The notes under the pieces: generated by a model
Told to the model about the DNA's origin: nothing
Databases searched by the model: none
What the model saw: the letters and a program-made list of their open reading frames with translations, nothing else
In this document: piece by piece, positions 1 to 64,000 of the stretch
Numbering within the stretch: position 1 is the stretch's first letter
How the letters are laid out: the number at the start of each line of letters is the position of its first letter
Position numbers and translations under genes: made by a program
Source of the DNA: Gordonia desulfuricans NBRC 100010
Lineage (GTDB): Bacteria > Actinomycetota > Actinomycetes > Mycobacteriales > Mycobacteriaceae
Assembly (NCBI RefSeq): GCF_001485495.1
Contig: NZ_BCNF01000020.1
Location: 1-64,000 of the forward strand
Reading direction: 5' to 3'
Length of the DNA stretch: 64,000 nucleotides

Positions 1-87
1 AGCACAGTGAACGAGTTCGGGTGCCCGGTCGACGATCGGCCGGGGAACGTGACCGGATCGGCGACCGTCGTCGATTCGCACTCCTAA
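1..87 (+). CDS. Possible 3' end of an upstream gene (partial)
   Basis: Reading from base 1 there is an open frame of 28 codons ending in TAA at 85-87, 24 bp before the next gene on the same strand. The residues (ending ATVVDSHS) contain nothing recognisable. It may be the tail of a gene that begins outside the window, or a chance open frame in GC-rich DNA. No function can be given. Confidence 0.25.
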   Translation, partial: STVNEFGCPVDDRPGNVTGSATVVDSHS

Positions 88-111
88 CGATCTTCCGTAC
101 ACTCTGCGGGT

Positions 112-681
112 ATGCGCCTCCGAGTGATCGTGGTAGCACTGGCCATCGTCGCCGCACTGGCGACTTCGCTTGCGGCACCGGCGCGCGCCGCCCCGGAACC
201 GCGAGCCGCGGCCGGCGATCTCGGCAGTTCCGAGCTCTTCTCCCGGGAGAGCCTGTTCCTGTGGCAGAGTCCGCCGACCCGCTACATCGTGGTGCTCGGC
301 GCCAAGATGGGGACGTTCGGGCAGACCCCGGACATCCTGTCGGCACGGCTCGACACCGCGGCACAACTGGCACGATCGCACCCGTTCAACCGGATGATCG
401 TGTCCGGCGGCAACACCTGGTGGCTGCCGGTCTCCGAGGCCCAGTTCATGAACCTCGGACTGATCAAGCGTCGGGTTCCGGTGTGGCAGATGGTCAACGA
501 GGGCCGATCCACCAGCACCGTGCAGAACGCGAGCTACACCGTCGGGATGATCAAGGCGATGGGGGCGACCGGTGCCCTGATCGTCACCAACGGATTCCAC
601 ATGCCGCGGGCGCTGAAGGACTTCCGGGACGCCGCCGCGAAACAGGGTGCGCGCCTGACCTTTCAGCCCGCCTACGCCTGA
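112..681 (+). CDS. Secreted DUF218 (YdcF/SanA/ElyC-like) protein
   Basis: The 189-residue product starts with a signal peptide (residues 1-27: basic start, long hydrophobic Ala/Val/Leu stretch, cleavage near ARA-AP), so it should act outside the membrane. The rest is a DUF218 domain: the strand IVVLGAK near residue 59, VSGGNTW near 98, a conserved Glu followed by STSTVQNA near 132, and IVTNGFHMPRA near 158, which matches the usual VTSxFHMPRA motif. Members such as SanA and ElyC are tied to envelope integrity or peptidoglycan-lipid metabolism, but the reaction is not settled. It is shorter than polytopic YdcF proteins and has no further membrane segment. A very strong hairpin follows the stop codon. 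Confidence 0.8.
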   Translation: MRLRVIVVALAIVAALATSLAAPARAAPEPRAAAGDLGSSELFSRESLFLWQSPPTRYIVVLGAKMGTFGQTPDILSARLDTAAQLARSHPFNRMIVSGGNTWWLPVSEAQFMNLGLIKRRVPVWQMVNEGRSTSTVQNASYTVGMIKAMGATGALIVTNGFHMPRALKDFRDAAAKQGARLTFQPAYA

Positions 682-692
682 CCACCGAGACG

Positions 693-736
693 ACGACGAA
701 GGGCGTCCACTCCGCGGAGTGGACGCCCTTCGTCGT
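693..736. terminator. 44-bp perfect palindrome, bidirectional terminator
   Basis: The arm ACGACGAAGGGCGTCCACTC continues through CCGCGG into its exact reverse complement, giving a 44-bp perfect dyad. It begins 11 bp after one stop codon and lies between two convergent genes, the usual place for a shared intrinsic terminator. There is no long T tract, which is common for actinobacterial terminators. Confidence 0.85.
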
Positions 737-777
737 GTGAGAGGGAATGCAGTGGTGCGTCAGGAATGCAGAGGAGA

Positions 778-1941
778 TCAGCGCAGCAGGGCGCGGCTCA
801 TCACCACGCGCTGGATCTGGTTGGTGCCCTCGTAGATCTGGGTGATCTTGGCGTCGCGCATCATGCGCTCCACCGGGAAGTCGCGGGTGTAGCCGGCGCC
901 GCCGAACAGCTGCACGGCATCGGTGGTGACCTCCATGGCGACGTCGGAGGCGAAGCACTTCGACGCCGAGCTGATGAAGCCCAGGTTCTTCTCGCCACGC
1001 TCGGCGCGGGCGGCCGAGGTGTAGACCATCAGGCGCGCGGCCTCGACCTTCATCGCCATGTCGGCGATCATGAACTCGACACCCTGGAAGCTCGCGATCG
1101 GCTTGCCGAACTGCTTGCGGTCCTTGACGTAGGCGATCGCCTGGTCGAGGGCGCCCTGCGCGATACCGACGGCCTGCGCGCCGATGGTCGGGCGGGTGTG
1201 GTCGAGGGTCTGCAGCGCGGTCTTGAAGCCGGTGCCCTCGTCGCCGATGATGCGGTCGAGCGGGATGGTGCAATCCTCGAAGTACAGCTCGGCGGTGGGC
1301 GAACCCTTGATGCCGAGCTTCTTCTCCAGCGGGCCGACGGTGAAGCCCGGGTCGTCCTTGTGGACCATGAACGCGGAGATGCCGTTGGCCTTCTTCTCCG
1401 GGTCGGTCACGGCCATCACGGTGTACCAGGTCGACTTGCCGCCGTTGGTGATCCAGCACTTGGAGCCGTTGAGGACCCAGTTGTTGCCGTCCTTGCGGGC
1501 GCGGGTCTTCATGCCCGCGGCGTCCGAACCGGCCTCGCGCTCGCTCAGCGCGTAGGAGGCCATCGCCTCACCGGAGGCGATCGACGGCAGCACCTGGGCC
1601 TTGAGCTCGTCGGAGCCGTTGAGGATCAGACCCATGGTGCCGAGCTTGTTGACGGCGGGGATCAGCGACGAGGAGGCACACACGCGGGCGACCTCTTCGA
1701 TGACGATGCACGCGGCGACCGAGTCGGCACCCTGGCCGTCGTACTGCTCGGGGACGTGGATCGCGTTGAAGCCACTGGCGACGAGGGCGTCGAGCGCTTC
1801 CTGCGGGAAACGGGCCTCTTCGTCGACCGCGGCCGCATACGGCTCGATCTCCTTCTCGGCGAGCGCCCGGATGGCCTCACGCAGTGCGACATGCTCCTCG
1901 GGCAACTGGAACACAGTGAAATCGGGATTACCAAAACCCAT
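778..1941 (-). CDS. fadE25: Acyl-CoA dehydrogenase, FadE25 type
   Basis: This 387-residue flavoprotein catalyses the first, alpha-beta dehydrogenation of an acyl-CoA in beta-oxidation and passes electrons to ETF. The full ACAD fold is present: an N-terminal helical domain (LREAIRALAEKEIEPYA), the FAD-contact strand SYALSEREAGSD near 150, WITNGGKSTWYTVMAVTD near 186, and a C-terminal domain with DRKQFGKPI, LFGGAGYTRDFPVERMMRDA and a YEGTNQIQR signature, whose Glu is the usual catalytic base of this branch. It closely resembles what I remember of mycobacterial FadE25. The ATG has a GAGGAG ribosome site 7 nt upstream. Two palindromes in its promoter gap suggest control by the TetR gene just upstream. 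Confidence 0.92.
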   Translation of the reverse strand: MGFGNPDFTVFQLPEEHVALREAIRALAEKEIEPYAAAVDEEARFPQEALDALVASGFNAIHVPEQYDGQGADSVAACIVIEEVARVCASSSLIPAVNKLGTMGLILNGSDELKAQVLPSIASGEAMASYALSEREAGSDAAGMKTRARKDGNNWVLNGSKCWITNGGKSTWYTVMAVTDPEKKANGISAFMVHKDDPGFTVGPLEKKLGIKGSPTAELYFEDCTIPLDRIIGDEGTGFKTALQTLDHTRPTIGAQAVGIAQGALDQAIAYVKDRKQFGKPIASFQGVEFMIADMAMKVEAARLMVYTSAARAERGEKNLGFISSASKCFASDVAMEVTTDAVQLFGGAGYTRDFPVERMMRDAKITQIYEGTNQIQRVVMSRALLR

Positions 1942-1965
1942 GACAACTCCTCACGACAGTCTCCG

Positions 1966-1978
1966 GGCACTCAGTGCC
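1966..1978. promoter_or_regulatory. Palindromic operator GGCACT-C-AGTGCC
   Basis: A perfect 6-bp dyad with a one-base centre lies 25 bp upstream of the fadE25 start. The same half-sites (GGCAC/GTGCC) recur at 2005-2023. Symmetric sites of this size next to a TetR gene are typical TetR-family operators; binding itself is inferred. Confidence 0.6.
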
Positions 1979-2004
1979 ACAAGAGTGGCTCGTTACCAGT
2001 TCAG

Positions 2005-2023
2005 CATGGCACGCAGTGCCATG
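2005..2023. promoter_or_regulatory. Palindromic operator CATGGCAC-GCA-GTGCCATG
   Basis: A 19-bp site with perfect 8-bp arms around a 3-bp centre lies between the tetR stop codon and the fadE25 start. It shares GGCAC/GTGCC half-sites with 1966-1978, so it is the second candidate binding site for the same regulator. Confidence 0.62.
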
Positions 2024-2791
2024 TCAATCGACGTCCCCATCCATTGTCCCTGCTCCGGGCCGATCGCACCCCGATGTTGACGCACCCAGATGCCGCCGGA
2101 CCGCCTCGGCCACATCGTCCGCACCGGCACCCAGCGGATATGTGACGACGGTGATTGCCTGCGGCGCCGTACCGATCACCTGGGGCGAGGACGACTCCCA
2201 GCTCCCGGCACCGAGTGCCAGCCGGATGCGCGTGAGCTCGGTCCGCAACCGCGCGAGCGTGGCATCGGCCTCGCCCCGGATCATGGCGCGCAGGAGATAG
2301 TTGTGTGCAGCGGTGACCGCGGCGGCGAAGCCGATCAGCCGCACCGGACTCTCACCGGGCAGCCGGGCCCGCAGGTAGTCCTCGAACAACCGCTGATAGC
2401 GGGTGGTGGTGACCAGTTCCCGCTCCCGTAGCGCGGACACCTTCTGCACCACATGCAACCGGCGGACCGCCAGGTCACGGGTCGTGTGGAAGTGGACGAA
2501 CACGATCTCGGCCGCATCGCACACCGTCGACCACGGATCGGCGCCGCCGTCGCCGTCGTCGTCGCCCGCCAACCGCTCGGCGACCTGCGCGAGCAGCGCC
2601 TCGTGGTCGCCGAAGATCATGTCCTCCTTGGACCGGAACTGCCGGAACAGGGTGCGTCGTGACACCCCGGCGGCCGCGGCGATCTGGTCGACGGTGGTCG
2701 ACTCGTAGCCGTTCTCGCTGAACAGCCGGATCGACGCCGCGACCACCTGCGTGCGCAGGTCTGGGGGATCGGCCATGTCACTCGGTGCCAT
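2024..2791 (-). CDS. TetR-family transcriptional repressor
   Basis: The N-terminal helix-turn-helix is clear: SIRLFSENGYESTTVDQIAAAAGVSRRTLFRQFRSKEDMIF follows the TetR pattern (helix 1, then the ATTV-like turn, then the recognition helix ending LFRQF). The C-terminal 180 residues are a helical ligand-binding and dimerisation domain with no recognisable ligand signature. I chose the ATG at 2791 (255 residues); an in-frame GTG at 2845 and an ATG at 2776 are alternatives and no strong ribosome site decides. It sits between an acyl-CoA ligase gene and fadE25 on the same strand, so the effector is probably an acyl-CoA or fatty acid. The palindromes 3' of it are likely operators, and a similar GGCAC-CGA-GTGCC lies inside its own reading frame at 2207-2219. 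Confidence 0.88.
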   Translation of the reverse strand: MAPSDMADPPDLRTQVVAASIRLFSENGYESTTVDQIAAAAGVSRRTLFRQFRSKEDMIFGDHEALLAQVAERLAGDDDGDGGADPWSTVCDAAEIVFVHFHTTRDLAVRRLHVVQKVSALRERELVTTTRYQRLFEDYLRARLPGESPVRLIGFAAAVTAAHNYLLRAMIRGEADATLARLRTELTRIRLALGAGSWESSSPQVIGTAPQAITVVTYPLGAGADDVAEAVRRHLGASTSGCDRPGAGTMDGDVD

Positions 2792-2854
2792 GGTCACCAG
2801 TATCGACCCGACCTGCGCCCGCAGACATCCGGTCCCGGCAGTCACTCCGGGAGA

Positions 2855-4555
2855 CTATGCCGACCCCTCGGCGGCGTCCTTGCGGAGCTCGAACTTGAGC
2901 ACCTTTCCGGTGGAGGTGCGCGGCAGGTCGTCGGCGAAGACGATGTCGCGCGGAACCTTGTAGCCCGCCAACAACTTCCGCGCGTAGTCGACGAGTTCGT
3001 CGGTGGTCAGGGTGGCACCCGGGTTCAGCAGGACGTAGGCGCGGGGACGCTCGCCCCACTTTTCGTCGGGCACGCCGATCACCGCGACGTCGAGCACGGC
3101 GTCGTGGCTGACGAGCGCCTGCTCCACCTCGATCGTGGAGATGTTCTCGCCGCCGGAGATGATGATGTCCTTGGCGCGGTCGCGCAGCTGGATGTAGCCG
3201 TCGGGGTGCATGACGCCGAGGTCACCGGTGTGGAACCAGCCGCCCGCGAACGCTTCTCGCGTGGCGTCGGGATCCTTGAAGTAGCCGGCCATCACGTTGT
3301 TGCCGCGCAACACGATCTCGCCCATGGTCTCGCCGTCGGCGGGGACGTCGACCAGCGGCAGCTTGCCCTGCACGACCACGCGCGCGTCCTCGGCCTGCAC
3401 CATGCCCACGCCCTGCCGGGACAGCTTGGCGGCACGCTCGGCGGGCTCGAGGTCGTCCCAGGCGTCCTGGTACTCGCAGATCGTGTACGGACCGTAGACC
3501 TCGGTGAGGCCGTAGACGTGCACCACGGTGACACCGAGTGCCTCGAGCTGACCGATCACCGTCGGCGACGGTGGGGCCCCGGCGGTGGTGATCCGCAGCT
3601 GCCGGTCCAGCCGGTGTGCCAGCGGCGAACCGGCGATGGTGGTGCACACGGTCGGGGCGCCGCACATGTGGGTCACACCGAGGTTGTCGATCGCATCCCA
3701 GATCGCGTCGGCGCGCACCGCACGCAGACACAGATGGGTGGCCGATGCGTGGGTGACCGCCCACGGCGTGCACCAGCCGTTGCAGTGGAACATGGGCAGC
3801 GTCCACAGGTAGCGGCTGTGACCGGTGAACCCGTTGTGAAAGGTCTCACCGAACGAATTCAGGTACGCCCCGCGGTGGGTGTACATGACGCCCTTGGGTT
3901 TTCCAGTGGTGCCCGAGGTGTAGTTGATCGTGATGACGGTGTTCTCGTCGTCGACCGTCCACGGGATGGGCGTGGGGTCGAGGTCGTCGGCGAGGGCGAC
4001 GAAGTCGGGGTAGGCGACCAGACCGGTGATCCCGGACGCCTCGACGGCACCCTGGGTGGGCCCGAACTCGGGGTCGGTGATCTCCACGGTGGTGGCCATC
4101 TCGGGGACCTGATCGGCGATCGAGGCGACGGTGTGGCGGAACTCGGCGTCGAAGAACAGCGTGGTGACACCGGCGTGGTTGAGGATGTACACCAGTTCCG
4201 GGCCGGCCAGACGCGAGTTGAGGGCGACCAGCACACCGCCGGCCAGCGGCACGGCGTAGTGGGCGACCAGCATCTCCGGGATGTTCGGCGCCAGGTAGGC
4301 GATCCGCTCACCGGGGGTGATGCGGCTCTTGAGGACGCGCGCGAGACGCTGCACCTCGTCGGCGAGCTCGGCATAGGTGGCGGTGCGCTGCCCGTAGATC
4401 ACCGCCGCACGGTCGGGGAACACCGACGCCGACCGCTCCAGGAACCGCAGCGGCGTCATCTCCGAACGGTTGGAACCGCCGCAGTCGATGCGGCCGAACT
4501 CGGCGTCGAGTTCGGTGGACGGGACGCCGGTGGCGTCGGAAGCCGAGACAGACAT
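2855..4555 (-). CDS. Acyl-CoA synthetase (AMP-forming), medium/long-chain FadD family
   Basis: The 566-residue ANL-superfamily enzyme activates a carboxylic acid to its CoA thioester through an acyl-adenylate. The P-loop motif YTSGTTGKPKGVMYTHRGAY is near residue 215, the A5-like motif VYGLTEVYGPYT near 340, the hinge and catalytic region HTGDLGVMHPDGYIQLRDR near 450, and the C-terminal lysine motif PRTSTGKVLKFELR near 545. The overall pattern (MFHCNGW, EYQDAWDDL) is that of the AlkK/methylmercaptopropionyl-CoA ligase branch, so the substrate is probably a short to medium chain acid; this is inference. The ATG follows a GGAGGAG site. It is probably the first gene of a fadD-tetR-fadE25 leftward unit and diverges from the GAF-LuxR regulator. 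Confidence 0.9.
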   Translation of the reverse strand: MSVSASDATGVPSTELDAEFGRIDCGGSNRSEMTPLRFLERSASVFPDRAAVIYGQRTATYAELADEVQRLARVLKSRITPGERIAYLAPNIPEMLVAHYAVPLAGGVLVALNSRLAGPELVYILNHAGVTTLFFDAEFRHTVASIADQVPEMATTVEITDPEFGPTQGAVEASGITGLVAYPDFVALADDLDPTPIPWTVDDENTVITINYTSGTTGKPKGVMYTHRGAYLNSFGETFHNGFTGHSRYLWTLPMFHCNGWCTPWAVTHASATHLCLRAVRADAIWDAIDNLGVTHMCGAPTVCTTIAGSPLAHRLDRQLRITTAGAPPSPTVIGQLEALGVTVVHVYGLTEVYGPYTICEYQDAWDDLEPAERAAKLSRQGVGMVQAEDARVVVQGKLPLVDVPADGETMGEIVLRGNNVMAGYFKDPDATREAFAGGWFHTGDLGVMHPDGYIQLRDRAKDIIISGGENISTIEVEQALVSHDAVLDVAVIGVPDEKWGERPRAYVLLNPGATLTTDELVDYARKLLAGYKVPRDIVFADDLPRTSTGKVLKFELRKDAAEGSA

Positions 4556-4640
4556 CGTCTCCTCCGGGGGTAGTGATCGGTGCCGGTGAGACCGGCTACG
4601 TTTGGACTCCTCCCACGGTATGAATCACACTGGGCGATGC

Positions 4641-4662
4641 ACCACCCCCGAAATGGGGTGGT
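4641..4662. promoter_or_regulatory. 8-bp dyad in the divergent fadD / luxR-type promoter region
   Basis: Perfect arms ACCACCCC and GGGGTGGT are separated by 6 bp. The dyad sits 86 bp upstream of the fadD start and 44 bp upstream of the regulator start, where one protein dimer could control both genes. The regulator that binds is unknown; the adjacent LuxR-type protein is the first candidate. Confidence 0.45.
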
Positions 4663-4706
4663 CGTGACATCCGGTGCGGACCGGTTCGGTGTGGAGGTGA
4701 TCGCAG

Positions 4707-5561
4707 ATGCCCGACAATCCGCTGCTCCGGCCCGACGACGCCGACACCGTGCGTGCCGAGCTGTGCGAGGCCCAGCGGTCCACCGGGCTGCCGGTGCTGT
4801 TCGGCGGCGTGGTCGACGGCCCCGACCTGCTGCTCAGCGGATTCGTCGGAACCCGCAGCACCGTCCTGCGCGACCTCGTGATCAGCTCGCGCTGCGGACT
4901 CGGCGGCCGCACCATCGTCGAGCGTCGCGCCGGCTCGATCCCCGACTACTTCAACTCCACCGAGATCACCCACGACTACGACCGTGAGGTGTCCGGCGAG
5001 GGCATCGAATCGCTGCTCGCCGCACCCGCGGTGGTGGGCGGGCGCACCCGCGCGGTGCTCTACGGCGGACTGCGCTCACCGGCCCCGATCGGTGACACCG
5101 TGGTCACCCGGATGGTGGTGGCCGCTCGCCGGCTGGCCCGCGAGATCGAGGTCCGCGACGAGGTGGACCGCCGCGTGGCACACCTCGACCGGACGCGCAC
5201 CGAGACCGCTCCCATGCCCACCTCGGTGGCCGACGGCATCATCGAGAGCTATGTGGCCCTGCGGGAGATCGCGGCGTCGACCACCGATCCGGCACTCGCC
5301 GAACAGTTGCGCGGGGTGGAGGAACGCCTGCGGGGGCTCGGCGCGGTGACAACCGCACCGAACGCCGCCCGGCTCTCGGGGCGCGAGAACGACGTCCTGG
5401 CCCACCTCGCACTGGGCTGCAGCAACGCCGAGGTCGCCGAACGCCTGGCGCTGCGGCCGGAGACCGTCAAGGGCTACGTCAAGAACCTGATGGCCAAACT
5501 CGGCGTACACAACCGCCACGAGGCCGTGGTGGAGGCCCGACGGCAGGGCCTGTTGCCCTGA
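4707..5561 (+). CDS. GAF-like sensor with LuxR-type HTH, transcriptional regulator
   Basis: The 284-residue protein has a C-terminal LuxR/NarL HTH: LSGRENDVLAHLALGCSNAEVAERLALRPETVKGYVKNLMAKLGVHNR (about 222-270), with the expected conserved E, ETVK and LGV positions. Residues 10-150 are compatible with a GAF-type sensor (GLPVLFGGVVDGPDLLLSGF, then a conserved GLGGR and a YGGLRSPAPIGD strand), followed by a helical linker. Regulators of this build in mycolata often control aromatic or fatty-acid catabolism. Its position, divergent from an acyl-CoA ligase and just before an acyl-CoA oxidase-like gene, fits such a role. The start has a GGAGG 9 nt upstream. The ligand is unknown. Confidence 0.82.
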   Translation: MPDNPLLRPDDADTVRAELCEAQRSTGLPVLFGGVVDGPDLLLSGFVGTRSTVLRDLVISSRCGLGGRTIVERRAGSIPDYFNSTEITHDYDREVSGEGIESLLAAPAVVGGRTRAVLYGGLRSPAPIGDTVVTRMVVAARRLAREIEVRDEVDRRVAHLDRTRTETAPMPTSVADGIIESYVALREIAASTTDPALAEQLRGVEERLRGLGAVTTAPNAARLSGRENDVLAHLALGCSNAEVAERLALRPETVKGYVKNLMAKLGVHNRHEAVVEARRQGLLP

Positions 5562-5641
5562 CCGGCGCCGAAACGCCCGCGCTCGTGCCAACCGCGCCGA
5601 ACGCCCCCATCCCGACATCGGCGATCCGTACGGTGGATCCC

Positions 5642-7654
5642 GTGTCCACTCCCGAGAAGACCACCACTCCCGAGAAGACCACCACCGGCGCGCCGGCCGG
5701 GCCCGACGAGACCCCGGGCGCCGGGGATCTGCTCGTCGCCGGACTGCGGCGCACCCTCGACGGTCGCTGGCATGCCGTCCGCGACACCGTGCGGGAGCAG
5801 ATCGACCGCCCCGACCTGCTCCCCGATCCGTCCCGGACGCTCGCGCAGGCGCGGGCCCGATCCCTCGAGGAGATGCAGGCCCTCGCCGAACGTGGTTTCG
5901 CGGCAGCCGGATTCGGCGCCGACCACGGTGGCACCGGTGACATCGGCGCATCGATCACCGCGATCGAGATGCTCGGCTACGCCGATCTGTCGCTGATGGT
6001 GAAGGCCGGCGTGCAGTGGGGACTGTTCGGCGGCGCCGTCGAGAACCTCGGCACCGCACGCCATCACGAACGCTACGTCGCCGACATCATCGACCTCGAC
6101 CTGCTCGGCTGCTTCGCCATGACCGAGACCGGTCACGGGTCGAACGTCCAGGAACTCGAGACCACCGCCACCTACGACGCCGACACGCGCGAGTTCGTCA
6201 TCGACTCACCGACACCGTCGGCACGCAAGGACTACATCGGCGGGGCCGCCGAACATGCCACCATGGCCGCGGTGTTCGCCCAGCTGATCACCGCGGCTCC
6301 GGGTGCCGAGCCGGAAGGCCACGGCGTGCACTGCTTCGTCGTGCCGATCCGCGACGCCGACGGCAACGACCTGCCCGGGGTCACCACCGGCGACTGCGGA
6401 TACAAGGGCGGCCTGGCCGGGGTGGACAACGGCCGGATCAGCTTCGACCATGTGCGCATCCCGGCGGAGAACCTGCTCAACCGGTACGGCGACGTGGAGG
6501 CCGACGGCACCTATCGCTCACCGATCGACAACGTCAACAAGCGTTTCTTCACGATGCTCGGCACCCTGATCCGGGGCCGGGTGTCGGTGGGGGCGACCGC
6601 CGGTGCGGCCGCACGCAAGGCCCTGACCCTGGCCACCCGGTACGGGTTGGTCCGCCGGCAGTTCGACGCCCCCGACACCGACGACGAGATCCTGATCCTC
6701 GACTACCTCGGACATCAGCGAAAACTGTTGCCGCTGATCGCGAAATCGTATGCGATCGCCTGTGCGCAGAACGAGCTCACCGCCGAACTCCACGAAGTCC
6801 AGTCGTCCACCGACACCGGCGACGAACACTCCACCCGACAACGTGAACTCGAAAGCGCCGCAGCCGGTCTGAAGGCCTACTCGACCTGGCACGCATCGCA
6901 TTCGATCAATGTGGCCCGCGAAGCATGCGGTGGCGCCGGATATCTCGACGAGAACCAGCTGTCGATCCTGCGCGGCGACATCGACGTGTTCACCACGTTC
7001 GAGGGTGACAACACCGTCCTGACGCAGCTGGTCGCCAAGGAGTTGCTGTCGGCGTACGCCGACGACGTCCGCGGACTCTCGGCCGGCGGCTGGGTGCGAT
7101 TCGTCGCGGGAATGGCGCGCGATGTGGTCGCCGAGAAGACCGCCGTGCGGCAGGTGGTGCAGACCCTGCTCGACAGCTCCGACGAGGACACCGAGGAGTC
7201 GGCACTGACCGACCGCGCCACCCAGATCCGGTTGCTGCGCAACCGGGAGGATCACCTGGTGCGCACCTGCGCCCAACGCCTACGGCGCGCCCGCGACGAC
7301 GACAACGATGCCTTCGAGGTGTTCAACAACGCCCAGGACCATCTGCTCAAGGTGGGCCGCGCGCACACCGAACGGGTGGTGCTCGAGGCCTTCGTCCAGG
7401 CGATCGACGACTGCGACTCCCGGGCCGCGGCCACCCTGCTGAGCACCGTCTGCGATCTGTTCGTCTACTCGGCCCTCGAGGACGACCTGGCGTGGTTCCT
7501 GATGCATCGGCACGTGTCGGTGGAACGGGCCAAGGCCATCCGGCGCGGGGTCAACGAGCTGTGTCTGCAGTTGCGGCCGCACGCTCGGGCCCTCGTCGAC
7601 GCCTTCGGGGTCCCGGAGGGGTTGCTGTCGGCGCCGATGCTCGATCACGGCTGA
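5642..7654 (+). CDS. Large acyl-CoA dehydrogenase/acyl-CoA oxidase-like flavoprotein
   Basis: The 670-residue protein has the longer architecture of acyl-CoA oxidases: an ACAD core plus a second helical domain. Visible are the FAD-binding strand CFAMTETGHGSNVQELETTA near 157, YIGGAAEHATMAAVFAQLI near 198, KGGLAGVDNGRISFDHVRIP near 260, the NVKRFF-like segment NVNKRFFTMLGTLIRGRVSV near 300, and ACGGAGYLDENQ with FTTFEGDNTVL, whose Glu is the usual catalytic base. Acyl-CoA oxidases use oxygen and give peroxide; some bacterial members are dehydrogenases, so the electron acceptor is open. I chose the GTG at 5642 with GGTGGA upstream; an in-frame GTG at 5585 would add 19 residues. Only 80 bp separate it from the GAF-LuxR gene, so the two may be co-transcribed. 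Confidence 0.85.
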   Translation: MSTPEKTTTPEKTTTGAPAGPDETPGAGDLLVAGLRRTLDGRWHAVRDTVREQIDRPDLLPDPSRTLAQARARSLEEMQALAERGFAAAGFGADHGGTGDIGASITAIEMLGYADLSLMVKAGVQWGLFGGAVENLGTARHHERYVADIIDLDLLGCFAMTETGHGSNVQELETTATYDADTREFVIDSPTPSARKDYIGGAAEHATMAAVFAQLITAAPGAEPEGHGVHCFVVPIRDADGNDLPGVTTGDCGYKGGLAGVDNGRISFDHVRIPAENLLNRYGDVEADGTYRSPIDNVNKRFFTMLGTLIRGRVSVGATAGAAARKALTLATRYGLVRRQFDAPDTDDEILILDYLGHQRKLLPLIAKSYAIACAQNELTAELHEVQSSTDTGDEHSTRQRELESAAAGLKAYSTWHASHSINVAREACGGAGYLDENQLSILRGDIDVFTTFEGDNTVLTQLVAKELLSAYADDVRGLSAGGWVRFVAGMARDVVAEKTAVRQVVQTLLDSSDEDTEESALTDRATQIRLLRNREDHLVRTCAQRLRRARDDDNDAFEVFNNAQDHLLKVGRAHTERVVLEAFVQAIDDCDSRAAATLLSTVCDLFVYSALEDDLAWFLMHRHVSVERAKAIRRGVNELCLQLRPHARALVDAFGVPEGLLSAPMLDHG

Positions 7655-7678
7655 CGCCGGGCTCCCCCGGATCGCGCG

Positions 7679-8290
7679 TCACCGCGGCGGAGTCCGGTCG
7701 TCACCGGGATGGTCGTCTCCGGGATGGTCGTCTCCGGGGTGGTCGTCTCCAGGGTGGTCGTCGTCACCGCCGCGGGGGTCGTCACGGGCCCGCAGGATCA
7801 GCGGGAAGACCAGCCAGAACCCGGCGAAGGCGGTCAGCGTGACCGCCCCGGCGATCAGTGCCGGCACCGTTCCCACGGTGATGTCGAACACCAGCCCCAC
7901 CGCCCCGGTCAGGGCCGCACCGAGGCACAGCAGCCCGATGTAGGCGAAGCGATGGGCCATCGTGACCAGCAGCGGTAGCCGATGACGCCGGAAGAGCACA
8001 CGGTGCAGGGCCACCGGCGCGGCCAGCAGCAGCGTCGCCACCATCGCGCAGCCGATGGTGACGAGATAGACGATCCGGAAGCCGGTACCGACGTCCTCGA
8101 AACCCTCCTGGAACGGCAGGGTGAGCAGGAATCCGGTGAGGATCTGCACACCGGTCTGCACCACCCGCAGCTCCTGGAGCAGCGCCGACCAGTTGCGGTC
8201 GAGGCGCTGGGTGGTGGTCTCCTTGCGCTGGACGCGGTTCCAGTCCTCGTCGTCGGCGAACGGGTCCGAGTCGAACAGTGCGGGGGCCAC
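7679..8290 (-). CDS. DUF6328-like four-TM membrane protein with DDHPG repeats
   Basis: The 203-residue product has a soluble N terminus (about 50 residues ending LDRNWSALLQELRVVQTGVQ), then four hydrophobic segments (about 51-72, 75-97, 115-138, 141-165), and a hydrophilic tail made of four DDHPG repeats. The core (LQELRVVQTGVQILTGFLLT) matches a small family of actinobacterial four-helix membrane proteins that I know as DUF6328; function unknown. It starts at a GTG 9 bp after the preceding gene and is the last member of a leftward run of small membrane protein genes. It converges closely on the acyl-CoA oxidase-like gene. Confidence 0.75.
   Translation of the reverse strand: MAPALFDSDPFADDEDWNRVQRKETTTQRLDRNWSALLQELRVVQTGVQILTGFLLTLPFQEGFEDVGTGFRIVYLVTIGCAMVATLLLAAPVALHRVLFRRHRLPLLVTMAHRFAYIGLLCLGAALTGAVGLVFDITVGTVPALIAGAVTLTAFAGFWLVFPLILRARDDPRGGDDDHPGDDHPGDDHPGDDHPGDDRTPPR
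7701..7760. repeat. Four in-frame 15-bp tandem repeats (DDHPG)
   Basis: Four 15-bp units of the type TCTCCGGGATGGTCG, differing at one to three bases, encode the repeated DDHPG tail of the overlapping membrane protein. Any change in copy number keeps the reading frame. Confidence 0.9.
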
Positions 8291-8299
8291 CGGGAACCC

Positions 8300-9034
8300 T
8301 CACTCCGTGGAGCCGCGGGGCGGGAGACCCAGCCGGACGGCGAGGTGCGCCTCCGACAACTCGGTACGGAACCGGGTCACATCGCGTGCCCAGGCCTGCG
8401 CGATGGCGCCGGTGGAGAGTTCGACACCCACCCCCTTGCGGCGGCGTGGGACGCCGTGCAGTTCGCCGAGTGCCGGCGCACTCTCCCATTTCTGCGGCGC
8501 GGCCCCGTTGTTCTCGGGGTAGATACGTTCGATGTCGGCGAGCGCCACCGTCCGGGTGCCCTGCCGCAGCGTGGTCTCGGTGAGCTCGACGCTGACGTGG
8601 CGGCGGGCGGCGAACACCTGGACCACCGAGAAACCGATCACGATGAGTCCGAAGATCGTGATGACCGGCCAGTGAACCTGCCCGGGACCGCTGATCTCCA
8701 TCGCCAGCACCGCGCCGATCAGGATGGGGCCGATCGCCACCACCCACCAGCTCCCGCCCGACTCGGCGAACAGGACCTCACCCGGTTCGACCGCGGTCTC
8801 GGGGATCCGAGGCGGTGCGGGGACGACCTCGTCATCGTCATCATCGGCGTCACCGGCATCGGCGTCGACACGGCCTTCGACATCGGCCGGGTCTGCGTCG
8901 GTGATGTCGGTGTCGGTGATGTCGGCGTCGGTGATGTCTGCGTCGGTGCTGTCTGCGTCGGGGGCCCCGGCCGCCCGGTCCGCCTCGTCATCGGTGGGTT
9001 CCGGGCCGCCCGAAGGCGTCGACGCACCACTCAC
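8300..9034 (-). CDS. Two-TM membrane protein with acidic repeat N terminus (DUF3093-like)
   Basis: The first 70 of 244 residues are an acidic, disordered segment including four near-identical ITDAD-type repeats. Two transmembrane helices follow (about 96-112 and 120-137), then a 100-residue soluble domain beginning RRHVSVELTETTLRQG and holding ALADIERIYPENN and GVGVELSTGAIAQAWARD. Two helices followed by a beta-rich PH-like domain recall the actinobacterial DUF3093 family; I am not certain of this. It overlaps the upstream gene by 4 bp, so the two are probably translationally coupled. Confidence 0.7.
   Translation of the reverse strand: MSGASTPSGGPEPTDDEADRAAGAPDADSTDADITDADITDTDITDADPADVEGRVDADAGDADDDDDEVVPAPPRIPETAVEPGEVLFAESGGSWWVVAIGPILIGAVLAMEISGPGQVHWPVITIFGLIVIGFSVVQVFAARRHVSVELTETTLRQGTRTVALADIERIYPENNGAAPQKWESAPALGELHGVPRRRKGVGVELSTGAIAQAWARDVTRFRTELSEAHLAVRLGLPPRGSTE
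8895..8954. repeat. Four in-frame 15-bp tandem repeats (acidic ITDAD type)
   Basis: Four 15-bp units of the type GCGTCGGTGATGTCG, each differing by one or two bases, encode the acidic repeat near the N terminus of the overlapping membrane protein. Confidence 0.85.
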
Positions 9035-9522
9035 GAAGAGCTCCGCCCCGGCTTCTTACCCCGCCCGGTAGCGCCCTTGGCGGACCGTTTGGTGCGGCGT
9101 CCGCGCTGTTGCTCGGCCACCTCGGCCGGGTCCTTGCCGGTGAACCACGCATCCGACTCCGGCCGGTAGGCCAGCAACGAACCGAACAGTCCGACGATGG
9201 CGGCCAGCAGCGCGAACGCCAGGAACATCGCCAGGAAGCTCAGGATCAACAGCATCGCCACCGACACGAGCGTCAGCGCGGCCAGGGAGGACCGCCAGCG
9301 CTCGTCGCCGGTGTAGGCCTTGGTGCCCATCAGGGCGATCGCCGCACCGACCGCCGCGACCAGCACGCCGATGCCGACCGGCGCCAGTGTCGCCCCCGAC
9401 ACGAACACCCCCAACAGCACGAACCCGATCCCCAGCAGGATGAGCAACGCACCCGACGTCACCCAACAGCGGTACGCCCAGACGACGAGGCTCGGTCGGC
9501 GCGCGGGATCAGGCCTGTTCAC
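9031..9522 (-). CDS. Small multi-pass membrane protein with basic tail
   Basis: The likely product is 163 residues from a GTG at 9522 that has a GGGGG ribosome site about 8 nt upstream and overlaps the preceding gene by 14 bp. An upstream ATG would run far into that gene. It shows four hydrophobic segments (about 15-36, 40-62, 72-95, 97-118) and a strongly basic C-terminal tail (RGRRTKRSAKGATGRGKKPG) that should lie in the cytoplasm. I do not recognise the family. Overlaps on both sides place it firmly in the operon of membrane proteins below hemB. Confidence 0.7.
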   Translation of the reverse strand: MNRPDPARRPSLVVWAYRCWVTSGALLILLGIGFVLLGVFVSGATLAPVGIGVLVAAVGAAIALMGTKAYTGDERWRSSLAALTLVSVAMLLILSFLAMFLAFALLAAIVGLFGSLLAYRPESDAWFTGKDPAEVAEQQRGRRTKRSAKGATGRGKKPGRSSS

Positions 9523-10405
9523 TGGATTTGCCCCCGGGGTGCTGGCGGTTCGGGTCATCGTCTCCGGCTTCATCGTCGCTGTTGGTGGCTGGCGGGTACT
9601 GCGATTCGGCGGGTGCCGACGGCATCGAAGGATACCCACCGGACGGCGGTGAGGTCGGCCGGTTGGCATCCGGAGCAGGCGGATACCGTCCCGCGTCCGG
9701 GTACTGACCCGGCGGCGGTGCGGACGGATACGGGTTCTGGGTGGGATACGGGTTCTGGGTGGGATAAGGGTTCTGGGTGGGATACGGGTTCTGCCCCGGA
9801 TGCGCGGGGTATCCCGGGTACTGGCCGCCCGGGTAGACCATCGACGGAAGCGGCGGTTCCTTCGGCCGCTTGGACTCGCGCCGGAACGTCGCCATGTTCT
9901 TGCAGTACGTGTCGGACTCGCGGCGCAGGAACAGCACCACCGCGCCGAGTGCGGCGACCCCGCCGATCACGGTCGGCACCATCGCCCACGCCGGCGAGAC
10001 ATCGGCGAACAGCGTGAAGAACGTGGTGATCACCAGGTACATGCTGATCGCGCCGATCAGGAACCGTGCCCAGTTGTAACCGCGGCGCGTCAGCAGGATC
10101 AGGACGATGGCCACCCCGAACTGGATCAGCGCACCGACCACCAGCGAACCGATGAACAGACCCGACGACGTGATCAGGTCACGTTGCTCGGCGGTGGCGT
10201 CCTTCACCATCCCCTCGACCATGTCGAGGTACTGCGCGCGTTGCTGGTCATAGGTCGCCACGAGGGTGACGATGTGCGCCAGGATCACCACGATCCACAG
10301 TTCGGATGCGATGACGATGGATTCGGGAAGTCTCGGCCGGGAACCGTCGGGCTCGTCGGCCGAGTGCGGCCCGGAGGACTGAACCGGGTCGGGGGATGCT
10401 GACAT
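9509..10405 (-). CDS. Four-TM membrane protein with proline/tyrosine repeat tail
   Basis: Starting at the ATG at 10405, which has a clear GGGGG site 4 nt upstream, the product has 298 residues. A short polar N terminus precedes four hydrophobic segments (about 31-52, 80-103, 112-132, 140-158). The C-terminal 130 residues are a disordered P/Y/G/Q-rich region with four NPYPTQ-type repeats. Such tails are common on mycolata envelope proteins and may bind partners, but no function is known. It begins 73 bp downstream of hemB and leads the cluster of four membrane protein genes. Confidence 0.72.
   Translation of the reverse strand: MSASPDPVQSSGPHSADEPDGSRPRLPESIVIASELWIVVILAHIVTLVATYDQQRAQYLDMVEGMVKDATAEQRDLITSSGLFIGSLVVGALIQFGVAIVLILLTRRGYNWARFLIGAISMYLVITTFFTLFADVSPAWAMVPTVIGGVAALGAVVLFLRRESDTYCKNMATFRRESKRPKEPPLPSMVYPGGQYPGYPAHPGQNPYPTQNPYPTQNPYPTQNPYPSAPPPGQYPDAGRYPPAPDANRPTSPPSGGYPSMPSAPAESQYPPATNSDDEAGDDDPNRQHPGGKSSEQA
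9726..9797. repeat. Four in-frame 18-bp tandem repeats (NPYPTQ)
   Basis: Four 18-bp units of the type GGATACGGGTTCTGGGTG lie head to tail, the third with one change and the last diverging at its end. They encode the NPYPTQ repeats in the tail of the overlapping protein. Confidence 0.9.
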
Positions 10406-10478
10406 ATCCCCCAGGTTAGTCACTTCGACGCGAGCGGGTCGGCCGCCGCGACCCTGCAGGTACGACGACCGTCCCGGC

Positions 10479-11456
<978 letters not shown>

Positions 11457-11470
11457 CTCGTGCACCACCC

Positions 11471-13225
11471 TCAGGACCGCGACCGCCGCGTCTTCTTACG
11501 CGGCGGGGGCAAGGCCCCCTCGGCGCGCAGCCGTGCGGCATGCTCGGCGAGCGCGTCGACCAGCTCGGTGACCGAGGCGTTCTCCGGCTGCACGTCCACG
11601 CGCAGTCCGAATTCCGTTGCGGTCTCGGCGGTCTTGGGACCGATGCAGGCAACGATGGTGCGCGCGTGCGGCTTTCCGGCGATACCGACCAGGTTGCGGA
11701 CGGTGGAGCTGGAGGTGAAGCACACGGCGTCGAAGCCGCCGGTCTTGATCATCTCGCGGGTCTGGGCGGGCGGCGGAGCGGCCCGGACGGTGCGGTAGGC
11801 GGTCACGTCGTCGATCTCCCACCCGCGCTCACGCAGCCCCTCGGACAGGGTCTCGGTGGCGATGTCGGCGCGCGGCAACAGGATTCGGTCCACCGGATCG
11901 AAGACGTCGTCGTACGGCGGGAAGTCCTCGAGCAGCCCGAGCGAGGACTGCTCCCCCGACGGCACCAGCTCCGGGTTGATCCCGAAGGCCCGCACCTTGG
12001 CGGCGGTGGCCTCACCGACACAGGCGATCTTGACACCGGAGAAGGCCCGCGCGTCCAGACCGAACTCGGCGAACTTCTCCCAGACCGCACGCACCGAGTT
12101 GGTGGAGGTGAACACCACCCACTGGTAGCGGCCGTCGACCAGACCCTTGACCGCCCGCTCCATCTGGGCGGGGCTGCGCGGCGGCTCGACCGCGATGGTC
12201 GGGACCTCCTTCGGGATGGCACCGTGGCTGACCAGACGGTCGCTCATGTCGGCGGCCTGGTCCTTGGTGCGCGGCACCAGCACGGTCCAGCCGTACAGCG
12301 CGCGCGACTCCCACCAGGAGAGCTTGCCGCGCTGGGTCACGACCTGGCCGATCGTGAGGATCAGCGGACCGGTCAGCGCATTGCCCTGCTCGTTGAGCGT
12401 GGCGAGGGTGGCCTCGATGGTGCGCTGGGCGCAGGTGGTGCCGTTGATCGTGATCGCGACCGGCGTCTGCGGGGCCAGCCCGTGCTCGGTCAGCGCACTC
12501 GCGGTCTCGGCAAGGTGACCCGACGTCGCGTGCAGCACCAGCGGGCCGGGAGCGGCGGCCAGGGCCGCCCAGTCCACACCCTCGGCGCGGACATCGGCCT
12601 CGGTGTGCCGCGAACCGAGCGGCATGCCGGCGTAGCTGGGCACCACCGATGCGGCGGGCAGCCCGGGTAGCACCTCGAAGGTCACCGAGGTCCGGGCCAC
12701 GGCGTTGACCTCGGCGAGCACCGAGTCGGTGGTCAGCGGATCGCCCGAGACCACGCGGACCACGTCGTCGCCGGCCTTGGCGGCCGCCACGAGGGTCTTG
12801 GCGACCTCGCTCGGGTCACCCAGCGCCGGACGGACGATCTGGTCCTCGGGCTCCTCGGCGGACTTCTCCGCGCTCTTGGTGTCGGCAGCCTTGGCGTCCG
12901 GGGCCTTGGCATCGCCGGTCGTGGCGTCCGCCCCGGTCGACGAGGTGGCGTCGCCGGTCGTGGTGGCGTCGGCTTTCGCCTGATCCTTGGCGGCCTGGTC
13001 CTTCTTGGCCTTGGCCGTCGATCGGCGCTGGTCGTCGGCGGGTTGTTCGCGGTGGTCGGCACCGATCATCGCGACCACGGTGGCCGGGACGTCGGGATCG
13101 ACGTAGGCGGTGGTCGCGGAGGTGATGACGCTCCGCGCCCGCACGGTCAGCAGGTCTGGGTCCCCGGGTCCGGATCCCACGAACAGAATCCGTCCCGGAT
13201 TGGCCTTCTTCGTCGTACGGCTCAT
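11471..13225 (-). CDS. hemD: Uroporphyrinogen-III synthase fused to a divergent SUMT-like domain
   Basis: The 584-residue fusion carries an N-terminal CobA/SUMT-like methyltransferase domain (about 10-310) and a C-terminal HemD domain (about 320-570) that closes hydroxymethylbilane into uroporphyrinogen III. SUMT signs include [14 protein letters not shown] near 18 and a [12 protein letters not shown] segment near 207. The central KGGDPF motif reads VVSGDPL and the QxxIN region is not recognisable, so methyltransferase activity is doubtful. An Ala/Asp/Lys/Thr-rich insert of about 75 residues (about 65-140) splits the domain. The HemD half ([45 protein letters not shown]) looks intact, and the C terminus is basic. 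I chose the ATG giving MSRTTKKA over the upstream GTG at 13249. Mycobacteria carry the same fusion. Confidence 0.93.
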
Positions 13226-13278
13226 GCGTTCGCACTCTCCTGCCCCCACATGCGGAGGGCTGCAGTTCCTTGCCGGAA

Positions 13279-14226
13279 CTAGGGAGTGTCGACGAGTTCG
13301 CCCGCTCCCAGTTCCAGCAGTTCGGCCGCGAGTTCCCTACCCAGCTGATCGGCGCGTTCGACCGGACCCACCACCGAGGCGCGGATCACATCGGATCCGT
13401 CCTCGGCCGCCACTACCGCACGAAGCGACAGTTCGGCGATGATGTGCCCGTCGTCGTCGAGCGACTCGACCACCTCGGCGATCGCTCCGACCGGAGCAGT
13501 ACAACCGGCCTCGAGGGTCGCGAGTACTGCGCGTTCGGCGTCGACCGATGCTCGGGTGGACGCGTCGTCCAACTCGGCGAGGGTTCTCACCAGTTCGGCA
13601 TCGTCGGAGCGGCACTCCACGGCCAACGCGCCCTGTGCCGGTGCCGGCAACAGGACCACCGGATCGAACGCCTCGGTGACCACATCGGCCCTTCCGATTC
13701 GTACGAGCCCGGCTCGTGCGACGATGACTGCATCGAGTTCACCATCTGCGACTTTGCCCAACCGAGAATCAAGGTTGCCTCTTAGGGGGCGGATTTCCAA
13801 ACCGAGACCCAATGCTCTAAGCTGCGCCGCCCGTCGCGGGGCCGAGGTCCCGATCACCGAGCCCGGCGGAAGCTCTCCGAGGACCTTGCCATCCCTGCTG
13901 ACCAGGGCATCTCGGGGATCCTCACGCAGCGGGACGGCAGCGATCACCAGCCCCGGATCGGGTGCGGTGGGCAGATCCTTGTAGGAGTGCACGGCGACGT
14001 CGATCTGGCCGGAGTGCAGCGCATCGCGGATCGCCTTGGTGAACACCCCGATGCCGATCTCGGCGACCGGTGCGGCGGAGTCGTCCCCGGCGGTCCGGAT
14101 GATCACCGGCTCGGCCGGATGTCCGGCGGCGATGATCGCATCGACGATGGTCTGCGTCTGGGTGCGGGCCAGCAACGACCCTCGGGTGCCGACGCGAATG
14201 ACGTCCCGGTCAGTGGGCTTGGTCAC
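13279..14226 (-). CDS. hemC: Hydroxymethylbilane synthase (porphobilinogen deaminase)
   Basis: HemC joins four porphobilinogens into hydroxymethylbilane using a covalent dipyrromethane cofactor. The 315-residue product shows [15 protein letters not shown] at the N terminus, SYKDLPT near 85 with the catalytic Asp region, [15 protein letters not shown] near 128, [12 protein letters not shown] near 150, and the cofactor-bearing cysteine in [11 protein letters not shown] near 243. It overlaps hemA by 4 bp, indicating translational coupling, and is followed after 53 bp by the cobA-hemD fusion. Length is normal. Confidence 0.96.
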
Positions 14227-15608
14227 CGTTCTCCCTGTTCGGTGGGATCCCGGTCGGCGCCGGAGACACCGCGGCGGCCCTCGGGAGCCGACACCGCCTC
14301 CACCGATCCGGGCTTGAGTTCGAACAACTCGCGCAGTGCCTCGGCGTAGTGGTCGCCGTTCGGCGTGGCGGCGAGCTGTTTGACGCGCACCGTCGGTGCG
14401 TGCAGCAGCTTGTCGACGACGCGGCGGACGGCCTTGGCGACCTCGTCACGCTGCGGGTCGTCGAGTCCGGGCAGCTTGGCCTCCAGGCGCAGGATCTCGG
14501 CCTCGACGACGTCGGCGGCGCGCTGACGCAGCGCGGCGACGGTCGGGGTGACCTCGGCCTGGCGCTGTGCGGTCAGGTAGTCGGCCAGCTCGCCGGCAAC
14601 GATCGAACGGGCGGCCAGGGTGTCGTCCTCGGCGGCCTTGGCGCCGGCGTCACCGCGCAGGCCGGCGATGTCCACCACGTGCACACCGGGCAGGCGTGCC
14701 GCGGCCGGGTCGACGTTGCGGGGCAGGCCCAGGTCGCAGATCACGAGGGGCTTGCCGGCGTCGGCGGTGCGGCCGCGGGCGGCCAGTGCCGAGTGCACGT
14801 CACCGACCCCGATCACCGAGCCGACCGAACCGGTACACGCGACGACGACATCGGCGTCGGCCATCGCGGCGGGCAGGTCGTCGAATCCGACGCCCGCCAC
14901 CTCGATGCCGTGGTTGGCCGCGATGTTGCCGGCGAGATGCTCGGCGTTGGCGACGGTGCGGTTGACCACGGTCATCCGCGCAACGCCCTCACGGGCCAGG
15001 TGTGCGGTGGCCAGGCCACCCATCGCCCCGGCACCGACGACGACCGCCGAACGCGCCCTGGCCGCCCCGGAGCCGGCCAGGAGCACCTGGGCGCGGTGCA
15101 GGGCCACCGACACCACCGAGGCGCCCGCACGATCGATACCGGTCTCGCTGTGCACCCGTTTGCCGACGCGCAGCGCCTGCTGGGCGAGCTCGTGCAGGAC
15201 GGTGCCCGCACTGTGGTTGGAGTCGGCGTCGAGGTAGGCGTTGCGGATCTGGCCGAGGATCTGCTGTTCGCCGACGACCAGGGAGTCGAGTCCGGCGGCG
15301 ACGGTGAACAGATGCTCGACCGCGGCCTCGGAATACCGCACGTAGGCGTGCGGGGTGAGCTCGTTGACGGTGAGGCCGGAGTGGTCACCGATGACCGTGC
15401 CGACCGCCTCGAGCGCGGGGTGGAAGGCGTCGACGACCGCGTAGATCTCGATCCGGTTGCAGGTCGAGACCAGCATCGCCTCGGAGATCGCCTGCGACGA
15501 CAACAGGTCGTCGATCAGCTTCGGGCGGTCGTACTCGGAGACCGAGATCCGCTCGAGCACCTCCACGGGCGCACTCCGATGCGAGACACCGAACAACAAA
15601 ACACTCAC
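14223..15608 (-). CDS. hemA: Glutamyl-tRNA reductase
   Basis: HemA reduces glutamyl-tRNA(Glu) with NADPH to glutamate-1-semialdehyde, the committed step of C5 tetrapyrrole synthesis. The 461-residue product has the N-terminal catalytic motif STCNRIEIY with the nucleophilic cysteine near residue 50, then the [13 protein letters not shown] segment near 113, an NADPH-binding domain ([17 protein letters not shown]) near 190, and a helical dimerisation domain. It starts at GTG 20 bp after rex, with which it is probably co-transcribed. hemL, the next enzyme of the route, is not in this window. Confidence 0.96.
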
Positions 15609-15628
15609 GTCGTCACCGTTTTCTTCAC

Positions 15629-16327
15629 CTACCGGTCCACCACTGCACGCAGCTCACCTGCGTTGCGGGACCCCATCGGGACACGCGACGCCTGAAATGC
15701 CAATACCTGTAGCTCCAAGGCTAGATCAACCTGCCGAACGACGACATCGGAGTCCGTGGACAAGGTGATCTGCGTGACGTTCAGCAACTGCCGCACCCCC
15801 ACCGCCGCGAAGGCGTCGGCGACGGCCTGTGCCTGCTCGTCGGGGGTCGCCACCACGCCGATCTCGATCGGTCCCACCTCCGGATCCGTGCAGACCTTCT
15901 CGATGTCGGTCAGCGGGACCACCGCGGGCGCCTGCGGGGCCAGCTCCCGACCGATGACCGCCGGATCGTCGTCGAACAGCGCCACCACCCGGAACCCGCG
16001 GCCCAGACCGGTGTGGTCGAGCAGGGCCCGGCCGAGTCGTCCGGCACCGGCGAGGGCGACCGTCTGGTCGTTGTCGGTGTGCAGCGCGATGGAGATCCGG
16101 GCCGTGAGCTTGCCCACGTCGTAGCCGACGCCGCGGACGCCGTTCGCCCCGACGTAGGACAGGTCCTTGCGGAGGATCGCCGGGTTGACGCCGGCCGCCG
16201 TGGCGAGCTGGCGGCTGGAGGCCAGCACCACGCCGCGCTGGGAAAATGCACGCAGGACGTGCAGATAGGTGGCCAGCCGGGCCACCGACGGCTGCGGGAT
16301 GGCACCCGTCGTCGAGTTGACGCTCAT
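15629..16327 (-). CDS. rex: Redox-sensing transcriptional repressor Rex
   Basis: Rex senses the NADH/NAD+ ratio and releases DNA when NADH rises, derepressing respiratory and related genes. The 232-residue product has an N-terminal winged helix ([44 protein letters not shown], about 17-60) and a Rossmann domain with [15 protein letters not shown] near 91 and [13 protein letters not shown] near 113, then a C-terminal swapped helix. Rex directly upstream of hemACD is a known actinobacterial arrangement and links heme supply to redox state. A degenerate Rex-like half-site lies about 80 bp upstream (16405-16413). Confidence 0.94.
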
Positions 16328-16453
16328 TCCCGCACACCCACTTTCACCGTTCCGCGCGGCCGGGGAAGGCCACCGGGCCCCTGGTTGCGGATCAGCGTAT
16401 ACCGGTGCACAATGCCCGTCGCGTCCACCCCGACCTGTCCGTCCGATCAGGTC

Positions 16454-16714
16454 TCAGCGGGCGGCGCGGGCGGCCAGATCGGCACGCAGTCGCGGCTCGT
16501 CGACCTCCCAGTAGCTGTGCTCCTCGCCGTCGAGCAACACCACCGGCAGCCGGTCGCCGAACTCGGCACGCAGTTCCCGATCACCGGCGGCCGCCGCGGC
16601 GTCGACGTCGACGGTCTCGAAATCGGTGCCCAGTTCGGTACAGATCCGACGCAGATCGGCGGCGGCGGTCCGGCAGGCCGCACAGCCGTCGCGGCTCAGC
16701 AGGGTGATCGACAT
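16454..16714 (-). CDS. Glutaredoxin-like thiol protein
   Basis: The 86-residue product begins SITLLSRDGCAACRTAAADL, with a CxxC (CAAC) redox pair at the end of the first strand as in glutaredoxins, and has the conserved cis-proline in DRLPVVLLDG near 60. Mycolata lack glutathione, so such small proteins (family DUF836/glutaredoxin-like) probably work with mycothiol or thioredoxin reductase. The start at 16714 is preferred because it places the CxxC at the usual position and has GGGAG upstream; the frame stays open for 26 more codons. It lies 126 bp upstream of rex, matching the order in M. tuberculosis, where a glutaredoxin-like gene precedes hemA. Confidence 0.85.
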   Translation of the reverse strand: MSITLLSRDGCAACRTAAADLRRICTELGTDFETVDVDAAAAAGDRELRAEFGDRLPVVLLDGEEHSYWEVDEPRLRADLAARAAR

Positions 16715-16794
16715 GGGCGTTCTCCCGTTCGGTGTTGGTTGCTCGCCAGAACAGTCTGACACCCCGGCTAGGCTGTACTCGTCGAGCCCCAACA

Positions 16795-16808
16795 GCCCGT
16801 CGACGGGC
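16795..16808. promoter_or_regulatory. 14-bp perfect palindrome GCCCGTCGACGGGC
   Basis: It lies in the 113-bp gap between the divergent glutaredoxin-like and HAD phosphatase genes, 20 bp before the HAD start and just upstream of its GGAGGT ribosome site. It could be an operator or a leader hairpin. GC-rich palindromes of this length also arise by chance. Confidence 0.3.
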
Positions 16809-16827
16809 CGTCATGGAGGTGTGAACT

Positions 16828-17991
16828 GTGGGTGTGACCGCTGATGGTGACGCGAATCCGGGAGACGTCCGGCCGGATTCGGACGTGGCTGCGGAGAACA
16901 TGTCCGGTGAGGCCGTGACCGGCGACGCCGGACCGACCGAGACCGGAACCGAGCCCTCCGGTGAGGACTGGGAGGCGCACGCCGAACAGGTCGACGGCGG
17001 GGCGGTGTCCGATGATGATGACGACGCCGACGGCCCCGCCGAGGACGACGAGAGCAGCCGCGTCACCGCCTGGATCGCCGAGCGTGCCAGCGCCGCGGGC
17101 GGCCGGTTCCGGCAGACCGCACAGGAGCTGCGTCAGACCCTTGCCGGTGAGGCCAGCGCCCGTGCCGCGGTGGCGGCGCTGCGGGCCGGGCCACCGGTCG
17201 TCGAAGATCCCGACGCACCCCGCGACCTGACCGCGGCGGCCTTCTTCGACGTCGACAACACCTTGGTCCAGGGCGCGTCGATCGTGCACTTCGCCCGCGG
17301 CCTCGCCGCCCGCAAGTACTTCTCGTACTCCGATGTGCTCGACTTCGCGTGGACCCAGGCGAAGTTCCGGATCACCGGCAAGGAGAACGCCGACGACGTC
17401 GCCGAGGGCCGGGAGAAGGCACTGAGCTTCATCGCCGGGCGGCCGACGTCGGAGCTGGCCGAACTCGGCGAGGAGATCTACGACGAGTACATCGCCGACA
17501 AGATCTGGCCGGGCACGCGGGCACTGGCGCAACGCCACCTCGACGCCGGGCAACAGGTGTGGCTGGTGACCGCGACCCCGGTGGAACTCGCACAGACGAT
17601 CGCCGACCGGCTCGGGCTGACCGGTGCGCTGGGAACGGTCGCCGAGAGCAAGGACGGGGTGTTCACCGGACGTCTCGTCGGCGACATCCTGCACGGACCG
17701 GGTAAGGCACATGCGGTGCGCGCGTTGGCAATTCGCGAGGGACTGAACCTCAAGCGGTGCACCGCCTACTCCGACTCCCACAACGACGTGCCGATGCTCT
17801 CGCTGGTGGGTACCGCGGTGGCGATCAATCCCGACGCCGACCTGCGCGATGTGGCCAAGGTGCGTGGCTGGGAGATGTACGACTTCCGCACCGCCCGCAA
17901 GGCCGCCAAGTACGGTGTCGGCGGCGCACTGGTGGTGGGTGCGGCCGGTGGCGGTGCCGCCGCGGCGGTGCGGCTGATCCGGGGGCGCTGA
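16828..17991 (+). CDS. HAD-IB family phosphatase (SerB1-like)
   Basis: The 387-residue protein has a long acidic N terminus (about 1-70), a helical linker, then an HAD hydrolase domain (about 130-370). Motif I is [11 protein letters not shown] with the nucleophilic Asp, motif [13 protein letters not shown], motif [11 protein letters not shown] and motif [13 protein letters not shown]. This subfamily includes phosphoserine phosphatase and mycobacterial SerB1 (Rv0505c), but substrates vary and phosphoserine is not assured. The C terminus carries a glycine/alanine-rich hydrophobic helix ([19 protein letters not shown]) that may anchor it in the membrane. The GTG start has a strong GGAGGT 7 nt upstream. 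A TAGGCT -10-like hexamer lies upstream. Confidence 0.88.
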
Positions 17992-18009
17992 GCTCCCAGT
18001 ACGCACCGC

Positions 18010-18026
18010 CGGCGCGGCCCGCGCCG
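18010..18026. terminator. GC-rich hairpin between convergent genes
   Basis: Arms CGGCGCGG and CCGCGCCG meet around a single C, so a 7-bp stem with a 3-nt loop is possible. It lies between the HAD phosphatase stop and the alcohol dehydrogenase stop. No T tract is present. Confidence 0.4.
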
Positions 18027-18036
18027 ACCGGCGCGG

Positions 18037-19200
18037 CTACAGGGTCGTGACCGTCGAGGTGGGGTCGATCAGCACCTTGGCGTGGTGTTCGGCCGAGCCG
18101 AGCGCCTCGAAGGCGTTCGCCACGCCGTCCAGGCCGACCGTGGCGGTGATCAGCGGTGTCACGTCCACCTTGCCGTCGGCGATCAGCTGCAGGGTGTCGT
18201 GGAACTCCGCCGGGTCGTAGCCGAAGACGAACCGCAGATCGAGCTCCTTGTTGATGCCCACGACCGGTCGGATGCGGTCGGCACCCATACAGACCCCCAC
18301 CACCACGATCCGCGACCGCAGCGGTGCGCCGGACATCACGTGGTCGAGCATGCCGGGTACGCCGACGCATTCGAAGACCACCGGTCCCGTCGGGGTGGCC
18401 CCGAGCCGGTCGGCCAGATGGAACATCGACGCCCACGGCACCAGCGGGATCCGGCGCAGCGTGCGCATGCCGTCGAAGGCCGCCCCGAACAGTTGCTCGG
18501 CGGTGGCGACGTACTTGCCGTTCGCCACGACGACGTCCCACGGCGACTCGACGGTGGGATCGACGACGACGTCGGCGCCGACCCGGCGGGCCAGGTCGCG
18601 GCGCCCGGCCGACAGGTCGGAGGCGACGACGGTCCGCACACCGGTCGCCTTCAGGATCGAGATGACGGCCAGACCGATTGGGCCGCAACCGATCACCACG
18701 GCAACATCACGGCGCCCCACCTCCCCGCGGCGCACCGCGTGGTAGGCCACCGCCATCGGCTCGGTGAGTGCGGCGGAGTCCAGGGACACCCCGTCGGGTA
18801 CCGCGATCGTCATGTCCTCGCTGGTCACGACGAAATCGGCGTAGGCGCCGGGGGCGAGTCGGGACAGTCCGGTCAGCTGCGGGCCGTGCTCACCGCGAAC
18901 CATCGGCAGCGCCACCACCGCGGTACCCGGCGCCCACTCCTTGCGGCACCCGGGCCCGTAGGAGACCACCTCGCCGACGAACTCGTGTCCCATGACCACC
19001 GACTGCTCGGCGCGCATGAAATCGGCGTAGCCGACCTCCGCGGCCGCGTCGGCGGTGTCGTCGCTGTGGGTGCGCGCATGCAGGTCGGACCCGCAGATCC
19101 CCGCGCGCCGCACACGCAGCACCATCTCGCCCTTGCCGGGTTGCGGTGCGTCGAGTTCCTCGACGCTCAGCTCCCCCTGGTGACAGACCACTGCCCGCAT
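18037..19200 (-). CDS. Zinc-dependent alcohol/polyol dehydrogenase (MDR superfamily)
   Basis: The 387-residue medium-chain dehydrogenase has the catalytic zinc ligand Cys in GICGSDLHART near 38 and His-Glu in MGHEFVGEV near 70. A Rossmann domain with AVVIGCGPIGLAVIS near 170 and an acidic ASDLSAGR near 194 suggests NAD(H) preference. The usual four-cysteine structural zinc cluster is absent; the corresponding stretch reads GPGCRKEWAPG. Start at 19200 is chosen because GGGAGGA lies 5 nt upstream; the frame extends 28 codons further. The substrate is unknown. It interrupts the mycobacterial gene order between serB1-like and the acyltransferase. Confidence 0.87.
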   Translation of the reverse strand: MRAVVCHQGELSVEELDAPQPGKGEMVLRVRRAGICGSDLHARTHSDDTADAAAEVGYADFMRAEQSVVMGHEFVGEVVSYGPGCRKEWAPGTAVVALPMVRGEHGPQLTGLSRLAPGAYADFVVTSEDMTIAVPDGVSLDSAALTEPMAVAYHAVRRGEVGRRDVAVVIGCGPIGLAVISILKATGVRTVVASDLSAGRRDLARRVGADVVVDPTVESPWDVVVANGKYVATAEQLFGAAFDGMRTLRRIPLVPWASMFHLADRLGATPTGPVVFECVGVPGMLDHVMSGAPLRSRIVVVGVCMGADRIRPVVGINKELDLRFVFGYDPAEFHDTLQLIADGKVDVTPLITATVGLDGVANAFEALGSAEHHAKVLIDPTSTVTTL

Positions 19201-19318
19201 CCGATTCCTCCCATGCATCGTCGCACCGTGTGGTGACGAGATTAGCGCCCCGCCGGAGCACAGGGCCGAAAGCGAAGGGATCAACCGAAACGATCAACCC
19301 GATCCGAACCCAGACGGT

Positions 19319-20458
19319 TCAGCCGAAATAGACGCTGCCGCGGCGACTGAGCATCCGGAAGAGCGTCTGCTGGATTTCCTCGCGGACGTGGTCGGTCAGA
19401 TCGAAGACCACCATCGGGTCGTCGGCGGAGGACTCGTCATATCCCCCGGTCTCGATCGGACGACCAAAGTGGATGTGCCACTTGGACGGCAACGGAACGA
19501 GTCCGAGCGGACCGAGCCACGGAAATGTCGGCGTGATCGGAATGTAGGGCATTCCGAGAATGCGCGCCAACGGTTTGAGATCGCTGATCATCGGATAGAT
19601 TTCCTCCGATCCGACGATCGACACCGGAATGATCGGGGCCGCATTCCGCAAGGCGGTGGTGACGAATCCACCACGGCCGAACCGCTGCAACTTGTAGCGA
19701 TCCTTGTACAGTTTGCCGATCCCCTTGTAGCCCTCCGGCCACACCGCGGTCAGCTCGCCCTGACGCAGCAGCCGGTCGGCGTCCTGGTTGCACGCGAGCG
19801 TCGCACCGATCCGGCGTGCCACCTCACCGACGCCCGGAGAGTCGAATGCCATGTCGGCGGCGAGGATTCGCAGGTACCTGCCAGTCGGATGGTTGTCGCG
19901 CACGGCCAGTGAGGTCATGATCGCGTCCACCGGGATGGAACCGGCGTGATTGGCGACGAGCAGCGCACCGCCCTCGCGGGGCAGATTCTCCACCCCCGAC
20001 ACCTCGACCCGGAACCACTTCTCGTAGATCTGCCGGATCGCCGGGAACCACACCGAATCGGTGAAGTGCGGGTCGAATCCGAAGTCGTCCACCTCGTAGT
20101 CACCGGTCATCCGCTCACGGATGAAACCCGCTGTGGCGGTGAGGGTGTCGGCAACCGCTCCGCGAACCCCGCCGAAACTGAACAGCGGCGAGGAACGGAC
20201 CGGCCGATGTTCTGCGCCCAGCGTCTCGTCGACGACGACCTCGTCACTGATCGGTGTCACCGATGCCGGCGTGATCCCGAATCCGTCGGTGTTGGGATGT
20301 CCGGCCGGCTCAGCCTGCCGGGACGCGCGAGAGACCCCGTGCTGACTGGGATGTCTCCCCTTGCCGGCGTCGACGCCACCCGCAGGACGACGGACGTCAG
20401 GGCTTGCATAGAGTTGGATGACCTTGGCGGTGCGTGTCTCAGGGATGGGTCCACCCAC
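19319..20458 (-). CDS. PlsC-like lysophospholipid acyltransferase family (Rv0502-like)
   Basis: Residues about 140-370 form an acyltransferase domain: the catalytic block VANHAGSIPVDAIMTSLAV (His and Asp separated by six residues, where classical PlsC has four), VWPEGYKGIGKLYKDRYKLQRFGRGG near 250, and PIIPVSIVGSEEIYP near 284. The wider HX6D spacing is, from memory, usual for this actinobacterial branch (mycobacterial Rv0502). It should acylate a lipid intermediate at the membrane face; the acceptor is unknown. The N-terminal 90 residues are poorly conserved and probably disordered. The start is uncertain: the GTG at 20458 has GGGGGTG upstream, while the frame is open to 20572. Confidence 0.82.
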   Translation of the reverse strand: MGGPIPETRTAKVIQLYASPDVRRPAGGVDAGKGRHPSQHGVSRASRQAEPAGHPNTDGFGITPASVTPISDEVVVDETLGAEHRPVRSSPLFSFGGVRGAVADTLTATAGFIRERMTGDYEVDDFGFDPHFTDSVWFPAIRQIYEKWFRVEVSGVENLPREGGALLVANHAGSIPVDAIMTSLAVRDNHPTGRYLRILAADMAFDSPGVGEVARRIGATLACNQDADRLLRQGELTAVWPEGYKGIGKLYKDRYKLQRFGRGGFVTTALRNAAPIIPVSIVGSEEIYPMISDLKPLARILGMPYIPITPTFPWLGPLGLVPLPSKWHIHFGRPIETGGYDESSADDPMVVFDLTDHVREEIQQTLFRMLSRRGSVYFG

Positions 20459-20606
20459 TACCTCGTCACCCCCACAGTGATCTCGGTTACCGAATCCGGT
20501 CTCAGGTGATGTGTGCAATCGCTCCGGACCGGTATGGCACCCAATAGTACGGCCCCGAGCGGACGTCTGCACAGGGGAGTCCGCAAACGTCCGACATGAC
20601 CGACTC

Positions 20607-21659
20607 TCATCTCAGCTGCAATGCCGCCGACACGATCCGCTTCTCGAGGCCCCGCCAGGCGCCGGGCTCGATCACCGGGGTCACCCCGCTGCGCGAGATG
20701 AAGTCGTCGAGGGTCTCCATCGTCGTGTACCGCGGCGCGAAGCCGAACTCGGTCCGCATCCGAGAGGTGTCGAGGACCCGACCGTAGGTGAGGAAATCGG
20801 TCTGCGAACTCCGCAGTTTGGCCGATCGCAGATCCTGCAGCACGCCGGTGATCGGCGCGAGCAGCTGACTGGGCACCGGGAGTTCGAGATGACCGATCCG
20901 CCGGATCGCCTGGGTGAGGGTGACGACGCCGTCGGCGGCGACGTTGAACGTGCCGACCTTGCCGGCCAGCGTGGCGTGCTCCATCGCGGCGAGGGCGTCC
21001 TCCTCGTGCAGGAACTGCAGCCGCGGCTGGAAACCGATCACGGTGGGCACCACGGGCAAGGAGAGATACGACCCCATCCGGGTGTTGATCCGCGGTCCGA
21101 GAATCGCCTGCGGGCGCACGATAGTGACGTCGATGTCCTGGCGCCGGCGACCCAGCCCGCGGACATATCCCTCGGCGTCGAGCAGATCACGGCCGTACCC
21201 GCGGGTCGGCTCGCGTTTGGCCGGGATCTCCTCGGAGAAATGCGAGGGATCGCCGGAACTGGCGCCGTAGACCATGGCCGTCGACCGCAGCACGATGCGT
21301 TTGACCGAGGGACTGCGCTGCGCTGCGGCGCACACCTGCATCGCACCGAGCAGGTTGAACTCCTTGATCGCCGTCGAATGCGGCGCGGTGTCCATGATCG
21401 AGGTGGCGGCGTGCACGACGGTGTCGACGTTGCAGTTCGCGATGGCCTTGGCGATCGCGGGACGTCGGATGTCGATCCGCAGGAACTCCGCACGCCCCAT
21501 CCGGCGCATCAGGTCCTTGCGGGGCACACGGGAGTCGACCGCGATCACCCGTGCGATGTCGGGGTTGTTCGCGAGCCGCGCCACCAGATAGCCGCCGAGG
21601 AACGTCGATGCCCCGGTGACGAGCACCGTCCGGGGCCGGTGTTCGGACGCGTCTGCCAT
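20607..21659 (-). CDS. NAD-dependent epimerase/dehydratase family protein (GalE2-like)
   Basis: This is an extended short-chain dehydrogenase of 350 residues, with the dinucleotide motif VTGASTFLGGYLVARL near 13, DIRRP near 63 and STAMVYGASSGDPS near 125. In the region of the catalytic YxxxK the sequence reads RGYGRDLLDAEGYVRG, so the Tyr is kept but Leu replaces Lys. The C-terminal half (FLTYGRVLDTSRMRTEFGFAPRYTTMETL) is typical of the family. Its counterpart in M. tuberculosis is annotated galE2, but the missing Lys makes true UDP-glucose 4-epimerase activity doubtful. It is followed by the acyltransferase gene on the same strand and preceded by the bS22 gene. Confidence 0.85.
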   Translation of the reverse strand: MADASEHRPRTVLVTGASTFLGGYLVARLANNPDIARVIAVDSRVPRKDLMRRMGRAEFLRIDIRRPAIAKAIANCNVDTVVHAATSIMDTAPHSTAIKEFNLLGAMQVCAAAQRSPSVKRIVLRSTAMVYGASSGDPSHFSEEIPAKREPTRGYGRDLLDAEGYVRGLGRRRQDIDVTIVRPQAILGPRINTRMGSYLSLPVVPTVIGFQPRLQFLHEEDALAAMEHATLAGKVGTFNVAADGVVTLTQAIRRIGHLELPVPSQLLAPITGVLQDLRSAKLRSSQTDFLTYGRVLDTSRMRTEFGFAPRYTTMETLDDFISRSGVTPVIEPGAWRGLEKRIVSAALQLR

Positions 21660-21865
21660 GGGGACCAGGCTAGGGCATCCGGACCGGTGGCGAGCGGTGC
21701 ACGGTCACGGCCCGGGCTCGAGTACCCGGTCGGCGGGACCGGGCGGCAGGGAAACGGGCCCAGGGAACGCGAAAGGGCGCCCATCCGAGGTGGAGGCGCC
21801 CTGAACACGGACTCGTGGGTGAACCGGACCCGGCGGGGCCGGGACGGCTCAGAACCCGAGTCGGC

Positions 21866-21967
21866 TCACTTACCGAGCTTGCGACGCTGCACCCGGGTGC
21901 GACGGAGCAGCTTGCGGTGCTTCTTCTTCGACATGCGCTTGCGGCGCTTCTTGATCACTGAGCCCAT
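21866..21967 (-). CDS. 33-residue ribosomal protein bS22 (AURKAIP1/mS38-like)
   Basis: The ORF encodes 33 residues, [18 protein letters not shown] followed by a tail ending RRKLGK. It is almost entirely basic and is what I remember of the tiny small-subunit protein bS22 described from cryo-EM of mycobacterial ribosomes, a relative of mitochondrial mS38/AURKAIP1. It would bind 16S rRNA near the decoding region of the 30S subunit. A GAGGAAG ribosome site ends 8 nt before the ATG. It lies between the excisionase-type HTH and galE2-like genes, the same place as in M. tuberculosis (Rv0500B). Gene finders often miss it because of its length. Confidence 0.93.
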
Positions 21968-22129
21968 CGGGGTGCTTCCTCACTTCAATGCAATGTTCTG
22001 TGACCGGCAGGTCGTGACCACGCGTGCAAGTCGCGTTCACCGGTACGCAACCGTCAACACTACCGGCCGCCCCCGCACGAACAGAAATCAACCCCCGTAA
22101 AACCGGGAATCGTCCCCCATCACGACGAC

Positions 22130-22185
22130 GGCACGGCCGGATCACCCCCGGCACAACCATGTGCCGGACGAGATCCGGCCGTGCC
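22130..22185. terminator. Nested double hairpin downstream of the HTH gene
   Basis: The outer arms GGCACGGCCGGATC (22130-22143) and GATCCGGCCGTGCC (22172-22185) are perfect 14-bp complements. Between them lies a second perfect hairpin, CCGGCAC (22148-22154) and GTGCCGG (22161-22167). It follows the HTH stop codon by about 40 bp on the transcribed strand and precedes the bS22 promoter, so termination is the simplest role. A cruciform or protein site is possible. Confidence 0.65.
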
Positions 22186-22226
22186 GGACGAGGGGTACGC
22201 ACCCCGACGCGAACCGTCCCGGAGGA

Positions 22227-22460
22227 CTAGCCGGCGTCGAAGTACGAGGTCTCGAGGTAGTCGTGCACCGCCTTGGCGTGGACGCGGAACGACCGGCCCA
22301 CTCGGACGGCGGGCAGTTCGCCGCTGTGCACGAGACGGTAGACCGTCATCTTGGACACACGCATCAGCGAGGCGACCTCGGCGACGGTGAGGAACTGCGA
22401 GCCGGACGCCGTGCTGCTCACCGCGGCCGGCCTATCTCCTGGGGTCTCTGCAGGTGCCAT
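22227..22460 (-). CDS. Excisionase-family (MerR/BldC-like) HTH DNA-binding protein
   Basis: The 77-residue protein is almost entirely one DNA-binding domain: FLTVAEVASLMRVSKMTVYRLVHSGELPAVRVGRSFRVHAKAVHDYLE, the winged-HTH pattern of excisionase-family proteins related to MerR and BldC. No sensor domain exists, so it acts as a small architectural or developmental regulator. It corresponds to Rv0500A in M. tuberculosis and is conserved with proC and bS22. The ATG at 22460 has GGAGG 12 nt upstream, a rather long spacing. Two dyads in its 220-bp upstream region are good candidates for its own operator. Target genes are unknown. Confidence 0.86.
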   Translation of the reverse strand: MAPAETPGDRPAAVSSTASGSQFLTVAEVASLMRVSKMTVYRLVHSGELPAVRVGRSFRVHAKAVHDYLETSYFDAG

Positions 22461-22607
22461 GAAATTCTCATACCTCCGGAGCACGTGTCGCGGCCGCCGG
22501 CTTCCCCTCCGGCGGACATCAGACACGCACGTGCTTGGAGAAGCTTAGCGTGGCTGGTGTGAAAAAAGCGACGGGAGTGGCCAAGATTTGGGCGATTTGA
22601 CGACTCT

Positions 22608-22627
22608 GACCACAACATACTGTGGTC
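22608..22627. promoter_or_regulatory. Dyad GACCACA-N6-TGTGGTC upstream of the HTH gene
   Basis: Perfect 7-bp arms surround a 6-bp AT-rich centre, in the unusually AT-rich gap between proC and the excisionase-type HTH gene. A related dyad CCAC-N5-GTGG lies 29-30 bp away at 22641-22653. The pair is a candidate autoregulatory operator. Confidence 0.55.
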
Positions 22628-22640
22628 GTCTGGATCTTGA

Positions 22641-22653
22641 CCACTATTTGTGG
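22641..22653. promoter_or_regulatory. Dyad CCAC-N5-GTGG, second copy of the HTH-gene operator motif
   Basis: The sequence TTGACCACTATTTGTGGG repeats the TGACCAC/GTGG half-sites of the 22608-22627 dyad, with centres about three helical turns apart, so both would face the same side of the DNA. Confidence 0.45.
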
Positions 22654-22680
22654 GATTCGCCCGAAAGTGCCTCGAGGACC

Positions 22681-23511
22681 CTAACCCTCAAGGTCCACTC
22701 GACGTCCAGCCCGTGCGGAGACGTCGGCGGCGGCCTGGGTACCGGCATAGAAGGCGCCCCGGAACCCATGCGATTCGAGCTCACGGACGGCCGCTGCGGT
22801 GGTACCGCCCGGTGAGGTGACCGCGGCCCGCAGATCCACCGGCGACAGGCCGGAATCGCTGAGCAGGATGCCCGCACCGCGGATGGTCTGAACGGCCATC
22901 TCGGTGGCCTGCGCGCGGGTCAGGCCCAGTGAGACACCCGAATCGATCAGGGCCTCGGCCATCAGGAAGACATAGGCCGGTCCCGAACCGGACACGGCGG
23001 TGACCGCATCCATCTGCTTCTCCGGCACCACCGCGACGCGGCCGACCGACTCCAGCAGACGGGTGACCGCAGCGAGCTGTCCCTCGTCGACGTGGCGCCC
23101 CGCCGACACCGCGGACATGGCCTCGTTGACCAGCATCGGGGTGTTCGGCATGACCCGGATGACCGGTGATCCGGCCTGCAGCAGCTTCTCGCAGCGGGCC
23201 AGCGTGACGCCGGCGGCCAGGGACACGGTGACGCGCTCGGTGTCGGCGGTGTCGTCGGCGGTGGCCAGCTTGCGCAGCACCGGCTCGACGTCGTCGGGCT
23301 TGACCGCCAGGAACACGAACTGCGCGGACTCGGCCGCGACGACCACGTCGTCGGTGACCAGCACCCCGTATTCGTCGGCGATCTCGGCGGCCCGCGCCGG
23401 AACCCGCTCGACGACGACGAGGTCCTTGGTGGGTTTGCCCGATCCGATGAGTCCGGCGAGGAGTGCCTCACCGATCTTGCCGCCCCCGACGATGGCGATG
23501 CGTTCGGTCAC
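22681..23511 (-). CDS. proC: Pyrroline-5-carboxylate reductase
   Basis: ProC reduces 1-pyrroline-5-carboxylate to L-proline with NAD(P)H, the last step of proline synthesis. The 276-residue product has the N-terminal Rossmann motif IAIVGGGKIGEALLAGL, VFLAVKPDDVEPVL near 70, the RVMPNTPMLVNEAMSAVS block near 120, and the C-terminal signature in which SGPAYVFLMAEALIDSGVSLGL and SPGGTTAAAVRELE form the decameric helical domain. Length and motifs are complete. It lies between the thioesterase-like gene and the HTH gene, as in mycobacteria. Confidence 0.96.
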   Translation of the reverse strand: MTERIAIVGGGKIGEALLAGLIGSGKPTKDLVVVERVPARAAEIADEYGVLVTDDVVVAAESAQFVFLAVKPDDVEPVLRKLATADDTADTERVTVSLAAGVTLARCEKLLQAGSPVIRVMPNTPMLVNEAMSAVSAGRHVDEGQLAAVTRLLESVGRVAVVPEKQMDAVTAVSGSGPAYVFLMAEALIDSGVSLGLTRAQATEMAVQTIRGAGILLSDSGLSPVDLRAAVTSPGGTTAAAVRELESHGFRGAFYAGTQAAADVSARAGRRVDLEG

Positions 23512-23587
23512 GAGTGAACAGCCTTTCTGCTAAACGATGGTCTGCCTTGCACGGGCAAGGGTCCGGCCGGTCCACCGGCGATGCCGG

Positions 23588-24466
23588 TCACTTCGAATCG
23601 TGTTCGGCCGGGATCAGGGCGAGCTGCCGCGACTGCGCGACGACCGTCCCCGTCGAGTCCACCACGAGGTGGTCCTCCTCGAACATTCCGGGCCCGACCT
23701 CAGTGCTCGTCGCCACGAAACGCAGCCATCCGGGAGCCGGATCACGTCGGATGTAGGTGGTCAGCTGCACCGTCGGCGCCCAGCCGAACAGGGCGAGGTT
23801 CATCACCACCGGCGGCGAGATGTCACAGACCAGCACCGCGAAGTCGGCGTCGGGTTCGATCCCCTTGGGCCGGGTCCAGCCACGCACGACCGGCTCACCC
23901 CGTTCCCCGCGGACCACCGGGAAGGACTCGGCGTCGAGGACGAAGTCCAGCGCCTCACCGAGGTGGACGACCTTGCCGACCGGTGAGTCGTGCACATCGA
24001 TACCGCCCGCGGGCGGGGTGACCGGGGTGTCGTCGAGCAGCGTCGGGGCCGAATGATGCGGGGTGCCGTGGTCGTGACGTGCCAGGGTCACCGACGACGA
24101 CACCATGGTGCGGCCGTTCTGCGCGAGATCGACCCGCATCAGCGTCACCTGCCGGCCCCGCTTGCGCAGCGAGACGGTGAGGGTGACCTCGGCCGGGTCC
24201 GGGGCCGACAGGAAGTCGCTGGCGATGGCCACCGGCACGATGTCGGACCCGCCGGTCGACGCCTCCCCCGACGCGGCGGCGAAGTCGTCGCGAGCGCGGC
24301 GGGCCGCCCGCGCGACGATCATCTGCATCGACCCGCCGTGCACCTTGGGACCGATGGTGAACGCGGGATCGATGACCGCGGTGTAGGTGAGCTCGGGGAA
24401 CTCGCCGTCGGTCCGGACCTCGCCGACCCGGGTCAGATCCAGCAGGGCGGTCAGCTTGTCGCTCAT
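23588..24466 (-). CDS. Double-hotdog thioesterase-like protein (Rv0499-like)
   Basis: The 292-residue protein begins with a hotdog-like half: YTAVIDPAFTIGPKVHGGSMQMIVARAARRA, then the strands SDFLSAPDPAEVTLTVSLRKRGRQVTLMRVDLAQNGRTMVSSSVTLA. A second half contains DFAVLVCDISPPVVMNLALFGWAPTVQLTTYIRRDPAPGWLRF. This is the layout of TesB-like acyl-CoA thioesterases (thioesterase-like superfamily). The substrate is unknown and the gene is linked to proC by conserved order rather than by pathway. The gap to proC is 76 bp and the gene runs on the same strand. Confidence 0.8.
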   Translation of the reverse strand: MSDKLTALLDLTRVGEVRTDGEFPELTYTAVIDPAFTIGPKVHGGSMQMIVARAARRARDDFAAASGEASTGGSDIVPVAIASDFLSAPDPAEVTLTVSLRKRGRQVTLMRVDLAQNGRTMVSSSVTLARHDHGTPHHSAPTLLDDTPVTPPAGGIDVHDSPVGKVVHLGEALDFVLDAESFPVVRGERGEPVVRGWTRPKGIEPDADFAVLVCDISPPVVMNLALFGWAPTVQLTTYIRRDPAPGWLRFVATSTEVGPGMFEEDHLVVDSTGTVVAQSRQLALIPAEHDSK

Positions 24467-24526
24467 GTCACCTTCCGACGGCCATCGGGTCCGACCGGCC
24501 GTGTGTCCGGGCGGCCGGCCACCGGA

Positions 24527-25390
24527 CTAGCCGGTGCGACTCGCCTCGCGTTTGAGATGCTGTCGCGCAAAATCTAGCGAACGGGCCAGCATGGCGCGCC
24601 GTTCGGGCTTGGTTCGCGCCGACGACGTGGTGACCTCGAGGACCACCGCACCGGCGAAGTCGCTCTGCGCGATCCGGCGGCACACCTCGGCGCACGGCTG
24701 CGACCCGTCGCCGGGGATGAGGTGTTCGTCGTGGGCTGCCCCCGAACCGTCGGCCAGGTGCAGATGCGACAGATTGCCCGCCATGCGCTCGTAGAGTCCG
24801 AGGGCGTCGGTGCCCGCGGTCGCCGAGTGCGACAGGTCGAGGGTGTAGTGGTCGTAGCCGTCGTCGGTGGGATCGATCGACTTGCCGAACGCCGACATCG
24901 ACGCACCGGGACCGCCACCGCGGCGGACCATCCGCTGCGCCGAGCGCGCGCCCGCCCCGAACAGCCGGTCGGCCCGCATCGGGAACATGTTCTCCACCGC
25001 GACGGCCACACCGCTGGACTCCGACAGTTCACCGACGGTGTCGTCGAAGGCCTCGACGTACTCGCGCTGCCAGCGGAACGGCGGGTGGACGACGACGGTC
25101 GAGGCGCCGAGGATCTCGGCCGCCTCCGCCGAGCGGGCGAGTTTGCGGAGAGGATCACGGCCCCACACACGCTGCGAGATCAGCAGACACGGCGCATGCA
25201 CCGACAACACCGGGACCTGATACCGCTCCGAGAGGTACTCGATGTGGCGGATGTCCTGGCTGACCGGGTCGCCCCAGACCATCAGCTCCACGCCGTCGTA
25301 GCCGAGTTCGGCGGCATAGCCGAAGGCGGCCTCGGTGTTCTGCGGATACACCGAGGCCGTCGACAACCCGATCGGGATGTCGGCGGCCAT
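24527..25390 (-). CDS. Sugar phosphate isomerase/epimerase-like TIM-barrel protein (Rv0498-like)
   Basis: The 287-residue protein is an AP-endonuclease-2/xylose-isomerase-type TIM barrel: IGLSTASVYPQNTEAAFGYAAELGYDGVELMVWGD at the N terminus, VLSVHAPCLL near 60, STVVVHPPFRWQ near 95, VAVENMFPMR with a metal-ligand Glu near 130, LDLSHSATAGTD, HLHLADGSGAAHDEHLIPGDG near 210 and VLEVTT with the final Glu. These residues fit a divalent-metal active site. The true substrate is unknown. The ATG at 25390 gives a complete domain; the frame is open far upstream only because the next gene's sequence is also open in this frame. Confidence 0.86.
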   Translation of the reverse strand: MAADIPIGLSTASVYPQNTEAAFGYAAELGYDGVELMVWGDPVSQDIRHIEYLSERYQVPVLSVHAPCLLISQRVWGRDPLRKLARSAEAAEILGASTVVVHPPFRWQREYVEAFDDTVGELSESSGVAVAVENMFPMRADRLFGAGARSAQRMVRRGGGPGASMSAFGKSIDPTDDGYDHYTLDLSHSATAGTDALGLYERMAGNLSHLHLADGSGAAHDEHLIPGDGSQPCAEVCRRIAQSDFAGAVVLEVTTSSARTKPERRAMLARSLDFARQHLKREASRTG

Positions 25391-25422
25391 CGGATGTGCG
25401 CCGGAGAAGCTGCCGGGTGCGG

Positions 25423-27255
25423 TCACGTCGCCAGCAGGACGAGTGGACCGATGGTGACGATCAGTCCCACGGCGAGCGCCAGCAACGTGGTGATCAGGTC
25501 GTTGGACTTGCGCACCAGATGCGAGAACGTGACGATGCCGAAGATCACCAGCACCGCGAGCACCAGCGCGAAGTAGACGTTCCAGCGCCACAGCTCGGTG
25601 AAGCCCCAGAACAGGCCGACGCCGACCGCCAGACCGACAACGACCTCGGCGATCAGGGCCAGCCACGCCATCGCGGGCGACCGTTCGGTCTTCCCGGCCT
25701 TCTCTGCCTTCTCCGCCTTGGCGGCCTGCTTGGCCGCCTTGGCCTCGGCCCGCAGCTCGGCCTTGGACTTCGCCGGGGCGCCGGTCTCGGCGGCCGCTGC
25801 GGTCTCGGTGGCGGCGGCGGGTCCGGCATCGTCGGGCCGGTCGTCGTCGAGATCGGCGAGCGACATCAGTGCGGTGTCCTCGCCGGTGTCCTCGGCCGTC
25901 CCGGCGGCCGCCGTGTGCGGTGCCAGGGTGTCCGGTGCATCGGTGTCCGGTGCATCGGTGTCCGGTGCTGCGGTGTCCGGTGCTGTGACGGCTGCTGTGG
26001 TCTCGGTTGCTGTGGTGTCTGCGAACCCACTGTCCGGTGCCGCACCACCGGCGACGCCGGCACCGGTGTAGGTCTCGACGTTCTCGGCGAAGGCCGGGTC
26101 GTCGGACTCGACGGTGGTCCCGACCGAGGCGGTGCCGGCGAGGAGGCCGAGCGCGCCCGGCGCATCCGGCTCGGGTTCGGTGTCCGCCGGCTCCTCGGGG
26201 GCGTCGGTGACCGGTGGGATGGCGCTGGTGACCTCGGAGGCGTTCTCGGCCTCCGTGGCGGACGCCTCGGCAGCGGCGGCTCCGGCCGACTCCGCGGTGG
26301 AGTCGTCGCGGGCGACATCGGTGTCGGGAACAGTGGCCCACTCGGTGTCGGCCGAGTCGGTACCGGCCGGCTGCTCGGGGGTGGACTGCTCGGGGGTGGA
26401 CTGCTCGGGGGTGGACTGCTCGGGGGCCGGGACAACCGGTTCGGCGGCCGGAACCGGGATCGGTGCAGCCGGTGCCGGCGTCCCGTTCTTGGCAGCGGAC
26501 GCGCGTGACGGGGCGGCGTCGGCCTTCTTGCGCCGCGAGAACCAGCCCCGCTTCTTCTTGGGTTCCTCGTCCGGGACCTCGACGTCGGCGAAGTTGCGGT
26601 AGGCGTCGAAGTCGTCCATCACCTCACCGAAGCGGCCACCGTCGGCGGCGTCGTCGGCGTGCGGCGCGGTGTCGGCGACCACCGGGATGATCCCGGTGAC
26701 CTCGTTCGACGACTCGTCGACTCCCTGATCGGCGGCAGGGACGGTGTCGAGCCGGTCGGCGACGTCACCGGAGTGGAAGTCGCGCGTGGGCGGTGGCGTG
26801 AATCCGGGCATCCCGCTGGCCGTGTACCCCGTGGTCGGCCGCGCGAACGGGGACGGAGCGGACTGGGGACGGGTGTCGGCGGTCCGACGCGCGACCGGGT
26901 CACCCGACCGCGGGAACGCGGTCGGCCCACCTGCGGCGGGTGTGCTCGAGCCGGTGGGTGCGCTCGGGGGTTCGGGTGCGCTCGGGGGTTCGGGTGCACC
27001 GGACGGGGTGGCGGACGGACCACTCGCCTGCTCGTCGGTGTCCTCGGGTCCGGTGGTGATCGCCGGGATCTCACCGGTCAGCTCCGACACCGAGACCGTG
27101 CCGGACCGACCGGCACGTCGACGTCCGCGCCCCTCACGTCCGCCCGATGACGTACTCGGCGCCTCGTCGTCGGACCGGGATCGCGCCAACAACTCGGACA
27201 CCGAGATCGGCCGCGAGTCGGGCCCCGAATCTGGCTTCCCGGGATCATTCGCCAT
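25423..27255 (-). CDS. Long repeat-rich C-terminal-anchored membrane protein (Rv0497-like)
   Basis: The 610-residue protein has a recognisable N terminus (ISVSELLARSRSDDE and TVSVSELTGEIPAI, a repeated VSELL-type motif), about 450 disordered residues rich in P, A, E, D and T with several tandem repeats (EQSTP, DAPDT, PEPPSA), and a C-terminal membrane domain of three helices (about 528-610: MAWLALIAEVVVGLAVGV, VYFALVLAVLVIFGIV, LLALAVGLIVTIGPLVLL). The counterpart in M. tuberculosis is, from memory, about half as long, so the middle has expanded. A basic KKKRGWFSRRKKADA segment lies near 205. Function unknown; it lies between ppx and the TIM-barrel gene. Confidence 0.83.
   Translation of the reverse strand: MANDPGKPDSGPDSRPISVSELLARSRSDDEAPSTSSGGREGRGRRRAGRSGTVSVSELTGEIPAITTGPEDTDEQASGPSATPSGAPEPPSAPEPPSAPTGSSTPAAGGPTAFPRSGDPVARRTADTRPQSAPSPFARPTTGYTASGMPGFTPPPTRDFHSGDVADRLDTVPAADQGVDESSNEVTGIIPVVADTAPHADDAADGGRFGEVMDDFDAYRNFADVEVPDEEPKKKRGWFSRRKKADAAPSRASAAKNGTPAPAAPIPVPAAEPVVPAPEQSTPEQSTPEQSTPEQPAGTDSADTEWATVPDTDVARDDSTAESAGAAAAEASATEAENASEVTSAIPPVTDAPEEPADTEPEPDAPGALGLLAGTASVGTTVESDDPAFAENVETYTGAGVAGGAAPDSGFADTTATETTAAVTAPDTAAPDTDAPDTDAPDTLAPHTAAAGTAEDTGEDTALMSLADLDDDRPDDAGPAAATETAAAAETGAPAKSKAELRAEAKAAKQAAKAEKAEKAGKTERSPAMAWLALIAEVVVGLAVGVGLFWGFTELWRWNVYFALVLAVLVIFGIVTFSHLVRKSNDLITTLLALAVGLIVTIGPLVLLAT
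25928..25987. repeat. Four in-frame 15-bp tandem repeats (DAPDT)
   Basis: Four 15-bp units of the type GTGTCCGGTGCATCG, the last two with small changes, encode the DAPDT/AAPDT repeats of the overlapping membrane protein. Confidence 0.85.
26371..26426. repeat. Perfect 15-bp tandem repeat, three copies plus a part (EQSTP)
   Basis: Three identical copies of CTGCTCGGGGGTGGA are followed by a partial fourth. They encode the EQSTP repeat. Exact identity suggests recent expansion. Confidence 0.9.
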
Positions 27256-27305
27256 GGCTGTGCGCTCTCCGTCCTTCAGGTCGTGCCGGGGTGCCGCAGG
27301 CCACG

Positions 27306-28301
27306 TCAGCGTGCGTCTCTGCCCCCGCCGCTTCCGCTGCCCCCGCTGCCTGCGACCACCGGATCCGTCAGGTCGGCCGGCTCTGCGTCGAGGCGGCGAA
27401 GGATCACACCTTCGCGCAACGCCCACGGACAGATCTCCAGTGTATCGACACCGAGTGCCCGCATCGTCGCCTCGGCGACCAGCGCACCGGCCACGAGCTG
27501 TCCGGCGCGATCGGCGCTGACGCCTTCGAGCTCGGCACGGTCGGACCGGGTCATGCGGGAGATGAAGGCGATCAGCTGGCGCAGACCACTCGCGGTGAGG
27601 GTGCGCTTGACGCGCGGTCCGGCCCCGGACGGGGCGGCACCGGTCAGCCGCGCCAGGCTGCGGAAGGTCTTCGACGTGCCCACCGCGATATCCGGCTTGC
27701 CCGGCTCCAGCAGTTCCTTGGCGACGGGACGCAGCTCGGCGTCCAGCCAGTCGCGCAACACGCCGATCCGACGGCGGTCCGGCGGATCGTCGGGCAGCCA
27801 GTCGCGGGTCACCCGGCCCGCGCCGAACGGCACCGACAACGCCACATCGGGCTCCTCGTCGACACCGTTGGACATCTCCAGCGAGCCGCCACCGATGTCG
27901 AGGGCCAGGATGCGGCCGGCGGACCAGCCGTACCAGCGCCGCACGGCCAGCGACGTGAGGCGGGCCTCGTCGCGGCCGGACAGCACCTCCACATCCACAC
28001 CGGTCTTGGCGGCCACGCGGGCCAGCACCGCGTCCGAGTTGGTGGCATCGCGCACCGCGGAGGTGGCGAACGCCATCATCTGCGAACACCCGGAGGTGGT
28101 GGCGATGTGGGTGAACTCGGCGATCGAGTCGACGAGGCGTTCGGCCGCCCCGTCGTCGAGCCGGCCCTTGCCGTCGATGTGCTCGGCCAGACGCAACACC
28201 GACTTGGTTGAACTCATCGGCGACGGATGACCGCCCCGATGTGCATCGACGACGAGCAGGTGGACCGTGTTGCTGCCCACGTCGAGGACTCCTAAGCGCA
28301 C
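27306..28301 (-). CDS. Ppx/GppA-family exopolyphosphatase (Rv0496-like)
   Basis: The 331-residue product starts VRLGVLDVGSNTVHLLVVDA, the first phosphate-binding motif of the sugar-kinase/Hsp70-like actin fold. It continues with AFATSAVRDATNSD near 90, a second phosphate motif ILALDIGGGSLEMS near 137, and GTSKTFRSLARLTGAAP near 210. Family members release phosphate from polyphosphate or the 5'-phosphate of pppGpp. This single-domain type is the short mycobacterial form reported to act on short polyphosphate. The GTG at 28301 gives a start directly aligned to the conserved MRLGVLDVGSN. It is 51 bp upstream of the repeat-rich membrane protein and divergent from the cysteine-rich gene. Confidence 0.92.
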   Translation of the reverse strand: MRLGVLDVGSNTVHLLVVDAHRGGHPSPMSSTKSVLRLAEHIDGKGRLDDGAAERLVDSIAEFTHIATTSGCSQMMAFATSAVRDATNSDAVLARVAAKTGVDVEVLSGRDEARLTSLAVRRWYGWSAGRILALDIGGGSLEMSNGVDEEPDVALSVPFGAGRVTRDWLPDDPPDRRRIGVLRDWLDAELRPVAKELLEPGKPDIAVGTSKTFRSLARLTGAAPSGAGPRVKRTLTASGLRQLIAFISRMTRSDRAELEGVSADRAGQLVAGALVAEATMRALGVDTLEICPWALREGVILRRLDAEPADLTDPVVAGSGGSGSGGGRDAR

Positions 28302-28389
28302 GGATACACGGTAATGCGTCGTCGGTTGCACACCTACGCATGGGTCCCCGCCGCCGACCACAGGTTCGGCGCCGGATCGGGCTACCGTT

Positions 28390-29253
28390 GTGGATGTGCC
28401 CTCATCTCGGACCGTCACGCGCATGAAGCCCGCGCCGGAAGTCGATCTCGACTTTCCGCGCGAATGGTATGAATTCGGCGATCCCGACGATCCCGACCAC
28501 GTCGTCAAGGCCGACCTGACCTGGCTGCTCTCGCACTGGACGTGTGTCTTCGGGACACCCGCATGCCAGGGCATCGTGGAGGGCCGCGACGACGACGGCT
28601 GCTGCTCGCACGGCGCCTATCTGTCGGACAAGGACGACCGCAAACGCCTCGCCCACGGCGTGTCGATGCTGACCGAAAAGGACTGGCAGTTCTACAAGAA
28701 GGGCTCCGGCAAGGATCCGCTGGGCCCGCGCGGCTACCTCGTCGAGGACGAGTTGGAGGACGAGCCCGCCCTCAAGACACGTCGCCACAAGGGTGCCTGC
28801 ATCTTCCTCAACCGCCCCGACTTCGAGCGCGGGCCGGGATGCGCCTTGCACGCCATGGCATTACGCAAGGGTCTGGAACCGCTGACGGTGAAACCCGATG
28901 TGTGCTGGCAGCTTCCGGTACGCCGCGAACAGGACTGGGTGGAGCGACCCGACGGCACCGAGGTGCTGCGCACCACCATCACCGAGTACGACCGACGCGG
29001 CTGGGGCGAGGGCGGCCACGACCTGAAGTGGTACTGCTCGGGATCACCGGATGCCCATGTCGGCGCCACCGCGGTGTGGCAGTCGTATGCGCCGGAACTG
29101 ATCGAGCTGATCGGACAGGCCGCCTACGACGTCCTCGCCGACGCCTGCCGACGTCGAACCCAGCTGGGGCTCATCGCCGTTCACCCCGCGACCGCAGCGG
29201 CCACCACCCGCCGCGAGACCGACATCAAATACGAGCAACTCGACGACGAGTAG
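28390..29253 (+). CDS. Conserved cysteine-rich actinobacterial protein (Rv0495c-like)
   Basis: The 287-residue protein has clustered cysteines ([10 protein letters not shown] near 52, [10 protein letters not shown] near 70, a [22 protein letters not shown] block near 138-155, CWQLP near 170, [12 protein letters not shown] near 217), spaced like a zinc or iron-sulfur site of the YkgJ-type cysteine proteins. The basis for a metal is this spacing only. It is conserved beside regX3 and ppx in mycobacteria, where it is uncharacterised. The GTG at 28390 is the first start; a GTG at 28396 is equally likely. The stop codon lies in the loop of a strong hairpin. Confidence 0.8.
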
Positions 29254-29268
29254 ACGTCGTCGAGTTGC
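29235..29268. terminator. 14-bp hairpin overlapping a stop codon, bidirectional terminator
   Basis: Arms GCAACTCGACGACG and CGTCGTCGAGTTGC are perfect complements with a 6-nt loop; the loop holds the TAG of the rightward gene. A second short GC hairpin (CCGGCC/GGCCGG) follows at about 29270-29287. Both lie between convergent genes. Confidence 0.75.
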
Positions 29269-29309
29269 CCGGCCGGCAGCGGCCGGCCAGCTACACCGTC
29301 CCGATCGGC

Positions 29310-29996
29310 TCAGGGCTCGAACTTGTAGCCCAGGCCGCGGACGGTGACCAGATGCTTCGGCGATGCCGGATCGGGTTCGATCTTGGACCGCAGACGTTTC
29401 ACGTGCACGTCGAGGGTCTTGGTGTCGCCCACATAGTCCGCACCCCACACCCGGTCGATCAGCTGACCGCGGGTGAGCACCCGGCCGGAATTGCGCAGCA
29501 GGTACTCCAGGAGATCGAACTCCTTGAGCGGCAAGGTGATCGGATCTCCGTTGACGGCCACGGTGTGCCGTTCGACGTCCATCCGCACCGGGCCGGCCTC
29601 GAGCACCGACATCGCGAGATCCTCGTCCATCGAGTCACCGCCGCGGCGTAGCACCGCGCGAATCCGCGCGATCAGCTCACGCGCCGAATACGGCTTGGTC
29701 ACATAGTCGTCGGCACCGAGTTCGAGGCCCACCACCTTGTCGATCTCACTGTCGCGGGCGGTCACCATGATCACCGGCACACTGGAACGCGCCCGCAATG
29801 CCTTGCAGATCTCGGTCCCCGACATCCCGGGCAGCATGAGATCGAGCAGGACGATGTCTGGGCTGATGCGCTCGAACGTCGAGAGGGCCTGCGCGCCGTC
29901 GTTGACGACACTCGCCTCGAAACCCTCCTTGCGGAGGAGGAACGCCAGCGGGTCCGCCAACGATTCCTCGTCCTCGACGATCAGTACGTGCGTCAC
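29310..29996 (-). CDS. regX3: OmpR-family response regulator RegX3
   Basis: RegX3 is the phosphate-starvation response regulator of mycobacteria and relatives. The 228-residue product has a receiver domain with acidic pocket residues in IVEDEESLAD, phospho-acceptor Asp in IVLLDLMLPG near 52, Thr in VTARDSE near 79 and Lys in VTKPYS near 101, and a C-terminal winged helix (LLEYLLRNSGRVLTRGQLIDRVWG, TLDVHVKRLRSKIE, TVRGLGYKF). It starts at GTG with AAGGAG 8 nt upstream, 29 bp after senX3. Two overlapping mini-ORFs fill this gap and end on the regX3 start codon. Confidence 0.96.
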   Translation of the reverse strand: MTHVLIVEDEESLADPLAFLLRKEGFEASVVNDGAQALSTFERISPDIVLLDLMLPGMSGTEICKALRARSSVPVIMVTARDSEIDKVVGLELGADDYVTKPYSARELIARIRAVLRRGGDSMDEDLAMSVLEAGPVRMDVERHTVAVNGDPITLPLKEFDLLEYLLRNSGRVLTRGQLIDRVWGADYVGDTKTLDVHVKRLRSKIEPDPASPKHLVTVRGLGYKFEP

Positions 29997-30019
29997 CTGT
30001 GAGACTCCTTAGCTTTCAT
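29993..30019 (-). CDS. Mini-ORF of 8 codons ending on the regX3 start
   Basis: ATG AAA GCT AAG GAG TCT CAC AGG TGA: the TGA (29995-29993) overlaps the regX3 GTG by two bases as GTGA. The regX3 ribosome site (AAGGAG) lies inside it. It starts in the second copy of a 10-bp direct repeat. It is probably a coupling device rather than a functional peptide. Confidence 0.4.
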   Translation of the reverse strand: MKAKESHR

Positions 30020-30029
30020 GAGCTTTCAT
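30009..30029 (-). CDS. Mini-ORF of 6 codons starting on the senX3 stop
   Basis: ATG AAA GCT CAT GAA AGC TAA: its ATG (30029-30027) overlaps the senX3 TGA as ATGA, and its TAA runs into the AAGGAG of regX3. It would let ribosomes finishing senX3 restart and then reach regX3. Whether it is translated is not shown. Confidence 0.4.
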   Translation of the reverse strand: MKAHES

Positions 30030-30030
30030 G
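30011..30030. repeat. 10-bp direct repeat in the senX3-regX3 junction
   Basis: AGCTTTCATG occurs twice head to tail (30011-30020, 30021-30030), covering the senX3 stop codon. Each copy provides an ATGAAAGCT start for one of the mini-ORFs on the minus strand. In mycobacteria the same junction holds the much longer MIRU repeats. Confidence 0.85.
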
Positions 30031-31468
30031 CGATCTGCGTCTGTGCAGCGTTGTCGGTCCCCAGGTCCTGGGGGATCGACAGGGTGAAGGTGGAGCCGGT
30101 ACCGGGCTGGCTCCACAGATTGATGTTGCCGTGATGGGTGGCCGCGACGTGCTTGACGATCGCCAGGCCCAGACCGGTGCCGCCGGTGTGCCGGGACCGC
30201 GCCTTGTCGACGCGGAAGAACCGCTCGAACACCCGCTGCTGGTCACTCGGCTGGATGCCGATCCCCCGGTCGGTCACCGCGATCGCCACCATCGGCACAC
30301 CGTCGGCGACGGTCACGCGCCTGCTCAGCGACACCGTGGTGTTGGCCGGCGAGTACGCGATGGCGTTCACCAGCAGGTTGCTGAGCGCGGTGAGCAACAG
30401 CATCCGGTCGCCGTGCACGGAGATCCCGACCTTGTCGTCGCAGCGCAACGTGATCGCGGCGGCCTCCGCGTTGACCGCTGCCCCCTCGACGGCATCCTCG
30501 ACCAGCTGGTCGACGTCGACCGCGGTGAACTCCGGGGTCTCACCGCCCTCGAGCCTCGACAGGGCGATCAGCTCGGAGACCATACGTCCCATCCGGCCGG
30601 CCTCGGCGACCACCCGGTGACCGAAGTGCCGCACCGAATCGGCGTCGTCGGCCGATTCGAGGAGGGCCTCGGCGAGCAGGCTGATCGCACCGACGGGGGT
30701 CTTGAGCTCGTGCGACACATTCGCGACGAAGTCGCGGCGGGTGGCCTCGACCCGGATGTTCTCGGTGTCGTCGGTGCCGTAGATGACGACGTACTCCTCG
30801 TCGTCCTGGGCGACCAGCCGGGCCAGACAGCGCACCGACTCGGCACCGCGCCGCGACGACCGGCCGGTGGCCAGGAAGCCGAGCGCCGAGATCGGCGGGA
30901 CGAAGTCGAAACGCTCGTCCTCGTCGGTCTCGAGGACGGAGACGACCGCCCCCCAGACCGGGTCGGCGAGCAGCCTGTCGTTGACGATCCCCAGTTCGGT
31001 CGCCCGATGGTTGTACAGCACCACGTCGCGGTAGCTGTCGACGACGGCCACCCCCACCTCGGTGTGACGCACGATCAGGCTCAGCAGGCCCGCCTTGGTC
31101 ATCCGGCCGTCGGCGGTGACCGGCGCGACGTCGGTCACCCGCAGGGCCGCGGCCTCGGAGACCTCGCGGGGACGATCGGCGGGCACGGGCGCATCGGTGC
31201 CGAACACCTCGGCGTCGGCCGGGGTGGGGGCGGAGACATCGGTCAACGCAGAGGGCTTCAACACGGCGGGCACCGATACGGAGGGGGTCGACACACTCGG
31301 GGTCGACACGCTCTGGGTCGACGCACTCGGGGCCTCACGGGGGGCATGCCGGGCGAGCCGACGATGCGCCGCCAACCGCGCGGTGCGGTCGCTACGCCCC
31401 AGGACGATTCCGAAGAGAAGCGCCAGGACGATCGCCGCGACGGCCGCAACAACGAATCCAGCGCTCAC
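30026..31468 (-). CDS. senX3: Sensor histidine kinase SenX3
   Basis: SenX3 phosphorylates RegX3 when phosphate is limiting. The 480-residue protein has one clear N-terminal membrane helix (AGFVVAAVAAIVLALLFGIVLG), a low-complexity linker with repeated STPSVS (about 48-70), a PAS-like domain (VGVAVVDSYRDVVLYNHRATELG), the dimerisation H-box DFVANVSHELKTPVGA near 252 with the phospho-acceptor His, an N-box LLVNAIAYSPAN near 370, and catalytic G-boxes DRGIGIQ and GTGLGLAIV. The mycobacterial protein as I remember it has less linker and a longer C-terminal tail. Its promoter carries a PHO-box-like triple repeat, so it is probably autoregulated. Confidence 0.95.
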   Translation of the reverse strand: MSAGFVVAAVAAIVLALLFGIVLGRSDRTARLAAHRRLARHAPREAPSASTQSVSTPSVSTPSVSVPAVLKPSALTDVSAPTPADAEVFGTDAPVPADRPREVSEAAALRVTDVAPVTADGRMTKAGLLSLIVRHTEVGVAVVDSYRDVVLYNHRATELGIVNDRLLADPVWGAVVSVLETDEDERFDFVPPISALGFLATGRSSRRGAESVRCLARLVAQDDEEYVVIYGTDDTENIRVEATRRDFVANVSHELKTPVGAISLLAEALLESADDADSVRHFGHRVVAEAGRMGRMVSELIALSRLEGGETPEFTAVDVDQLVEDAVEGAAVNAEAAAITLRCDDKVGISVHGDRMLLLTALSNLLVNAIAYSPANTTVSLSRRVTVADGVPMVAIAVTDRGIGIQPSDQQRVFERFFRVDKARSRHTGGTGLGLAIVKHVAATHHGNINLWSQPGTGSTFTLSIPQDLGTDNAAQTQIA

Positions 31469-31517
31469 ACTCGCAGCTTACGACCCCGGAAACGGCGAAC
31501 ACACTTTCGTCGCATTT

Positions 31518-31550
31518 ATTCGACAGTTGTTCACGCACCGTTCGGCGGAA
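31518..31550. promoter_or_regulatory. PHO-box-like direct repeats upstream of senX3
   Basis: Three 11-bp units in a row, ATTCGACAGTT, GTTCACGCACC and GTTCGGCGGAA, lie 50-82 bp upstream of the senX3 start. PhoP/RegX3-type regulators bind 11-bp direct repeats of GTTCACC-like units. The central unit matches best and the others are degenerate. Confidence 0.5.
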
Positions 31551-31648
31551 ACCCGACATACGTCACAGCCCCCGCACCGAGACCGGAACGAGGCCGCAAC
31601 CCATCGTCACGTGACCACCCATCGGCGACCCGCGGCGTCGGAAACCCC

Positions 31649-31975
31649 CTACTGGGGTACCGCGACCGCCATGTCGGCGTACTCGGGATTCCGCTCGATG
31701 AACCGCTGCACGTAGGAGCAGACCGGCACGACCTGCTTCCCACTGCCGCGGATGTCGTCGAGTACCGCCCGGACGAGCTGCCCCGCATAACCGCGCCCGG
31801 AGTAGTGCTCCGGGATCACGGTATGCGTCAGCACGACCTGGTAGGTCTCGGAGACGTAGTCGACATAGCCGACCGTCTCGTCACCCCCCATGCCGTCGGG
31901 GTCGGTACTCAGAATCGCCTCGTAGCGTTCCCGTGCAGGCGAATGCACGATACGCAGTGTCCCCACATCTGCCAT
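31649..31975 (-). CDS. Small GNAT-family N-acetyltransferase (NATD1-like)
   Basis: The 108-residue protein has a minimal GNAT fold: an N-terminal strand pair, VGYVDYVSETYQVVLTHTVIPEHYSGRGYAGQLVRAVLDDIR with the acetyl-CoA P-loop (RGYAGQL), and VVPVCSYVQRFIERNPEY near the C terminus, where Cys-Ser-Tyr-x2-x-Phe is the hallmark of the short YjdJ/NATD1 subfamily. Targets are unknown. The ATG at 31975 was chosen over an upstream frame extension. It lies between gpm1 and senX3 on the same strand. Confidence 0.88.
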   Translation of the reverse strand: MADVGTLRIVHSPARERYEAILSTDPDGMGGDETVGYVDYVSETYQVVLTHTVIPEHYSGRGYAGQLVRAVLDDIRGSGKQVVPVCSYVQRFIERNPEYADMAVAVPQ

Positions 31976-31994
31976 GGACCCAATGTAGCGCGGG

Positions 31995-32025
31995 TCACAC
32001 AATCGCCGCCATGACAATTGTGTTA
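31995..32025. terminator. Hairpin downstream of gpm1
   Basis: Arms GTCACACAAT and ATTGTGTTAC pair at 9 of 10 positions around an 11-bp loop. The site lies 16 bp after the gpm1 stop on the transcribed strand and 20 bp before the acetyltransferase ATG. It could be a terminator or an operator. Confidence 0.45.
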
Positions 32026-32041
32026 CGGCTCACGAAAAGGG

Positions 32042-32788
32042 CTACTTCTGCCCCTGCGCGGCGACCGCGGCGGCACCTGCGGCAGCCGCCTCGGGGTCGA
32101 GGTAGGTCCCGCCCGGGTTGAGCGGCTTGAGATCGCCGTCCAGGTCGTAGCGCAGCGGGTTCCCGGTCGGGATGTTCAGCCCGGCGATGTCGGCGTCGGA
32201 GATCCCGTCGAGGTACTTGACCAGCGCACGCAGCGAGTTGCCGTGTGCGGCGACGAGCACGGTCTTGCCGGCCCGCAGATCGGCGGCGATGACCTCTTCG
32301 AAGTAGGGCACCAGACGCACGACGACGTCCTGCAGACATTCGGTCAGCGGCACCTCGGCCAGATCGGCGTACCGCGGGTCACCGGTCTGGCTGTACCGGC
32401 TGTCGGCCTCGATCGCCGGCGGCGGGGTGTCGTAGCTACGACGCCACAGCATGAACTGCTCCTGGCCGTACTTCTCCAGGGTGTCGGCCTTGTTCAGCCC
32501 CTGCAGCGCACCGTAGTGACGCTCGTTGAGACGCCAGTCGCGGGTCACCGGGATCCAGTGACGGTCGGCGGTGTCGAGGGCGATCTGTGCGGTCGAGATC
32601 GCCCGGCGCAGCAGCGAGGTGTAGAGGATGTCGGGAAGCACGTCGTGCTCGACGAGCAACTGCCCGGCGCGCACCGCCTCGGCCTTGCCCTTGTCGGTGA
32701 GGGCCACGTCGACCCAGCCGGTGAACTGGTTGGACGCGTTCCACTCGCTCTCGCCGTGACGCATCAGGATGAGGGTGCCGTTGCTCAT
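32042..32788 (-). CDS. gpmA: Phosphoglycerate mutase, 2,3-bisphosphoglycerate-dependent
   Basis: This glycolytic enzyme interconverts 3- and 2-phosphoglycerate through a phosphohistidine. The 248-residue product has [20 protein letters not shown] with the catalytic His near 10, [14 protein letters not shown] near 59, the [14 protein letters not shown] block near 88, and [17 protein letters not shown] with the second His near 180. Length matches the cofactor-dependent family. It was named gpm1 in M. tuberculosis and lies in the same mshA-gpm1-senX3 order. The start at 32788 gives the complete conserved N terminus. Confidence 0.96.
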
Positions 32789-32863
32789 GCGTGCCAGTTT
32801 CTCACAGCGGTGCCCCACGCTCGCGTCATGTCCGGACCGCCGGGGCACGTCACCCCGCCGACG

Positions 32864-32903
32864 CCGATGGCCGGCACCCCCGGAAACGGGTACCGGCCAT
32901 CGG
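32864..32903. terminator. 11-bp hairpin downstream of the CoA ligase gene
   Basis: Perfect arms CCGATGGCCGG (32864-32874) and CCGGCCATCGG (32893-32903) enclose an 18-nt loop. It begins 14 bp past the ligase stop codon on the transcribed strand, which supports termination before gpm1. Confidence 0.7.
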
Positions 32904-32916
32904 TGTGGACTGCGAA

Positions 32917-34518
32917 CTACTTGCGGAGATCCTTGCGCAGGATCTTGCCCGAGGCCGACTTCGGGATGGCCTCGATGAACTCCACCACGCGAACCTTCTT
33001 GTACGGGGCCACCTTTGCCGCGACGAACTCCATCACCTCGGCCTCGTCGAGCTCGGTCCCGGGCTGCTTGACGACGAACGCCTTCGGGATCTCCTCGCCG
33101 TCGGCGTCGGTGGTGCCGACGACCGCGGTGTCGGCGATCTTCGGGTGGGTCAGCAGCAGGGCCTCGAGCTCGGCGGGCGGCACCTGGTAACCCTTGTACT
33201 TGATCAGCTCCTTGAGCCGGTCGACGATGTAGATACACCCGGTCGGGTCGGCCTGCGCCATGTCGCCGGTGTGCAGGAAGCCGTCGGCGTCGATGGTCTC
33301 GGCGGTGGCCGAGTCGTTGTTGAGGTAACCGGCCATCACGTTGGGGCCCTTGATCCACAGCTCGCCGGGCTCCGACAGTCCCTCGGCCGGCAGCGCGATC
33401 TCCTCACCGGTGGCCGGATCGACGATCTTGTTCTCGGAGTTGGGCACGGCCCAGCCGGTCGACGACAGCGGCGGCTTCGGGAGACCGAGCACGGCCATGT
33501 CCACCGGGATCAGGTGGCTGACCGGCGACAGCTCGCTCATGCCGTAACCCTGCAGCATGTTGACGTCGAGGCGGGCGCCGACGGCCTTGCCGAGTTCGTC
33601 GTCGAGCGGGGCGGCACCGGACATGATGGTCTGCAGCGAGGAGAGGTCGTAGTTCTCCACCACCGGATGCTTGGCGAGTGCCACGGCCACCGGCGGGGCG
33701 ATGAAAGCGTAGGTGACACGGTGGTTCTGGATGTTCTCCAGGAACTCGACCAGGTCGAAGCGCGGCATCACCACCAGGCTCGCGCGGGCCTTGAGTGCGG
33801 CGTTGAGCAGCACGGTCATCCCGTAGATGTGGAAGAACGGCAGCACGGCGACGATGACGTCGTCGGCGCCCATGCCCTGCAGCGGGCGGATCTGCGCCAC
33901 ATTCGACACCAGGTTGGCGTGGGTGAGCATGACGCCCTTGGGATTTCCGGTGGTCCCGGAACTGTAGGGCAGTACCGCGAGATGGGTGGCCGGATCGAAG
34001 GAGACCGCCGGCGCCGGCAGGTTGGGGCCGAGCAGGTCGACGGCGTTGGGGTGCCCCGACGCCTCGAGGCCCTCACCGTCGAGGACGACGACGTTCTCCG
34101 CGGCGATCCCGACCTCGGCGGCCGCCTCGATGGCCTGCGGGGCCAGCGCCGAGATGGTGACCAGCAGCGTGGCCTTCGAGTCACGCAGCTGCTTGGCGAT
34201 CTCACGTGCGGTGAACAGCGCGTTGAGCGTGGTGGCGGTGGCGCCCGCCCGCAGGATGCCGTGGAAGACCGTCGCGAACGCCGGGATATTCGGCGACAGC
34301 AGACCCACCACGTCGCCCACACCGATGCCCCGTGCAGCCAAAGCACCTGCGGCAGCGTCGATCTGACCGATCAGCTGACGATAGGTGGTCTTGGTGTCGG
34401 ACTTCGGGTCGACCAGTGCGATGCGCTCGAGATCTCCCTCGGCGATATCGCCGAACAAGAAGTCGTACACGCTCACATCGGGGATCTCGACATCGGCAAA
34501 CGGACTCGTGAAGCTCAT
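32917..34518 (-). CDS. 4-coumarate-CoA ligase-type acyl-CoA synthetase
   Basis: The 533-residue ANL enzyme has [24 protein letters not shown] near 186 (P-loop), a [16 protein letters not shown] block near 243, [16 protein letters not shown] near 328, [37 protein letters not shown] near 420, and the C-terminal catalytic lysine in [14 protein letters not shown]. The [12 protein letters not shown] form and the overall length fit the 4CL/long-chain FadD branch. Substrate is unknown. It sits between gpm1 and the YbjN-like gene, where M. tuberculosis has an unrelated gene, so it is an insertion in the conserved order. Confidence 0.9.
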
Positions 34519-34589
34519 GGCATCTCCATCGGCGGTGCGGAATGTGGGGCAATCCTAACAACACCAACTGTCGAGATGTGACGGCAGAC

Positions 34590-35183
34590 TCAGCCCGGTT
34601 CGTCCTGTTCGCCCGCCCTGGTCAGAGCCGACTCGGCGGCACCGGTCCCCTCGGCCAGAGGCGCGATCTCCGGCAGCGTCTCGGCGTCGACGAGATGCTC
34701 GAAGGCCAGCAGGTTGCGCAGCGATTCCCCGCGTGCGACACGCCAGGCCCACTCGCGTCGGATGGCCGTGATGAAGCCGATCTCGAGGAGTTTGTTGAAG
34801 TCGGTGTCGGCGGCCTCGAGGACCTGCCCCAGGACCCGGTCGACCTCGTCGTGGGTGAGCGCATCCCCGGAGATCCGGCCGACGAGATAGATGTCGCCGA
34901 TGTTGTCGATCGTGTAGGCCACACCGTAGAGGCGACGATTGCGCTTGAGCAGGAAGCGGTAGACCGCCTCGTGGTTCTCGTCCGGCCTGCGGCACACGAA
35001 GGCCTCCACCCGCACGCCGTGTTCCCCGGCGGTGAGCAGCACCGTGGTCTTCAGTTTGGTCTCGCCGGGCAGCTCGACGATGATGTGCTCGGCCTGCGCT
35101 CCCCCGGAACTCTTTCGGGTATAAGGGATCTCACGCTCGGTGAGCACCTTCTCGAGAACGTCGACGTTGTCGGTGTAACCCAT
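34590..35183 (-). CDS. YbjN-domain protein (Rv0487-like)
   Basis: The 197-residue protein has the YbjN fold signs of a type III secretion chaperone-like domain: MGYTDNVDVLEKVLTEREIPYTRKSS, LKTTVLLTAGEHGVRVEAFVCRRPDENHEAVYRFLLKRNRRLYGVAYTID, and GDIYLVGRISGDALTHDEVDRVLGQVLE. Function is unknown; the gene always lies next to mshA in mycolata, but a role in mycothiol has not been shown. The second ATG (35183) is preferred because AAAGGA lies 5 nt upstream. Confidence 0.87.
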   Translation of the reverse strand: MGYTDNVDVLEKVLTEREIPYTRKSSGGAQAEHIIVELPGETKLKTTVLLTAGEHGVRVEAFVCRRPDENHEAVYRFLLKRNRRLYGVAYTIDNIGDIYLVGRISGDALTHDEVDRVLGQVLEAADTDFNKLLEIGFITAIRREWAWRVARGESLRNLLAFEHLVDAETLPEIAPLAEGTGAAESALTRAGEQDEPG

Positions 35184-35240
35184 CAGCATCCTTTCGACGA
35201 GCGGCACCGGGGCGCGATGAGCACCTCGGACACCGTTGAC

Positions 35241-36584
35241 TCACAGTCCGGTTCGTGACCTGCGCCGGCGCCAGCGGCGGGTGGCGCGCAGCAGTTGCGG
35301 ACCCACCGCCACCCGCAGGGAGGCGGTGTCGGCGAAGGAGTCCATCGCCCGCGCATAGCTGGCGAGCAGGGCGTCGGTGGTGTGTTCCCAGGAGAACTGG
35401 GCGGCATGGTCACGGGCACCGCGGCCGAGGACGGCCAGCTGTTCCGGATCGGAGAGCATCTTGTCCAGCGCCGTGGTCCAGTCGGCGATCTGGTGACCGT
35501 CGACCAGCATGCCCGACCGGCCGTCGGCGACGGCCACGCCGAGCCCGCCGACCCGCGCGGCCAGGACCGGCACCCCGCAGGCCTGCGCCTCCACCGCTAC
35601 CAACCCGAAACTCTCCGAATAACTGGGCACGGCAACGAGATCCGAGGCACGGTACACCTGGGCCAGGCGGGTCGACGGCTGCGGCGGCAAGAAGGTGACG
35701 GCGTCGGAGATGCCGAGCCCGGCGGCGAGATCGATGAGGGCCGTGGGCTTCTCCAGACCGCTGCCCGACGGACCGCCGACGATCAGCAGCCGCACCGGCG
35801 TCCGCCCGGCCTCCCGGAATCGTTCGATCAGCGGCGCGGCCGCACGGATGAGCACGTCGGGGGCCTTGAGCGGCTGGATCCGACCGACGAAGGTGACCAG
35901 GGTGGCATCGGGGTCGAGGCCGAGTTCGGCACGCGCCGCGGCCCGCGAACCCGGTGTGTAGCAATCGAGATCGGCGCCGGGGGTCACCACGTCGATCCGC
36001 CCCGGGTCGGCACCGTACATGCCGGTGAGCTCACCGGCCTCGGTGTCGGTGTTGGCGACGAGGCGGTCGGCCTCGGCGATCACCTGCTGCTCCCCGATCA
36101 CCCGCAGACGCGGTTCGGCCGAATCCCCCTCTGCCAGTGAGGCGTTCTTGACCGCGGCGAGGGTGTGGGCGGTGTGGACCAGCGGTACACCCCAGCGTTC
36201 GCGGGCGAGCCAGCCCACCTGCCCCGACAGCCAGTAGTGCGAGTGGATCAGGTCGTAGTAGCCGGGGCGCTGCATCGCCTCGGCGCGCATCACCCCCGCG
36301 GTGAAGGCGCACAGCTGTGCGGGCAGGTCCCGCTTGTCGAGTCCCTCGAACGGACCGGCGACGACGTGCCGGACGGTGATGCCGTCGGCGGCGCCCACCG
36401 CGGGGGCGTCCCCCGAGGAGGTGGCCCGGGTGAAGATCTCCACCTTCACCCCACGACGGGCCAGACGCTGGGCGGTCTGCCAGACGTACACGTTGAGCCC
36501 GCCGGCGTCGCCGGTGCCCGGCTGCGCCAACGGGGAGGTGTGCACCGAGATCAGTGCGATCCGCCGCGGCCGGGGCAAACTCAT
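35241..36584 (-). CDS. mshA: D-inositol-3-phosphate glycosyltransferase MshA
   Basis: MshA transfers GlcNAc from UDP-GlcNAc to 1L-myo-inositol-1-phosphate, the first step of mycothiol synthesis. The 447-residue GT4 (GT-B fold) product has [27 protein letters not shown] at the N terminus, [16 protein letters not shown] near 115, [34 protein letters not shown] near 235 and the E-x7-E-type donor motif [26 protein letters not shown] near 320. It is divergent from the P450 gene, with only 57 bp between the starts. Confidence 0.95.
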
Positions 36585-36616
36585 CCCTCCAGCTTAGAGA
36601 ACCCGGGTCCATGAGG

Positions 36617-36634
36617 TCATGCCAGGCGGCATGA
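36617..36634. promoter_or_regulatory. Dyad TCATGCC-AGGC-GGCATGA between mshA and the P450 gene
   Basis: Perfect 7-bp arms with a 4-bp centre lie in the 57-bp divergent gap, ending 7 bp before the P450 start codon. It could regulate either gene or block initiation of the P450. No regulator gene adjoins it. Confidence 0.4.
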
Positions 36635-36641
36635 TCGGCAC

Positions 36642-37919
36642 ATGGACACCGATCGGCAGACCCCCCGGTTCGGCCTGCGCTCCGGATCCGGATGGGCGGA
36701 CCCGTTCGGGATGTACGCGCGGTTGCGGCGGGAGTCCCCGGTGCACCACGTCTCACCTGGCCCGACACCCGCCGACGACTACTGGGTGCTGACCCGCTAC
36801 GCCGACGTCGCCGATGCCGCCACCGACCCCGCGACGTTCTCGTCGGCGGCCGGGCTGACCGTGACCTACGGCGAACTCGAGGCGATCGGCATGGTCGACA
36901 ACCCGCCGCTGGTGATGCAGGACCCGCCGGTGCACACGGCGTTCCGGTCGCTGGTGGCGCGCGGGTTCACCCCGCGGCAGGTCACCTCACTGGAACCGCA
37001 GGTGCACGAGTTCGTCGCCGACCGTCTCGATCGGCTCGCCGAGGCCGTCCGCGGCACCGACGGCCCGATCGACGTGGTCGGCGAACTGCTCAAACCGCTG
37101 CCCAGCATGATCGTGGCGCACTACCTCGGCGTGCCGGAGGCCGATCGCACCCACTTCGACGAGTGGACGTCGGCGATCGTGGGTGCGGTGGGCCCGACCG
37201 CCACAACCGACAGCACGGCAACAGACAGCACAGAAACCGACGCCGAGGCCGTGCGCGCCTCGGCCGGGGCCGCGACCGGTGAACTGCTGGCCTACTTCGC
37301 CGATCTGATCGCCCGCCGGCGCATCGAGCCGGGTGACGACACGGTGTCGGCGCTGGTGGCGGCGGGCCGCGCCGACGACGACGCGGGTCTGGTGTCGATC
37401 CTGGCGTTCGTGTTCACCATGATCGCCGGCGGCAACGACACCACCACAGGGCTGCTCGGCGGGAGCCTGGAGCTGCTGGCCGCCGCCCCCGACCAGCGCG
37501 CACGGCTGGTCGCCGAGCCGGATCTGATCCCCGATGCGCTCGAGGAACTGCTGCGCCTGACCTCGCCGGTCCAGGGCCTGGCACGCACGACGACCCGGCC
37601 GGTGGCCTACCCCGATGTGGGCGTCGAGATCCCGGCCGGGGTCAAGGTGCTGCTCTGCTACGGCGCGGCCAACCGCGATCCCGAGGTCTTCGGCCCCGAC
37701 GCCGACGCCCTCGACATCACCCGCCGGCCGCGCCGAATCCTCACCTTCGGCCGCGGTGACCATCACTGCCTGGGGGCTGCGGCAGCACGGATGGCGGGGC
37801 GGATCGCCCTCACCGAACTCCTCGCCCGCTTCCCGGACTTCGACGTCGATCCCGACGGGATCATCTGGGCAGCAGGCAATTACGTGCGTCGACCGGCCTA
37901 CGTCCCGTTCCGTCCGTAG
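36642..37919 (+). CDS. Cytochrome P450
   Basis: The 425-residue soluble P450 has the I-helix oxygen-activation motif AGGNDTTTG near 262, the K-helix ExxR (EELLR) near 308, and the heme-thiolate loop FGRGDHHCLGAAAARM near 367. The usual bacterial class I partners (ferredoxin, reductase) are not in the window. A low-complexity Thr/Asp/Ser-rich stretch (about 186-203) sits where the F-G region is expected, which usually shapes substrate access. The family number and substrate cannot be assigned by eye. There is no strong ribosome site, and a dyad lies just before the start. Confidence 0.9.
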   Translation: MDTDRQTPRFGLRSGSGWADPFGMYARLRRESPVHHVSPGPTPADDYWVLTRYADVADAATDPATFSSAAGLTVTYGELEAIGMVDNPPLVMQDPPVHTAFRSLVARGFTPRQVTSLEPQVHEFVADRLDRLAEAVRGTDGPIDVVGELLKPLPSMIVAHYLGVPEADRTHFDEWTSAIVGAVGPTATTDSTATDSTETDAEAVRASAGAATGELLAYFADLIARRRIEPGDDTVSALVAAGRADDDAGLVSILAFVFTMIAGGNDTTTGLLGGSLELLAAAPDQRARLVAEPDLIPDALEELLRLTSPVQGLARTTTRPVAYPDVGVEIPAGVKVLLCYGAANRDPEVFGPDADALDITRRPRRILTFGRGDHHCLGAAAARMAGRIALTELLARFPDFDVDPDGIIWAAGNYVRRPAYVPFRP

Positions 37920-38005
37920 CCTCGCGCGCTCGCGCGACCGCCGAGCGGGACGGCGTCGGCGGATCCGTGTTCGCATCGTCGGTACCGATCCCCTACACTT
38001 CATTC

Positions 38006-38022
38006 GGTAACGATTGTCATTT
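38006..38022. promoter_or_regulatory. Candidate Zur box upstream of the zinc transporter operon
   Basis: GGTAACGATTGTCATTT lies 20 bp before the start of the solute-binding lipoprotein gene. The core AACGATTNTCATT resembles actinobacterial Zur sites as I remember them. The downstream genes encode a likely zinc importer, which fits. Confidence 0.5.
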
Positions 38023-38041
38023 GCGTGAACGGAGTGGACAC

Positions 38042-38986
38042 ATGAGGCGTGCCCTTGTCGTCGGAGCCGGCCTGCTCAGCGCGGCCGCGCTGGCACTGAC
38101 CGGCTGTTCGGGGGATTCCGGCAGCGGTTCGGACGGCACACCCACCGTCGTCACGTCCACCAACGTCTGGGGTTCGGTGGCCTCGGCCGTCGCCGGCGAC
38201 CACGCCACCGTGACCGCCCTCTACACCAACGCCGACGGCGATCCGCACGAGTTCGAGCCGTCGGCATCCGACACCGCCAAGGTGGTCGACGCCTCGGTGG
38301 TCGTGATGAACGGCGGCCACTACGACGAGTACATGGAACGGGCCACCGCCAACTCCGATGCCACCGTGATCAACGCCTTCGACCTGCTCGCCGGCGACCA
38401 CCACGACCACGAGACGGGCGCCGACGCCGACTCCGGTCACGACCACGGCGACCAGAACGAGCACGTCTTCTACGACCTCGCCGTCGTCGCGCAGGTCGCC
38501 GACGCACTCGCCGACGCACTCGCCGACAAGGACTCCGCGAACGCGGCCGCCTACCACGCCAACGCCGAGCGTTTCACCGGTCAGATCACCGGCCTGCGCA
38601 CCCAGCTCGCCGACATCAAGAAGGCCCACGACGGCACCGAGGTGGCCCAGACCGAACCGCTCGCCGGATACCTGCTCACCGAGGCCGGCCTGGTGGACAT
38701 CGCACCGGCCGGATTCACCTCGGCCGTCGAGGAGGGCCAGTCGCCGTCGGCCGCCGACCGCGCCGCCCTGCAGGATCTGCTGACCTCACGGACCGCCAAG
38801 GTATTCATCTACAACACCCAGGCCGTCGACCCGGTGACCGAGGCATTGCTCACCGTCGCACAGAATGCGAAGGTACCGGTGGTGAAGTTCACCGAGACCC
38901 TGCCCGACGGGGTCACCGACTACATCGCATGGCAGCAGGGCCAGATCACCGCACTGGCCGACGCACTGAACACACCACCGGCGTAG
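38042..38986 (+). CDS. Zinc/metal ABC transporter substrate-binding lipoprotein (ZnuA-like)
   Basis: The 314-residue precursor has a lipobox signal (LALTGC, cysteine 22), so the protein is tethered outside the membrane. It is a cluster A-I/TroA-like binding protein: TNVWGSVASAVAGD, GDPHEFEPSASDTAKV with a metal His near 75, a histidine/aspartate-rich loop (residues about 120-142, GDHHDHE and GHDHGDQNEH) typical of zinc carriers, EHVFYDLAVV, TEPLAGYLLTEAGL, and YNTQAVDPVTEALL. The third His is replaced by Glu in TEP, common in actinobacteria. GGAG lies 7 nt before the ATG. It leads a three-gene importer operon. Confidence 0.9.
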   Translation: MRRALVVGAGLLSAAALALTGCSGDSGSGSDGTPTVVTSTNVWGSVASAVAGDHATVTALYTNADGDPHEFEPSASDTAKVVDASVVVMNGGHYDEYMERATANSDATVINAFDLLAGDHHDHETGADADSGHDHGDQNEHVFYDLAVVAQVADALADALADKDSANAAAYHANAERFTGQITGLRTQLADIKKAHDGTEVAQTEPLAGYLLTEAGLVDIAPAGFTSAVEEGQSPSAADRAALQDLLTSRTAKVFIYNTQAVDPVTEALLTVAQNAKVPVVKFTETLPDGVTDYIAWQQGQITALADALNTPPA

Positions 38987-39080
38987 TCGGCACCGGAAAC
39001 CCGCCCCACCGCGGTCCGCACCCGGACCCGCCCACCCCAGCCCGGCCGGTGACACGGCCGCCCGAGAAGACAAGCAGCCC

Positions 39081-39875
39081 ATGAGTACCGCGCACGTTGC
39101 GACGTTCTCGCACGCCACCCTCGCCTTCGGCGACAGGGTGCTGTGGAACGACCTCGACCTGACCATCGAGGCGGGCGAATTCGTCGCGGTCCTCGGCCCC
39201 AACGGCTCCGGCAAGACATCGTTCCTGCGCACCCTGCTCGGCCAGTACCGGCTGTCCGCCGGGGACATGACGGTGACCGAGGCCGTCGGGTACATCCCCC
39301 AGCAGCACGCCGCCGACGCCGACACCATGGCCCTGCGTGGCCGTGACCTCGTCGGCTTCGGCGTCGACGGGGCACGCTGGGGAATCGGGCTGCGCGGGTA
39401 TGCCACCCGACGCCGCAAGGTCGACGCCGCACTCGCCGAGGTCGGGGCATCCGCCTTCGCCGACGCCCCGGTCGGCGTGCTCTCCGGCGGCGAACAGCAG
39501 CGTCTGCGGGTGGCGCAGGCCCTCACCGGCAATCCCGAACTGCTGCTCTGCGACGAACCGCTCGCCAGCCTCGACCCGGCCAGCCAGGAGCGCGTCGTCG
39601 AACTCATCGACCGCCGGCGCCGCACCGCGGGCACGGCCGTCGTGCTGGTCACCCACGAGATCAACCCGGTGATGCCCTACGTCGACCGGGTGCTGTACCT
39701 GGTCGGCGGCCGGTTCCTGGCCGGTCCGCCCGACGAGGTGATGACCACCGACACCCTGTCGGAGCTGTACGGCAGCCACGTCGAGGTGGTCCGCGTCAAC
39801 GGCCGCCTGCTGGTGGTCGGCGGCGAGGAGGGCACCGCCCATTGTTCGGGACCCGAGGAGCTTGATCACCCGTGA
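39081..39875 (+). CDS. Zinc/metal ABC transporter ATP-binding protein
   Basis: The 264-residue ATPase has Walker A GPNGSGKTS near 41, the Q-loop in GYIPQQHAAD, the ABC signature LSGGEQQRLRVAQAL near 134, Walker B LLLCDEPLASLD near 153 and the switch His in VTHEINPV. It energises the importer formed with the neighbouring permease and lipoprotein. It overlaps the permease gene by 4 bp, which supports translational coupling. The C terminus is longer than usual by about 20 residues and has a Cys-His pair, not obviously functional. Confidence 0.93.
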   Translation: MSTAHVATFSHATLAFGDRVLWNDLDLTIEAGEFVAVLGPNGSGKTSFLRTLLGQYRLSAGDMTVTEAVGYIPQQHAADADTMALRGRDLVGFGVDGARWGIGLRGYATRRRKVDAALAEVGASAFADAPVGVLSGGEQQRLRVAQALTGNPELLLCDEPLASLDPASQERVVELIDRRRRTAGTAVVLVTHEINPVMPYVDRVLYLVGGRFLAGPPDEVMTTDTLSELYGSHVEVVRVNGRLLVVGGEEGTAHCSGPEELDHP

Positions 39876-40750
39876 CGACCACTCCGCTCGCGGCCGCCGC
39901 CGACATCACCATCAGCGACTTCTGGAACTTCTCCGAGACCATCCGGCTCCTGGGCTACGACTTCGTCTGGCAGGCCCTGCTCGCCCTCGCGCTGCTCGGC
40001 CTGCTGTCGGGTGTGCTCGCGCCGATGATCGTGGCGCGACAGATGTCCTTCGCCGTCCACGGTGCGAGCGAACTGTCGGTGACGGGTGCGGCCGCCGCCC
40101 TGCTGATCGGATTCAGCGTCAACGTCGGCGGCGTGATCGGCGCGGTGATCGCGGCCGCGGTGTTCGGCATCATGGGCAACCGCGCCCGTGAACGCGACTC
40201 GGTGATCGGCGTGGTGATGGCCTTCGGCCTGGGTCTCGGCGTGCTGTTCCTCGCACTGTACGGACGCATCGGAACCGGATTCGCGCTGCTCACCGGTCAG
40301 GTGGTCAGCGTCGGCGTGCAGGGTCTGACGGCGATCGCGATCACCACCGCGGTGGTGTTGGTGGTGCTCGCGGTGATCTACCGGCCGCTGCTGTTCGCCT
40401 CACTCGATCCGCGCGTCGCCGAGGCCAACGGGGTCCCGATGCGGCTGATGTCGGTGGTGTTCGCGATCCTGATCGGGCTCGCCGCGGCTCAGGGGGTGCA
40501 GATCATCGGCGCCCTGCTGGTGATGTCGCTGATGATCACCCCGGGTGCCGCCGCGGCCCGGCTGTCGGCGAACCCGAACGTGGTGATCGGGCTGTCGGTG
40601 ATCTTCGCCGAGGTCGCCGCGATCGGTGGCCTGCTCCTGTCGCTCGCCCCGCAACTGCCGGTGTCGGTGTTCGTCACCACCATCTCGTTCATCATCTACC
40701 TGATCTGCCGCTGGATCGGTCGGCGCCGGACGCACGCGACCCGCGCCTGA
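39872..40750 (+). CDS. Zinc/metal ABC transporter permease (ZnuB-like)
   Basis: The 292-residue protein has eight or nine hydrophobic segments and the ABC-3 family motifs: MIVARQMSFAVHGASELSVTGAAAALL near 50, GNRARERDSVIGVVMAFGLGLGVLFLALY, the FASLDPRVAEANGVPMRLMSVVF cytoplasmic loop near 172, and QIIGALLVMSLMITPGAAAARLS near 210. This is the channel of the zinc or manganese importer. It starts at GTG overlapping the ATPase gene. The operon ends here, 80 bp before a convergent lipoprotein gene. Confidence 0.93.
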   Translation: MTTTPLAAAADITISDFWNFSETIRLLGYDFVWQALLALALLGLLSGVLAPMIVARQMSFAVHGASELSVTGAAAALLIGFSVNVGGVIGAVIAAAVFGIMGNRARERDSVIGVVMAFGLGLGVLFLALYGRIGTGFALLTGQVVSVGVQGLTAIAITTAVVLVVLAVIYRPLLFASLDPRVAEANGVPMRLMSVVFAILIGLAAAQGVQIIGALLVMSLMITPGAAAARLSANPNVVIGLSVIFAEVAAIGGLLLSLAPQLPVSVFVTTISFIIYLICRWIGRRRTHATRA

Positions 40751-40775
40751 GCGGACGGCCGACCCGACCCACAGA

Positions 40776-40803
40776 GCACCACCTGGGCAAGCACCACCTG
40801 GGC
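40776..40803. repeat. 15-bp direct repeat between convergent genes
   Basis: GCACCACCTGGGCAA is followed at once by GCACCACCTGGGC. It lies in the 80-bp gap between the zinc permease stop and the lipoprotein stop. No clear hairpin was seen; it looks like a simple duplication. Confidence 0.6.
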
Positions 40804-40830
40804 CCCTGGACGTGGCCACCACCTCCGGGA

Positions 40831-41373
40831 CTACTCCTCAGGTCCGCCGGGATTGCAGCGGGAGGCGGCCATCTCCTGCTGGGTGACGACCGGCCGGCGC
40901 GGTTCGAGATTCCAGCTCGGCTTGTCCGGGGCGACCAGTCGCGCATAGGTCCAGTGGCAGTCGAACTGGGCACGCATCCCCGGGGTGTCGGCGCCGGGAT
41001 CGGCGGCGAGTACCTCGGCCCACGCGACATCGGCCCCGTCCGCCGAGTAGGTCTTGCGCCCGGCGGGCGTCGGGTGGACCTGCAGACTCGGACCCACCGC
41101 AGTCTGGACCCACTCCACGTGATCGACATACGGCGGCGGATGGGCGGCGTCGGTCGCCGGGACCGCGCCGGTGGCGGCCCCGGACGTGTCGCCGGTCGAC
41201 GTCACGGTGGTGGCGGTCGTCACCGCGCCCGGGGGCGCACCGGTCGACGAGGCATCGGTCGGCGCCGCATCGTCACCGCAGGCGACGACACCGAGCGCGA
41301 TACCCAGCGCGACCACCGGCGACATGATCTGTGCCCGGGCTGCGGTCCGGCGAGGACATCGCTCTGCGTTCAC
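40831..41373 (-). CDS. Secreted lipoprotein, DUF2599-like
   Basis: From the GTG at 41373 the 180-residue precursor has a basic start (ERCPRRTAARAQ), a hydrophobic core (IMSPVVALGIALGVVAC) and a lipobox ending VVAC near residue 32, so the mature protein should be lipid-anchored. A Thr/Ala/Pro/Ser-rich linker of about 45 residues precedes a small domain (VDHVEWVQTAVGPSLQVHPTPAGRKT near 90 and RAQFDCHWTYARLVAPDKPSWNLEPRRP near 140, ending SRCNPGGPEE). The W-x-L-V-H-P-T-P pattern recalls mycobacterial DUF2599 lipoproteins; function unknown. It diverges from the GH5-like gene, with 36 bp between starts. Confidence 0.75.
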   Translation of the reverse strand: MNAERCPRRTAARAQIMSPVVALGIALGVVACGDDAAPTDASSTGAPPGAVTTATTVTSTGDTSGAATGAVPATDAAHPPPYVDHVEWVQTAVGPSLQVHPTPAGRKTYSADGADVAWAEVLAADPGADTPGMRAQFDCHWTYARLVAPDKPSWNLEPRRPVVTQQEMAASRCNPGGPEE

Positions 41374-41409
41374 CCCGCCACGATAGCCAGACCGGGTAAC
41401 GTTCGGCGG

Positions 41410-42531
41410 GTGCCGCGACCCGCCCCCATGATCCGCATCGTGATCACCCTGATCGCGATCGTCGTGGTCGCCGCGTGCACGCCACCGGAACCGGTGCAGA
41501 CATCCCCCTCCGCTCCCCCGACACACGTGTACGGGGGCCGGGTGGCCACCACCCCCTCCGGACTGGTCCTCGACGGGAAACCCTGGTGGCCTTCGGGTTT
41601 CAACGCCTATCAACTCGGCACCGACTGGTCGTCGAATCTCGGATGCGGCGCCGAGGTCGATCTGGATCGCTACTTCGACCAGGTCCCCCGCGGCAGCCTC
41701 ACCCGTTTCAATCTGTTCTCCTCGCTGGCCACGTCACGCGAGACCGGGCGCCTCGACTTCTCGCGCTTCGACGCGGTGTTCGCCGCGGCCACACGCCACG
41801 ACCGGATGGTGCTACCGGTGCTGACCGGGTCGAACGGGGCATGCGAGGACGAGCGGTACAAGGACCGCAGCTGGTACGTGGACGGCTGGAAGCGGGACGA
41901 GGGGCCCGCGGGCCTCACCTTCGAGCGCTGGATGATGATCGCTGTCCAGCGGTGGGGAGGCGAACGCTCCCTGGCGGGGTGGGAGATCGTCGGCGAACCG
42001 GAGGTCGGGGTCTGTGGCGCCGCGGGCTGCGACTGGCGGCACCGAACCTGCCCCGCCGGCGCGGCCGCCGTGCTCCGAACCTTCTTCGACACCATCGGGA
42101 CCGAACTGACCGCGATCGACGCCCGACACCCGATCTTCGCCGGCACCACCGGGGGCGACCAGTGCGGCATCGCCGGCGGCGACATGCTGACCGTCGGGGC
42201 GTCCCCGCACATCGACATTCTCGACTTCCATGACTATCGCGACGCCGAGGGCGTCCCTCCGGCGGACAGTTCACTGCCGGCCCGTCTGGCACAGGCCCAC
42301 GAACTCGGCAAACCGCTGATCGTCAACGAACTCGGCATCAAGGCGGGGTCGTGCCTGTCGCTTCCCGCACGGGCGGCGTCGTTCCGCTCTCGGATCGACG
42401 CCAACCGGGCCGCCGGGGCCGCCGGAACCCTGCTCTGGGCGTTCGTCCCCGATCCCCGCCCCGGTGAGTGCACCTACGACATCGGCTTCGACGATCCGGC
42501 ATGGGCCGTCGTCGCCGAGGTGGTGGACTGA
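41410..42531 (+). CDS. Secreted lipoprotein glycoside hydrolase, GH5-like (clan A)
   Basis: The 373-residue precursor has a lipobox signal (IRIVITLIAIVVVAACTPP, cysteine 24 from the GTG). The mature part is a TIM-barrel glycosidase: GRVATTPSGLVLDGKPWWPSGFNAYQLG, TRFNLFSSLA, WEIVGEPEV near 195 with the acid/base Glu (NEP-type motif, here GEP), HIDILDFHDYRD near 270, and LIVNELGIKAG near 307 with the nucleophile Glu. This is the arrangement of GH5-type beta-mannanases and glucanases. Located at the end of the polysaccharide synthesis operon on the other strand, it may trim or release that polymer. An ATG at 41428 is an alternative start. Confidence 0.82.
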   Translation: MPRPAPMIRIVITLIAIVVVAACTPPEPVQTSPSAPPTHVYGGRVATTPSGLVLDGKPWWPSGFNAYQLGTDWSSNLGCGAEVDLDRYFDQVPRGSLTRFNLFSSLATSRETGRLDFSRFDAVFAAATRHDRMVLPVLTGSNGACEDERYKDRSWYVDGWKRDEGPAGLTFERWMMIAVQRWGGERSLAGWEIVGEPEVGVCGAAGCDWRHRTCPAGAAAVLRTFFDTIGTELTAIDARHPIFAGTTGGDQCGIAGGDMLTVGASPHIDILDFHDYRDAEGVPPADSSLPARLAQAHELGKPLIVNELGIKAGSCLSLPARAASFRSRIDANRAAGAAGTLLWAFVPDPRPGECTYDIGFDDPAWAVVAEVVD

Positions 42532-42559
42532 GCGCGACCCGATCGACGGGCGGGTCCGG

Positions 42560-44236
42560 TCAGGTCCCGATCACCCGGTAGATCCGCCAATCCGGCAAGT
42601 CCGCGCCCTGGTTGCGCGCGATCAGGGCGAGAACCGAGATCTGCGCCCCGTTCTCGTACAGCGTCGGGTACCGCTGGTTCAGCGCGTCGGACTCCCCCCG
42701 CCCCGATCGCGGGACCGTCAGCATGAACTGCACCCCGTGGTCGACCGGATCGTTGAGCACCGCGGTGAAATCGCTGTCCGAAGGGATCACGAACTGCTTC
42801 GGGTGGGTGGATTGCACGACCACGGCGAAGCCGTAGACGGTGTCGACCAGGACGCTGCCCTCGGGCAGCCCCAATCGATCCAGATACCGCGCGAGGTCAC
42901 GCTCGGTGGAGAACGACCGGACGATCTTCCGCTCGTCGAGGTACTTCTCCGAGACCGAGTCGGGCCGTGGCCACACCACCGAACCCACCGCGAACTCCTG
43001 CGGCGCGTACTTCGGCGAGGTCATGCCGTAGGCGGTGACCGGCACCGACACCGCCATCACCACCACCGCGGTCGACGCCGCCACCACCGTCCGCGTTCGC
43101 GTGCGGCGGCGGGGGCGCAGCGGCGAGGTGACCGCATGCGGGCCGGGTCGGCGGACCGGTGGATGACGCCGTGCGGGAACCGACATCACCGCCACCACCG
43201 CCGCCAGCAGCACCACGGTCATGTAGAAGCGGAGGAACCCGAACGTCGATCCCCGCATATAGCTGATCACCTGGAAGGCCAGCACCGCACCGATCATCAA
43301 CAGCGCGGGTAGCAGCGGGTACACACGCCGCCAGCGCAGCCGCAGCGCGATGACGACGACCGTGAGCAACGGCAACAGCGGCGCCAGGATGGCGAGCTCG
43401 ATCATCGAGAAGCGCAGTGCCTCGGCGGTTCCCGACGACCCGCTACCCCCCGACTGCTCGATGATGGCGGCATTGCCGTACTCCGAGGTGAACTGCGCGA
43501 AGGCGTCCCCGGTGATCAGCCACCCGGCGAAGGCCCACCCGACGAACGCCAGCGCGGCCGGGGACACCACCAGCACCACGTCGAGCGCGGTCCGCCACAT
43601 GCGGTCGCGGCGAAGGGCCGGTGCACGCCGGTCACGGCGGTAGGTGACCCAGGCCACCAGACCGCCGGCGGCCAGCACCGCGGCACCGCCGTCGTAGCGG
43701 GTGAGATACGAAAACGCCAGGGCGACACCGGCAACCGTCAGATCGTGCACGTCATCGGTGTCCACCCATCGCATCAGGCGACGGGACGCCAGCGCGATGA
43801 AGAACAGGTAGGGCGCCTCGCTCATCCCGTTCGCCGCGTACAGCACGACCATCGGGTTGAGCGCGAAGCAGGCCACGGCCAGCGTCGACACCGTCCGGTT
43901 CAGTCCGCGATCGCGAGCGATGCCCGCCACCTGCACGACGGCGGCGGTCATGAACACCGACGACATGATCACCGCCGAGACCGCGGCGGTGGTCATCTCG
44001 GGAATCCAAGGGGTCAACGCGGTCAGCGGCAACTGCACGATCACGGTGAGCGGGGTGAAGATGAACCCGATCGCCGCCAGGTGGGGATTGCGGCTGAACA
44101 ACACGCTCTGGGCCGACTGCACACGCGACAACGCGTCACCGAAGTAGAAGTGCGCCACCAGCGCGAGGTACAGACCCACCGCCAGATAGAGCAGCCAGAG
44201 CGCCGCGAAGAGGACGATCCGGCGTCGGCGGGTCAC
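42560..44236 (-). CDS. GT-C type multi-pass glycosyltransferase-like protein
   Basis: The 558-residue protein has about nine to ten membrane helices in residues 1-390 and a C-terminal periplasmic domain of about 150 residues. After the first helix, the loop HFYFGDALSRVQSAQSVLFSRNPHLAAIGF carries an Asp where GT-C enzymes (ArnT/PMT type) have their catalytic acid. Such enzymes transfer sugars from polyprenyl-phosphate donors outside the membrane. It overlaps the GT2 synthase gene by 4 bp and is the last gene of the operon. Its role is probably decoration of the polymer; this is inference. Confidence 0.78.
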   Translation of the reverse strand: MTRRRRIVLFAALWLLYLAVGLYLALVAHFYFGDALSRVQSAQSVLFSRNPHLAAIGFIFTPLTVIVQLPLTALTPWIPEMTTAAVSAVIMSSVFMTAAVVQVAGIARDRGLNRTVSTLAVACFALNPMVVLYAANGMSEAPYLFFIALASRRLMRWVDTDDVHDLTVAGVALAFSYLTRYDGGAAVLAAGGLVAWVTYRRDRRAPALRRDRMWRTALDVVLVVSPAALAFVGWAFAGWLITGDAFAQFTSEYGNAAIIEQSGGSGSSGTAEALRFSMIELAILAPLLPLLTVVVIALRLRWRRVYPLLPALLMIGAVLAFQVISYMRGSTFGFLRFYMTVVLLAAVVAVMSVPARRHPPVRRPGPHAVTSPLRPRRRTRTRTVVAASTAVVVMAVSVPVTAYGMTSPKYAPQEFAVGSVVWPRPDSVSEKYLDERKIVRSFSTERDLARYLDRLGLPEGSVLVDTVYGFAVVVQSTHPKQFVIPSDSDFTAVLNDPVDHGVQFMLTVPRSGRGESDALNQRYPTLYENGAQISVLALIARNQGADLPDWRIYRVIGT

Positions 44237-45774
44237 CGCTGCGCCCCCGAGCCGGCAACCGACTCCTCGGCGTCACCGGTGGCCGTCGCGGACGCGGCAC
44301 TCGTCGATAGGCCGTGAAAGGTCTTCTCCCAGTATGAGGGATTGACCAGGATCTGCCACATCCCCTTGATCGAGGCAATACTCATGAGCACCCAATACGC
44401 GGGTACCAGAAGCGCTGCGACAAGGAGATCAGGGCGGCCGTCCTCGCGGATCGCCATCAGATTCATGTACAGCGCGGCGCCGTTTCCGAACACCAGGGAC
44501 AGTCCCGCCAGGTAGTAGATCGGCCCCGGGAACAGTTCGGCGACCACCGGCGGCTGGCCGGCGATCCACACCAGCAGGACCAGCCAGAACACCATGTTCA
44601 TCGCGGCGATCAGCGGGGTACCCGCGATCAACAGCGTGAAGCGCACCCAGGCCACCGGGCCCAGGATGCGCCACAGCGCCAGTGGCCGGCGCATGTGGAC
44701 CAGCCAGGTCTGCATGTAGCCCTTGTACCAACGTGAGCGCTGCCGTACCCAGTTGATCGCGTCGACGTTGGCCTCCTCCATGGTGACCGAGTCGAGCACG
44801 ACGGTGCGGTAGCCGTGGTCGGAGATCCGCACACCGAGATCGGCGTCCTCGGTGACGTTGAACGGGTCCCATGCCCCGATGGCGTCGAGGACGTCCCGTC
44901 GGAAGTGGTTGGAGGTGCCACCCAGGGGAATCGGGGCACGGCTGACCATCATGCCGGGCAGCAGGAAGCCGAACCAGATGCCGTAGTCGGCGGTGAACCA
45001 TCGGGTGAGCAGATTGTCGTGGGCGTTGTGGAAGCTGAGCTTTCCCTGGACACAGACCACCGTCTCGTCGCCGACATTGTCGAAAACCCATACAGCCCTA
45101 CGCAATTGAAGCGGATCGGGCTTGTCCTCGGCATCGAAGATGGTGACGATGTCGCCGGTGGCGAAGTGTAGTCCGTAGTTGCACGCCTTCGGTTTGGTCC
45201 GCGGCTGGGCGGGCGGGGTGAGGACCACGGTGACCACCCCGCCCTCGTCCTCCATCGCCCGGGCGGCGACGATGGTCGGCTCGTCGTCCTCCTCCAGCAG
45301 CAGGAGCACCTGCAGCTTGTCGCGCGGATACTCCAGCGACTCGACCGCCTCGATCAGATCGCCGACCACCTCGGGTTCACCGTAGGCAGGGACCAGCACC
45401 GTGTAGTAGGGCAGTTCGCTGTCGGGAATGGCGCGCGCCTGGTCGTCGGTCACCGAGATGGCACCGTTGACCAGTCCCCGCCGAAAGATGACGAGCCGGT
45501 CGAGCAGGCTCACCACGTAACCGAGGGTGGCGATCGAGACCAGGGTGGCCGTGGTGGGGACGGTGAAGAACACGAGCAGCACCGCGAGCACGACGAGGAT
45601 CGCGATCCCGCCCACCTTCTGCGGCCGATTGAACGCCACCGACGCGCTCATGTCCGCATCCGCCTCCCGCAGCCGCTCCACCGCATCGTGCAGCGCCACC
45701 GCCCGATACTCCTCGTCCACGAGGAGTTCCCGGATCGGCCGGCCGCCACCCGGTCGGTGGCCGACCGGCCTCAC
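44233..45774 (-). CDS. Processive family 2 glycosyltransferase (cellulose synthase-like)
   Basis: The 513-residue membrane enzyme has two N-terminal helices (about 50-95), a cytoplasmic GT2 domain, and several C-terminal helices (about 350-480). Catalytic motifs of cellulose synthase-type enzymes are visible: YTVLVPAYGEPEVV, the donor-binding Asp pair in TIFDAEDKPDP near 210, the TED catalytic base in NVTEDADLGVRI near 300, and the QRSRW of QxxRW near 335. It should extend a beta-linked glycan and pass it through the membrane. It has no PilZ domain, unlike BcsA, so c-di-GMP control by that route is not expected. It overlaps both neighbours by 4 bp. Confidence 0.9.
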   Translation of the reverse strand: MRPVGHRPGGGRPIRELLVDEEYRAVALHDAVERLREADADMSASVAFNRPQKVGGIAILVVLAVLLVFFTVPTTATLVSIATLGYVVSLLDRLVIFRRGLVNGAISVTDDQARAIPDSELPYYTVLVPAYGEPEVVGDLIEAVESLEYPRDKLQVLLLLEEDDEPTIVAARAMEDEGGVVTVVLTPPAQPRTKPKACNYGLHFATGDIVTIFDAEDKPDPLQLRRAVWVFDNVGDETVVCVQGKLSFHNAHDNLLTRWFTADYGIWFGFLLPGMMVSRAPIPLGGTSNHFRRDVLDAIGAWDPFNVTEDADLGVRISDHGYRTVVLDSVTMEEANVDAINWVRQRSRWYKGYMQTWLVHMRRPLALWRILGPVAWVRFTLLIAGTPLIAAMNMVFWLVLLVWIAGQPPVVAELFPGPIYYLAGLSLVFGNGAALYMNLMAIREDGRPDLLVAALLVPAYWVLMSIASIKGMWQILVNPSYWEKTFHGLSTSAASATATGDAEESVAGSGAQR

Positions 45775-47291
45775 GCGCCACCTCCGGCCCGCTCGACCTG
45801 GGCGTTGACCAGTTCGGTGGCCAGCAACGTCAGCAGCCCACGGTCCTTGTAGGCCGGGTCGGTGTCGGCGATCGAGGCGTTGCCGCGGAAGAACACGGTC
45901 ATCATGGTGTTCAGGTTCTGTCCGATCGTGATCCGCGGCGGCGGGAACTGGGCGTCGGGTTCATGGTTGTCGACCGCCCACAGGATGATCTGTTGGGTGC
46001 GCGCACCGTTGTTCCACCACCAGGACAGCACGGTGTAGGTGAGATATCGCTCGTCGTCGACGACGCTCCACACCCACGACCGCACGCCGTGCGGCAACGG
46101 CACCTCCACCGCCGGCCCGAACCGGTCACCGACGAGGTTGTAGCGGAAAATGTACGGGTACACCTCCAGCGCGAGCGGTCGCGCGGCGTCGACCGAGTCG
46201 ACCATCACCCGGCGGGTTCGGGCGTCCTTGTCGAACGCGGTGCTCCCCACCTTCTGGACCAGCAACTGCCGGTAGAGGACCGACGTCGTCCCGTAGAGTC
46301 GTCGGACCCACTCGTATCGCTGCTCGGACGCCTGGCGCCAGCCGGCGGGCACCACCAGAGGCTTCCCGATCGCCATACCGGGGATGGTCGCGCTGGGCCA
46401 GGTACCCACCTGCGGCAACGGCACGAACGCCGTCAGGACCGTCGCCGACACCAGGAGCAGCGCCGGCCGCCCGACCCGCCGCAGGGTCGGGTCCAGCAGC
46501 GGCCGCCCCATCGGACTCCAGGAGCGCCCGGGCCTACGCCGATAGTCGACGTACATCACGCTGAACGCGACCGCCGCACAGAGAAGCGCCGGGATCGTGG
46601 CCACCAGGACCAGGCGACGGATGTCGAGGACCACATACATCGTGACGATCGCCAGCGATCCCACCAGCGCGGCCAGGCCTGCACCGATCAGCCCACGACG
46701 GACCGTACGTCCGGTCGCGACCGCGGTGGCCGCGGCGGCGATCAGCACCATCAGGAAAGCCGCTCCGAGCGCTCCCCGGCCAACCGACAGGATCAGCACC
46801 CGCAGCGGGATCGGCCAGATCATCAGCAGCACCAGCCAGGCCCACCGATAGCGCGACACCGGGCGCAGCCCGAACAACAGGATCGCCGCACCGAGGACGA
46901 ACAACCACATGCTGAGCAGATCCATGTGGACCGTCAGGTAGGCCTGCGAGTACCGCGGGTTGACCATCACCTCCACGGCGAGCGCGATGAACAGCACGAT
47001 GCCGCCGACGATGACGTCGGTCTGCCGGTCGTAGATGGGCGGTTCGTCGTGACGCCGCAACGCGGTGCCGGCCGCCGCCATCCCCGCGAGAAGCACCACC
47101 ACGGGGACGATGACGATCAGGGTCTGCGCCCCGATCTCGGTGGCCAGCGCCGCCAGCGTCCGCCAGAACGCCACCGCGGTGGTCCCGATCAGCGCGACCC
47201 ACCGCATGGTGATCGTCCATGCCGGTGTGCCCCAGGGCCGACGGCGCCGACGCACCGCCGTCGTCGTCGGCCGGGGTTCGGTGACCGTCAT
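45771..47291 (-). CDS. Polytopic membrane protein with exosortase/EpsI-like layout
   Basis: The 506-residue protein has about ten helices in residues 25-290 (for example VALIGTTAVAFWRTLAAL, LIVIVPVVVLLAGMAAAG, LVLLMIWPIPLRVLIL), then a 200-residue extracytoplasmic domain with EVYPYIFRYNLVGDRFGP, LTYTVLSWWWNNGARTQQ and ITIGQNLNTMMTVFFRG. The helical core plus a WWW-NNG-type soluble domain resembles exosortase fused to EpsI (DUF3485), proteins found in exopolysaccharide loci. I could not find the exosortase catalytic Cys, so it may be only similar in layout. It lies between the BcsB-like and GT2 genes. Confidence 0.55.
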   Translation of the reverse strand: MTVTEPRPTTTAVRRRRRPWGTPAWTITMRWVALIGTTAVAFWRTLAALATEIGAQTLIVIVPVVVLLAGMAAAGTALRRHDEPPIYDRQTDVIVGGIVLFIALAVEVMVNPRYSQAYLTVHMDLLSMWLFVLGAAILLFGLRPVSRYRWAWLVLLMIWPIPLRVLILSVGRGALGAAFLMVLIAAAATAVATGRTVRRGLIGAGLAALVGSLAIVTMYVVLDIRRLVLVATIPALLCAAVAFSVMYVDYRRRPGRSWSPMGRPLLDPTLRRVGRPALLLVSATVLTAFVPLPQVGTWPSATIPGMAIGKPLVVPAGWRQASEQRYEWVRRLYGTTSVLYRQLLVQKVGSTAFDKDARTRRVMVDSVDAARPLALEVYPYIFRYNLVGDRFGPAVEVPLPHGVRSWVWSVVDDERYLTYTVLSWWWNNGARTQQIILWAVDNHEPDAQFPPPRITIGQNLNTMMTVFFRGNASIADTDPAYKDRGLLTLLATELVNAQVERAGGGA

Positions 47292-47301
47292 CGCGACACC
47301 A

Positions 47302-49266
47302 TCAACCGCGGGGAGTGGTTCGCCGGCGCAGGCGGACGAGAAGGATCACGACGGCTGCCACGATCATCGCTCCCACGATCACCCCGACCACCACCGCGGT
47401 CGCGGCGCCGATGCCGAACGACGAGTCGTCGGCGGGAACCGAGACCGCGCTCGCGGAATCGACGTACACCGGTTGCCGCCCGGACACCTGGATCACCGCG
47501 TCACCGTTGACGCCCTGCCATCTGTCCTCGGCGGACAGCCAGGTCAGCAGCCGGTCCAGATCCGCGGCATCGGCGGTGGAATTCGCGACGAGGACCGTCC
47601 GTCCCCCCTGCTGCGCGACCTGCACTGCGCCGTAACGGATCTGAGGGGTGAGGGTCACCCTCGAGGTCGATCCCGACGCCGACCGGACCGTGACCGTCGA
47701 CCCGTCCGAACTCACCGGCAGCGGCAGGTCCGGCAGTCCCTCGCCGTCGGCGGCGATCAGGATCGCCGGGAGCTCCGACGACACCGCCTCCGACATCGGC
47801 ACCACATCGATCCCCAACGGCACCGACGACAGGTGCGCGAGTCCGGCGACGAGGGCCACGCCGCGGGCGACATCGTCGACGTCCCCGTGGGTCCAGGCGA
47901 GCTGGACCCACGGCATCATCGACTGGGGTACGGAGTCGAATCCGGCCGGACTGGGCGGATCGGCGAGGGCGGTGGAGACCTCCCCGGCGGCGCTGAGGGA
48001 CAGCGACGATCGGGTTCCGGTGCCGCACCCCTCCTGCACGCCACCGCGTTCGAGGGTCACCGTGACCTCGGTGTAGCGCTTCATCACGTCACCGGGGATG
48101 TCGACCCACGCGTTGAACGTTCCCGACGAATCGGTGGGAAGCGTGGCCAGGACGCGATTGCCGACGCGCACCGACAGCACCGTGCCGTCGCCACCGGCGG
48201 GCGCATAGGAACCGATGAGTTGCACCCGCACATCCCGGGACGCCCGTCCCAGTCGGGTCTGGTCGATCCCGAACGCGATCGACGGCCACGACGACGAGAT
48301 CACCTGCTGGTCGGCGACGCCGAGGTCGGACAGCCGCTGGACGTCCATCGCGACCTGCGGGGCGTCGTACAACGGTCCCGCCACCGCCGAGGAACTCATC
48401 GCGATGGAGGCGAGATCGCTGGTGAGCAACTGGGTCTGGACCTCGAGCTGATCCTCGGGACCACCGATCACCAGGTACGTACTGCCACCGGGCCCGGAGC
48501 GGAGGGTCAAGCCGGTGTCGGCGTCGGAGTCGATCACGATCTGACGTTGGAGGGGACCGGGGGCGGTGGCCGGACGCAGGTCCGATCGCGGCCGGCCGAC
48601 GGCGTCGATGCCGGTGGTGGCGGTGCCGTAATGTGCTGTGACCGCGGCGGCGAGATCCACCGCGGCGGCACCCTCCGCCCCGTTGACGTCGTCGGGCACG
48701 ATGATCGTCAGATTCCTGAGGACGGGGGGAAGGAACTCCGACACCGTCCGCGGGATCGATTCTCGACCGGTGAATGTCACCGTCGAATCGGTGATGCGAA
48801 ATGCCGTATCCGGCGTGAACCGACAGATTCCGTCGACCGTCAAATACGTGCGCAACGTCAGGTCGGCAGCATTGTCTGTGACGCGGAGTCCGTCGAGGGG
48901 AATCACGATCGGCGCACTCGGCCGGGGGTCGATCTCGGTCCGAGAGACCAGTCGATCGCCCTGCATGACGTCGACCTGACCACCGGTCACGAACGCCGGG
49001 AGATTGGCCGTCCCACGCAACTCGGCGGGGGTCAGGTTCTGCGGCACCGGAATCGACAGGCTGACCTGACCCTGTTGGCCGAGGAACGTGACCGTGGGTG
49101 AGGAACCGATCTCCTCGAGACCGAGCGGCGGCGGCGGGTCACCCGGCGCGGCGGCGACCACCGCGGCAGGCCCGGCCCCCGCGGCCGCGACGAGGACGCA
49201 GACGAGTGCGGTGCGAACCGCTCGACGAATCCCCTGGCCGGGGGGAATGCACGGACGGAGGAGCAT
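47302..49266 (-). CDS. BcsB-like periplasmic/membrane subunit of a polysaccharide synthase
   Basis: The 654-residue protein has a signal peptide (about 1-40), two beta-rich/flavodoxin-like repeats and one C-terminal membrane helix (about 620-645) with a basic tail. Features such as VTFLGQQGQVSLSIPVPQNLTPAELRGT, LTLRTYLTVDGICRF, IVIDSDADTGLTLRSGPGGSTYLVIGG and SVRVGNRVLATLPTDSSGTFNAWVDIPGDVM follow the BcsB/cellulose synthase subunit B layout (carbohydrate-binding domain next to a flavodoxin-like domain, twice). In cellulose synthase it guides the polymer from the channel. It is the first gene of the operon; AAGGGA precedes the ATG. Confidence 0.82.
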   Translation of the reverse strand: MLLRPCIPPGQGIRRAVRTALVCVLVAAAGAGPAAVVAAAPGDPPPPLGLEEIGSSPTVTFLGQQGQVSLSIPVPQNLTPAELRGTANLPAFVTGGQVDVMQGDRLVSRTEIDPRPSAPIVIPLDGLRVTDNAADLTLRTYLTVDGICRFTPDTAFRITDSTVTFTGRESIPRTVSEFLPPVLRNLTIIVPDDVNGAEGAAAVDLAAAVTAHYGTATTGIDAVGRPRSDLRPATAPGPLQRQIVIDSDADTGLTLRSGPGGSTYLVIGGPEDQLEVQTQLLTSDLASIAMSSSAVAGPLYDAPQVAMDVQRLSDLGVADQQVISSSWPSIAFGIDQTRLGRASRDVRVQLIGSYAPAGGDGTVLSVRVGNRVLATLPTDSSGTFNAWVDIPGDVMKRYTEVTVTLERGGVQEGCGTGTRSSLSLSAAGEVSTALADPPSPAGFDSVPQSMMPWVQLAWTHGDVDDVARGVALVAGLAHLSSVPLGIDVVPMSEAVSSELPAILIAADGEGLPDLPLPVSSDGSTVTVRSASGSTSRVTLTPQIRYGAVQVAQQGGRTVLVANSTADAADLDRLLTWLSAEDRWQGVNGDAVIQVSGRQPVYVDSASAVSVPADDSSFGIGAATAVVVGVIVGAMIVAAVVILLVRLRRRTTPRG

Positions 49267-49316
49267 GAAGATCCCTTGCGGTCGAAGCGGGTGGACGTGT
49301 CAGCTAGAAACTTATG

Positions 49317-49341
49317 CGGTTTTCCAATACTCGTAAAACCG
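49317..49341. promoter_or_regulatory. Dyad CGGTTTT-N11-AAAACCG upstream of the polysaccharide operon
   Basis: Perfect 7-bp arms with an 11-bp centre lie 51 bp upstream of the BcsB-like gene, within the most AT-rich stretch of the region. A transcription factor operator is likely; no regulator gene lies next to it. Confidence 0.5.
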
Positions 49342-49464
49342 AGGCCACGAAGACGTAGCAAATCGTGACACTGTTCGTTTCGACAAATTCCGAATTCACC
49401 CGAGATTGACACACATCCGTGTCTCAATTCGACCGGCTAGAGACCGTGGTCAGGGCGCCCCCGA

Positions 49465-51072
49465 TCAGCGTGCGGAGATCTCGCCGATCCCCTCGGGGTG
49501 GTCGGGGGTACCGGCCGCTGCGATCAACGTTCCACGGCCGCGATGCCACACCTCCCGACGCCGCCCGTCGGGATCGGATTCGACACGGACCTCGCGATCG
49601 ATGATGAGCACCGACCGCGACACGTCGTCGTAGTCCGGCCAGTCCGGGCCGGGAACACCGTTGCGGGCGAATCCACCCCAGCGCGACTGCATCTGCTCGA
49701 CGACACGACGGGTCGCCCGGAGGTCACCCACGGCGAGACCACCGAGCATCGGGGTTCGGTAGGCGTCGAACACGGCGAACAGTTCGGTCGCGTGGGTGGC
49801 GCCCACACCCGCGGCACCGAGGGCGCGGGTGAAGAAGTCGTAGCGGTAGACGTGGGTGGGTGCGACGAGGCGGTGGGCGTCGGCGAAACCGGCGACCGGG
49901 GCCCAGAAGATCCCGTCCGCGGCCAGCCGGATGCGATCGACGTCACCCCCGGCGTAGGCCTCGAGGATCTCGTCGCGGACCGCGGCGTCCTCCACACGCA
50001 GCAGGGTGCGCTCCGGGTCGGGCAGGATGTTCCAGAACTTCTCGAACAGCATCCCCTCGTCCCGGTTGGTGCCGACGATCAGCGGCACCGGGGCGGAGTC
50101 ACCGGCCCGCGCAGCGTCGAGGGGTGCCTGCGGCAGCGACTCGCCACCGAACACCGGCCCGTAGGGGAACGGATCGACGGTCCCGGCGTGGCGGGCGAAG
50201 CCGAGCAGACGACGACCGGCGCGGTGCAGGTCACCGGTCGACGCCCCGTCGAGGAGTTCCCGGGCCCGGTCGGGGCCGAACGGCTCGGGCCGGTCGACGA
50301 TCTCGGTGCTGCGCCGGGTGGGGTCGGCGAGCAGGCGCAGGAACTCGTCGGCGAACAGTGCCGCATTGTCCTTGGCGATCACGAGGTCGGCGACCGGACT
50401 CTCGGCGATGGCCCGGGCGAACAGGCCGCGCGCCGACGGTGTGGCCAGCAGCGTCAGCACCGCCGAGCCGCCGGCGCTCTCCCCGAAGACGGTCACGTTG
50501 TCGGGGTCGCCGCCGAATGCGGCGATGTTGCGCTGCACCCACTGCAGGGCCGCGACCATGTCCTTGAGGCCGGGGTTCTCGTCGAAGCGCCGGTCCGGAC
50601 CCGAGTAGCCGCTGAAGTCGAGCATGCCGAACGGACCGAACCGGTACTGGATGGTCACGACGATCAGGTCCTGCGCACGGGCGAGGAAGGTGCCGTCGTA
50701 GATCGGTGTGGCCGCGGTGCCGAGGATGTAGGCGCCGCCGTGGATGAACACCATCACCGGTCGCGGGCGGGTGCAGGTCTGGTCCGGGGAGTACACGTTG
50801 AGGGTCAGGCAGTCCTCGCCGGTCGGCTGGAAGCGCCCCGGCCCGGTGGCCGTCACGAACTTCTCCTGGACCGCGGCGTCACCGAAGCCGGTGCACCACC
50901 GCACACCCGGCCACCGGGTGACCGGCTGCGGCGCGTCGAACCGGCCGCCGCCGACCGGCGGCGCCGCGAAGGGGATGCCCTTCCAGCTGATGGTGCCGCG
51001 GCGCAGGCGGCGGCCGCGAACGCCGCCGACGATGCCGTCGAGGGTGGTGACCTTGGGGTCGATCAGAGCCAT
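49465..51072 (-). CDS. Type B carboxylesterase (para-nitrobenzyl esterase family)
   Basis: The 535-residue alpha/beta hydrolase has the oxyanion loop [12 protein letters not shown] near 106, the nucleophile elbow [12 protein letters not shown] near 193, the acid in [11 protein letters not shown] (Glu near 320) and the catalytic His in [11 protein letters not shown] near 420. The N terminus [28 protein letters not shown] and the [12 protein letters not shown] motif are standard for the family. No signal peptide is seen, so it is probably cytoplasmic. Substrates are unknown esters. It is divergent from pxpA (23 bp between starts) and may share its promoter region. Confidence 0.93.
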
Positions 51073-51095
51073 GGAACCGAATCTACAATGCGGAT

Positions 51096-51863
51096 GTGTC
51101 GGGAATTACTCACTCCGCGGTGACCGTCGACCTCAACGCCGACCTCGGCGAGGGCGTCGGCGACGACGAGGCCATGCTCGGGATCGTCACCAGCGCCAAC
51201 GTGGCCTGCGGTTTCCATGCGGGTACCCCGGCCGAACTGCTCGCCACCTGTCGAGCCGCCGCCGCGGCCGGGGTGCGGGTGGGAGCGCAGGTGTCCTACC
51301 CCGACCGGCAGGGATTCGGACGGCGGTTCATGGACATCGCACCCGCCGAGCTGACCGCCGACATCCTGTATCAGATCGGCGCCCTGCAGGCCATCGCGAA
51401 ATCGGTCGGGACATCGGTGACATATGTGAAACCGCATGGGGCGCTCTACAATTCGATCGTCCATCATGAGCGTCAGGCCGATGCGGTGATCCGCGCACTG
51501 CTCGAGCTCGGCGGCACGCTGCCGCTGATGGGACTGGCCGGGTCGCCGGTGCTGCACCGCGCCGGCGATGCCGGACTGCCGGTGATCGCCGAGGCCTTCG
51601 CCGACCGCGCCTACACCCCGGAGGGCACCCTGGTGCCGCGCACCGAGGCCGGTGCGGTGCTCACCGACAGCGCCACCATCGCCCGGCGCGTGGTCGACCT
51701 GGTGACCAGTGGTTCGCTGACCAGCATCGACGGCAGCGACCTGCGGATCGAGGCGGAGTCGGTGTGCCTGCACGGCGACACCCCCGGTGCCGTCCGACAC
51801 GCACGCGAGGTGCGCGAGGCACTACGCCGCGCCGGGGTGTCGGTGGCGTCCGTGCCGAGGTGA
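51096..51863 (+). CDS. pxpA: 5-oxoprolinase subunit A (LamB/YcsF family)
   Basis: PxpA works with PxpB and PxpC to open 5-oxo-L-proline to glutamate with ATP. The 255-residue protein has the family signature [18 protein letters not shown] at the N terminus, [13 protein letters not shown] near 34, [15 protein letters not shown] near 63, [10 protein letters not shown] near 112, and a C-terminal [10 protein letters not shown] near 225. Length is normal. pxpB and pxpC, usually adjacent, are not in the window. It starts at GTG and shares a very short divergent gap with the esterase gene. Confidence 0.9.
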
Positions 51864-51882
51864 GTGCCGCCGCGCGCGGCAC
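51864..51882. terminator. Hairpin between convergent pxpA and rlmB
   Basis: Perfect arms GTGCCGC and GCGGCAC with a 5-nt loop start immediately after the pxpA stop codon. A bidirectional terminator is likely. Confidence 0.6.
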
Positions 51883-51899
51883 CTGCCACGCCCGCGGTA

Positions 51900-52853
51900 C
51901 TACTGCAGCCGACGCTGCCGGGCGAACTCCGCGAGCACCACACCGGCGGCGACCGAGGCGTTGAGGCTCTCGACGTCGCCGGCCATCGGGATGGACAGGA
52001 TCGAGTCGCAGGTCTCACGGACCAGCCGGGACAGACCCTTGCCCTCGGAGCCGACGACGATGACGACCGGGCCGGTGCCGTCGTACTCGTCGAGGGTCAC
52101 ATCGGCCTCGGCGTCGAGACCGACCAGTTGCGCGCCGGTGGCGGCCCAGTCCTTCAGCGTGCGGGTGAGGTTCGGGGCCTGTGCGACGGGCAGGCGGGCG
52201 GCGGCACCGGCACTGGTGCGCCAGGCGACAGCGGTGACACTCGCGCTACGACGCTGCGGGATCAGCACCCCGTGGCCGCCGAATGCGGCGACGGAGCGGA
52301 TCACCGCGCCGAGATTGCGGGGGTCGGTGATGTTGTCGAGGGCGACGAGCAGCGGACGGGTGCCGCTGGCGAGGGCATCACGCATCATGTCCTCGGGGTG
52401 CATGTAGCGGTATTCGGGCACCTGCAGTGCGACACCCTGATGCATCCCGTTGGTCGACAACCGGTCCAGCTCGCCCTTGCCGACCTCGAGGATGGAGATC
52501 CCCTTGTCGCCGGCCATCTTCACGGCCTCGCTGACCCGCTCGTCGGGTTCGCTGCCGGTCGCGATGTAGAGCGCGGTGGCCGGGACGTCGGCCCGCAGGC
52601 ACTCCACCACCGGGTTGCGGCCGAGCACATACTCGGGGCCGTCGTCCTTGGGTCGCGACTTGGGCCGTCCGGCAGCGGTTTTCGCCGCGGCCTTGGCCTT
52701 CTTGTGCGCGGCGTGGTACGGGCGGTCGACGGCCTTCGGGGTGGCCCCGCGACCTTCGAGTCCGCGGCGGCGCTGACCGCCGGAACCGACGACCTGCCCC
52801 TTCTTGCTACCCGACTTGCGGATGGCGCCCTTACGTTTCGAATTGCCGGCCAT
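51900..52853 (-). CDS. rlmB: 23S rRNA 2'-O-ribose methyltransferase, SpoU/TrmH family
   Basis: The 317-residue SPOUT enzyme has a basic N-terminal extension (about 1-70), an L30e-like substrate domain ([48 protein letters not shown]), and a C-terminal SAM-binding knot with [59 protein letters not shown] and [17 protein letters not shown]. RlmB methylates G2251 in 23S rRNA; the exact site here is inferred. It lies 1 bp after cysS on the same strand, as in mycobacteria. Confidence 0.93.
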
Positions 52854-52854
52854 C

Positions 52855-54249
52855 TTATTCCTGCCCCTTCAGGTTCCACTGTGCCCCATCGGGGGTGTCG
52901 GTGACCTCGATGCCGGCCTCGGCCAGCCGGTCGCGCACCGCATCGGCGGTGCCCCAGTCCTTTTCGGCACGCGCGGTGGCCCGGCGGACCAGTTCCGCAC
53001 GCACCAGCACGTCGAGCGCCGACAGCGCCGCGGAATCGTCTCCGCCCGCGGTCAGCCAGTGTTCGTCGAGCGGGTCCACGCCGAGCACGCCCATCATCGC
53101 GCGCACCGACGACGCCGCACCTGCCGCACCTGCCGCGTCACCGCCCTCGAGTGCCGTGTTGCCGGCGCGGACGGTGTTGTGGATCGCGGCGAGCGCTGCG
53201 GGCACACCCAGATCATCATCCAGTGCGGCGGCGAATTCGTCTGTGACGGTGCCGATCTCGACGGCACCGATCCGCGAGTTCACCCGCTCGACAAAGGACT
53301 CGATGCGGCGGTAGCCCGCGGCCGCCTCGGTGAGCGCACCGTCGGAGTACTCCAGCATCGACCGGTAGTGGGCGCTGCCCAGGTAGTAGCGCAGTTCCAC
53401 CGGACGCATCCGTTCGAGCATCGCCGGGATCGACACGACGTTGCCCAGCGACTTGCTCATCTTCTCGCCGCTCATGGTGACCCAGCCGTTGTGCAGCCAG
53501 TACCGGGCGAAGGCGTCGCCGGCGCCGTGGCTCTGAGCGATCTCGTTCTCGTGATGCGGGAAGATCAGATCCATTCCACCGCAATGGATGTCGAACTGGC
53601 TGCCGAGCAGGGAGGTGGCCATCGCCGAGCATTCCAGATGCCAGCCGGGGCGGCCGCGACCCCACGGGGTGGGCCAGGACGGCTCGCCGGGCTTGGCCGC
53701 CTTCCACAGGGTGAAGTCGCGCGGATCCCGCTTGCCGGTCCCGGCACTCTCGCCCTGGTGCACGTCGTCGAGCCGGTGCCCCGAGAGCGCACCGTAGTCC
53801 GGCAGGGACCGCACGTCGAAGTACACGTTGCCGTCGGCGGCATAGGCGTGGCCGCGGTCGATCAGCCGGGTCATGTAGTCGGTCATCTGGGTGACGAAGC
53901 CGGTGGCGCGCGGTTCGGCCGACGGCGGCAGCACACCGAGCGAGTCGTAGGCGGAGGTGAACTCACGCTCGTGGGTGGCGGCCCACTCCCACCAGGGACG
54001 TCCGGCCTCGGCCGCCTTGCGCAGGATCTTGTCGTCGATGTCGGTGACATTGCGGACGAACAGCACGTCGTGACCGCGATGGGCCAGCCAGCGGCGCAGG
54101 ATGTCGAAGGCGATTCCGCTGCGCACGTGCCCGATGTGGGGAACACCCTGAACGGTTGCGCCACAGAGGTAGATCGACGCGCGCCCCTCGACTAGCGGTA
54201 CGAAGTCTCGTACCTCCCGGGTGGCGGTGTCATACAGGCGCAGGGTCAC
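52855..54249 (-). CDS. cysS: Cysteinyl-tRNA synthetase
   Basis: The 464-residue class I synthetase has the HIGH motif in [17 protein letters not shown] near 36, the zinc-binding region [13 protein letters not shown] and [15 protein letters not shown] near 236, and the KMSKS loop in [12 protein letters not shown] near 275, followed by the helical anticodon domain. It charges tRNA(Cys). It starts at GTG (54249), giving [13 protein letters not shown] as in mycobacterial CysS; the frame extends upstream into ispF sequence. The related mycothiol ligase mshC is distinct and not seen here. Confidence 0.95.
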
Positions 54250-54260
54250 GACGTGCCATT

Positions 54261-54743
54261 CTACCGGGCCGGTGCGTCGCGTCTGTCCCCGACCAGCGCA
54301 GTTGCCACCGCGGCGATTCCTTCGCCCCGTCCGGTCATGCCGAGGCCGTCGGTCGTGGTCGCCGACACCGACACCGGGGCACCCAGTGCCGCCGACAGCA
54401 CCTGCTGCGCCTCGTCGCGTCGGGGGCCGATCTTGGGCCGGTTGCCGATCACCTGCACCGCGCCGTTGATCACCTCGAGCCCGGCGTCGGCGACCAGACC
54501 GGCCACGTGGGTCAGCATGCGCACCCCGGAGACGCCGTCCCACTCGGGACGGCCGGTGCCGAACACCGAGCCGACGTCGCCGAGTCCGGCGGCCGAGAGC
54601 ACCGCGTCACACAGCGCGTGCGCGCCGACGTCGCCATCGGAATGGCCGGCGCACCCGGGCGTGTCGGGGAAGTGCAGGCCGACCATCCAGCAGTCGACGG
54701 TCTCGTCGACGGCGTGGGCGTCGGTGCCGATCCCGACTCTCAT
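54261..54743 (-). CDS. ispF: 2-C-methyl-D-erythritol 2,4-cyclodiphosphate synthase
   Basis: IspF cyclises CDP-methylerythritol 2-phosphate in the MEP route to isoprenoids. The 160-residue product shows [12 protein letters not shown] with the metal-binding Asp-x-His, [40 protein letters not shown], and [21 protein letters not shown] at the C terminus. It overlaps ispD by 4 bp and precedes cysS by 11 bp. Length is normal for the trimeric enzyme. Confidence 0.96.
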
Positions 54744-55468
54744 CGAGTCACTCCTTCATGGATGGGGTGATCACCCTCGGCGACGACGTCGCGGGCGATG
54801 CGCAGGTCCCAGGGCGTGGTGATCTTGAAGGCCAGCGGGTCACCGGGCACCACGTGCACCGGGACACCGACCCGCTCGGCGAGGCCGGCGTCGTCGGTGG
54901 CCAGACCGGAGTCGTCGGCGTGCGCCAGCGCGAGGGCCTCCCGGGTGAACCCCTGCGGGGTCTGGATCGCCCGCAGGCTCTCGCGGTCGACGGTCCGGGT
55001 GACCAGTTCACAGTCACCGGAACCGTCGGATGCGACGACGACCTGTTTGAGGGTGTCGGCCACCGGGAGTCCGGGGACCACGGCCCGGTGGCCGGACCGG
55101 ACGGCGTCGACGACGCGCTCGAACACCGCGACCGGGGTGAAGGGGCGGGCCGCGTCGTGCACCAGGACGATGTCGCGGTGGGCGGCGGCGCCGAGGCCGG
55201 CGCGCACCGAGTCGGAACGATGCGCACCACCGGCCACCACGACCACATGGTCGGGAAGCTGTGTACGGGCGGCGTCGACCAGATCGGCCGGAACCACCAC
55301 GACGACGTCGGCGTCGAGGGTTGCCAGACCGTCGACGCAGCGTTGCAGGACGGTGCGCCCGCCGAGATCGACGAAGGCCTTCGGGACGGGCTCACCGAGA
55401 CGGACGCCGGAGCCTGCCGCCGGGATGACGATGCAGACTCCGGCGTCCGACGCGGAGGAATATGTCAC
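54740..55468 (-). CDS. ispD: 2-C-methyl-D-erythritol 4-phosphate cytidylyltransferase
   Basis: IspD couples methylerythritol 4-phosphate to CTP. The 242-residue product has [38 protein letters not shown] (nucleotide-binding loop), [17 protein letters not shown] near 78, [15 protein letters not shown] near 100, [11 protein letters not shown] near 138 and [12 protein letters not shown] near 172. It starts at GTG, 6 bp after carD, with which it is probably co-transcribed, as in mycobacteria. Together with ispF it covers two steps of the MEP pathway. Confidence 0.96.
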
Positions 55469-55474
55469 GCGGAT

Positions 55475-55963
55475 CTACGACGCGGCGGCCAGGACCTCGT
55501 CGAGGATGCTGGATGCCTTCTCGTCGTCGGTGTTCTGGGCGAGCGACAGCTCGTCGACCAGCACACGACGGGCGCGGGTCAGCATGCGCTTCTCCCCGGC
55601 CGACAGACCACGGTCCTGCTCACGACGCCACAGGTCACGCACGATCTCGGCGACCTTGATGATGTCACCGGAGATCAGCTTCTCCTGGTTGGCCTTGAAA
55701 CGACGCGCCCAGTTGGTGGGCTCCTCGGTGTGGGGTGCACGCAGGACCTGGAAGACCTGATCGAGGCCCTCCTCGCCGACGACATCACGAACGCCGACGT
55801 ACTCGAGCTTGGTTGACGGGATCTGGACGGTCATGTCGCCGTCGGCGACCTTCAGGACCAGGTATTCGATCTGCTCACCCTTGATGGTTCGGGTAACGAT
55901 GTCTTCGACCCGAGCAGCACCGTGATGGGGATAGACAACGGTGTCGCCGACTTTGAAATTCAA
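55475..55963 (-). CDS. carD: RNA polymerase-binding transcription factor CarD
   Basis: CarD binds the RNA polymerase beta subunit and stabilises open complexes, mainly at rRNA and other promoters. The 162-residue protein has the Tudor-like N-terminal domain [21 protein letters not shown] and [17 protein letters not shown] (about 1-55), and a helical DNA-binding domain with the [14 protein letters not shown] region near 84 that holds the conserved tryptophan. Residue length is that of mycobacterial CarD. It is divergent from lpqE across a 329-bp gap with several palindromes. Confidence 0.96.
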
Positions 55964-56292
55964 TGTTCCGTGCCCCTTTCGAGTAAGCCCAGTCTAACAC
56001 GGACGCCTGACAGGGCCCACACAACGGTGCAGGTCACGGCCCTGAACAGGGTTCGGACCCCCTGTTCGGGCAGTGCTACCGCGCGCGGTAGCAGCGGGTG
56101 GGACAGCATGCAATACCCCGATTCACCCGGCGTCGACGCGGCCCGCCGGGGGTGCGCCGACGTCCGGCACGGACCCCCGCACGACACCAATCTGGTACCC
56201 CGCCGGGATTTTGTGACCCCGGCCCACTACGCTCCGTAGTGCAGGGTTTCGCCATAGTGCGATGTTCGCGATCGATTACCTGGGAGGAACGG
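55964..56292. promoter_or_regulatory. carD-lpqE divergent intergenic region with three dyads
   Basis: No gene was found in these 329 bp. They contain a dyad GAACAGGG (56044-56051) / CCCTGTTC (56060-56067), a perfect 18-bp palindrome GCTACCGCGCGCGGTAGC (56075-56092), and CACTACG-CTC-CGTAGTG (56225-56241). The first two lie 81-129 bp upstream of carD, the third 51-68 bp upstream of lpqE. They are candidate operators or leader hairpins. Confidence 0.5.
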
Positions 56293-57063
56293 GTGTCCGT
56301 GCCAACTCGACCTGGACAGCTTCGGCTGGTGCCATCTTCGACCAAGCGACGGTTGGCGTCGGCGACTGCCTTCGCCGCGATCGGCGTCGCGGTCGCACTG
56401 GGAACCACCGGCTGTGGTGCCGGGCAGATCTCCCAGACGGCCAATCAGCTACCGGCCGTCAACGGCGGCAACGCCACCGCGACATGGGGTCAGGTGGAGA
56501 TCCGCAACGCGCAGGTCCTCTACCCGTCGGAGAACGCCGACGAGGTCTTCGGCAACGGCGGGCCGTTCGAGCTCACCTTCGTGGTGGCCAACAGCAGCCA
56601 GACCACGACCTACAAGCTCACCAAGGTCACCGTCGCGCAGGGCGGTCAGGGCACCGTCACCCTGAGTGGTACGCCCACCGTCGAGCCGCTCCAGGCGATC
56701 CGTGCCGGGACCCCGGCCAACTCGGTGATCTACCCGTCGAGCACCACCGCCTCGGCCACCTCGACCCCGGCGAGCGCCTCGGAGTCGGCCGGCACCTCGG
56801 CGTCGGCATCGCCGACCTCCGGCGTCGTCAGCGATCCCGCCCTCGGCGAGTCGGCGATCACCGCCGAGCTCACCGACACCGGCAAGACCGTCGCCGCCGG
56901 CCTCACCACCACCCTCACCTTCAGCTTCCAGAAGCAGGAGAACGGGCAGTGGGTCGACGCCGGAACCGTCGACGTGCAGACCCCGGTCGACGGCACCCCG
57001 CTGGTCGAGCGCCGTGACGTCACCCGCGGTGGCGATCCGGAAAGCGAAGGCGGACACCACTAG
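56293..57063 (+). CDS. lpqE: Lipoprotein LpqE
   Basis: From the GTG at 56293 (GGAGG 6 nt upstream) the 256-residue precursor has a basic region, a hydrophobic segment (LASATAFAAIGVAVALG) and a lipobox-like end TTGC near residue 38, so it should be lipid-anchored outside the membrane. The mature part begins GAGQISQTANQLPAVNGGNATATWGQVEIRNAQVLYP, the LpqE-type beta domain (ELTFVVANSSQTTTYKLTKV). A Ser/Thr/Ala-rich linker near 150-185 makes it longer than the M. tuberculosis protein I remember. Function unknown. Gene order carD-lpqE-radA-disA matches mycobacteria. Confidence 0.87.
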   Translation: MSVPTRPGQLRLVPSSTKRRLASATAFAAIGVAVALGTTGCGAGQISQTANQLPAVNGGNATATWGQVEIRNAQVLYPSENADEVFGNGGPFELTFVVANSSQTTTYKLTKVTVAQGGQGTVTLSGTPTVEPLQAIRAGTPANSVIYPSSTTASATSTPASASESAGTSASASPTSGVVSDPALGESAITAELTDTGKTVAAGLTTTLTFSFQKQENGQWVDAGTVDVQTPVDGTPLVERRDVTRGGDPESEGGHH

Positions 57064-57081
57064 TCCCGCCACACAGCATCA

Positions 57082-57119
57082 CCGAGAGCGGTTGTCCCAC
57101 CCGGGGCAGCCGCTCTCGG
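57082..57119. terminator. 10-bp hairpin after lpqE
   Basis: Perfect arms CCGAGAGCGG (57082-57091) and CCGCTCTCGG (57110-57119), with a shorter ACAG/CTGT pair outside, start 18 bp after the lpqE stop. A terminator before radA is likely. Confidence 0.7.
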
Positions 57120-57218
57120 CGTCTGTGGGTGTCCCCGCCGGTGGGCACCGTGGCCGGGGGTGCGGTCCCGGCGAGTGCGCTCCCCGGATTGTCGGGGGCG
57201 GTCACTAGGCTGGCCCGC

Positions 57219-58604
57219 ATGGCCAAACCCAAGTCGTCGTTCCGGTGCAGCGCCTGTGGACATCAGGTCCCCAAGTGGGTCGGACGCTGCCCGGACTGCG
57301 GCGAGTGGGGCACCTTCGACGAGGTCACCACGGTCCGGTCGGCGTCGGGCGCCACCACCACCGTCGCCCCGTCGAGTCCGGCGATGCCGATCACCGAGAT
57401 CACCTCCGAGTCCACCAAGGCCATCCCCACCGGGATCGGCGAGTTCGACCGTGTCCTGGGTCGCGGGGTGGTGCCCGGATCGGTGATCCTGCTCGCCGGT
57501 GAGCCCGGCGTCGGCAAGTCGACGCTGCTGCTCGAGACGGTCAAGCACTGGGCCGCCGGCGGGCGGCGTGCGCTGTACGTCACCGGCGAGGAGTCGGCCG
57601 GGCAGGTGCGGATGCGCGCCGAACGCACCGACGCCGTGCACCAGAACGTCTACCTCGCCGCCGAGTCCGATCTGGCGACCATCCTCGGGCATGTCGACGC
57701 GGTGGCCCCCACCCTGATGATCGTCGACTCCGTGCAGACCGTCGTGGCATCGGGCACCGACGGCGTGACCGGAGGTGTCACCCAGATCCGGGCGGTCACC
57801 ACGGCGCTGGTGTCGCTGGCGAAGAACCGTGGGATCGCGGTGATCCTGGTGGGTCACGTCACCAAGGACGGTGCGGTCGCCGGGCCGCGGTCCCTCGAGC
57901 ATCTCGTCGACGTGGTGCTGTCCTTCGAGGGCGACCGCCACTCGTCGCTGCGGATGGTGCGCGGGATCAAGAACCGGTTCGGTGCGGCCGACGAGGTGGG
58001 ATGTTTCGAGCAGCGCGACGACGGTATCCACCAGGTGACCGATCCGTCGGGGATCTTCATGCACCATCACACCACGGATGTGAGCGGCTCGGCGACGCTG
58101 ATCACGATGGACGGCAAGCGCGCGCTGGCCGGTGAGATCCAGGCACTGACCACGCCGTCGACGATGGCCACGCCGCGGCGCGCGGTGTCGGGGCTGGACT
58201 CACCACGGGTGGCGATGATCCTGGCGGTGCTGCAGAGCCGGCTCGACGTCAAGGTGCACGAGCGCGAGGTGTACGTGGCCACGGTCGGTGGCATGAAGGT
58301 CACCGAACCGGCCGGCGACCTCGCGATCGCGTTGTCGGTGTGTTCGGCGATGCGCAACTCCCCCATCCCGCGCACCACGGCCGTCGTCGGCGAGGTGGGT
58401 CTCGCCGGGGAGGTACGCCGGGTGTCGGCGGTGGCGCGTCGCGTCGCCGAGGCCAAGCGTCTCGGTTTCCACCACGTGGTGATCCCGGCCGGTACCGACG
58501 AACCGCTGCCCAAGGGGATCAAGGTGACCCGCGTCAGCAATCTGATGGAGGCGGTGGACGCCGCGTTCAAGAGCGTCTTCACGGTGGTCGACGCACCGTT
58601 CTGA
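57219..58604 (+). CDS. radA: DNA repair protein RadA (Sms)
   Basis: RadA is a RecA-like ATPase that drives branch migration in recombination. The 461-residue protein has an N-terminal zinc finger FRCSACGHQVPKWVGRCPDCGEWGTF, Walker A LLAGEPGVGKSTLLLE near 95, the KNRFG motif (RGIKNRFGAADEVG near 255) that marks RadA, and a C-terminal Lon-protease-like domain (AVSGLDSPRVAMILAVLQSR to TTAVVGEVGLAGEVRRV). It is followed by a convergent thioesterase gene and, beyond, disA, a partner that RadA-type proteins are known to affect in some bacteria. Confidence 0.96.
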   Translation: MAKPKSSFRCSACGHQVPKWVGRCPDCGEWGTFDEVTTVRSASGATTTVAPSSPAMPITEITSESTKAIPTGIGEFDRVLGRGVVPGSVILLAGEPGVGKSTLLLETVKHWAAGGRRALYVTGEESAGQVRMRAERTDAVHQNVYLAAESDLATILGHVDAVAPTLMIVDSVQTVVASGTDGVTGGVTQIRAVTTALVSLAKNRGIAVILVGHVTKDGAVAGPRSLEHLVDVVLSFEGDRHSSLRMVRGIKNRFGAADEVGCFEQRDDGIHQVTDPSGIFMHHHTTDVSGSATLITMDGKRALAGEIQALTTPSTMATPRRAVSGLDSPRVAMILAVLQSRLDVKVHEREVYVATVGGMKVTEPAGDLAIALSVCSAMRNSPIPRTTAVVGEVGLAGEVRRVSAVARRVAEAKRLGFHHVVIPAGTDEPLPKGIKVTRVSNLMEAVDAAFKSVFTVVDAPF

Positions 58605-58608
58605 TCGG

Positions 58609-58625
58609 CCGGTCACGGGGACCGG
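58609..58625. terminator. Short hairpin between convergent radA and thioesterase gene
   Basis: Arms CCGGTC and GACCGG with a 5-nt loop lie in the 30-bp gap between convergent stops. Modest stem; the location is the main argument. Confidence 0.4.
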
Positions 58626-58634
58626 TCTGGCCGC

Positions 58635-59189
58635 CTACGGTCGGGACAGTCGCGCCTTGTGCTCGTCGCCGATCGCCGAGTTCTCCACGTGGTCGGCGAA
58701 GTGGGCCTTCGCGTCGACGGTGACGAAGATGGAATGCCCCACCGCGACGAGTGCGTCCGGGTCACCCAGATGTGCCGATGCCTCGACGTACAGTTTGCGT
58801 CGCTGCCGTCCGAGGAGTCTGGCCCGCAGATGCAGCGTCGTTCCGACCGTGATGGGGGCGATGAAGTCGGTCTCGAGGTGCACGGTGACCGCGGACGGGC
58901 CGACCAGCAGCGGGGCGACGCTCATCACCTCGTCGAATGCGGTGGACAGCACGCCGCCGTGGATCACACCGGGACCGCCCTCCATCCATTGTTCGACGGG
59001 CATCACGGTCTCGACGGCGAACTCGTCGTCGGTCGCGGCCCGCACCACCAGGTGAAGTCCGCGGGGTGCGGCCTCGCCGCAGCCCAGGCAGGCGGGGCTG
59101 TGCATCCGGATGGGTTGCCCCGGTCCGGCGGCCTTGGGATGGCGCTGCAGCGGGTCGAGATCGTCGGGCACGACGAAGCTGGTCTTCAC
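58635..59189 (-). CDS. PaaI-type hotdog thioesterase family protein
   Basis: The 184-residue protein has a hotdog domain with the catalytic block EGGPGVIHGGVLSTAFDEVMS near 96 (HGG and Asp/Glu as in PaaI/YbgC-like thioesterases) and VHLETDFIAPITVGTTLHLRARLLGRQRRKLYVEASAHL. An N-terminal segment with PACLGCGEAAPRGLHL near 35, a CxxC that often binds metal in this subfamily, precedes it. It should hydrolyse small acyl-CoAs. Start: GTG at 59189, giving VKTSFVVPDDL; the frame is open further but unlike a protein. It is convergent with radA and divergent from disA. Confidence 0.85.
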   Translation of the reverse strand: MKTSFVVPDDLDPLQRHPKAAGPGQPIRMHSPACLGCGEAAPRGLHLVVRAATDDEFAVETVMPVEQWMEGGPGVIHGGVLSTAFDEVMSVAPLLVGPSAVTVHLETDFIAPITVGTTLHLRARLLGRQRRKLYVEASAHLGDPDALVAVGHSIFVTVDAKAHFADHVENSAIGDEHKARLSRP

Positions 59190-59309
59190 GCACCGATACC
59201 CTAGTCCCCGAACCATCGTCTCCGGGCCATCCGGGAACCCCACGGATGGTCGCCGGTCATCGATCGGGAAGCAGCGCAGGTCGGCGGCCACCGCCGGAGA
59301 GGAGTCCCC

Positions 59310-60422
59310 ATGGTCGACGGAGCCAGATCCGACCAGTACGGGTGGACCGAGAGCCGTTCGGATCTGCTCAAGGAGACCCTCGCCCGCGTCGCGCCCGGCA
59401 CCGGATTGCGCGACGGACTCGAACGCATCCTGCGTGGCGGCACCGGTGCGCTGATCGTGCTCGGACACGACTCCGACGTCGAGAAGATCTGCGACGGCGG
59501 TTTCCACCTCGACGTCGAGTTCGCCCCCACCCGGCTGCGTGAGCTGGCGAAGATGGACGGCGCGGTGGTGCTGTCCACCGACGGCAAGCGCATCGTTCGA
59601 GCGAACGTGCAACTGGTGCCCGACCCGTCGATCCCCACCGAGGAGTCCGGCACCCGGCACCGTGCGGCCGAGCGCACCGCCATCCAGACCCAGCATCCGG
59701 TGATCTCGGTGAGCGCGTCGATGTCGATCGTCAGCGTCTACGTCGACGGTGTCCGCCGAGTGGTGGAGAGTCCGGACCCCATCCTGTCCCGCGCCAACGT
59801 CGCCTTGTCGACCCTGGAGCGGTACAAGGCCCGTCTCGACGAGGTGATCGGTGCGCTCGGTCGCGCCGAGATCGAGGACTATGTGCTGCTCCGCGACGCG
59901 ATGTCGGCGGCCCAGCGGATGGAGATGGTGCGCCGCGTCGGCGTCGAGATCGAGGAGTACGTCCTCGAACTGGGGGTCAACGGCCGCCAGGTGAGCCTGC
60001 AGCTCGAGGAGCTGATCTCCGAGAACGACGCGGTCCGTGAGCTTCTCGTCCGCGACTACTACGCCAGCCCCGAGCCGGCGACCACCGAAGAGGTCCATCA
60101 CACCCTCGAGACCATCGAGCAGCTCAGCGACGCCGATCTGCTCGACCTCACCCTGCTGGCCGGCGCTTTCGGGTATCCGACGACCATCGAGGCGCAGGAC
60201 ACGGCGATGAGCCCGCGTGGTTACCGGATGCTCGCCCGCATCTCGCGGCTGCAGTTCGCCCACGTCGACCGCCTGGTCCGCAGCTTCGGCACCCTCCAGT
60301 CACTGCTCGCCAGTTCGTCCGCCGACCTGCAGGCCGTCGAGGGCATCGGCAGCATCTGGGCCCGCCATATCCGCGAGGGACTGTCCCGCTTGGCCGAATC
60401 CAGCATCGAGCGCTACGACTAG
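59310..60422 (+). CDS. disA: Diadenylate cyclase DisA, DNA integrity scanning protein
   Basis: DisA makes c-di-AMP and pauses at branched DNA. The 370-residue protein has the N-terminal DAC domain with the DGA motif ([16 protein letters not shown] near 86) and RHR motif ([14 protein letters not shown] near 115), a helical linker ([36 protein letters not shown]), and a C-terminal HhH DNA-binding domain ([25 protein letters not shown]). All catalytic motifs are intact. It lies downstream of radA with the thioesterase gene between them. Its 3' flank is the start of a repeat region. Confidence 0.96.
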
Positions 60423-61067
60423 AATCGGCCCACAACGACTCCTCGCTCGATCATCAACGGGCTGTTGATGGTTGAGCCGACAGTACCCCGGCCCCGACTC
60501 AATCGACCGCTGGCCGTGGGCGGTTGAGCCGATGAGGAGCGAAGCGACAAGTCGTGTCGAAACCTCAGACAGCCGACGTCGCCAACGCGACCACCACCGA
60601 CGTGGTCACCACCCAACCCACGCTGCGGAGATTTCGACACGGGTCCTCGCTACGCTCGGTCCCGGCTCAATCATCGTGGAAGGCACGGCTCAATCATGGA
60701 AGAGTGCTCATCTCAATCAGCAACGCCCCATTGATGGTTGAGCCGACGAGGAGCGAAGCGACAAGTCGTGTCGAAACCTCCGACAGCCGACGTCACCAAC
60801 CCGACCACCACCGACGTGGTCACCACCCAACCCACGCTACGGAGATTCCGACACGGGTCCTCGCTACGCTCGATCCCGGCTCAATCATCGTAGAAGGCGC
60901 TGCTCAATCAGCCACGCCCCGTTGATGGTTGAGCCGACGAGGAGCGAAGCGACAAGTCGTGTCGAAACCTCCACCGGCCGAACTCGCCAACCCAACCAGC
61001 AGAGGCTCCGACACCCAACCCGAATCTCTCTATGAAGTTCTCAAAGAACACAAGCTTCTACAAAAGG
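60423..61067. repeat. 645-bp gene-free region with a degenerate inverted-repeat array
   Basis: Three copies of a 43-bp element (TTGAGCCGA-GAGGAGC through AAACCTC) start at 60524, 60737 and 60929, i.e. 213 and 192 bp apart. In the first two units it is followed 61-62 bp later by its own imperfect reverse complement (60628-60670 and 60842-60884). The third unit is cut short, and a partial head copy lies at about 60459-60480. Spacer segments (ACCACCACCGACGTGGTC type) are also repeated. Short open frames here are by-products. No gene was recognised. Confidence 0.85.
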
Positions 61068-62309
61068 TCAGGCAGCATTCGGCAACTCGTCGGCAAACCG
61101 CCTGTTATACGCCGGAATCGGCCGACGACGCCGATCCACCACCTCAGGCGGAATCAACCACGGATGCGCATCCGGACCCATATACACATCCCACCCGTTG
61201 TGATGCACATCGGCATGACACGACGAACACAACAAACAACCATTCGCAAGGTCGGTGGCACCACCATCCGACCAATGCGCAATGTGATGAGCCTGAGTCC
61301 GAGATGCCGGGGCACCACACTTGATGCAACACCGATCCCGCTCGAACAGTGCTCGCCGCTGCGAAGCGGTGAACAACCGTTTCGAGCGTCCCATATCCAA
61401 CGGCACCCGTTCACCGTCGACGATGGTCATCACCACCACACCGTCACAACTGGTTTCCAACAGGGTGCTGTGGGTGATCGACCCACCGAACGCCAACTCC
61501 GACTTGTCAGGTGTATCCGCAGGTACCGACAGATTGATCAACGCCGCAGGTACAGCGGTCACCGACCGATCCCCCGCACCAGCCGCCATATCCAAGACCA
61601 TCTCCAACGCGTCCGCGCGACGTCGAGGCGCTTCGCGCGGGTCTTTCGAACCATCCGGCTGCGGAACCGGCGCCGACAGTTTCTCGATCGCGGTCGCGAG
61701 CTTCTCGCCGACAACCACATCCAGACTCCCGGAGACAGCGACCCGCCCATCATCGGTCCGCCCGATATCCAGGGCATTCAGGTTGCGGTCTTCCTTCGCC
61801 GGACGTCCACCCTCGGTGTCATCAGCGTGATGGTCCCCCAACTGGTGCGCTCGGGCCATCACCTCAGCTGGTTTGGCACCGGACAACACCTGCGCCAACA
61901 GATCACCCTCGAACTCAGCCCAGGTCTCGGCATCCGGCGCCTCCCCGGCACGTAACCCGATCTGGTTCAACCCGCGCACGATCGCATCCACATGCTCACC
62001 CGAGATCGCACCGTCAGCAGCGTGTTTCAGCGTGCGGTCCACCACCGCCGAGGTGCCGATCCGCTGCATCCGCCCAGCGACAGCGGGCGCGTACCCCATC
62101 TCGATCAACAACGCGATCGGTTTGTGCCCATGCCGTTGCGCCACACCCAGCCGATCCAGGTGCCCGGCCCCGGATGCGGTCAACGCGTCGACGACGTTCC
62201 TGATGGTGACCAGTGTCCGCATGTCCGTGAACACGTCCGGCCCGGTCGGATCGTCGTCGAAACGACAATCGATGAGTGCGTCGAGAATGGTCTCCAGCTC
62301 CCCCTGCAT
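61068..62309 (-). CDS. DUF222/13E12-family protein with HNH endonuclease domain
   Basis: The protein has an N-terminal helical DUF222 domain (about 1-260: LDALIDCRFDDDPTGPDVFTDMRTLVTIRNVVDALTASGAGHLDRLG, RTLKHAADGAISGEHVDAIVRGL) and a C-terminal HNH domain with RCCIKCGAPASRTQAHHIAHWSDGGATDLANGCLLCSSCHADVHHNGW, containing both CxxC pairs and the HH catalytic motif. These 13E12-type proteins are multicopy in actinobacteria and probably belong to selfish elements. I prefer ATG 62309 (413 residues): a perfect TATAAT lies 7 bp upstream, implying leaderless mRNA. ATG 62318 and GTG 62330 are alternatives. Confidence 0.88.
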   Translation of the reverse strand: MQGELETILDALIDCRFDDDPTGPDVFTDMRTLVTIRNVVDALTASGAGHLDRLGVAQRHGHKPIALLIEMGYAPAVAGRMQRIGTSAVVDRTLKHAADGAISGEHVDAIVRGLNQIGLRAGEAPDAETWAEFEGDLLAQVLSGAKPAEVMARAHQLGDHHADDTEGGRPAKEDRNLNALDIGRTDDGRVAVSGSLDVVVGEKLATAIEKLSAPVPQPDGSKDPREAPRRRADALEMVLDMAAGAGDRSVTAVPAALINLSVPADTPDKSELAFGGSITHSTLLETSCDGVVVMTIVDGERVPLDMGRSKRLFTASQRRALFERDRCCIKCGAPASRTQAHHIAHWSDGGATDLANGCLLCSSCHADVHHNGWDVYMGPDAHPWLIPPEVVDRRRRPIPAYNRRFADELPNAA

Positions 62310-62316
62310 ATGTTCC

Positions 62317-62322
62317 ATTATA
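62317..62322 (-). promoter_or_regulatory. Consensus -10 box (TATAAT) of the HNH gene
   Basis: TATAAT reads leftward at 62322-62317, with 7 bp to the ATG at 62309. A CTGATA hexamer, 4 of 6 matches to TTGACA, is 18 bp upstream. The spacing predicts transcription starting at the ATG itself. Confidence 0.6.
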
Positions 62323-62391
62323 GCGAACACATAGGCGAACTATCAGCGAAATGGCAAGCAGAACAATATCTGTGGACAGATTGTGACAGCT

Positions 62392-62430
62392 GTTCACCCA
62401 GGAGACTCGGGTTCACCAATGGGGTTCACC
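62392..62430 (+). promoter_or_regulatory. Three GTTCACC repeats upstream of the YhdH-type gene
   Basis: GTTCACC occurs at 62392-62398, 62411-62417 and 62424-62430 in the divergent gap between the HNH and reductase genes. Spacings of 19 and 13 bp do not fit the 11-bp period of PHO boxes. A regulator site is possible. Confidence 0.3.
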
Positions 62431-62512
62431 GCCCCTCGCGACGTAACCCACGTCACGACCCCGGCTACCATCACCAACGACCGAGCTCTACCGCCGGACC
62501 ATGAGGACGATG

Positions 62513-63523
62513 ATGACCACCAGCATTCCCGACAGTTTCGCCGCGCTCGTCGCCCGAGAGAACGACGGGGCGGTGATCCTGGGCCGTGAGACCCTCACCG
62601 GTGCGGACCTGCCCGACGGCCAGGTGACCATCGCCGTGCACTACTCGGGGGTGAACTACAAAGACGCCCTGGCCATCACGCCGCGCGGCGGAGTGGTACG
62701 CAACTACCCGATCGTGCCGGGTATCGACGTGGCCGGCGAGGTGGTGGCTTCCACCGATCCGGCCTTCGCGCCGGGCGACCAGGTGGTGGCACACGGTGGT
62801 CCGATCGGCACCGACCAGCACGGCGGCTACGCCGAGTTCGCCGTCGCCCCGTCCGACCAGGTGGTCAAGCTCGCGTCGCTGACCACGCGAGAGGCCGCCG
62901 CCATCGGTACCGCCGGGTTCACCGCGGCGATGAGCGTGGCAGCCCTGCTCGACCACGGCCTCACCCCCGACAACGGACCAATCCTCGTGACCGGGGCCAG
63001 CGGCGGTGTCGGTGCGGTCAGCGTCGATCTACTGTCCGCACTCGGCTTCACGGTCACCGCATCGAGCGGGAAGCCCGACGCCGCACAGCTTCTGACAGAT
63101 CTGGGCGCCGCCGAGGTGGTGGGTCGCCTCGTCGACGACGAGACCAAGATCCGCCCGCTCGGCAAGTCACAATGGGCCGGTGCGGTCGACTGCGTCGGCG
63201 GCACCACGCTGGCGTATGTGCTGAGCACCATGCAGCACAGCGGTGCGATCGCGGCGAGCGGTCTGACCGGGGGCGCCGCGCTGCCGACGACGGTCATGCC
63301 GTTCATCCTCCGCGGGGTCGCCCTGCTGGGCATCGACTCGGTGCTCATCGGCGCAGAACTGCGACGCTCGATCTGGGGTCGTATCGAGACCGACTTGCGC
63401 CCACAGCATCTCGACTCGGTCATCACCGAGATCGGCATCGGCGATCTCGATGCCTCACTCACCGCCATCAAGGCGGGCAAGGTCACCGGGCGGACCGTCG
63501 TCCGCGTCAAGGACGGGTTCTGA
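62513..63523 (+). CDS. YhdH/AcuI-type quinone oxidoreductase (acryloyl-CoA reductase family)
   Basis: The 336-residue MDR protein without zinc ligands has VAVHYSGVNYKDALAITPRGGVVRNYPIVPGIDVAGEV near 45, VVAHGGPIGTDQHGGYAEFAV near 85, AAAIGTAGFTAAMSVAAL near 132, and an NADPH-binding motif VTGASGGVGAVSVDLLSALGF near 162. The sequence pattern matches YhdH/AcuI, whose known members reduce acryloyl-CoA to propionyl-CoA. The start at 62513 has GAGG 6 nt upstream; 62501 is in frame. The substrate here is inferred from the family. Confidence 0.88.
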   Translation: MTTSIPDSFAALVARENDGAVILGRETLTGADLPDGQVTIAVHYSGVNYKDALAITPRGGVVRNYPIVPGIDVAGEVVASTDPAFAPGDQVVAHGGPIGTDQHGGYAEFAVAPSDQVVKLASLTTREAAAIGTAGFTAAMSVAALLDHGLTPDNGPILVTGASGGVGAVSVDLLSALGFTVTASSGKPDAAQLLTDLGAAEVVGRLVDDETKIRPLGKSQWAGAVDCVGGTTLAYVLSTMQHSGAIAASGLTGGAALPTTVMPFILRGVALLGIDSVLIGAELRRSIWGRIETDLRPQHLDSVITEIGIGDLDASLTAIKAGKVTGRTVVRVKDGF

Positions 63524-63584
63524 CCGCCGGGAATCCACCGAAACCCCGGGTCGTCATGGTCGTCGACGGATACCCTCGCCGACC

Positions 63585-64000
63585 ATGACGACCCCGCCCG
63601 TTCCCGAGGAATCCCGCCGCCTGCTCGACTCGGTGGTACCACCGCCGAACCGTCCGCCGCGGCTGTACCTGGCGATGGCACACAACCCGGAAGTCCTGCG
63701 CGGTTATATCGAGCGCCCCATCCTCGGCCTGCACGGGCTTTTGCACACCGGCCAACTCGCGCCGGATGAGCGTGAACTGACCATCCTTCGGGTCACCGCG
63801 CGCTGCGGCGCCGAGCACGAATGGGGTGTCCACGTGGCCTACTTCGGCAAGACGTCGGGACTGAGCAGCGAGCAGGTCGCAGCGACCGTCACCGAGGTCA
63901 CGCCGTCGCATGCATGGTCACCCCGACATCTTGCGGTCCTGACCATCGCCGACGCCATGGTCGATCAACGGGAACTCACCGCCGCCGAGCTCGCCGGGGT
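63585..64000 (+). CDS. Carboxymuconolactone decarboxylase-family protein (partial, runs off the window)
   Basis: The first 138 residues are seen. RPPRLYLAMAHNPEVLRGYIERPILGLHGLLHTGQLAPDERELTILRVTARCGAEHEWGVHVAYFGKTSGLSSEQVAATV follows the CMD/AhpD-like fold, with RCGAEHEWGVH at the usual position of the active-site block. The single cysteine is placed before EHEWGVH rather than in a CxxC, so a peroxidase-type disulfide is unlikely. Many such proteins are of unknown function. The 3' end is outside the window. Confidence 0.85.
   Translation, partial: MTTPPVPEESRRLLDSVVPPPNRPPRLYLAMAHNPEVLRGYIERPILGLHGLLHTGQLAPDERELTILRVTARCGAEHEWGVHVAYFGKTSGLSSEQVAATVTEVTPSHAWSPRHLAVLTIADAMVDQRELTAAELAG

Follow-up and report, generated by a model that had tools for sequence, protein, structure and literature searches.

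Gram-positive exopolysaccharide operons have been described in Listeria (pssA-E), where the GT2 is PssC and the BcsB orthologue is PssD, and in Bacillus subtilis (ydaJ-N), and the available portions of these descriptions make no mention of exosortase-like partners (PMC4125290, PMC5422440). A PilZ-bearing ccs locus is known in Clostridioides difficile, according to the accessible part of its description (PMC7710045). For mycobacteria, the parts of the literature available report that no genes for cellulose synthesis are known and that M. tuberculosis lacks both BcsA and BcsB. A 'putative cellulose synthase' is annotated in M. neoaurum and M. cosmeticum, for which the available text gives the species and single UniProt entries, and describes neither an operon, nor exosortase-like and GT-C members, nor their spread (PMC6364259, PMC7952908). 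A 2025 survey of Rhodococcus exopolysaccharides, in its available part, used antiSMASH and lists R. qingshengii IEGM 1359 under an NRPS cluster of 3% similarity. Both M. neoaurum ATCC 25795 (L098) and R. qingshengii IEGM 1359 (L093) carry the four-gene operon that is the subject of this report.

The operon was studied in Gordonia desulfuricans NBRC 100010, in a window of 64,000 nucleotides (positions 1 to 64,000 of contig NZ_BCNF01000020.1). It is probably, with a probability of roughly 0.7, a synthase-dependent machine for making an exopolysaccharide, of the BcsA/BcsB kind, that works without a c-di-GMP switch. Literature searches found no description of the four-gene set, which is a real, widespread and apparently undescribed variant of the BcsA/BcsB synthase.

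Gene organization and conserved linkage

The initial annotation described four leftward genes, with overlaps of 4 and 4 bp and a gap of 10 bp, converging on a rightward lipoprotein glycosidase, and the open reading frames agree with this layout (Table 1). The overlaps lie at 44233-44236 (GT-C/GT2) and 45771-45774 (GT2/exosortase-like), the gap between the exosortase-like and BcsB-like genes occupies 47292-47301, and the convergent GT-C and glycosidase genes are 28 bp apart. The glycosidase ends where it was placed and carries a lipobox-like VVAAC in its N-terminus; its start has been moved from 41410 to the ATG 18 bp further in, because many relatives align from the first residues of that shorter form. 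No sugar-nucleotide gene lies inside the operon. The flanks (38042-40750 and 49465-54300) hold genes named by eye as metal-type ABC transporter genes, a carboxylesterase, a LamB/YcsF-type gene, RlmB and CysS.

Table 1. Genes of the operon and the convergent glycosidase gene, in window coordinates
Gene	Coordinates	Strand	Product and features	Basis
BcsB-like	47302..49266	-	654 aa; N-terminal helix (signal), alternating beta-rich and alpha/beta domains, C-terminal membrane helix	ORF, predicted model
Exosortase-like	45771..47291	-	506 aa; multi-pass, about 8 membrane helices, then a C-terminal soluble alpha/beta domain; no conserved Cys	
GT2	44233..45774	-	513 aa; processive-type, DAED / TED / QRSRW motifs, without PilZ	
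GT-C (PMT_2)	42560..44236	-	558 aa; membrane glycosyltransferase, Asp34 conserved, before or in first loop	
Glycosidase, GH5-type	41428..42531	+	367 aa; secreted, lipobox; putative acid/base Glu190 and nucleophile Glu301; convergent with operon	

The set recurs in 18 other loci of the genus (L021-L038) at 39-84% identity per protein; at one of these (L023) the contig edge falls inside the GT2 gene, with the GT-C and glycosidase genes out of sight. Fifteen of the 18 share the G. desulfuricans neighbourhood, with the esterase adjoining the operon, and three (L036-L038) lie elsewhere in the genome without such neighbours. Beyond the genus, named genomes were scanned with the GT2, and the best 80 of 559 confirmed stretches were analysed, so that the linkage counts describe the closest relatives. 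These 80 come from Gordonia (10), Williamsia (3), Nocardia (12), Rhodococcus (17, Rhodococcoides included), Mycobacterium/Mycolicibacterium (29), Prescottella (3), Dietzia (2), Aldersonia (1), Antrihabitans (1) and two genus-unnamed MAGs. All four core genes lie within the stored DNA in 78 of the 80, and the two loci that lack the BcsB-like gene are on contigs of 6.4 and 5.5 kb. Because the scan used the GT2 only, the presence of the other three core genes was not selected for; with the 18 same-genus loci, this linkage places the operon far beyond chance, and chance ORFs are rejected on the strength of the conservation.

Linkage of the core in Gordonia, Rhodococcus and Dietzia, which the initial annotation had made a test of its reading, thus holds among the best 80 of 559. 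The larger five-gene set fares less well, since a glycosidase lies within the stored flanks of 45 of these 80 loci and of none of the 29 mycobacterial ones. Gene order is not fixed: BcsB-exosortase-GT2-GTC is commonest among the 80, and other loci have the order exosortase-BcsB-GT2-GTC, two copies of the exosortase-like gene, or GT-C and BcsB on the opposite strand. Among the matches listed (the first six loci of each family), the commonest flanking families occur only in mycobacteria or in Gordonia, and two less common ones cross genera.

Protein families of the operon

The BcsB-like, exosortase-like and glycosidase proteins have no convincing match on their own in Pfam or NCBIfam. Of the alignments of relatives, two (A5 and A6) were reduced at an identity threshold of 80%, which kept 59 of 76 and 66 of 82 relatives, with G. 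desulfuricans added to each and one truncated row (L113:6-1328) removed from the 66. Among the remaining alignments, A1 omits L039, A2 omits L023 and L035, A3 omits L030 and L041-L043, and A4 omits L023 and L040-L043.

The predicted model of the BcsB-like protein (pLDDT 87.8, pTM 0.84) alternates beta-rich and alpha/beta domains ahead of its C-terminal anchor, as BcsB does, and fold comparison returns BcsB in all of the top nine rows, with the BcsB fold extending over 540 residues. The BcsB assignment therefore withstood the search that might have placed the protein outside the family. The Pfam model PF03170 does not match the G. desulfuricans protein at E <= 1; in genome searches it exceeds its cut-off in 0 of 21 and 0 of 396 genomes and matches the B. 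subtilis control, presumably through YdaN, and in single-protein scans it reaches E <= 1 in 24 of 60 family members (best 2e-6).

The GT2 matches Glyco_tranf_2_3 at 8.9e-28. Its best NCBIfam model is CelA (1.8e-17, far below that model's cut-off), which the MftF and PgaC models nearly equal, and its score against the BcsA cellulose synthase model TIGR03030 is 62.6 bits, with a cut-off of 699.1. The XrtG-associated TIGR03111 (5.7e-9) and XrtP-associated NF053846 (1.7e-8) also match, far below curated cut-offs. The GT2 profile finds BcsA structures at 5e-14 to 4e-12, and its top PDB row is 6yv7 (3.5e-14), a GT2 other than cellulose synthase. The DxD-type, TED and Q..RW motifs of a BcsA-type processive GT2 are all present: among the best 80 of 559 loci, DAED is kept in 80, TEDADLG in 79 and QRSRW in 80, and in a crude scan hydrophobic segments flank the catalytic domain on both sides. 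The C-terminal PilZ domain through which c-di-GMP controls BcsA is absent from the GT2 by Pfam, and searches of the genome for PilZ and GGDEF gave no match at E <= 0.001, where the same searches matched 5 and 8 of 14 control genomes, respectively. Control by c-di-GMP is thus probably absent, and that of the operon is probably transcriptional. The annotation of a processive-type, PilZ-less GT2 and of no c-di-GMP gene is supported by these results, processivity being judged by motifs.

For the exosortase-like family, described at first as exosortase/EpsI-like, the first half of the name probably applies only to the N-terminal half of the protein, which aligns with a true exosortase over 132 columns (hhalign 96.5%, E 7.6e-10). 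PF09721 matches 10 of 66 members (best 1.1e-8), the G. desulfuricans protein not among them. The alignment ends before the Cys region of the true enzyme, and the catalytic cysteine has no conserved counterpart: the fullest Cys column holds 21 of 66 members, and 14 of the 66 have no Cys at all. The second half of the name falls away, as EpsI/DUF3485 has no match at E <= 1 in this protein or 65 relatives in Pfam or NCBIfam. Fold comparison of the C-terminal domain gives background-level rows only. In another genome (G041, L158/L159), an exosortase with its cysteine region kept and a long C-terminal domain is encoded close to both a GT2-like ORF and a gene taken by eye to be a GH26 mannanase; this is perhaps a related system with an active enzyme.

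The GT-C protein matches PMT_2 at 34 bits, over the Pfam cut-off of 26.1, which supports the GT-C class first proposed for it, and Asp34, an acidic residue near the first loop, is conserved in more than 95% of 75 rows.

Distribution and inheritance

Within Gordonia, 32 of 59 genomes have a BcsB-like match: 30 carry a long copy of the G. desulfuricans type (in one, G020, a stop interrupts the matched stretch), eight carry a diverged second type (G937 only that), and one (G014) holds a remnant. An order-wide sample gives matches in 27 of 298 genomes, from 6 of 76 genera, and a phylum-wide sample in 13 of 396 genomes, those of G591 and G671 being weak and partial. In the Mycobacterium group (genus g23, taken to be Mycobacterium sensu lato), a match at E <= 0.001 occurs in 154 of the 248 genomes sampled, with both types and some fragments counted. 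The second type forms a diverged operon in four same-genus genomes (L040-L043), in the order exosortase-like, GT2, BcsB-like, GT-C, with tblastn identities of 49-54% for the GT2 and 26-28% for the BcsB-like protein. In one genome from a different class within the phylum (G554, L177), BcsB-like, 472-aa multi-pass, GT2 and GT-C genes form one overlapping run; the multi-pass protein is likely, though not proven, to belong to the exosortase-like family, given a weak but collinear hhalign match (62%, E 7e-5). An overlapping gene (2673-3884) follows the GT-C of this run, which by eye we take to be a GH3 beta-N-acetylhexosaminidase, so the partner hydrolase may differ between lineages.

In the GT2 tree, G. 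desulfuricans is sister to G. polyisoprenivorans, and its closest named relatives are Gordonia, that species above all. Subject to a long-branch warning, Gordonia, Williamsia, and the mycobacteria with one MAG form clades; under the same warning, Rhodococcus is scattered, Dietzia is nested among Rhodococcus, and Nocardia carnea (L148) groups with a Rhodococcus. The tree suggests descent mostly within genera with some likely transfer; the Rhodococcus scatter, the nested Dietzia and the placement of L148 argue against purely vertical inheritance. A strain-private island is rejected by the core in 78 of the best 80 of 559 loci and by the sister relationship to G. polyisoprenivorans, and a plasmid origin by the absence of any match to the BcsB-like protein in the plasmid collection.

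At the remnant locus (L039 7244-8226), the BcsB-like reading stops at about codon 146 and, 14 bases on, the GT-C resumes at about codon 386 (tblastn); the remaining operon sequence is gone, and the adjoining glycosidase ORF is full length. Judged by its sequence, this is a deletion remnant and evidence of secondary loss. The exosortase-like gene of G022 (L030) and the GT2 gene of G019 (L035) each look split into two frames, by decay or sequencing error.

The mycobacterial operon is in many cases located between the S10 and spc operons of ribosomal proteins, as in Mycolicibacterium sp. P9-64 (L112 5182-20952), where the order is L16, rpmC-like, rpsQ-like, the four genes, TetR-like, sulfatase, a small protein, formylglycine-enzyme-like, rplN-like and further ribosomal genes (L3, L4, L2, L22, S3, L16 and the sulfatase named by Pfam, the others by eye). 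L16 lies at most 1 kb upstream on the same strand in 20 of 30 loci. A BcsB-like protein mostly missed by the Pfam model accompanies a BcsA-type GT2 in all 29 named mycobacterial loci, which were chosen by GT2 among the best 80 of 559, and this linkage matters in a group whose cellulose genes are, in the available literature, reported as unknown.

Product, mechanism and known systems

The GH5-type character first proposed for the secreted glycosidase is supported by structure matches of mannanase type and by PF00150 in relatives. Against solved structures, the glycosidase profile has 12 matches at E <= 0.01, of which 11 are named mannanases and one Man5A (best 5.7e-9), none being named a cellulase; PF00150 'Cellulase' matches 9 of 19 family proteins at E up to 1 (best 2.5e-4), all of them relatives. 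Six site residues (the two putative catalytic glutamates, Arg, His, Tyr and Trp) are invariant in all 19 same-genus proteins, with roles presumed from GH5, and in all 19 a Gly stands in place of the usual GH5 Asn before the acid/base Glu. Among the best 80 of 559 loci, 39 of 42 named relatives have GEPE and 22 of 42 a lipobox-like pattern, these motifs being counted on 42 proteins, though 45 loci hold one, because ORFs covering less than 80% of the model were excluded. In the Mycobacterium group, 21 of 248 genomes carry a glycosidase anywhere (E <= 1e-20), all among the 154 with a BcsB-like gene, a co-occurrence that is suggestive only because related genomes are not independent.

These matches bear on the product, for which cellulose or a mixed-linkage glucan, as initially proposed, is over-specific, most other parts of that reading having stood. 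A beta-mannan, a glucomannan or an N-acetylated hexosamine polymer, with side residues added by the GT-C protein, is plausible at somewhat under even odds: the glycosidase is mannanase-like among solved structures, and the gene after the distant GT-C of L177 is GH3-like by eye. The Listeria operon also joins a GT2 to a BcsB orthologue, and its available description calls the composition hard to predict, with similarity to PNAG and cellulose synthases. However, distant family resemblance cannot give the substrate, and the operon offers no sugar-nucleotide gene to tell the monomer. A strict cellulose synthase is unlikely; in it the GT2 would turn UDP-glucose into beta-1,4-glucan, the GH5-type enzyme would serve as a cellulase in the BcsZ/CcsZ role and the extra proteins would only decorate the chain. 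This reading has in its favour the CelA model, the BcsA structures among the best PDB matches, the PF00150 matches and, in the available literature, the report of cellulose in mycobacterial biofilms; but the MftF and PgaC models do nearly as well, the solved glycosidase relatives include no cellulase, and M. tuberculosis is reported, in the same partly available papers, to have cellulose yet no BcsA or BcsB.

GT2 and GT-C pairs often consist of a donor-maker and a transferase, and the top PDB row of this GT2 is not a cellulose synthase. A non-processive GT2 that loads polyprenyl phosphate, a GT-C that uses the donor on a protein or envelope lipid, and a BcsB-like carbohydrate-binding partner are nevertheless improbable given the near-invariant QRSRW and TEDADLG motifs, the BcsB-fold partner and the hydrophobic segments that flank the catalytic domain. 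It is very improbable that the exosortase-like protein is an active sorting enzyme attaching a surface protein, with the glycan genes serving protein glycosylation, since the homology of its N-terminal half and the PF09721 matches are set against the missing conserved cysteine and an alignment that ends before the Cys region.

As a BcsA/BcsB-type synthase, the GT2 would polymerise a beta-linked glycan from a nucleotide sugar at the cytoplasmic face and thread the chain through its own membrane channel, as motifs and family suggest. The membrane-anchored BcsB-like protein would dock on the GT2 and take the chain at the outer face of the cytoplasmic membrane, and the GT-C protein may add side residues outside the membrane from polyprenyl-phosphate sugars. 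The Cys-less exosortase-like protein may act as a scaffold in the membrane, with no proteolytic role, keeping the synthase assembled or steering the chain, and the GH5-type enzyme, from its conserved site residues, would trim or release the chain. Best guesses for the product are a mannose- or glucose-containing beta-1,4-glycan.

A broader proposal, less likely than not, is that environmental mycobacteria and their mycolic-acid relatives have in this operon their missing beta-glycan synthase. It would be a c-di-GMP-free BcsA/BcsB engine to which a Cys-less exosortase was added as a new module, non-proteolytic, for the movement or anchoring of polysaccharide across the mycolate envelope; the operon would be ancient in the group, passed on mainly within genera and frequently lost. 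If true, the exosortase fold would have a new role in this Cys-less partner. The operon also offers a defined gene set, open to study in harmless relatives, for learning which surface polymer it makes.

The operon shares features with each of several known systems. Like XrtG and XrtP systems, it has a GT2 matching TIGR03111 and NF053846 and a membrane protein that is exosortase-like in its N-terminal half, but the GT2 scores far below the curated cut-offs and, unlike those exosortases, the membrane protein has no conserved Cys. Clostridial ccsZABHI likewise joins, in a Gram-positive, a GT2, a GH5 glycosidase and a membrane-anchored partner with a proposed role in translocation, whereas its CcsA has PilZ, its CcsB is stated to be non-homologous to BcsB, and it carries proposed O-acetylation genes where Gordonia has exosortase-like and GT-C genes (PMC7710045, available part). 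The pssA-E and ydaJ-N operons depend on c-di-GMP and each encode a degenerate GGDEF receptor (PssE, YdaK), according to the available text (PMC4125290, PMC5422440), while no such receptor was found in the G. desulfuricans genome. The bcs operons differ in having BcsC, no outer-membrane pore of that kind being found among the Gordonia operon genes, and, in the partly available literature, a GH8 BcsZ in place of a GH5-type glycosidase; the Gordonia operon differs in its PilZ-less GT2, a genome free of GGDEF or PilZ matches, and its extra exosortase-like and GT-C proteins. Like the bcs operons, it combines a GT2 bearing DxD-type, TED and Q..RW motifs with a BcsB-fold partner and a glycosidase nearby.
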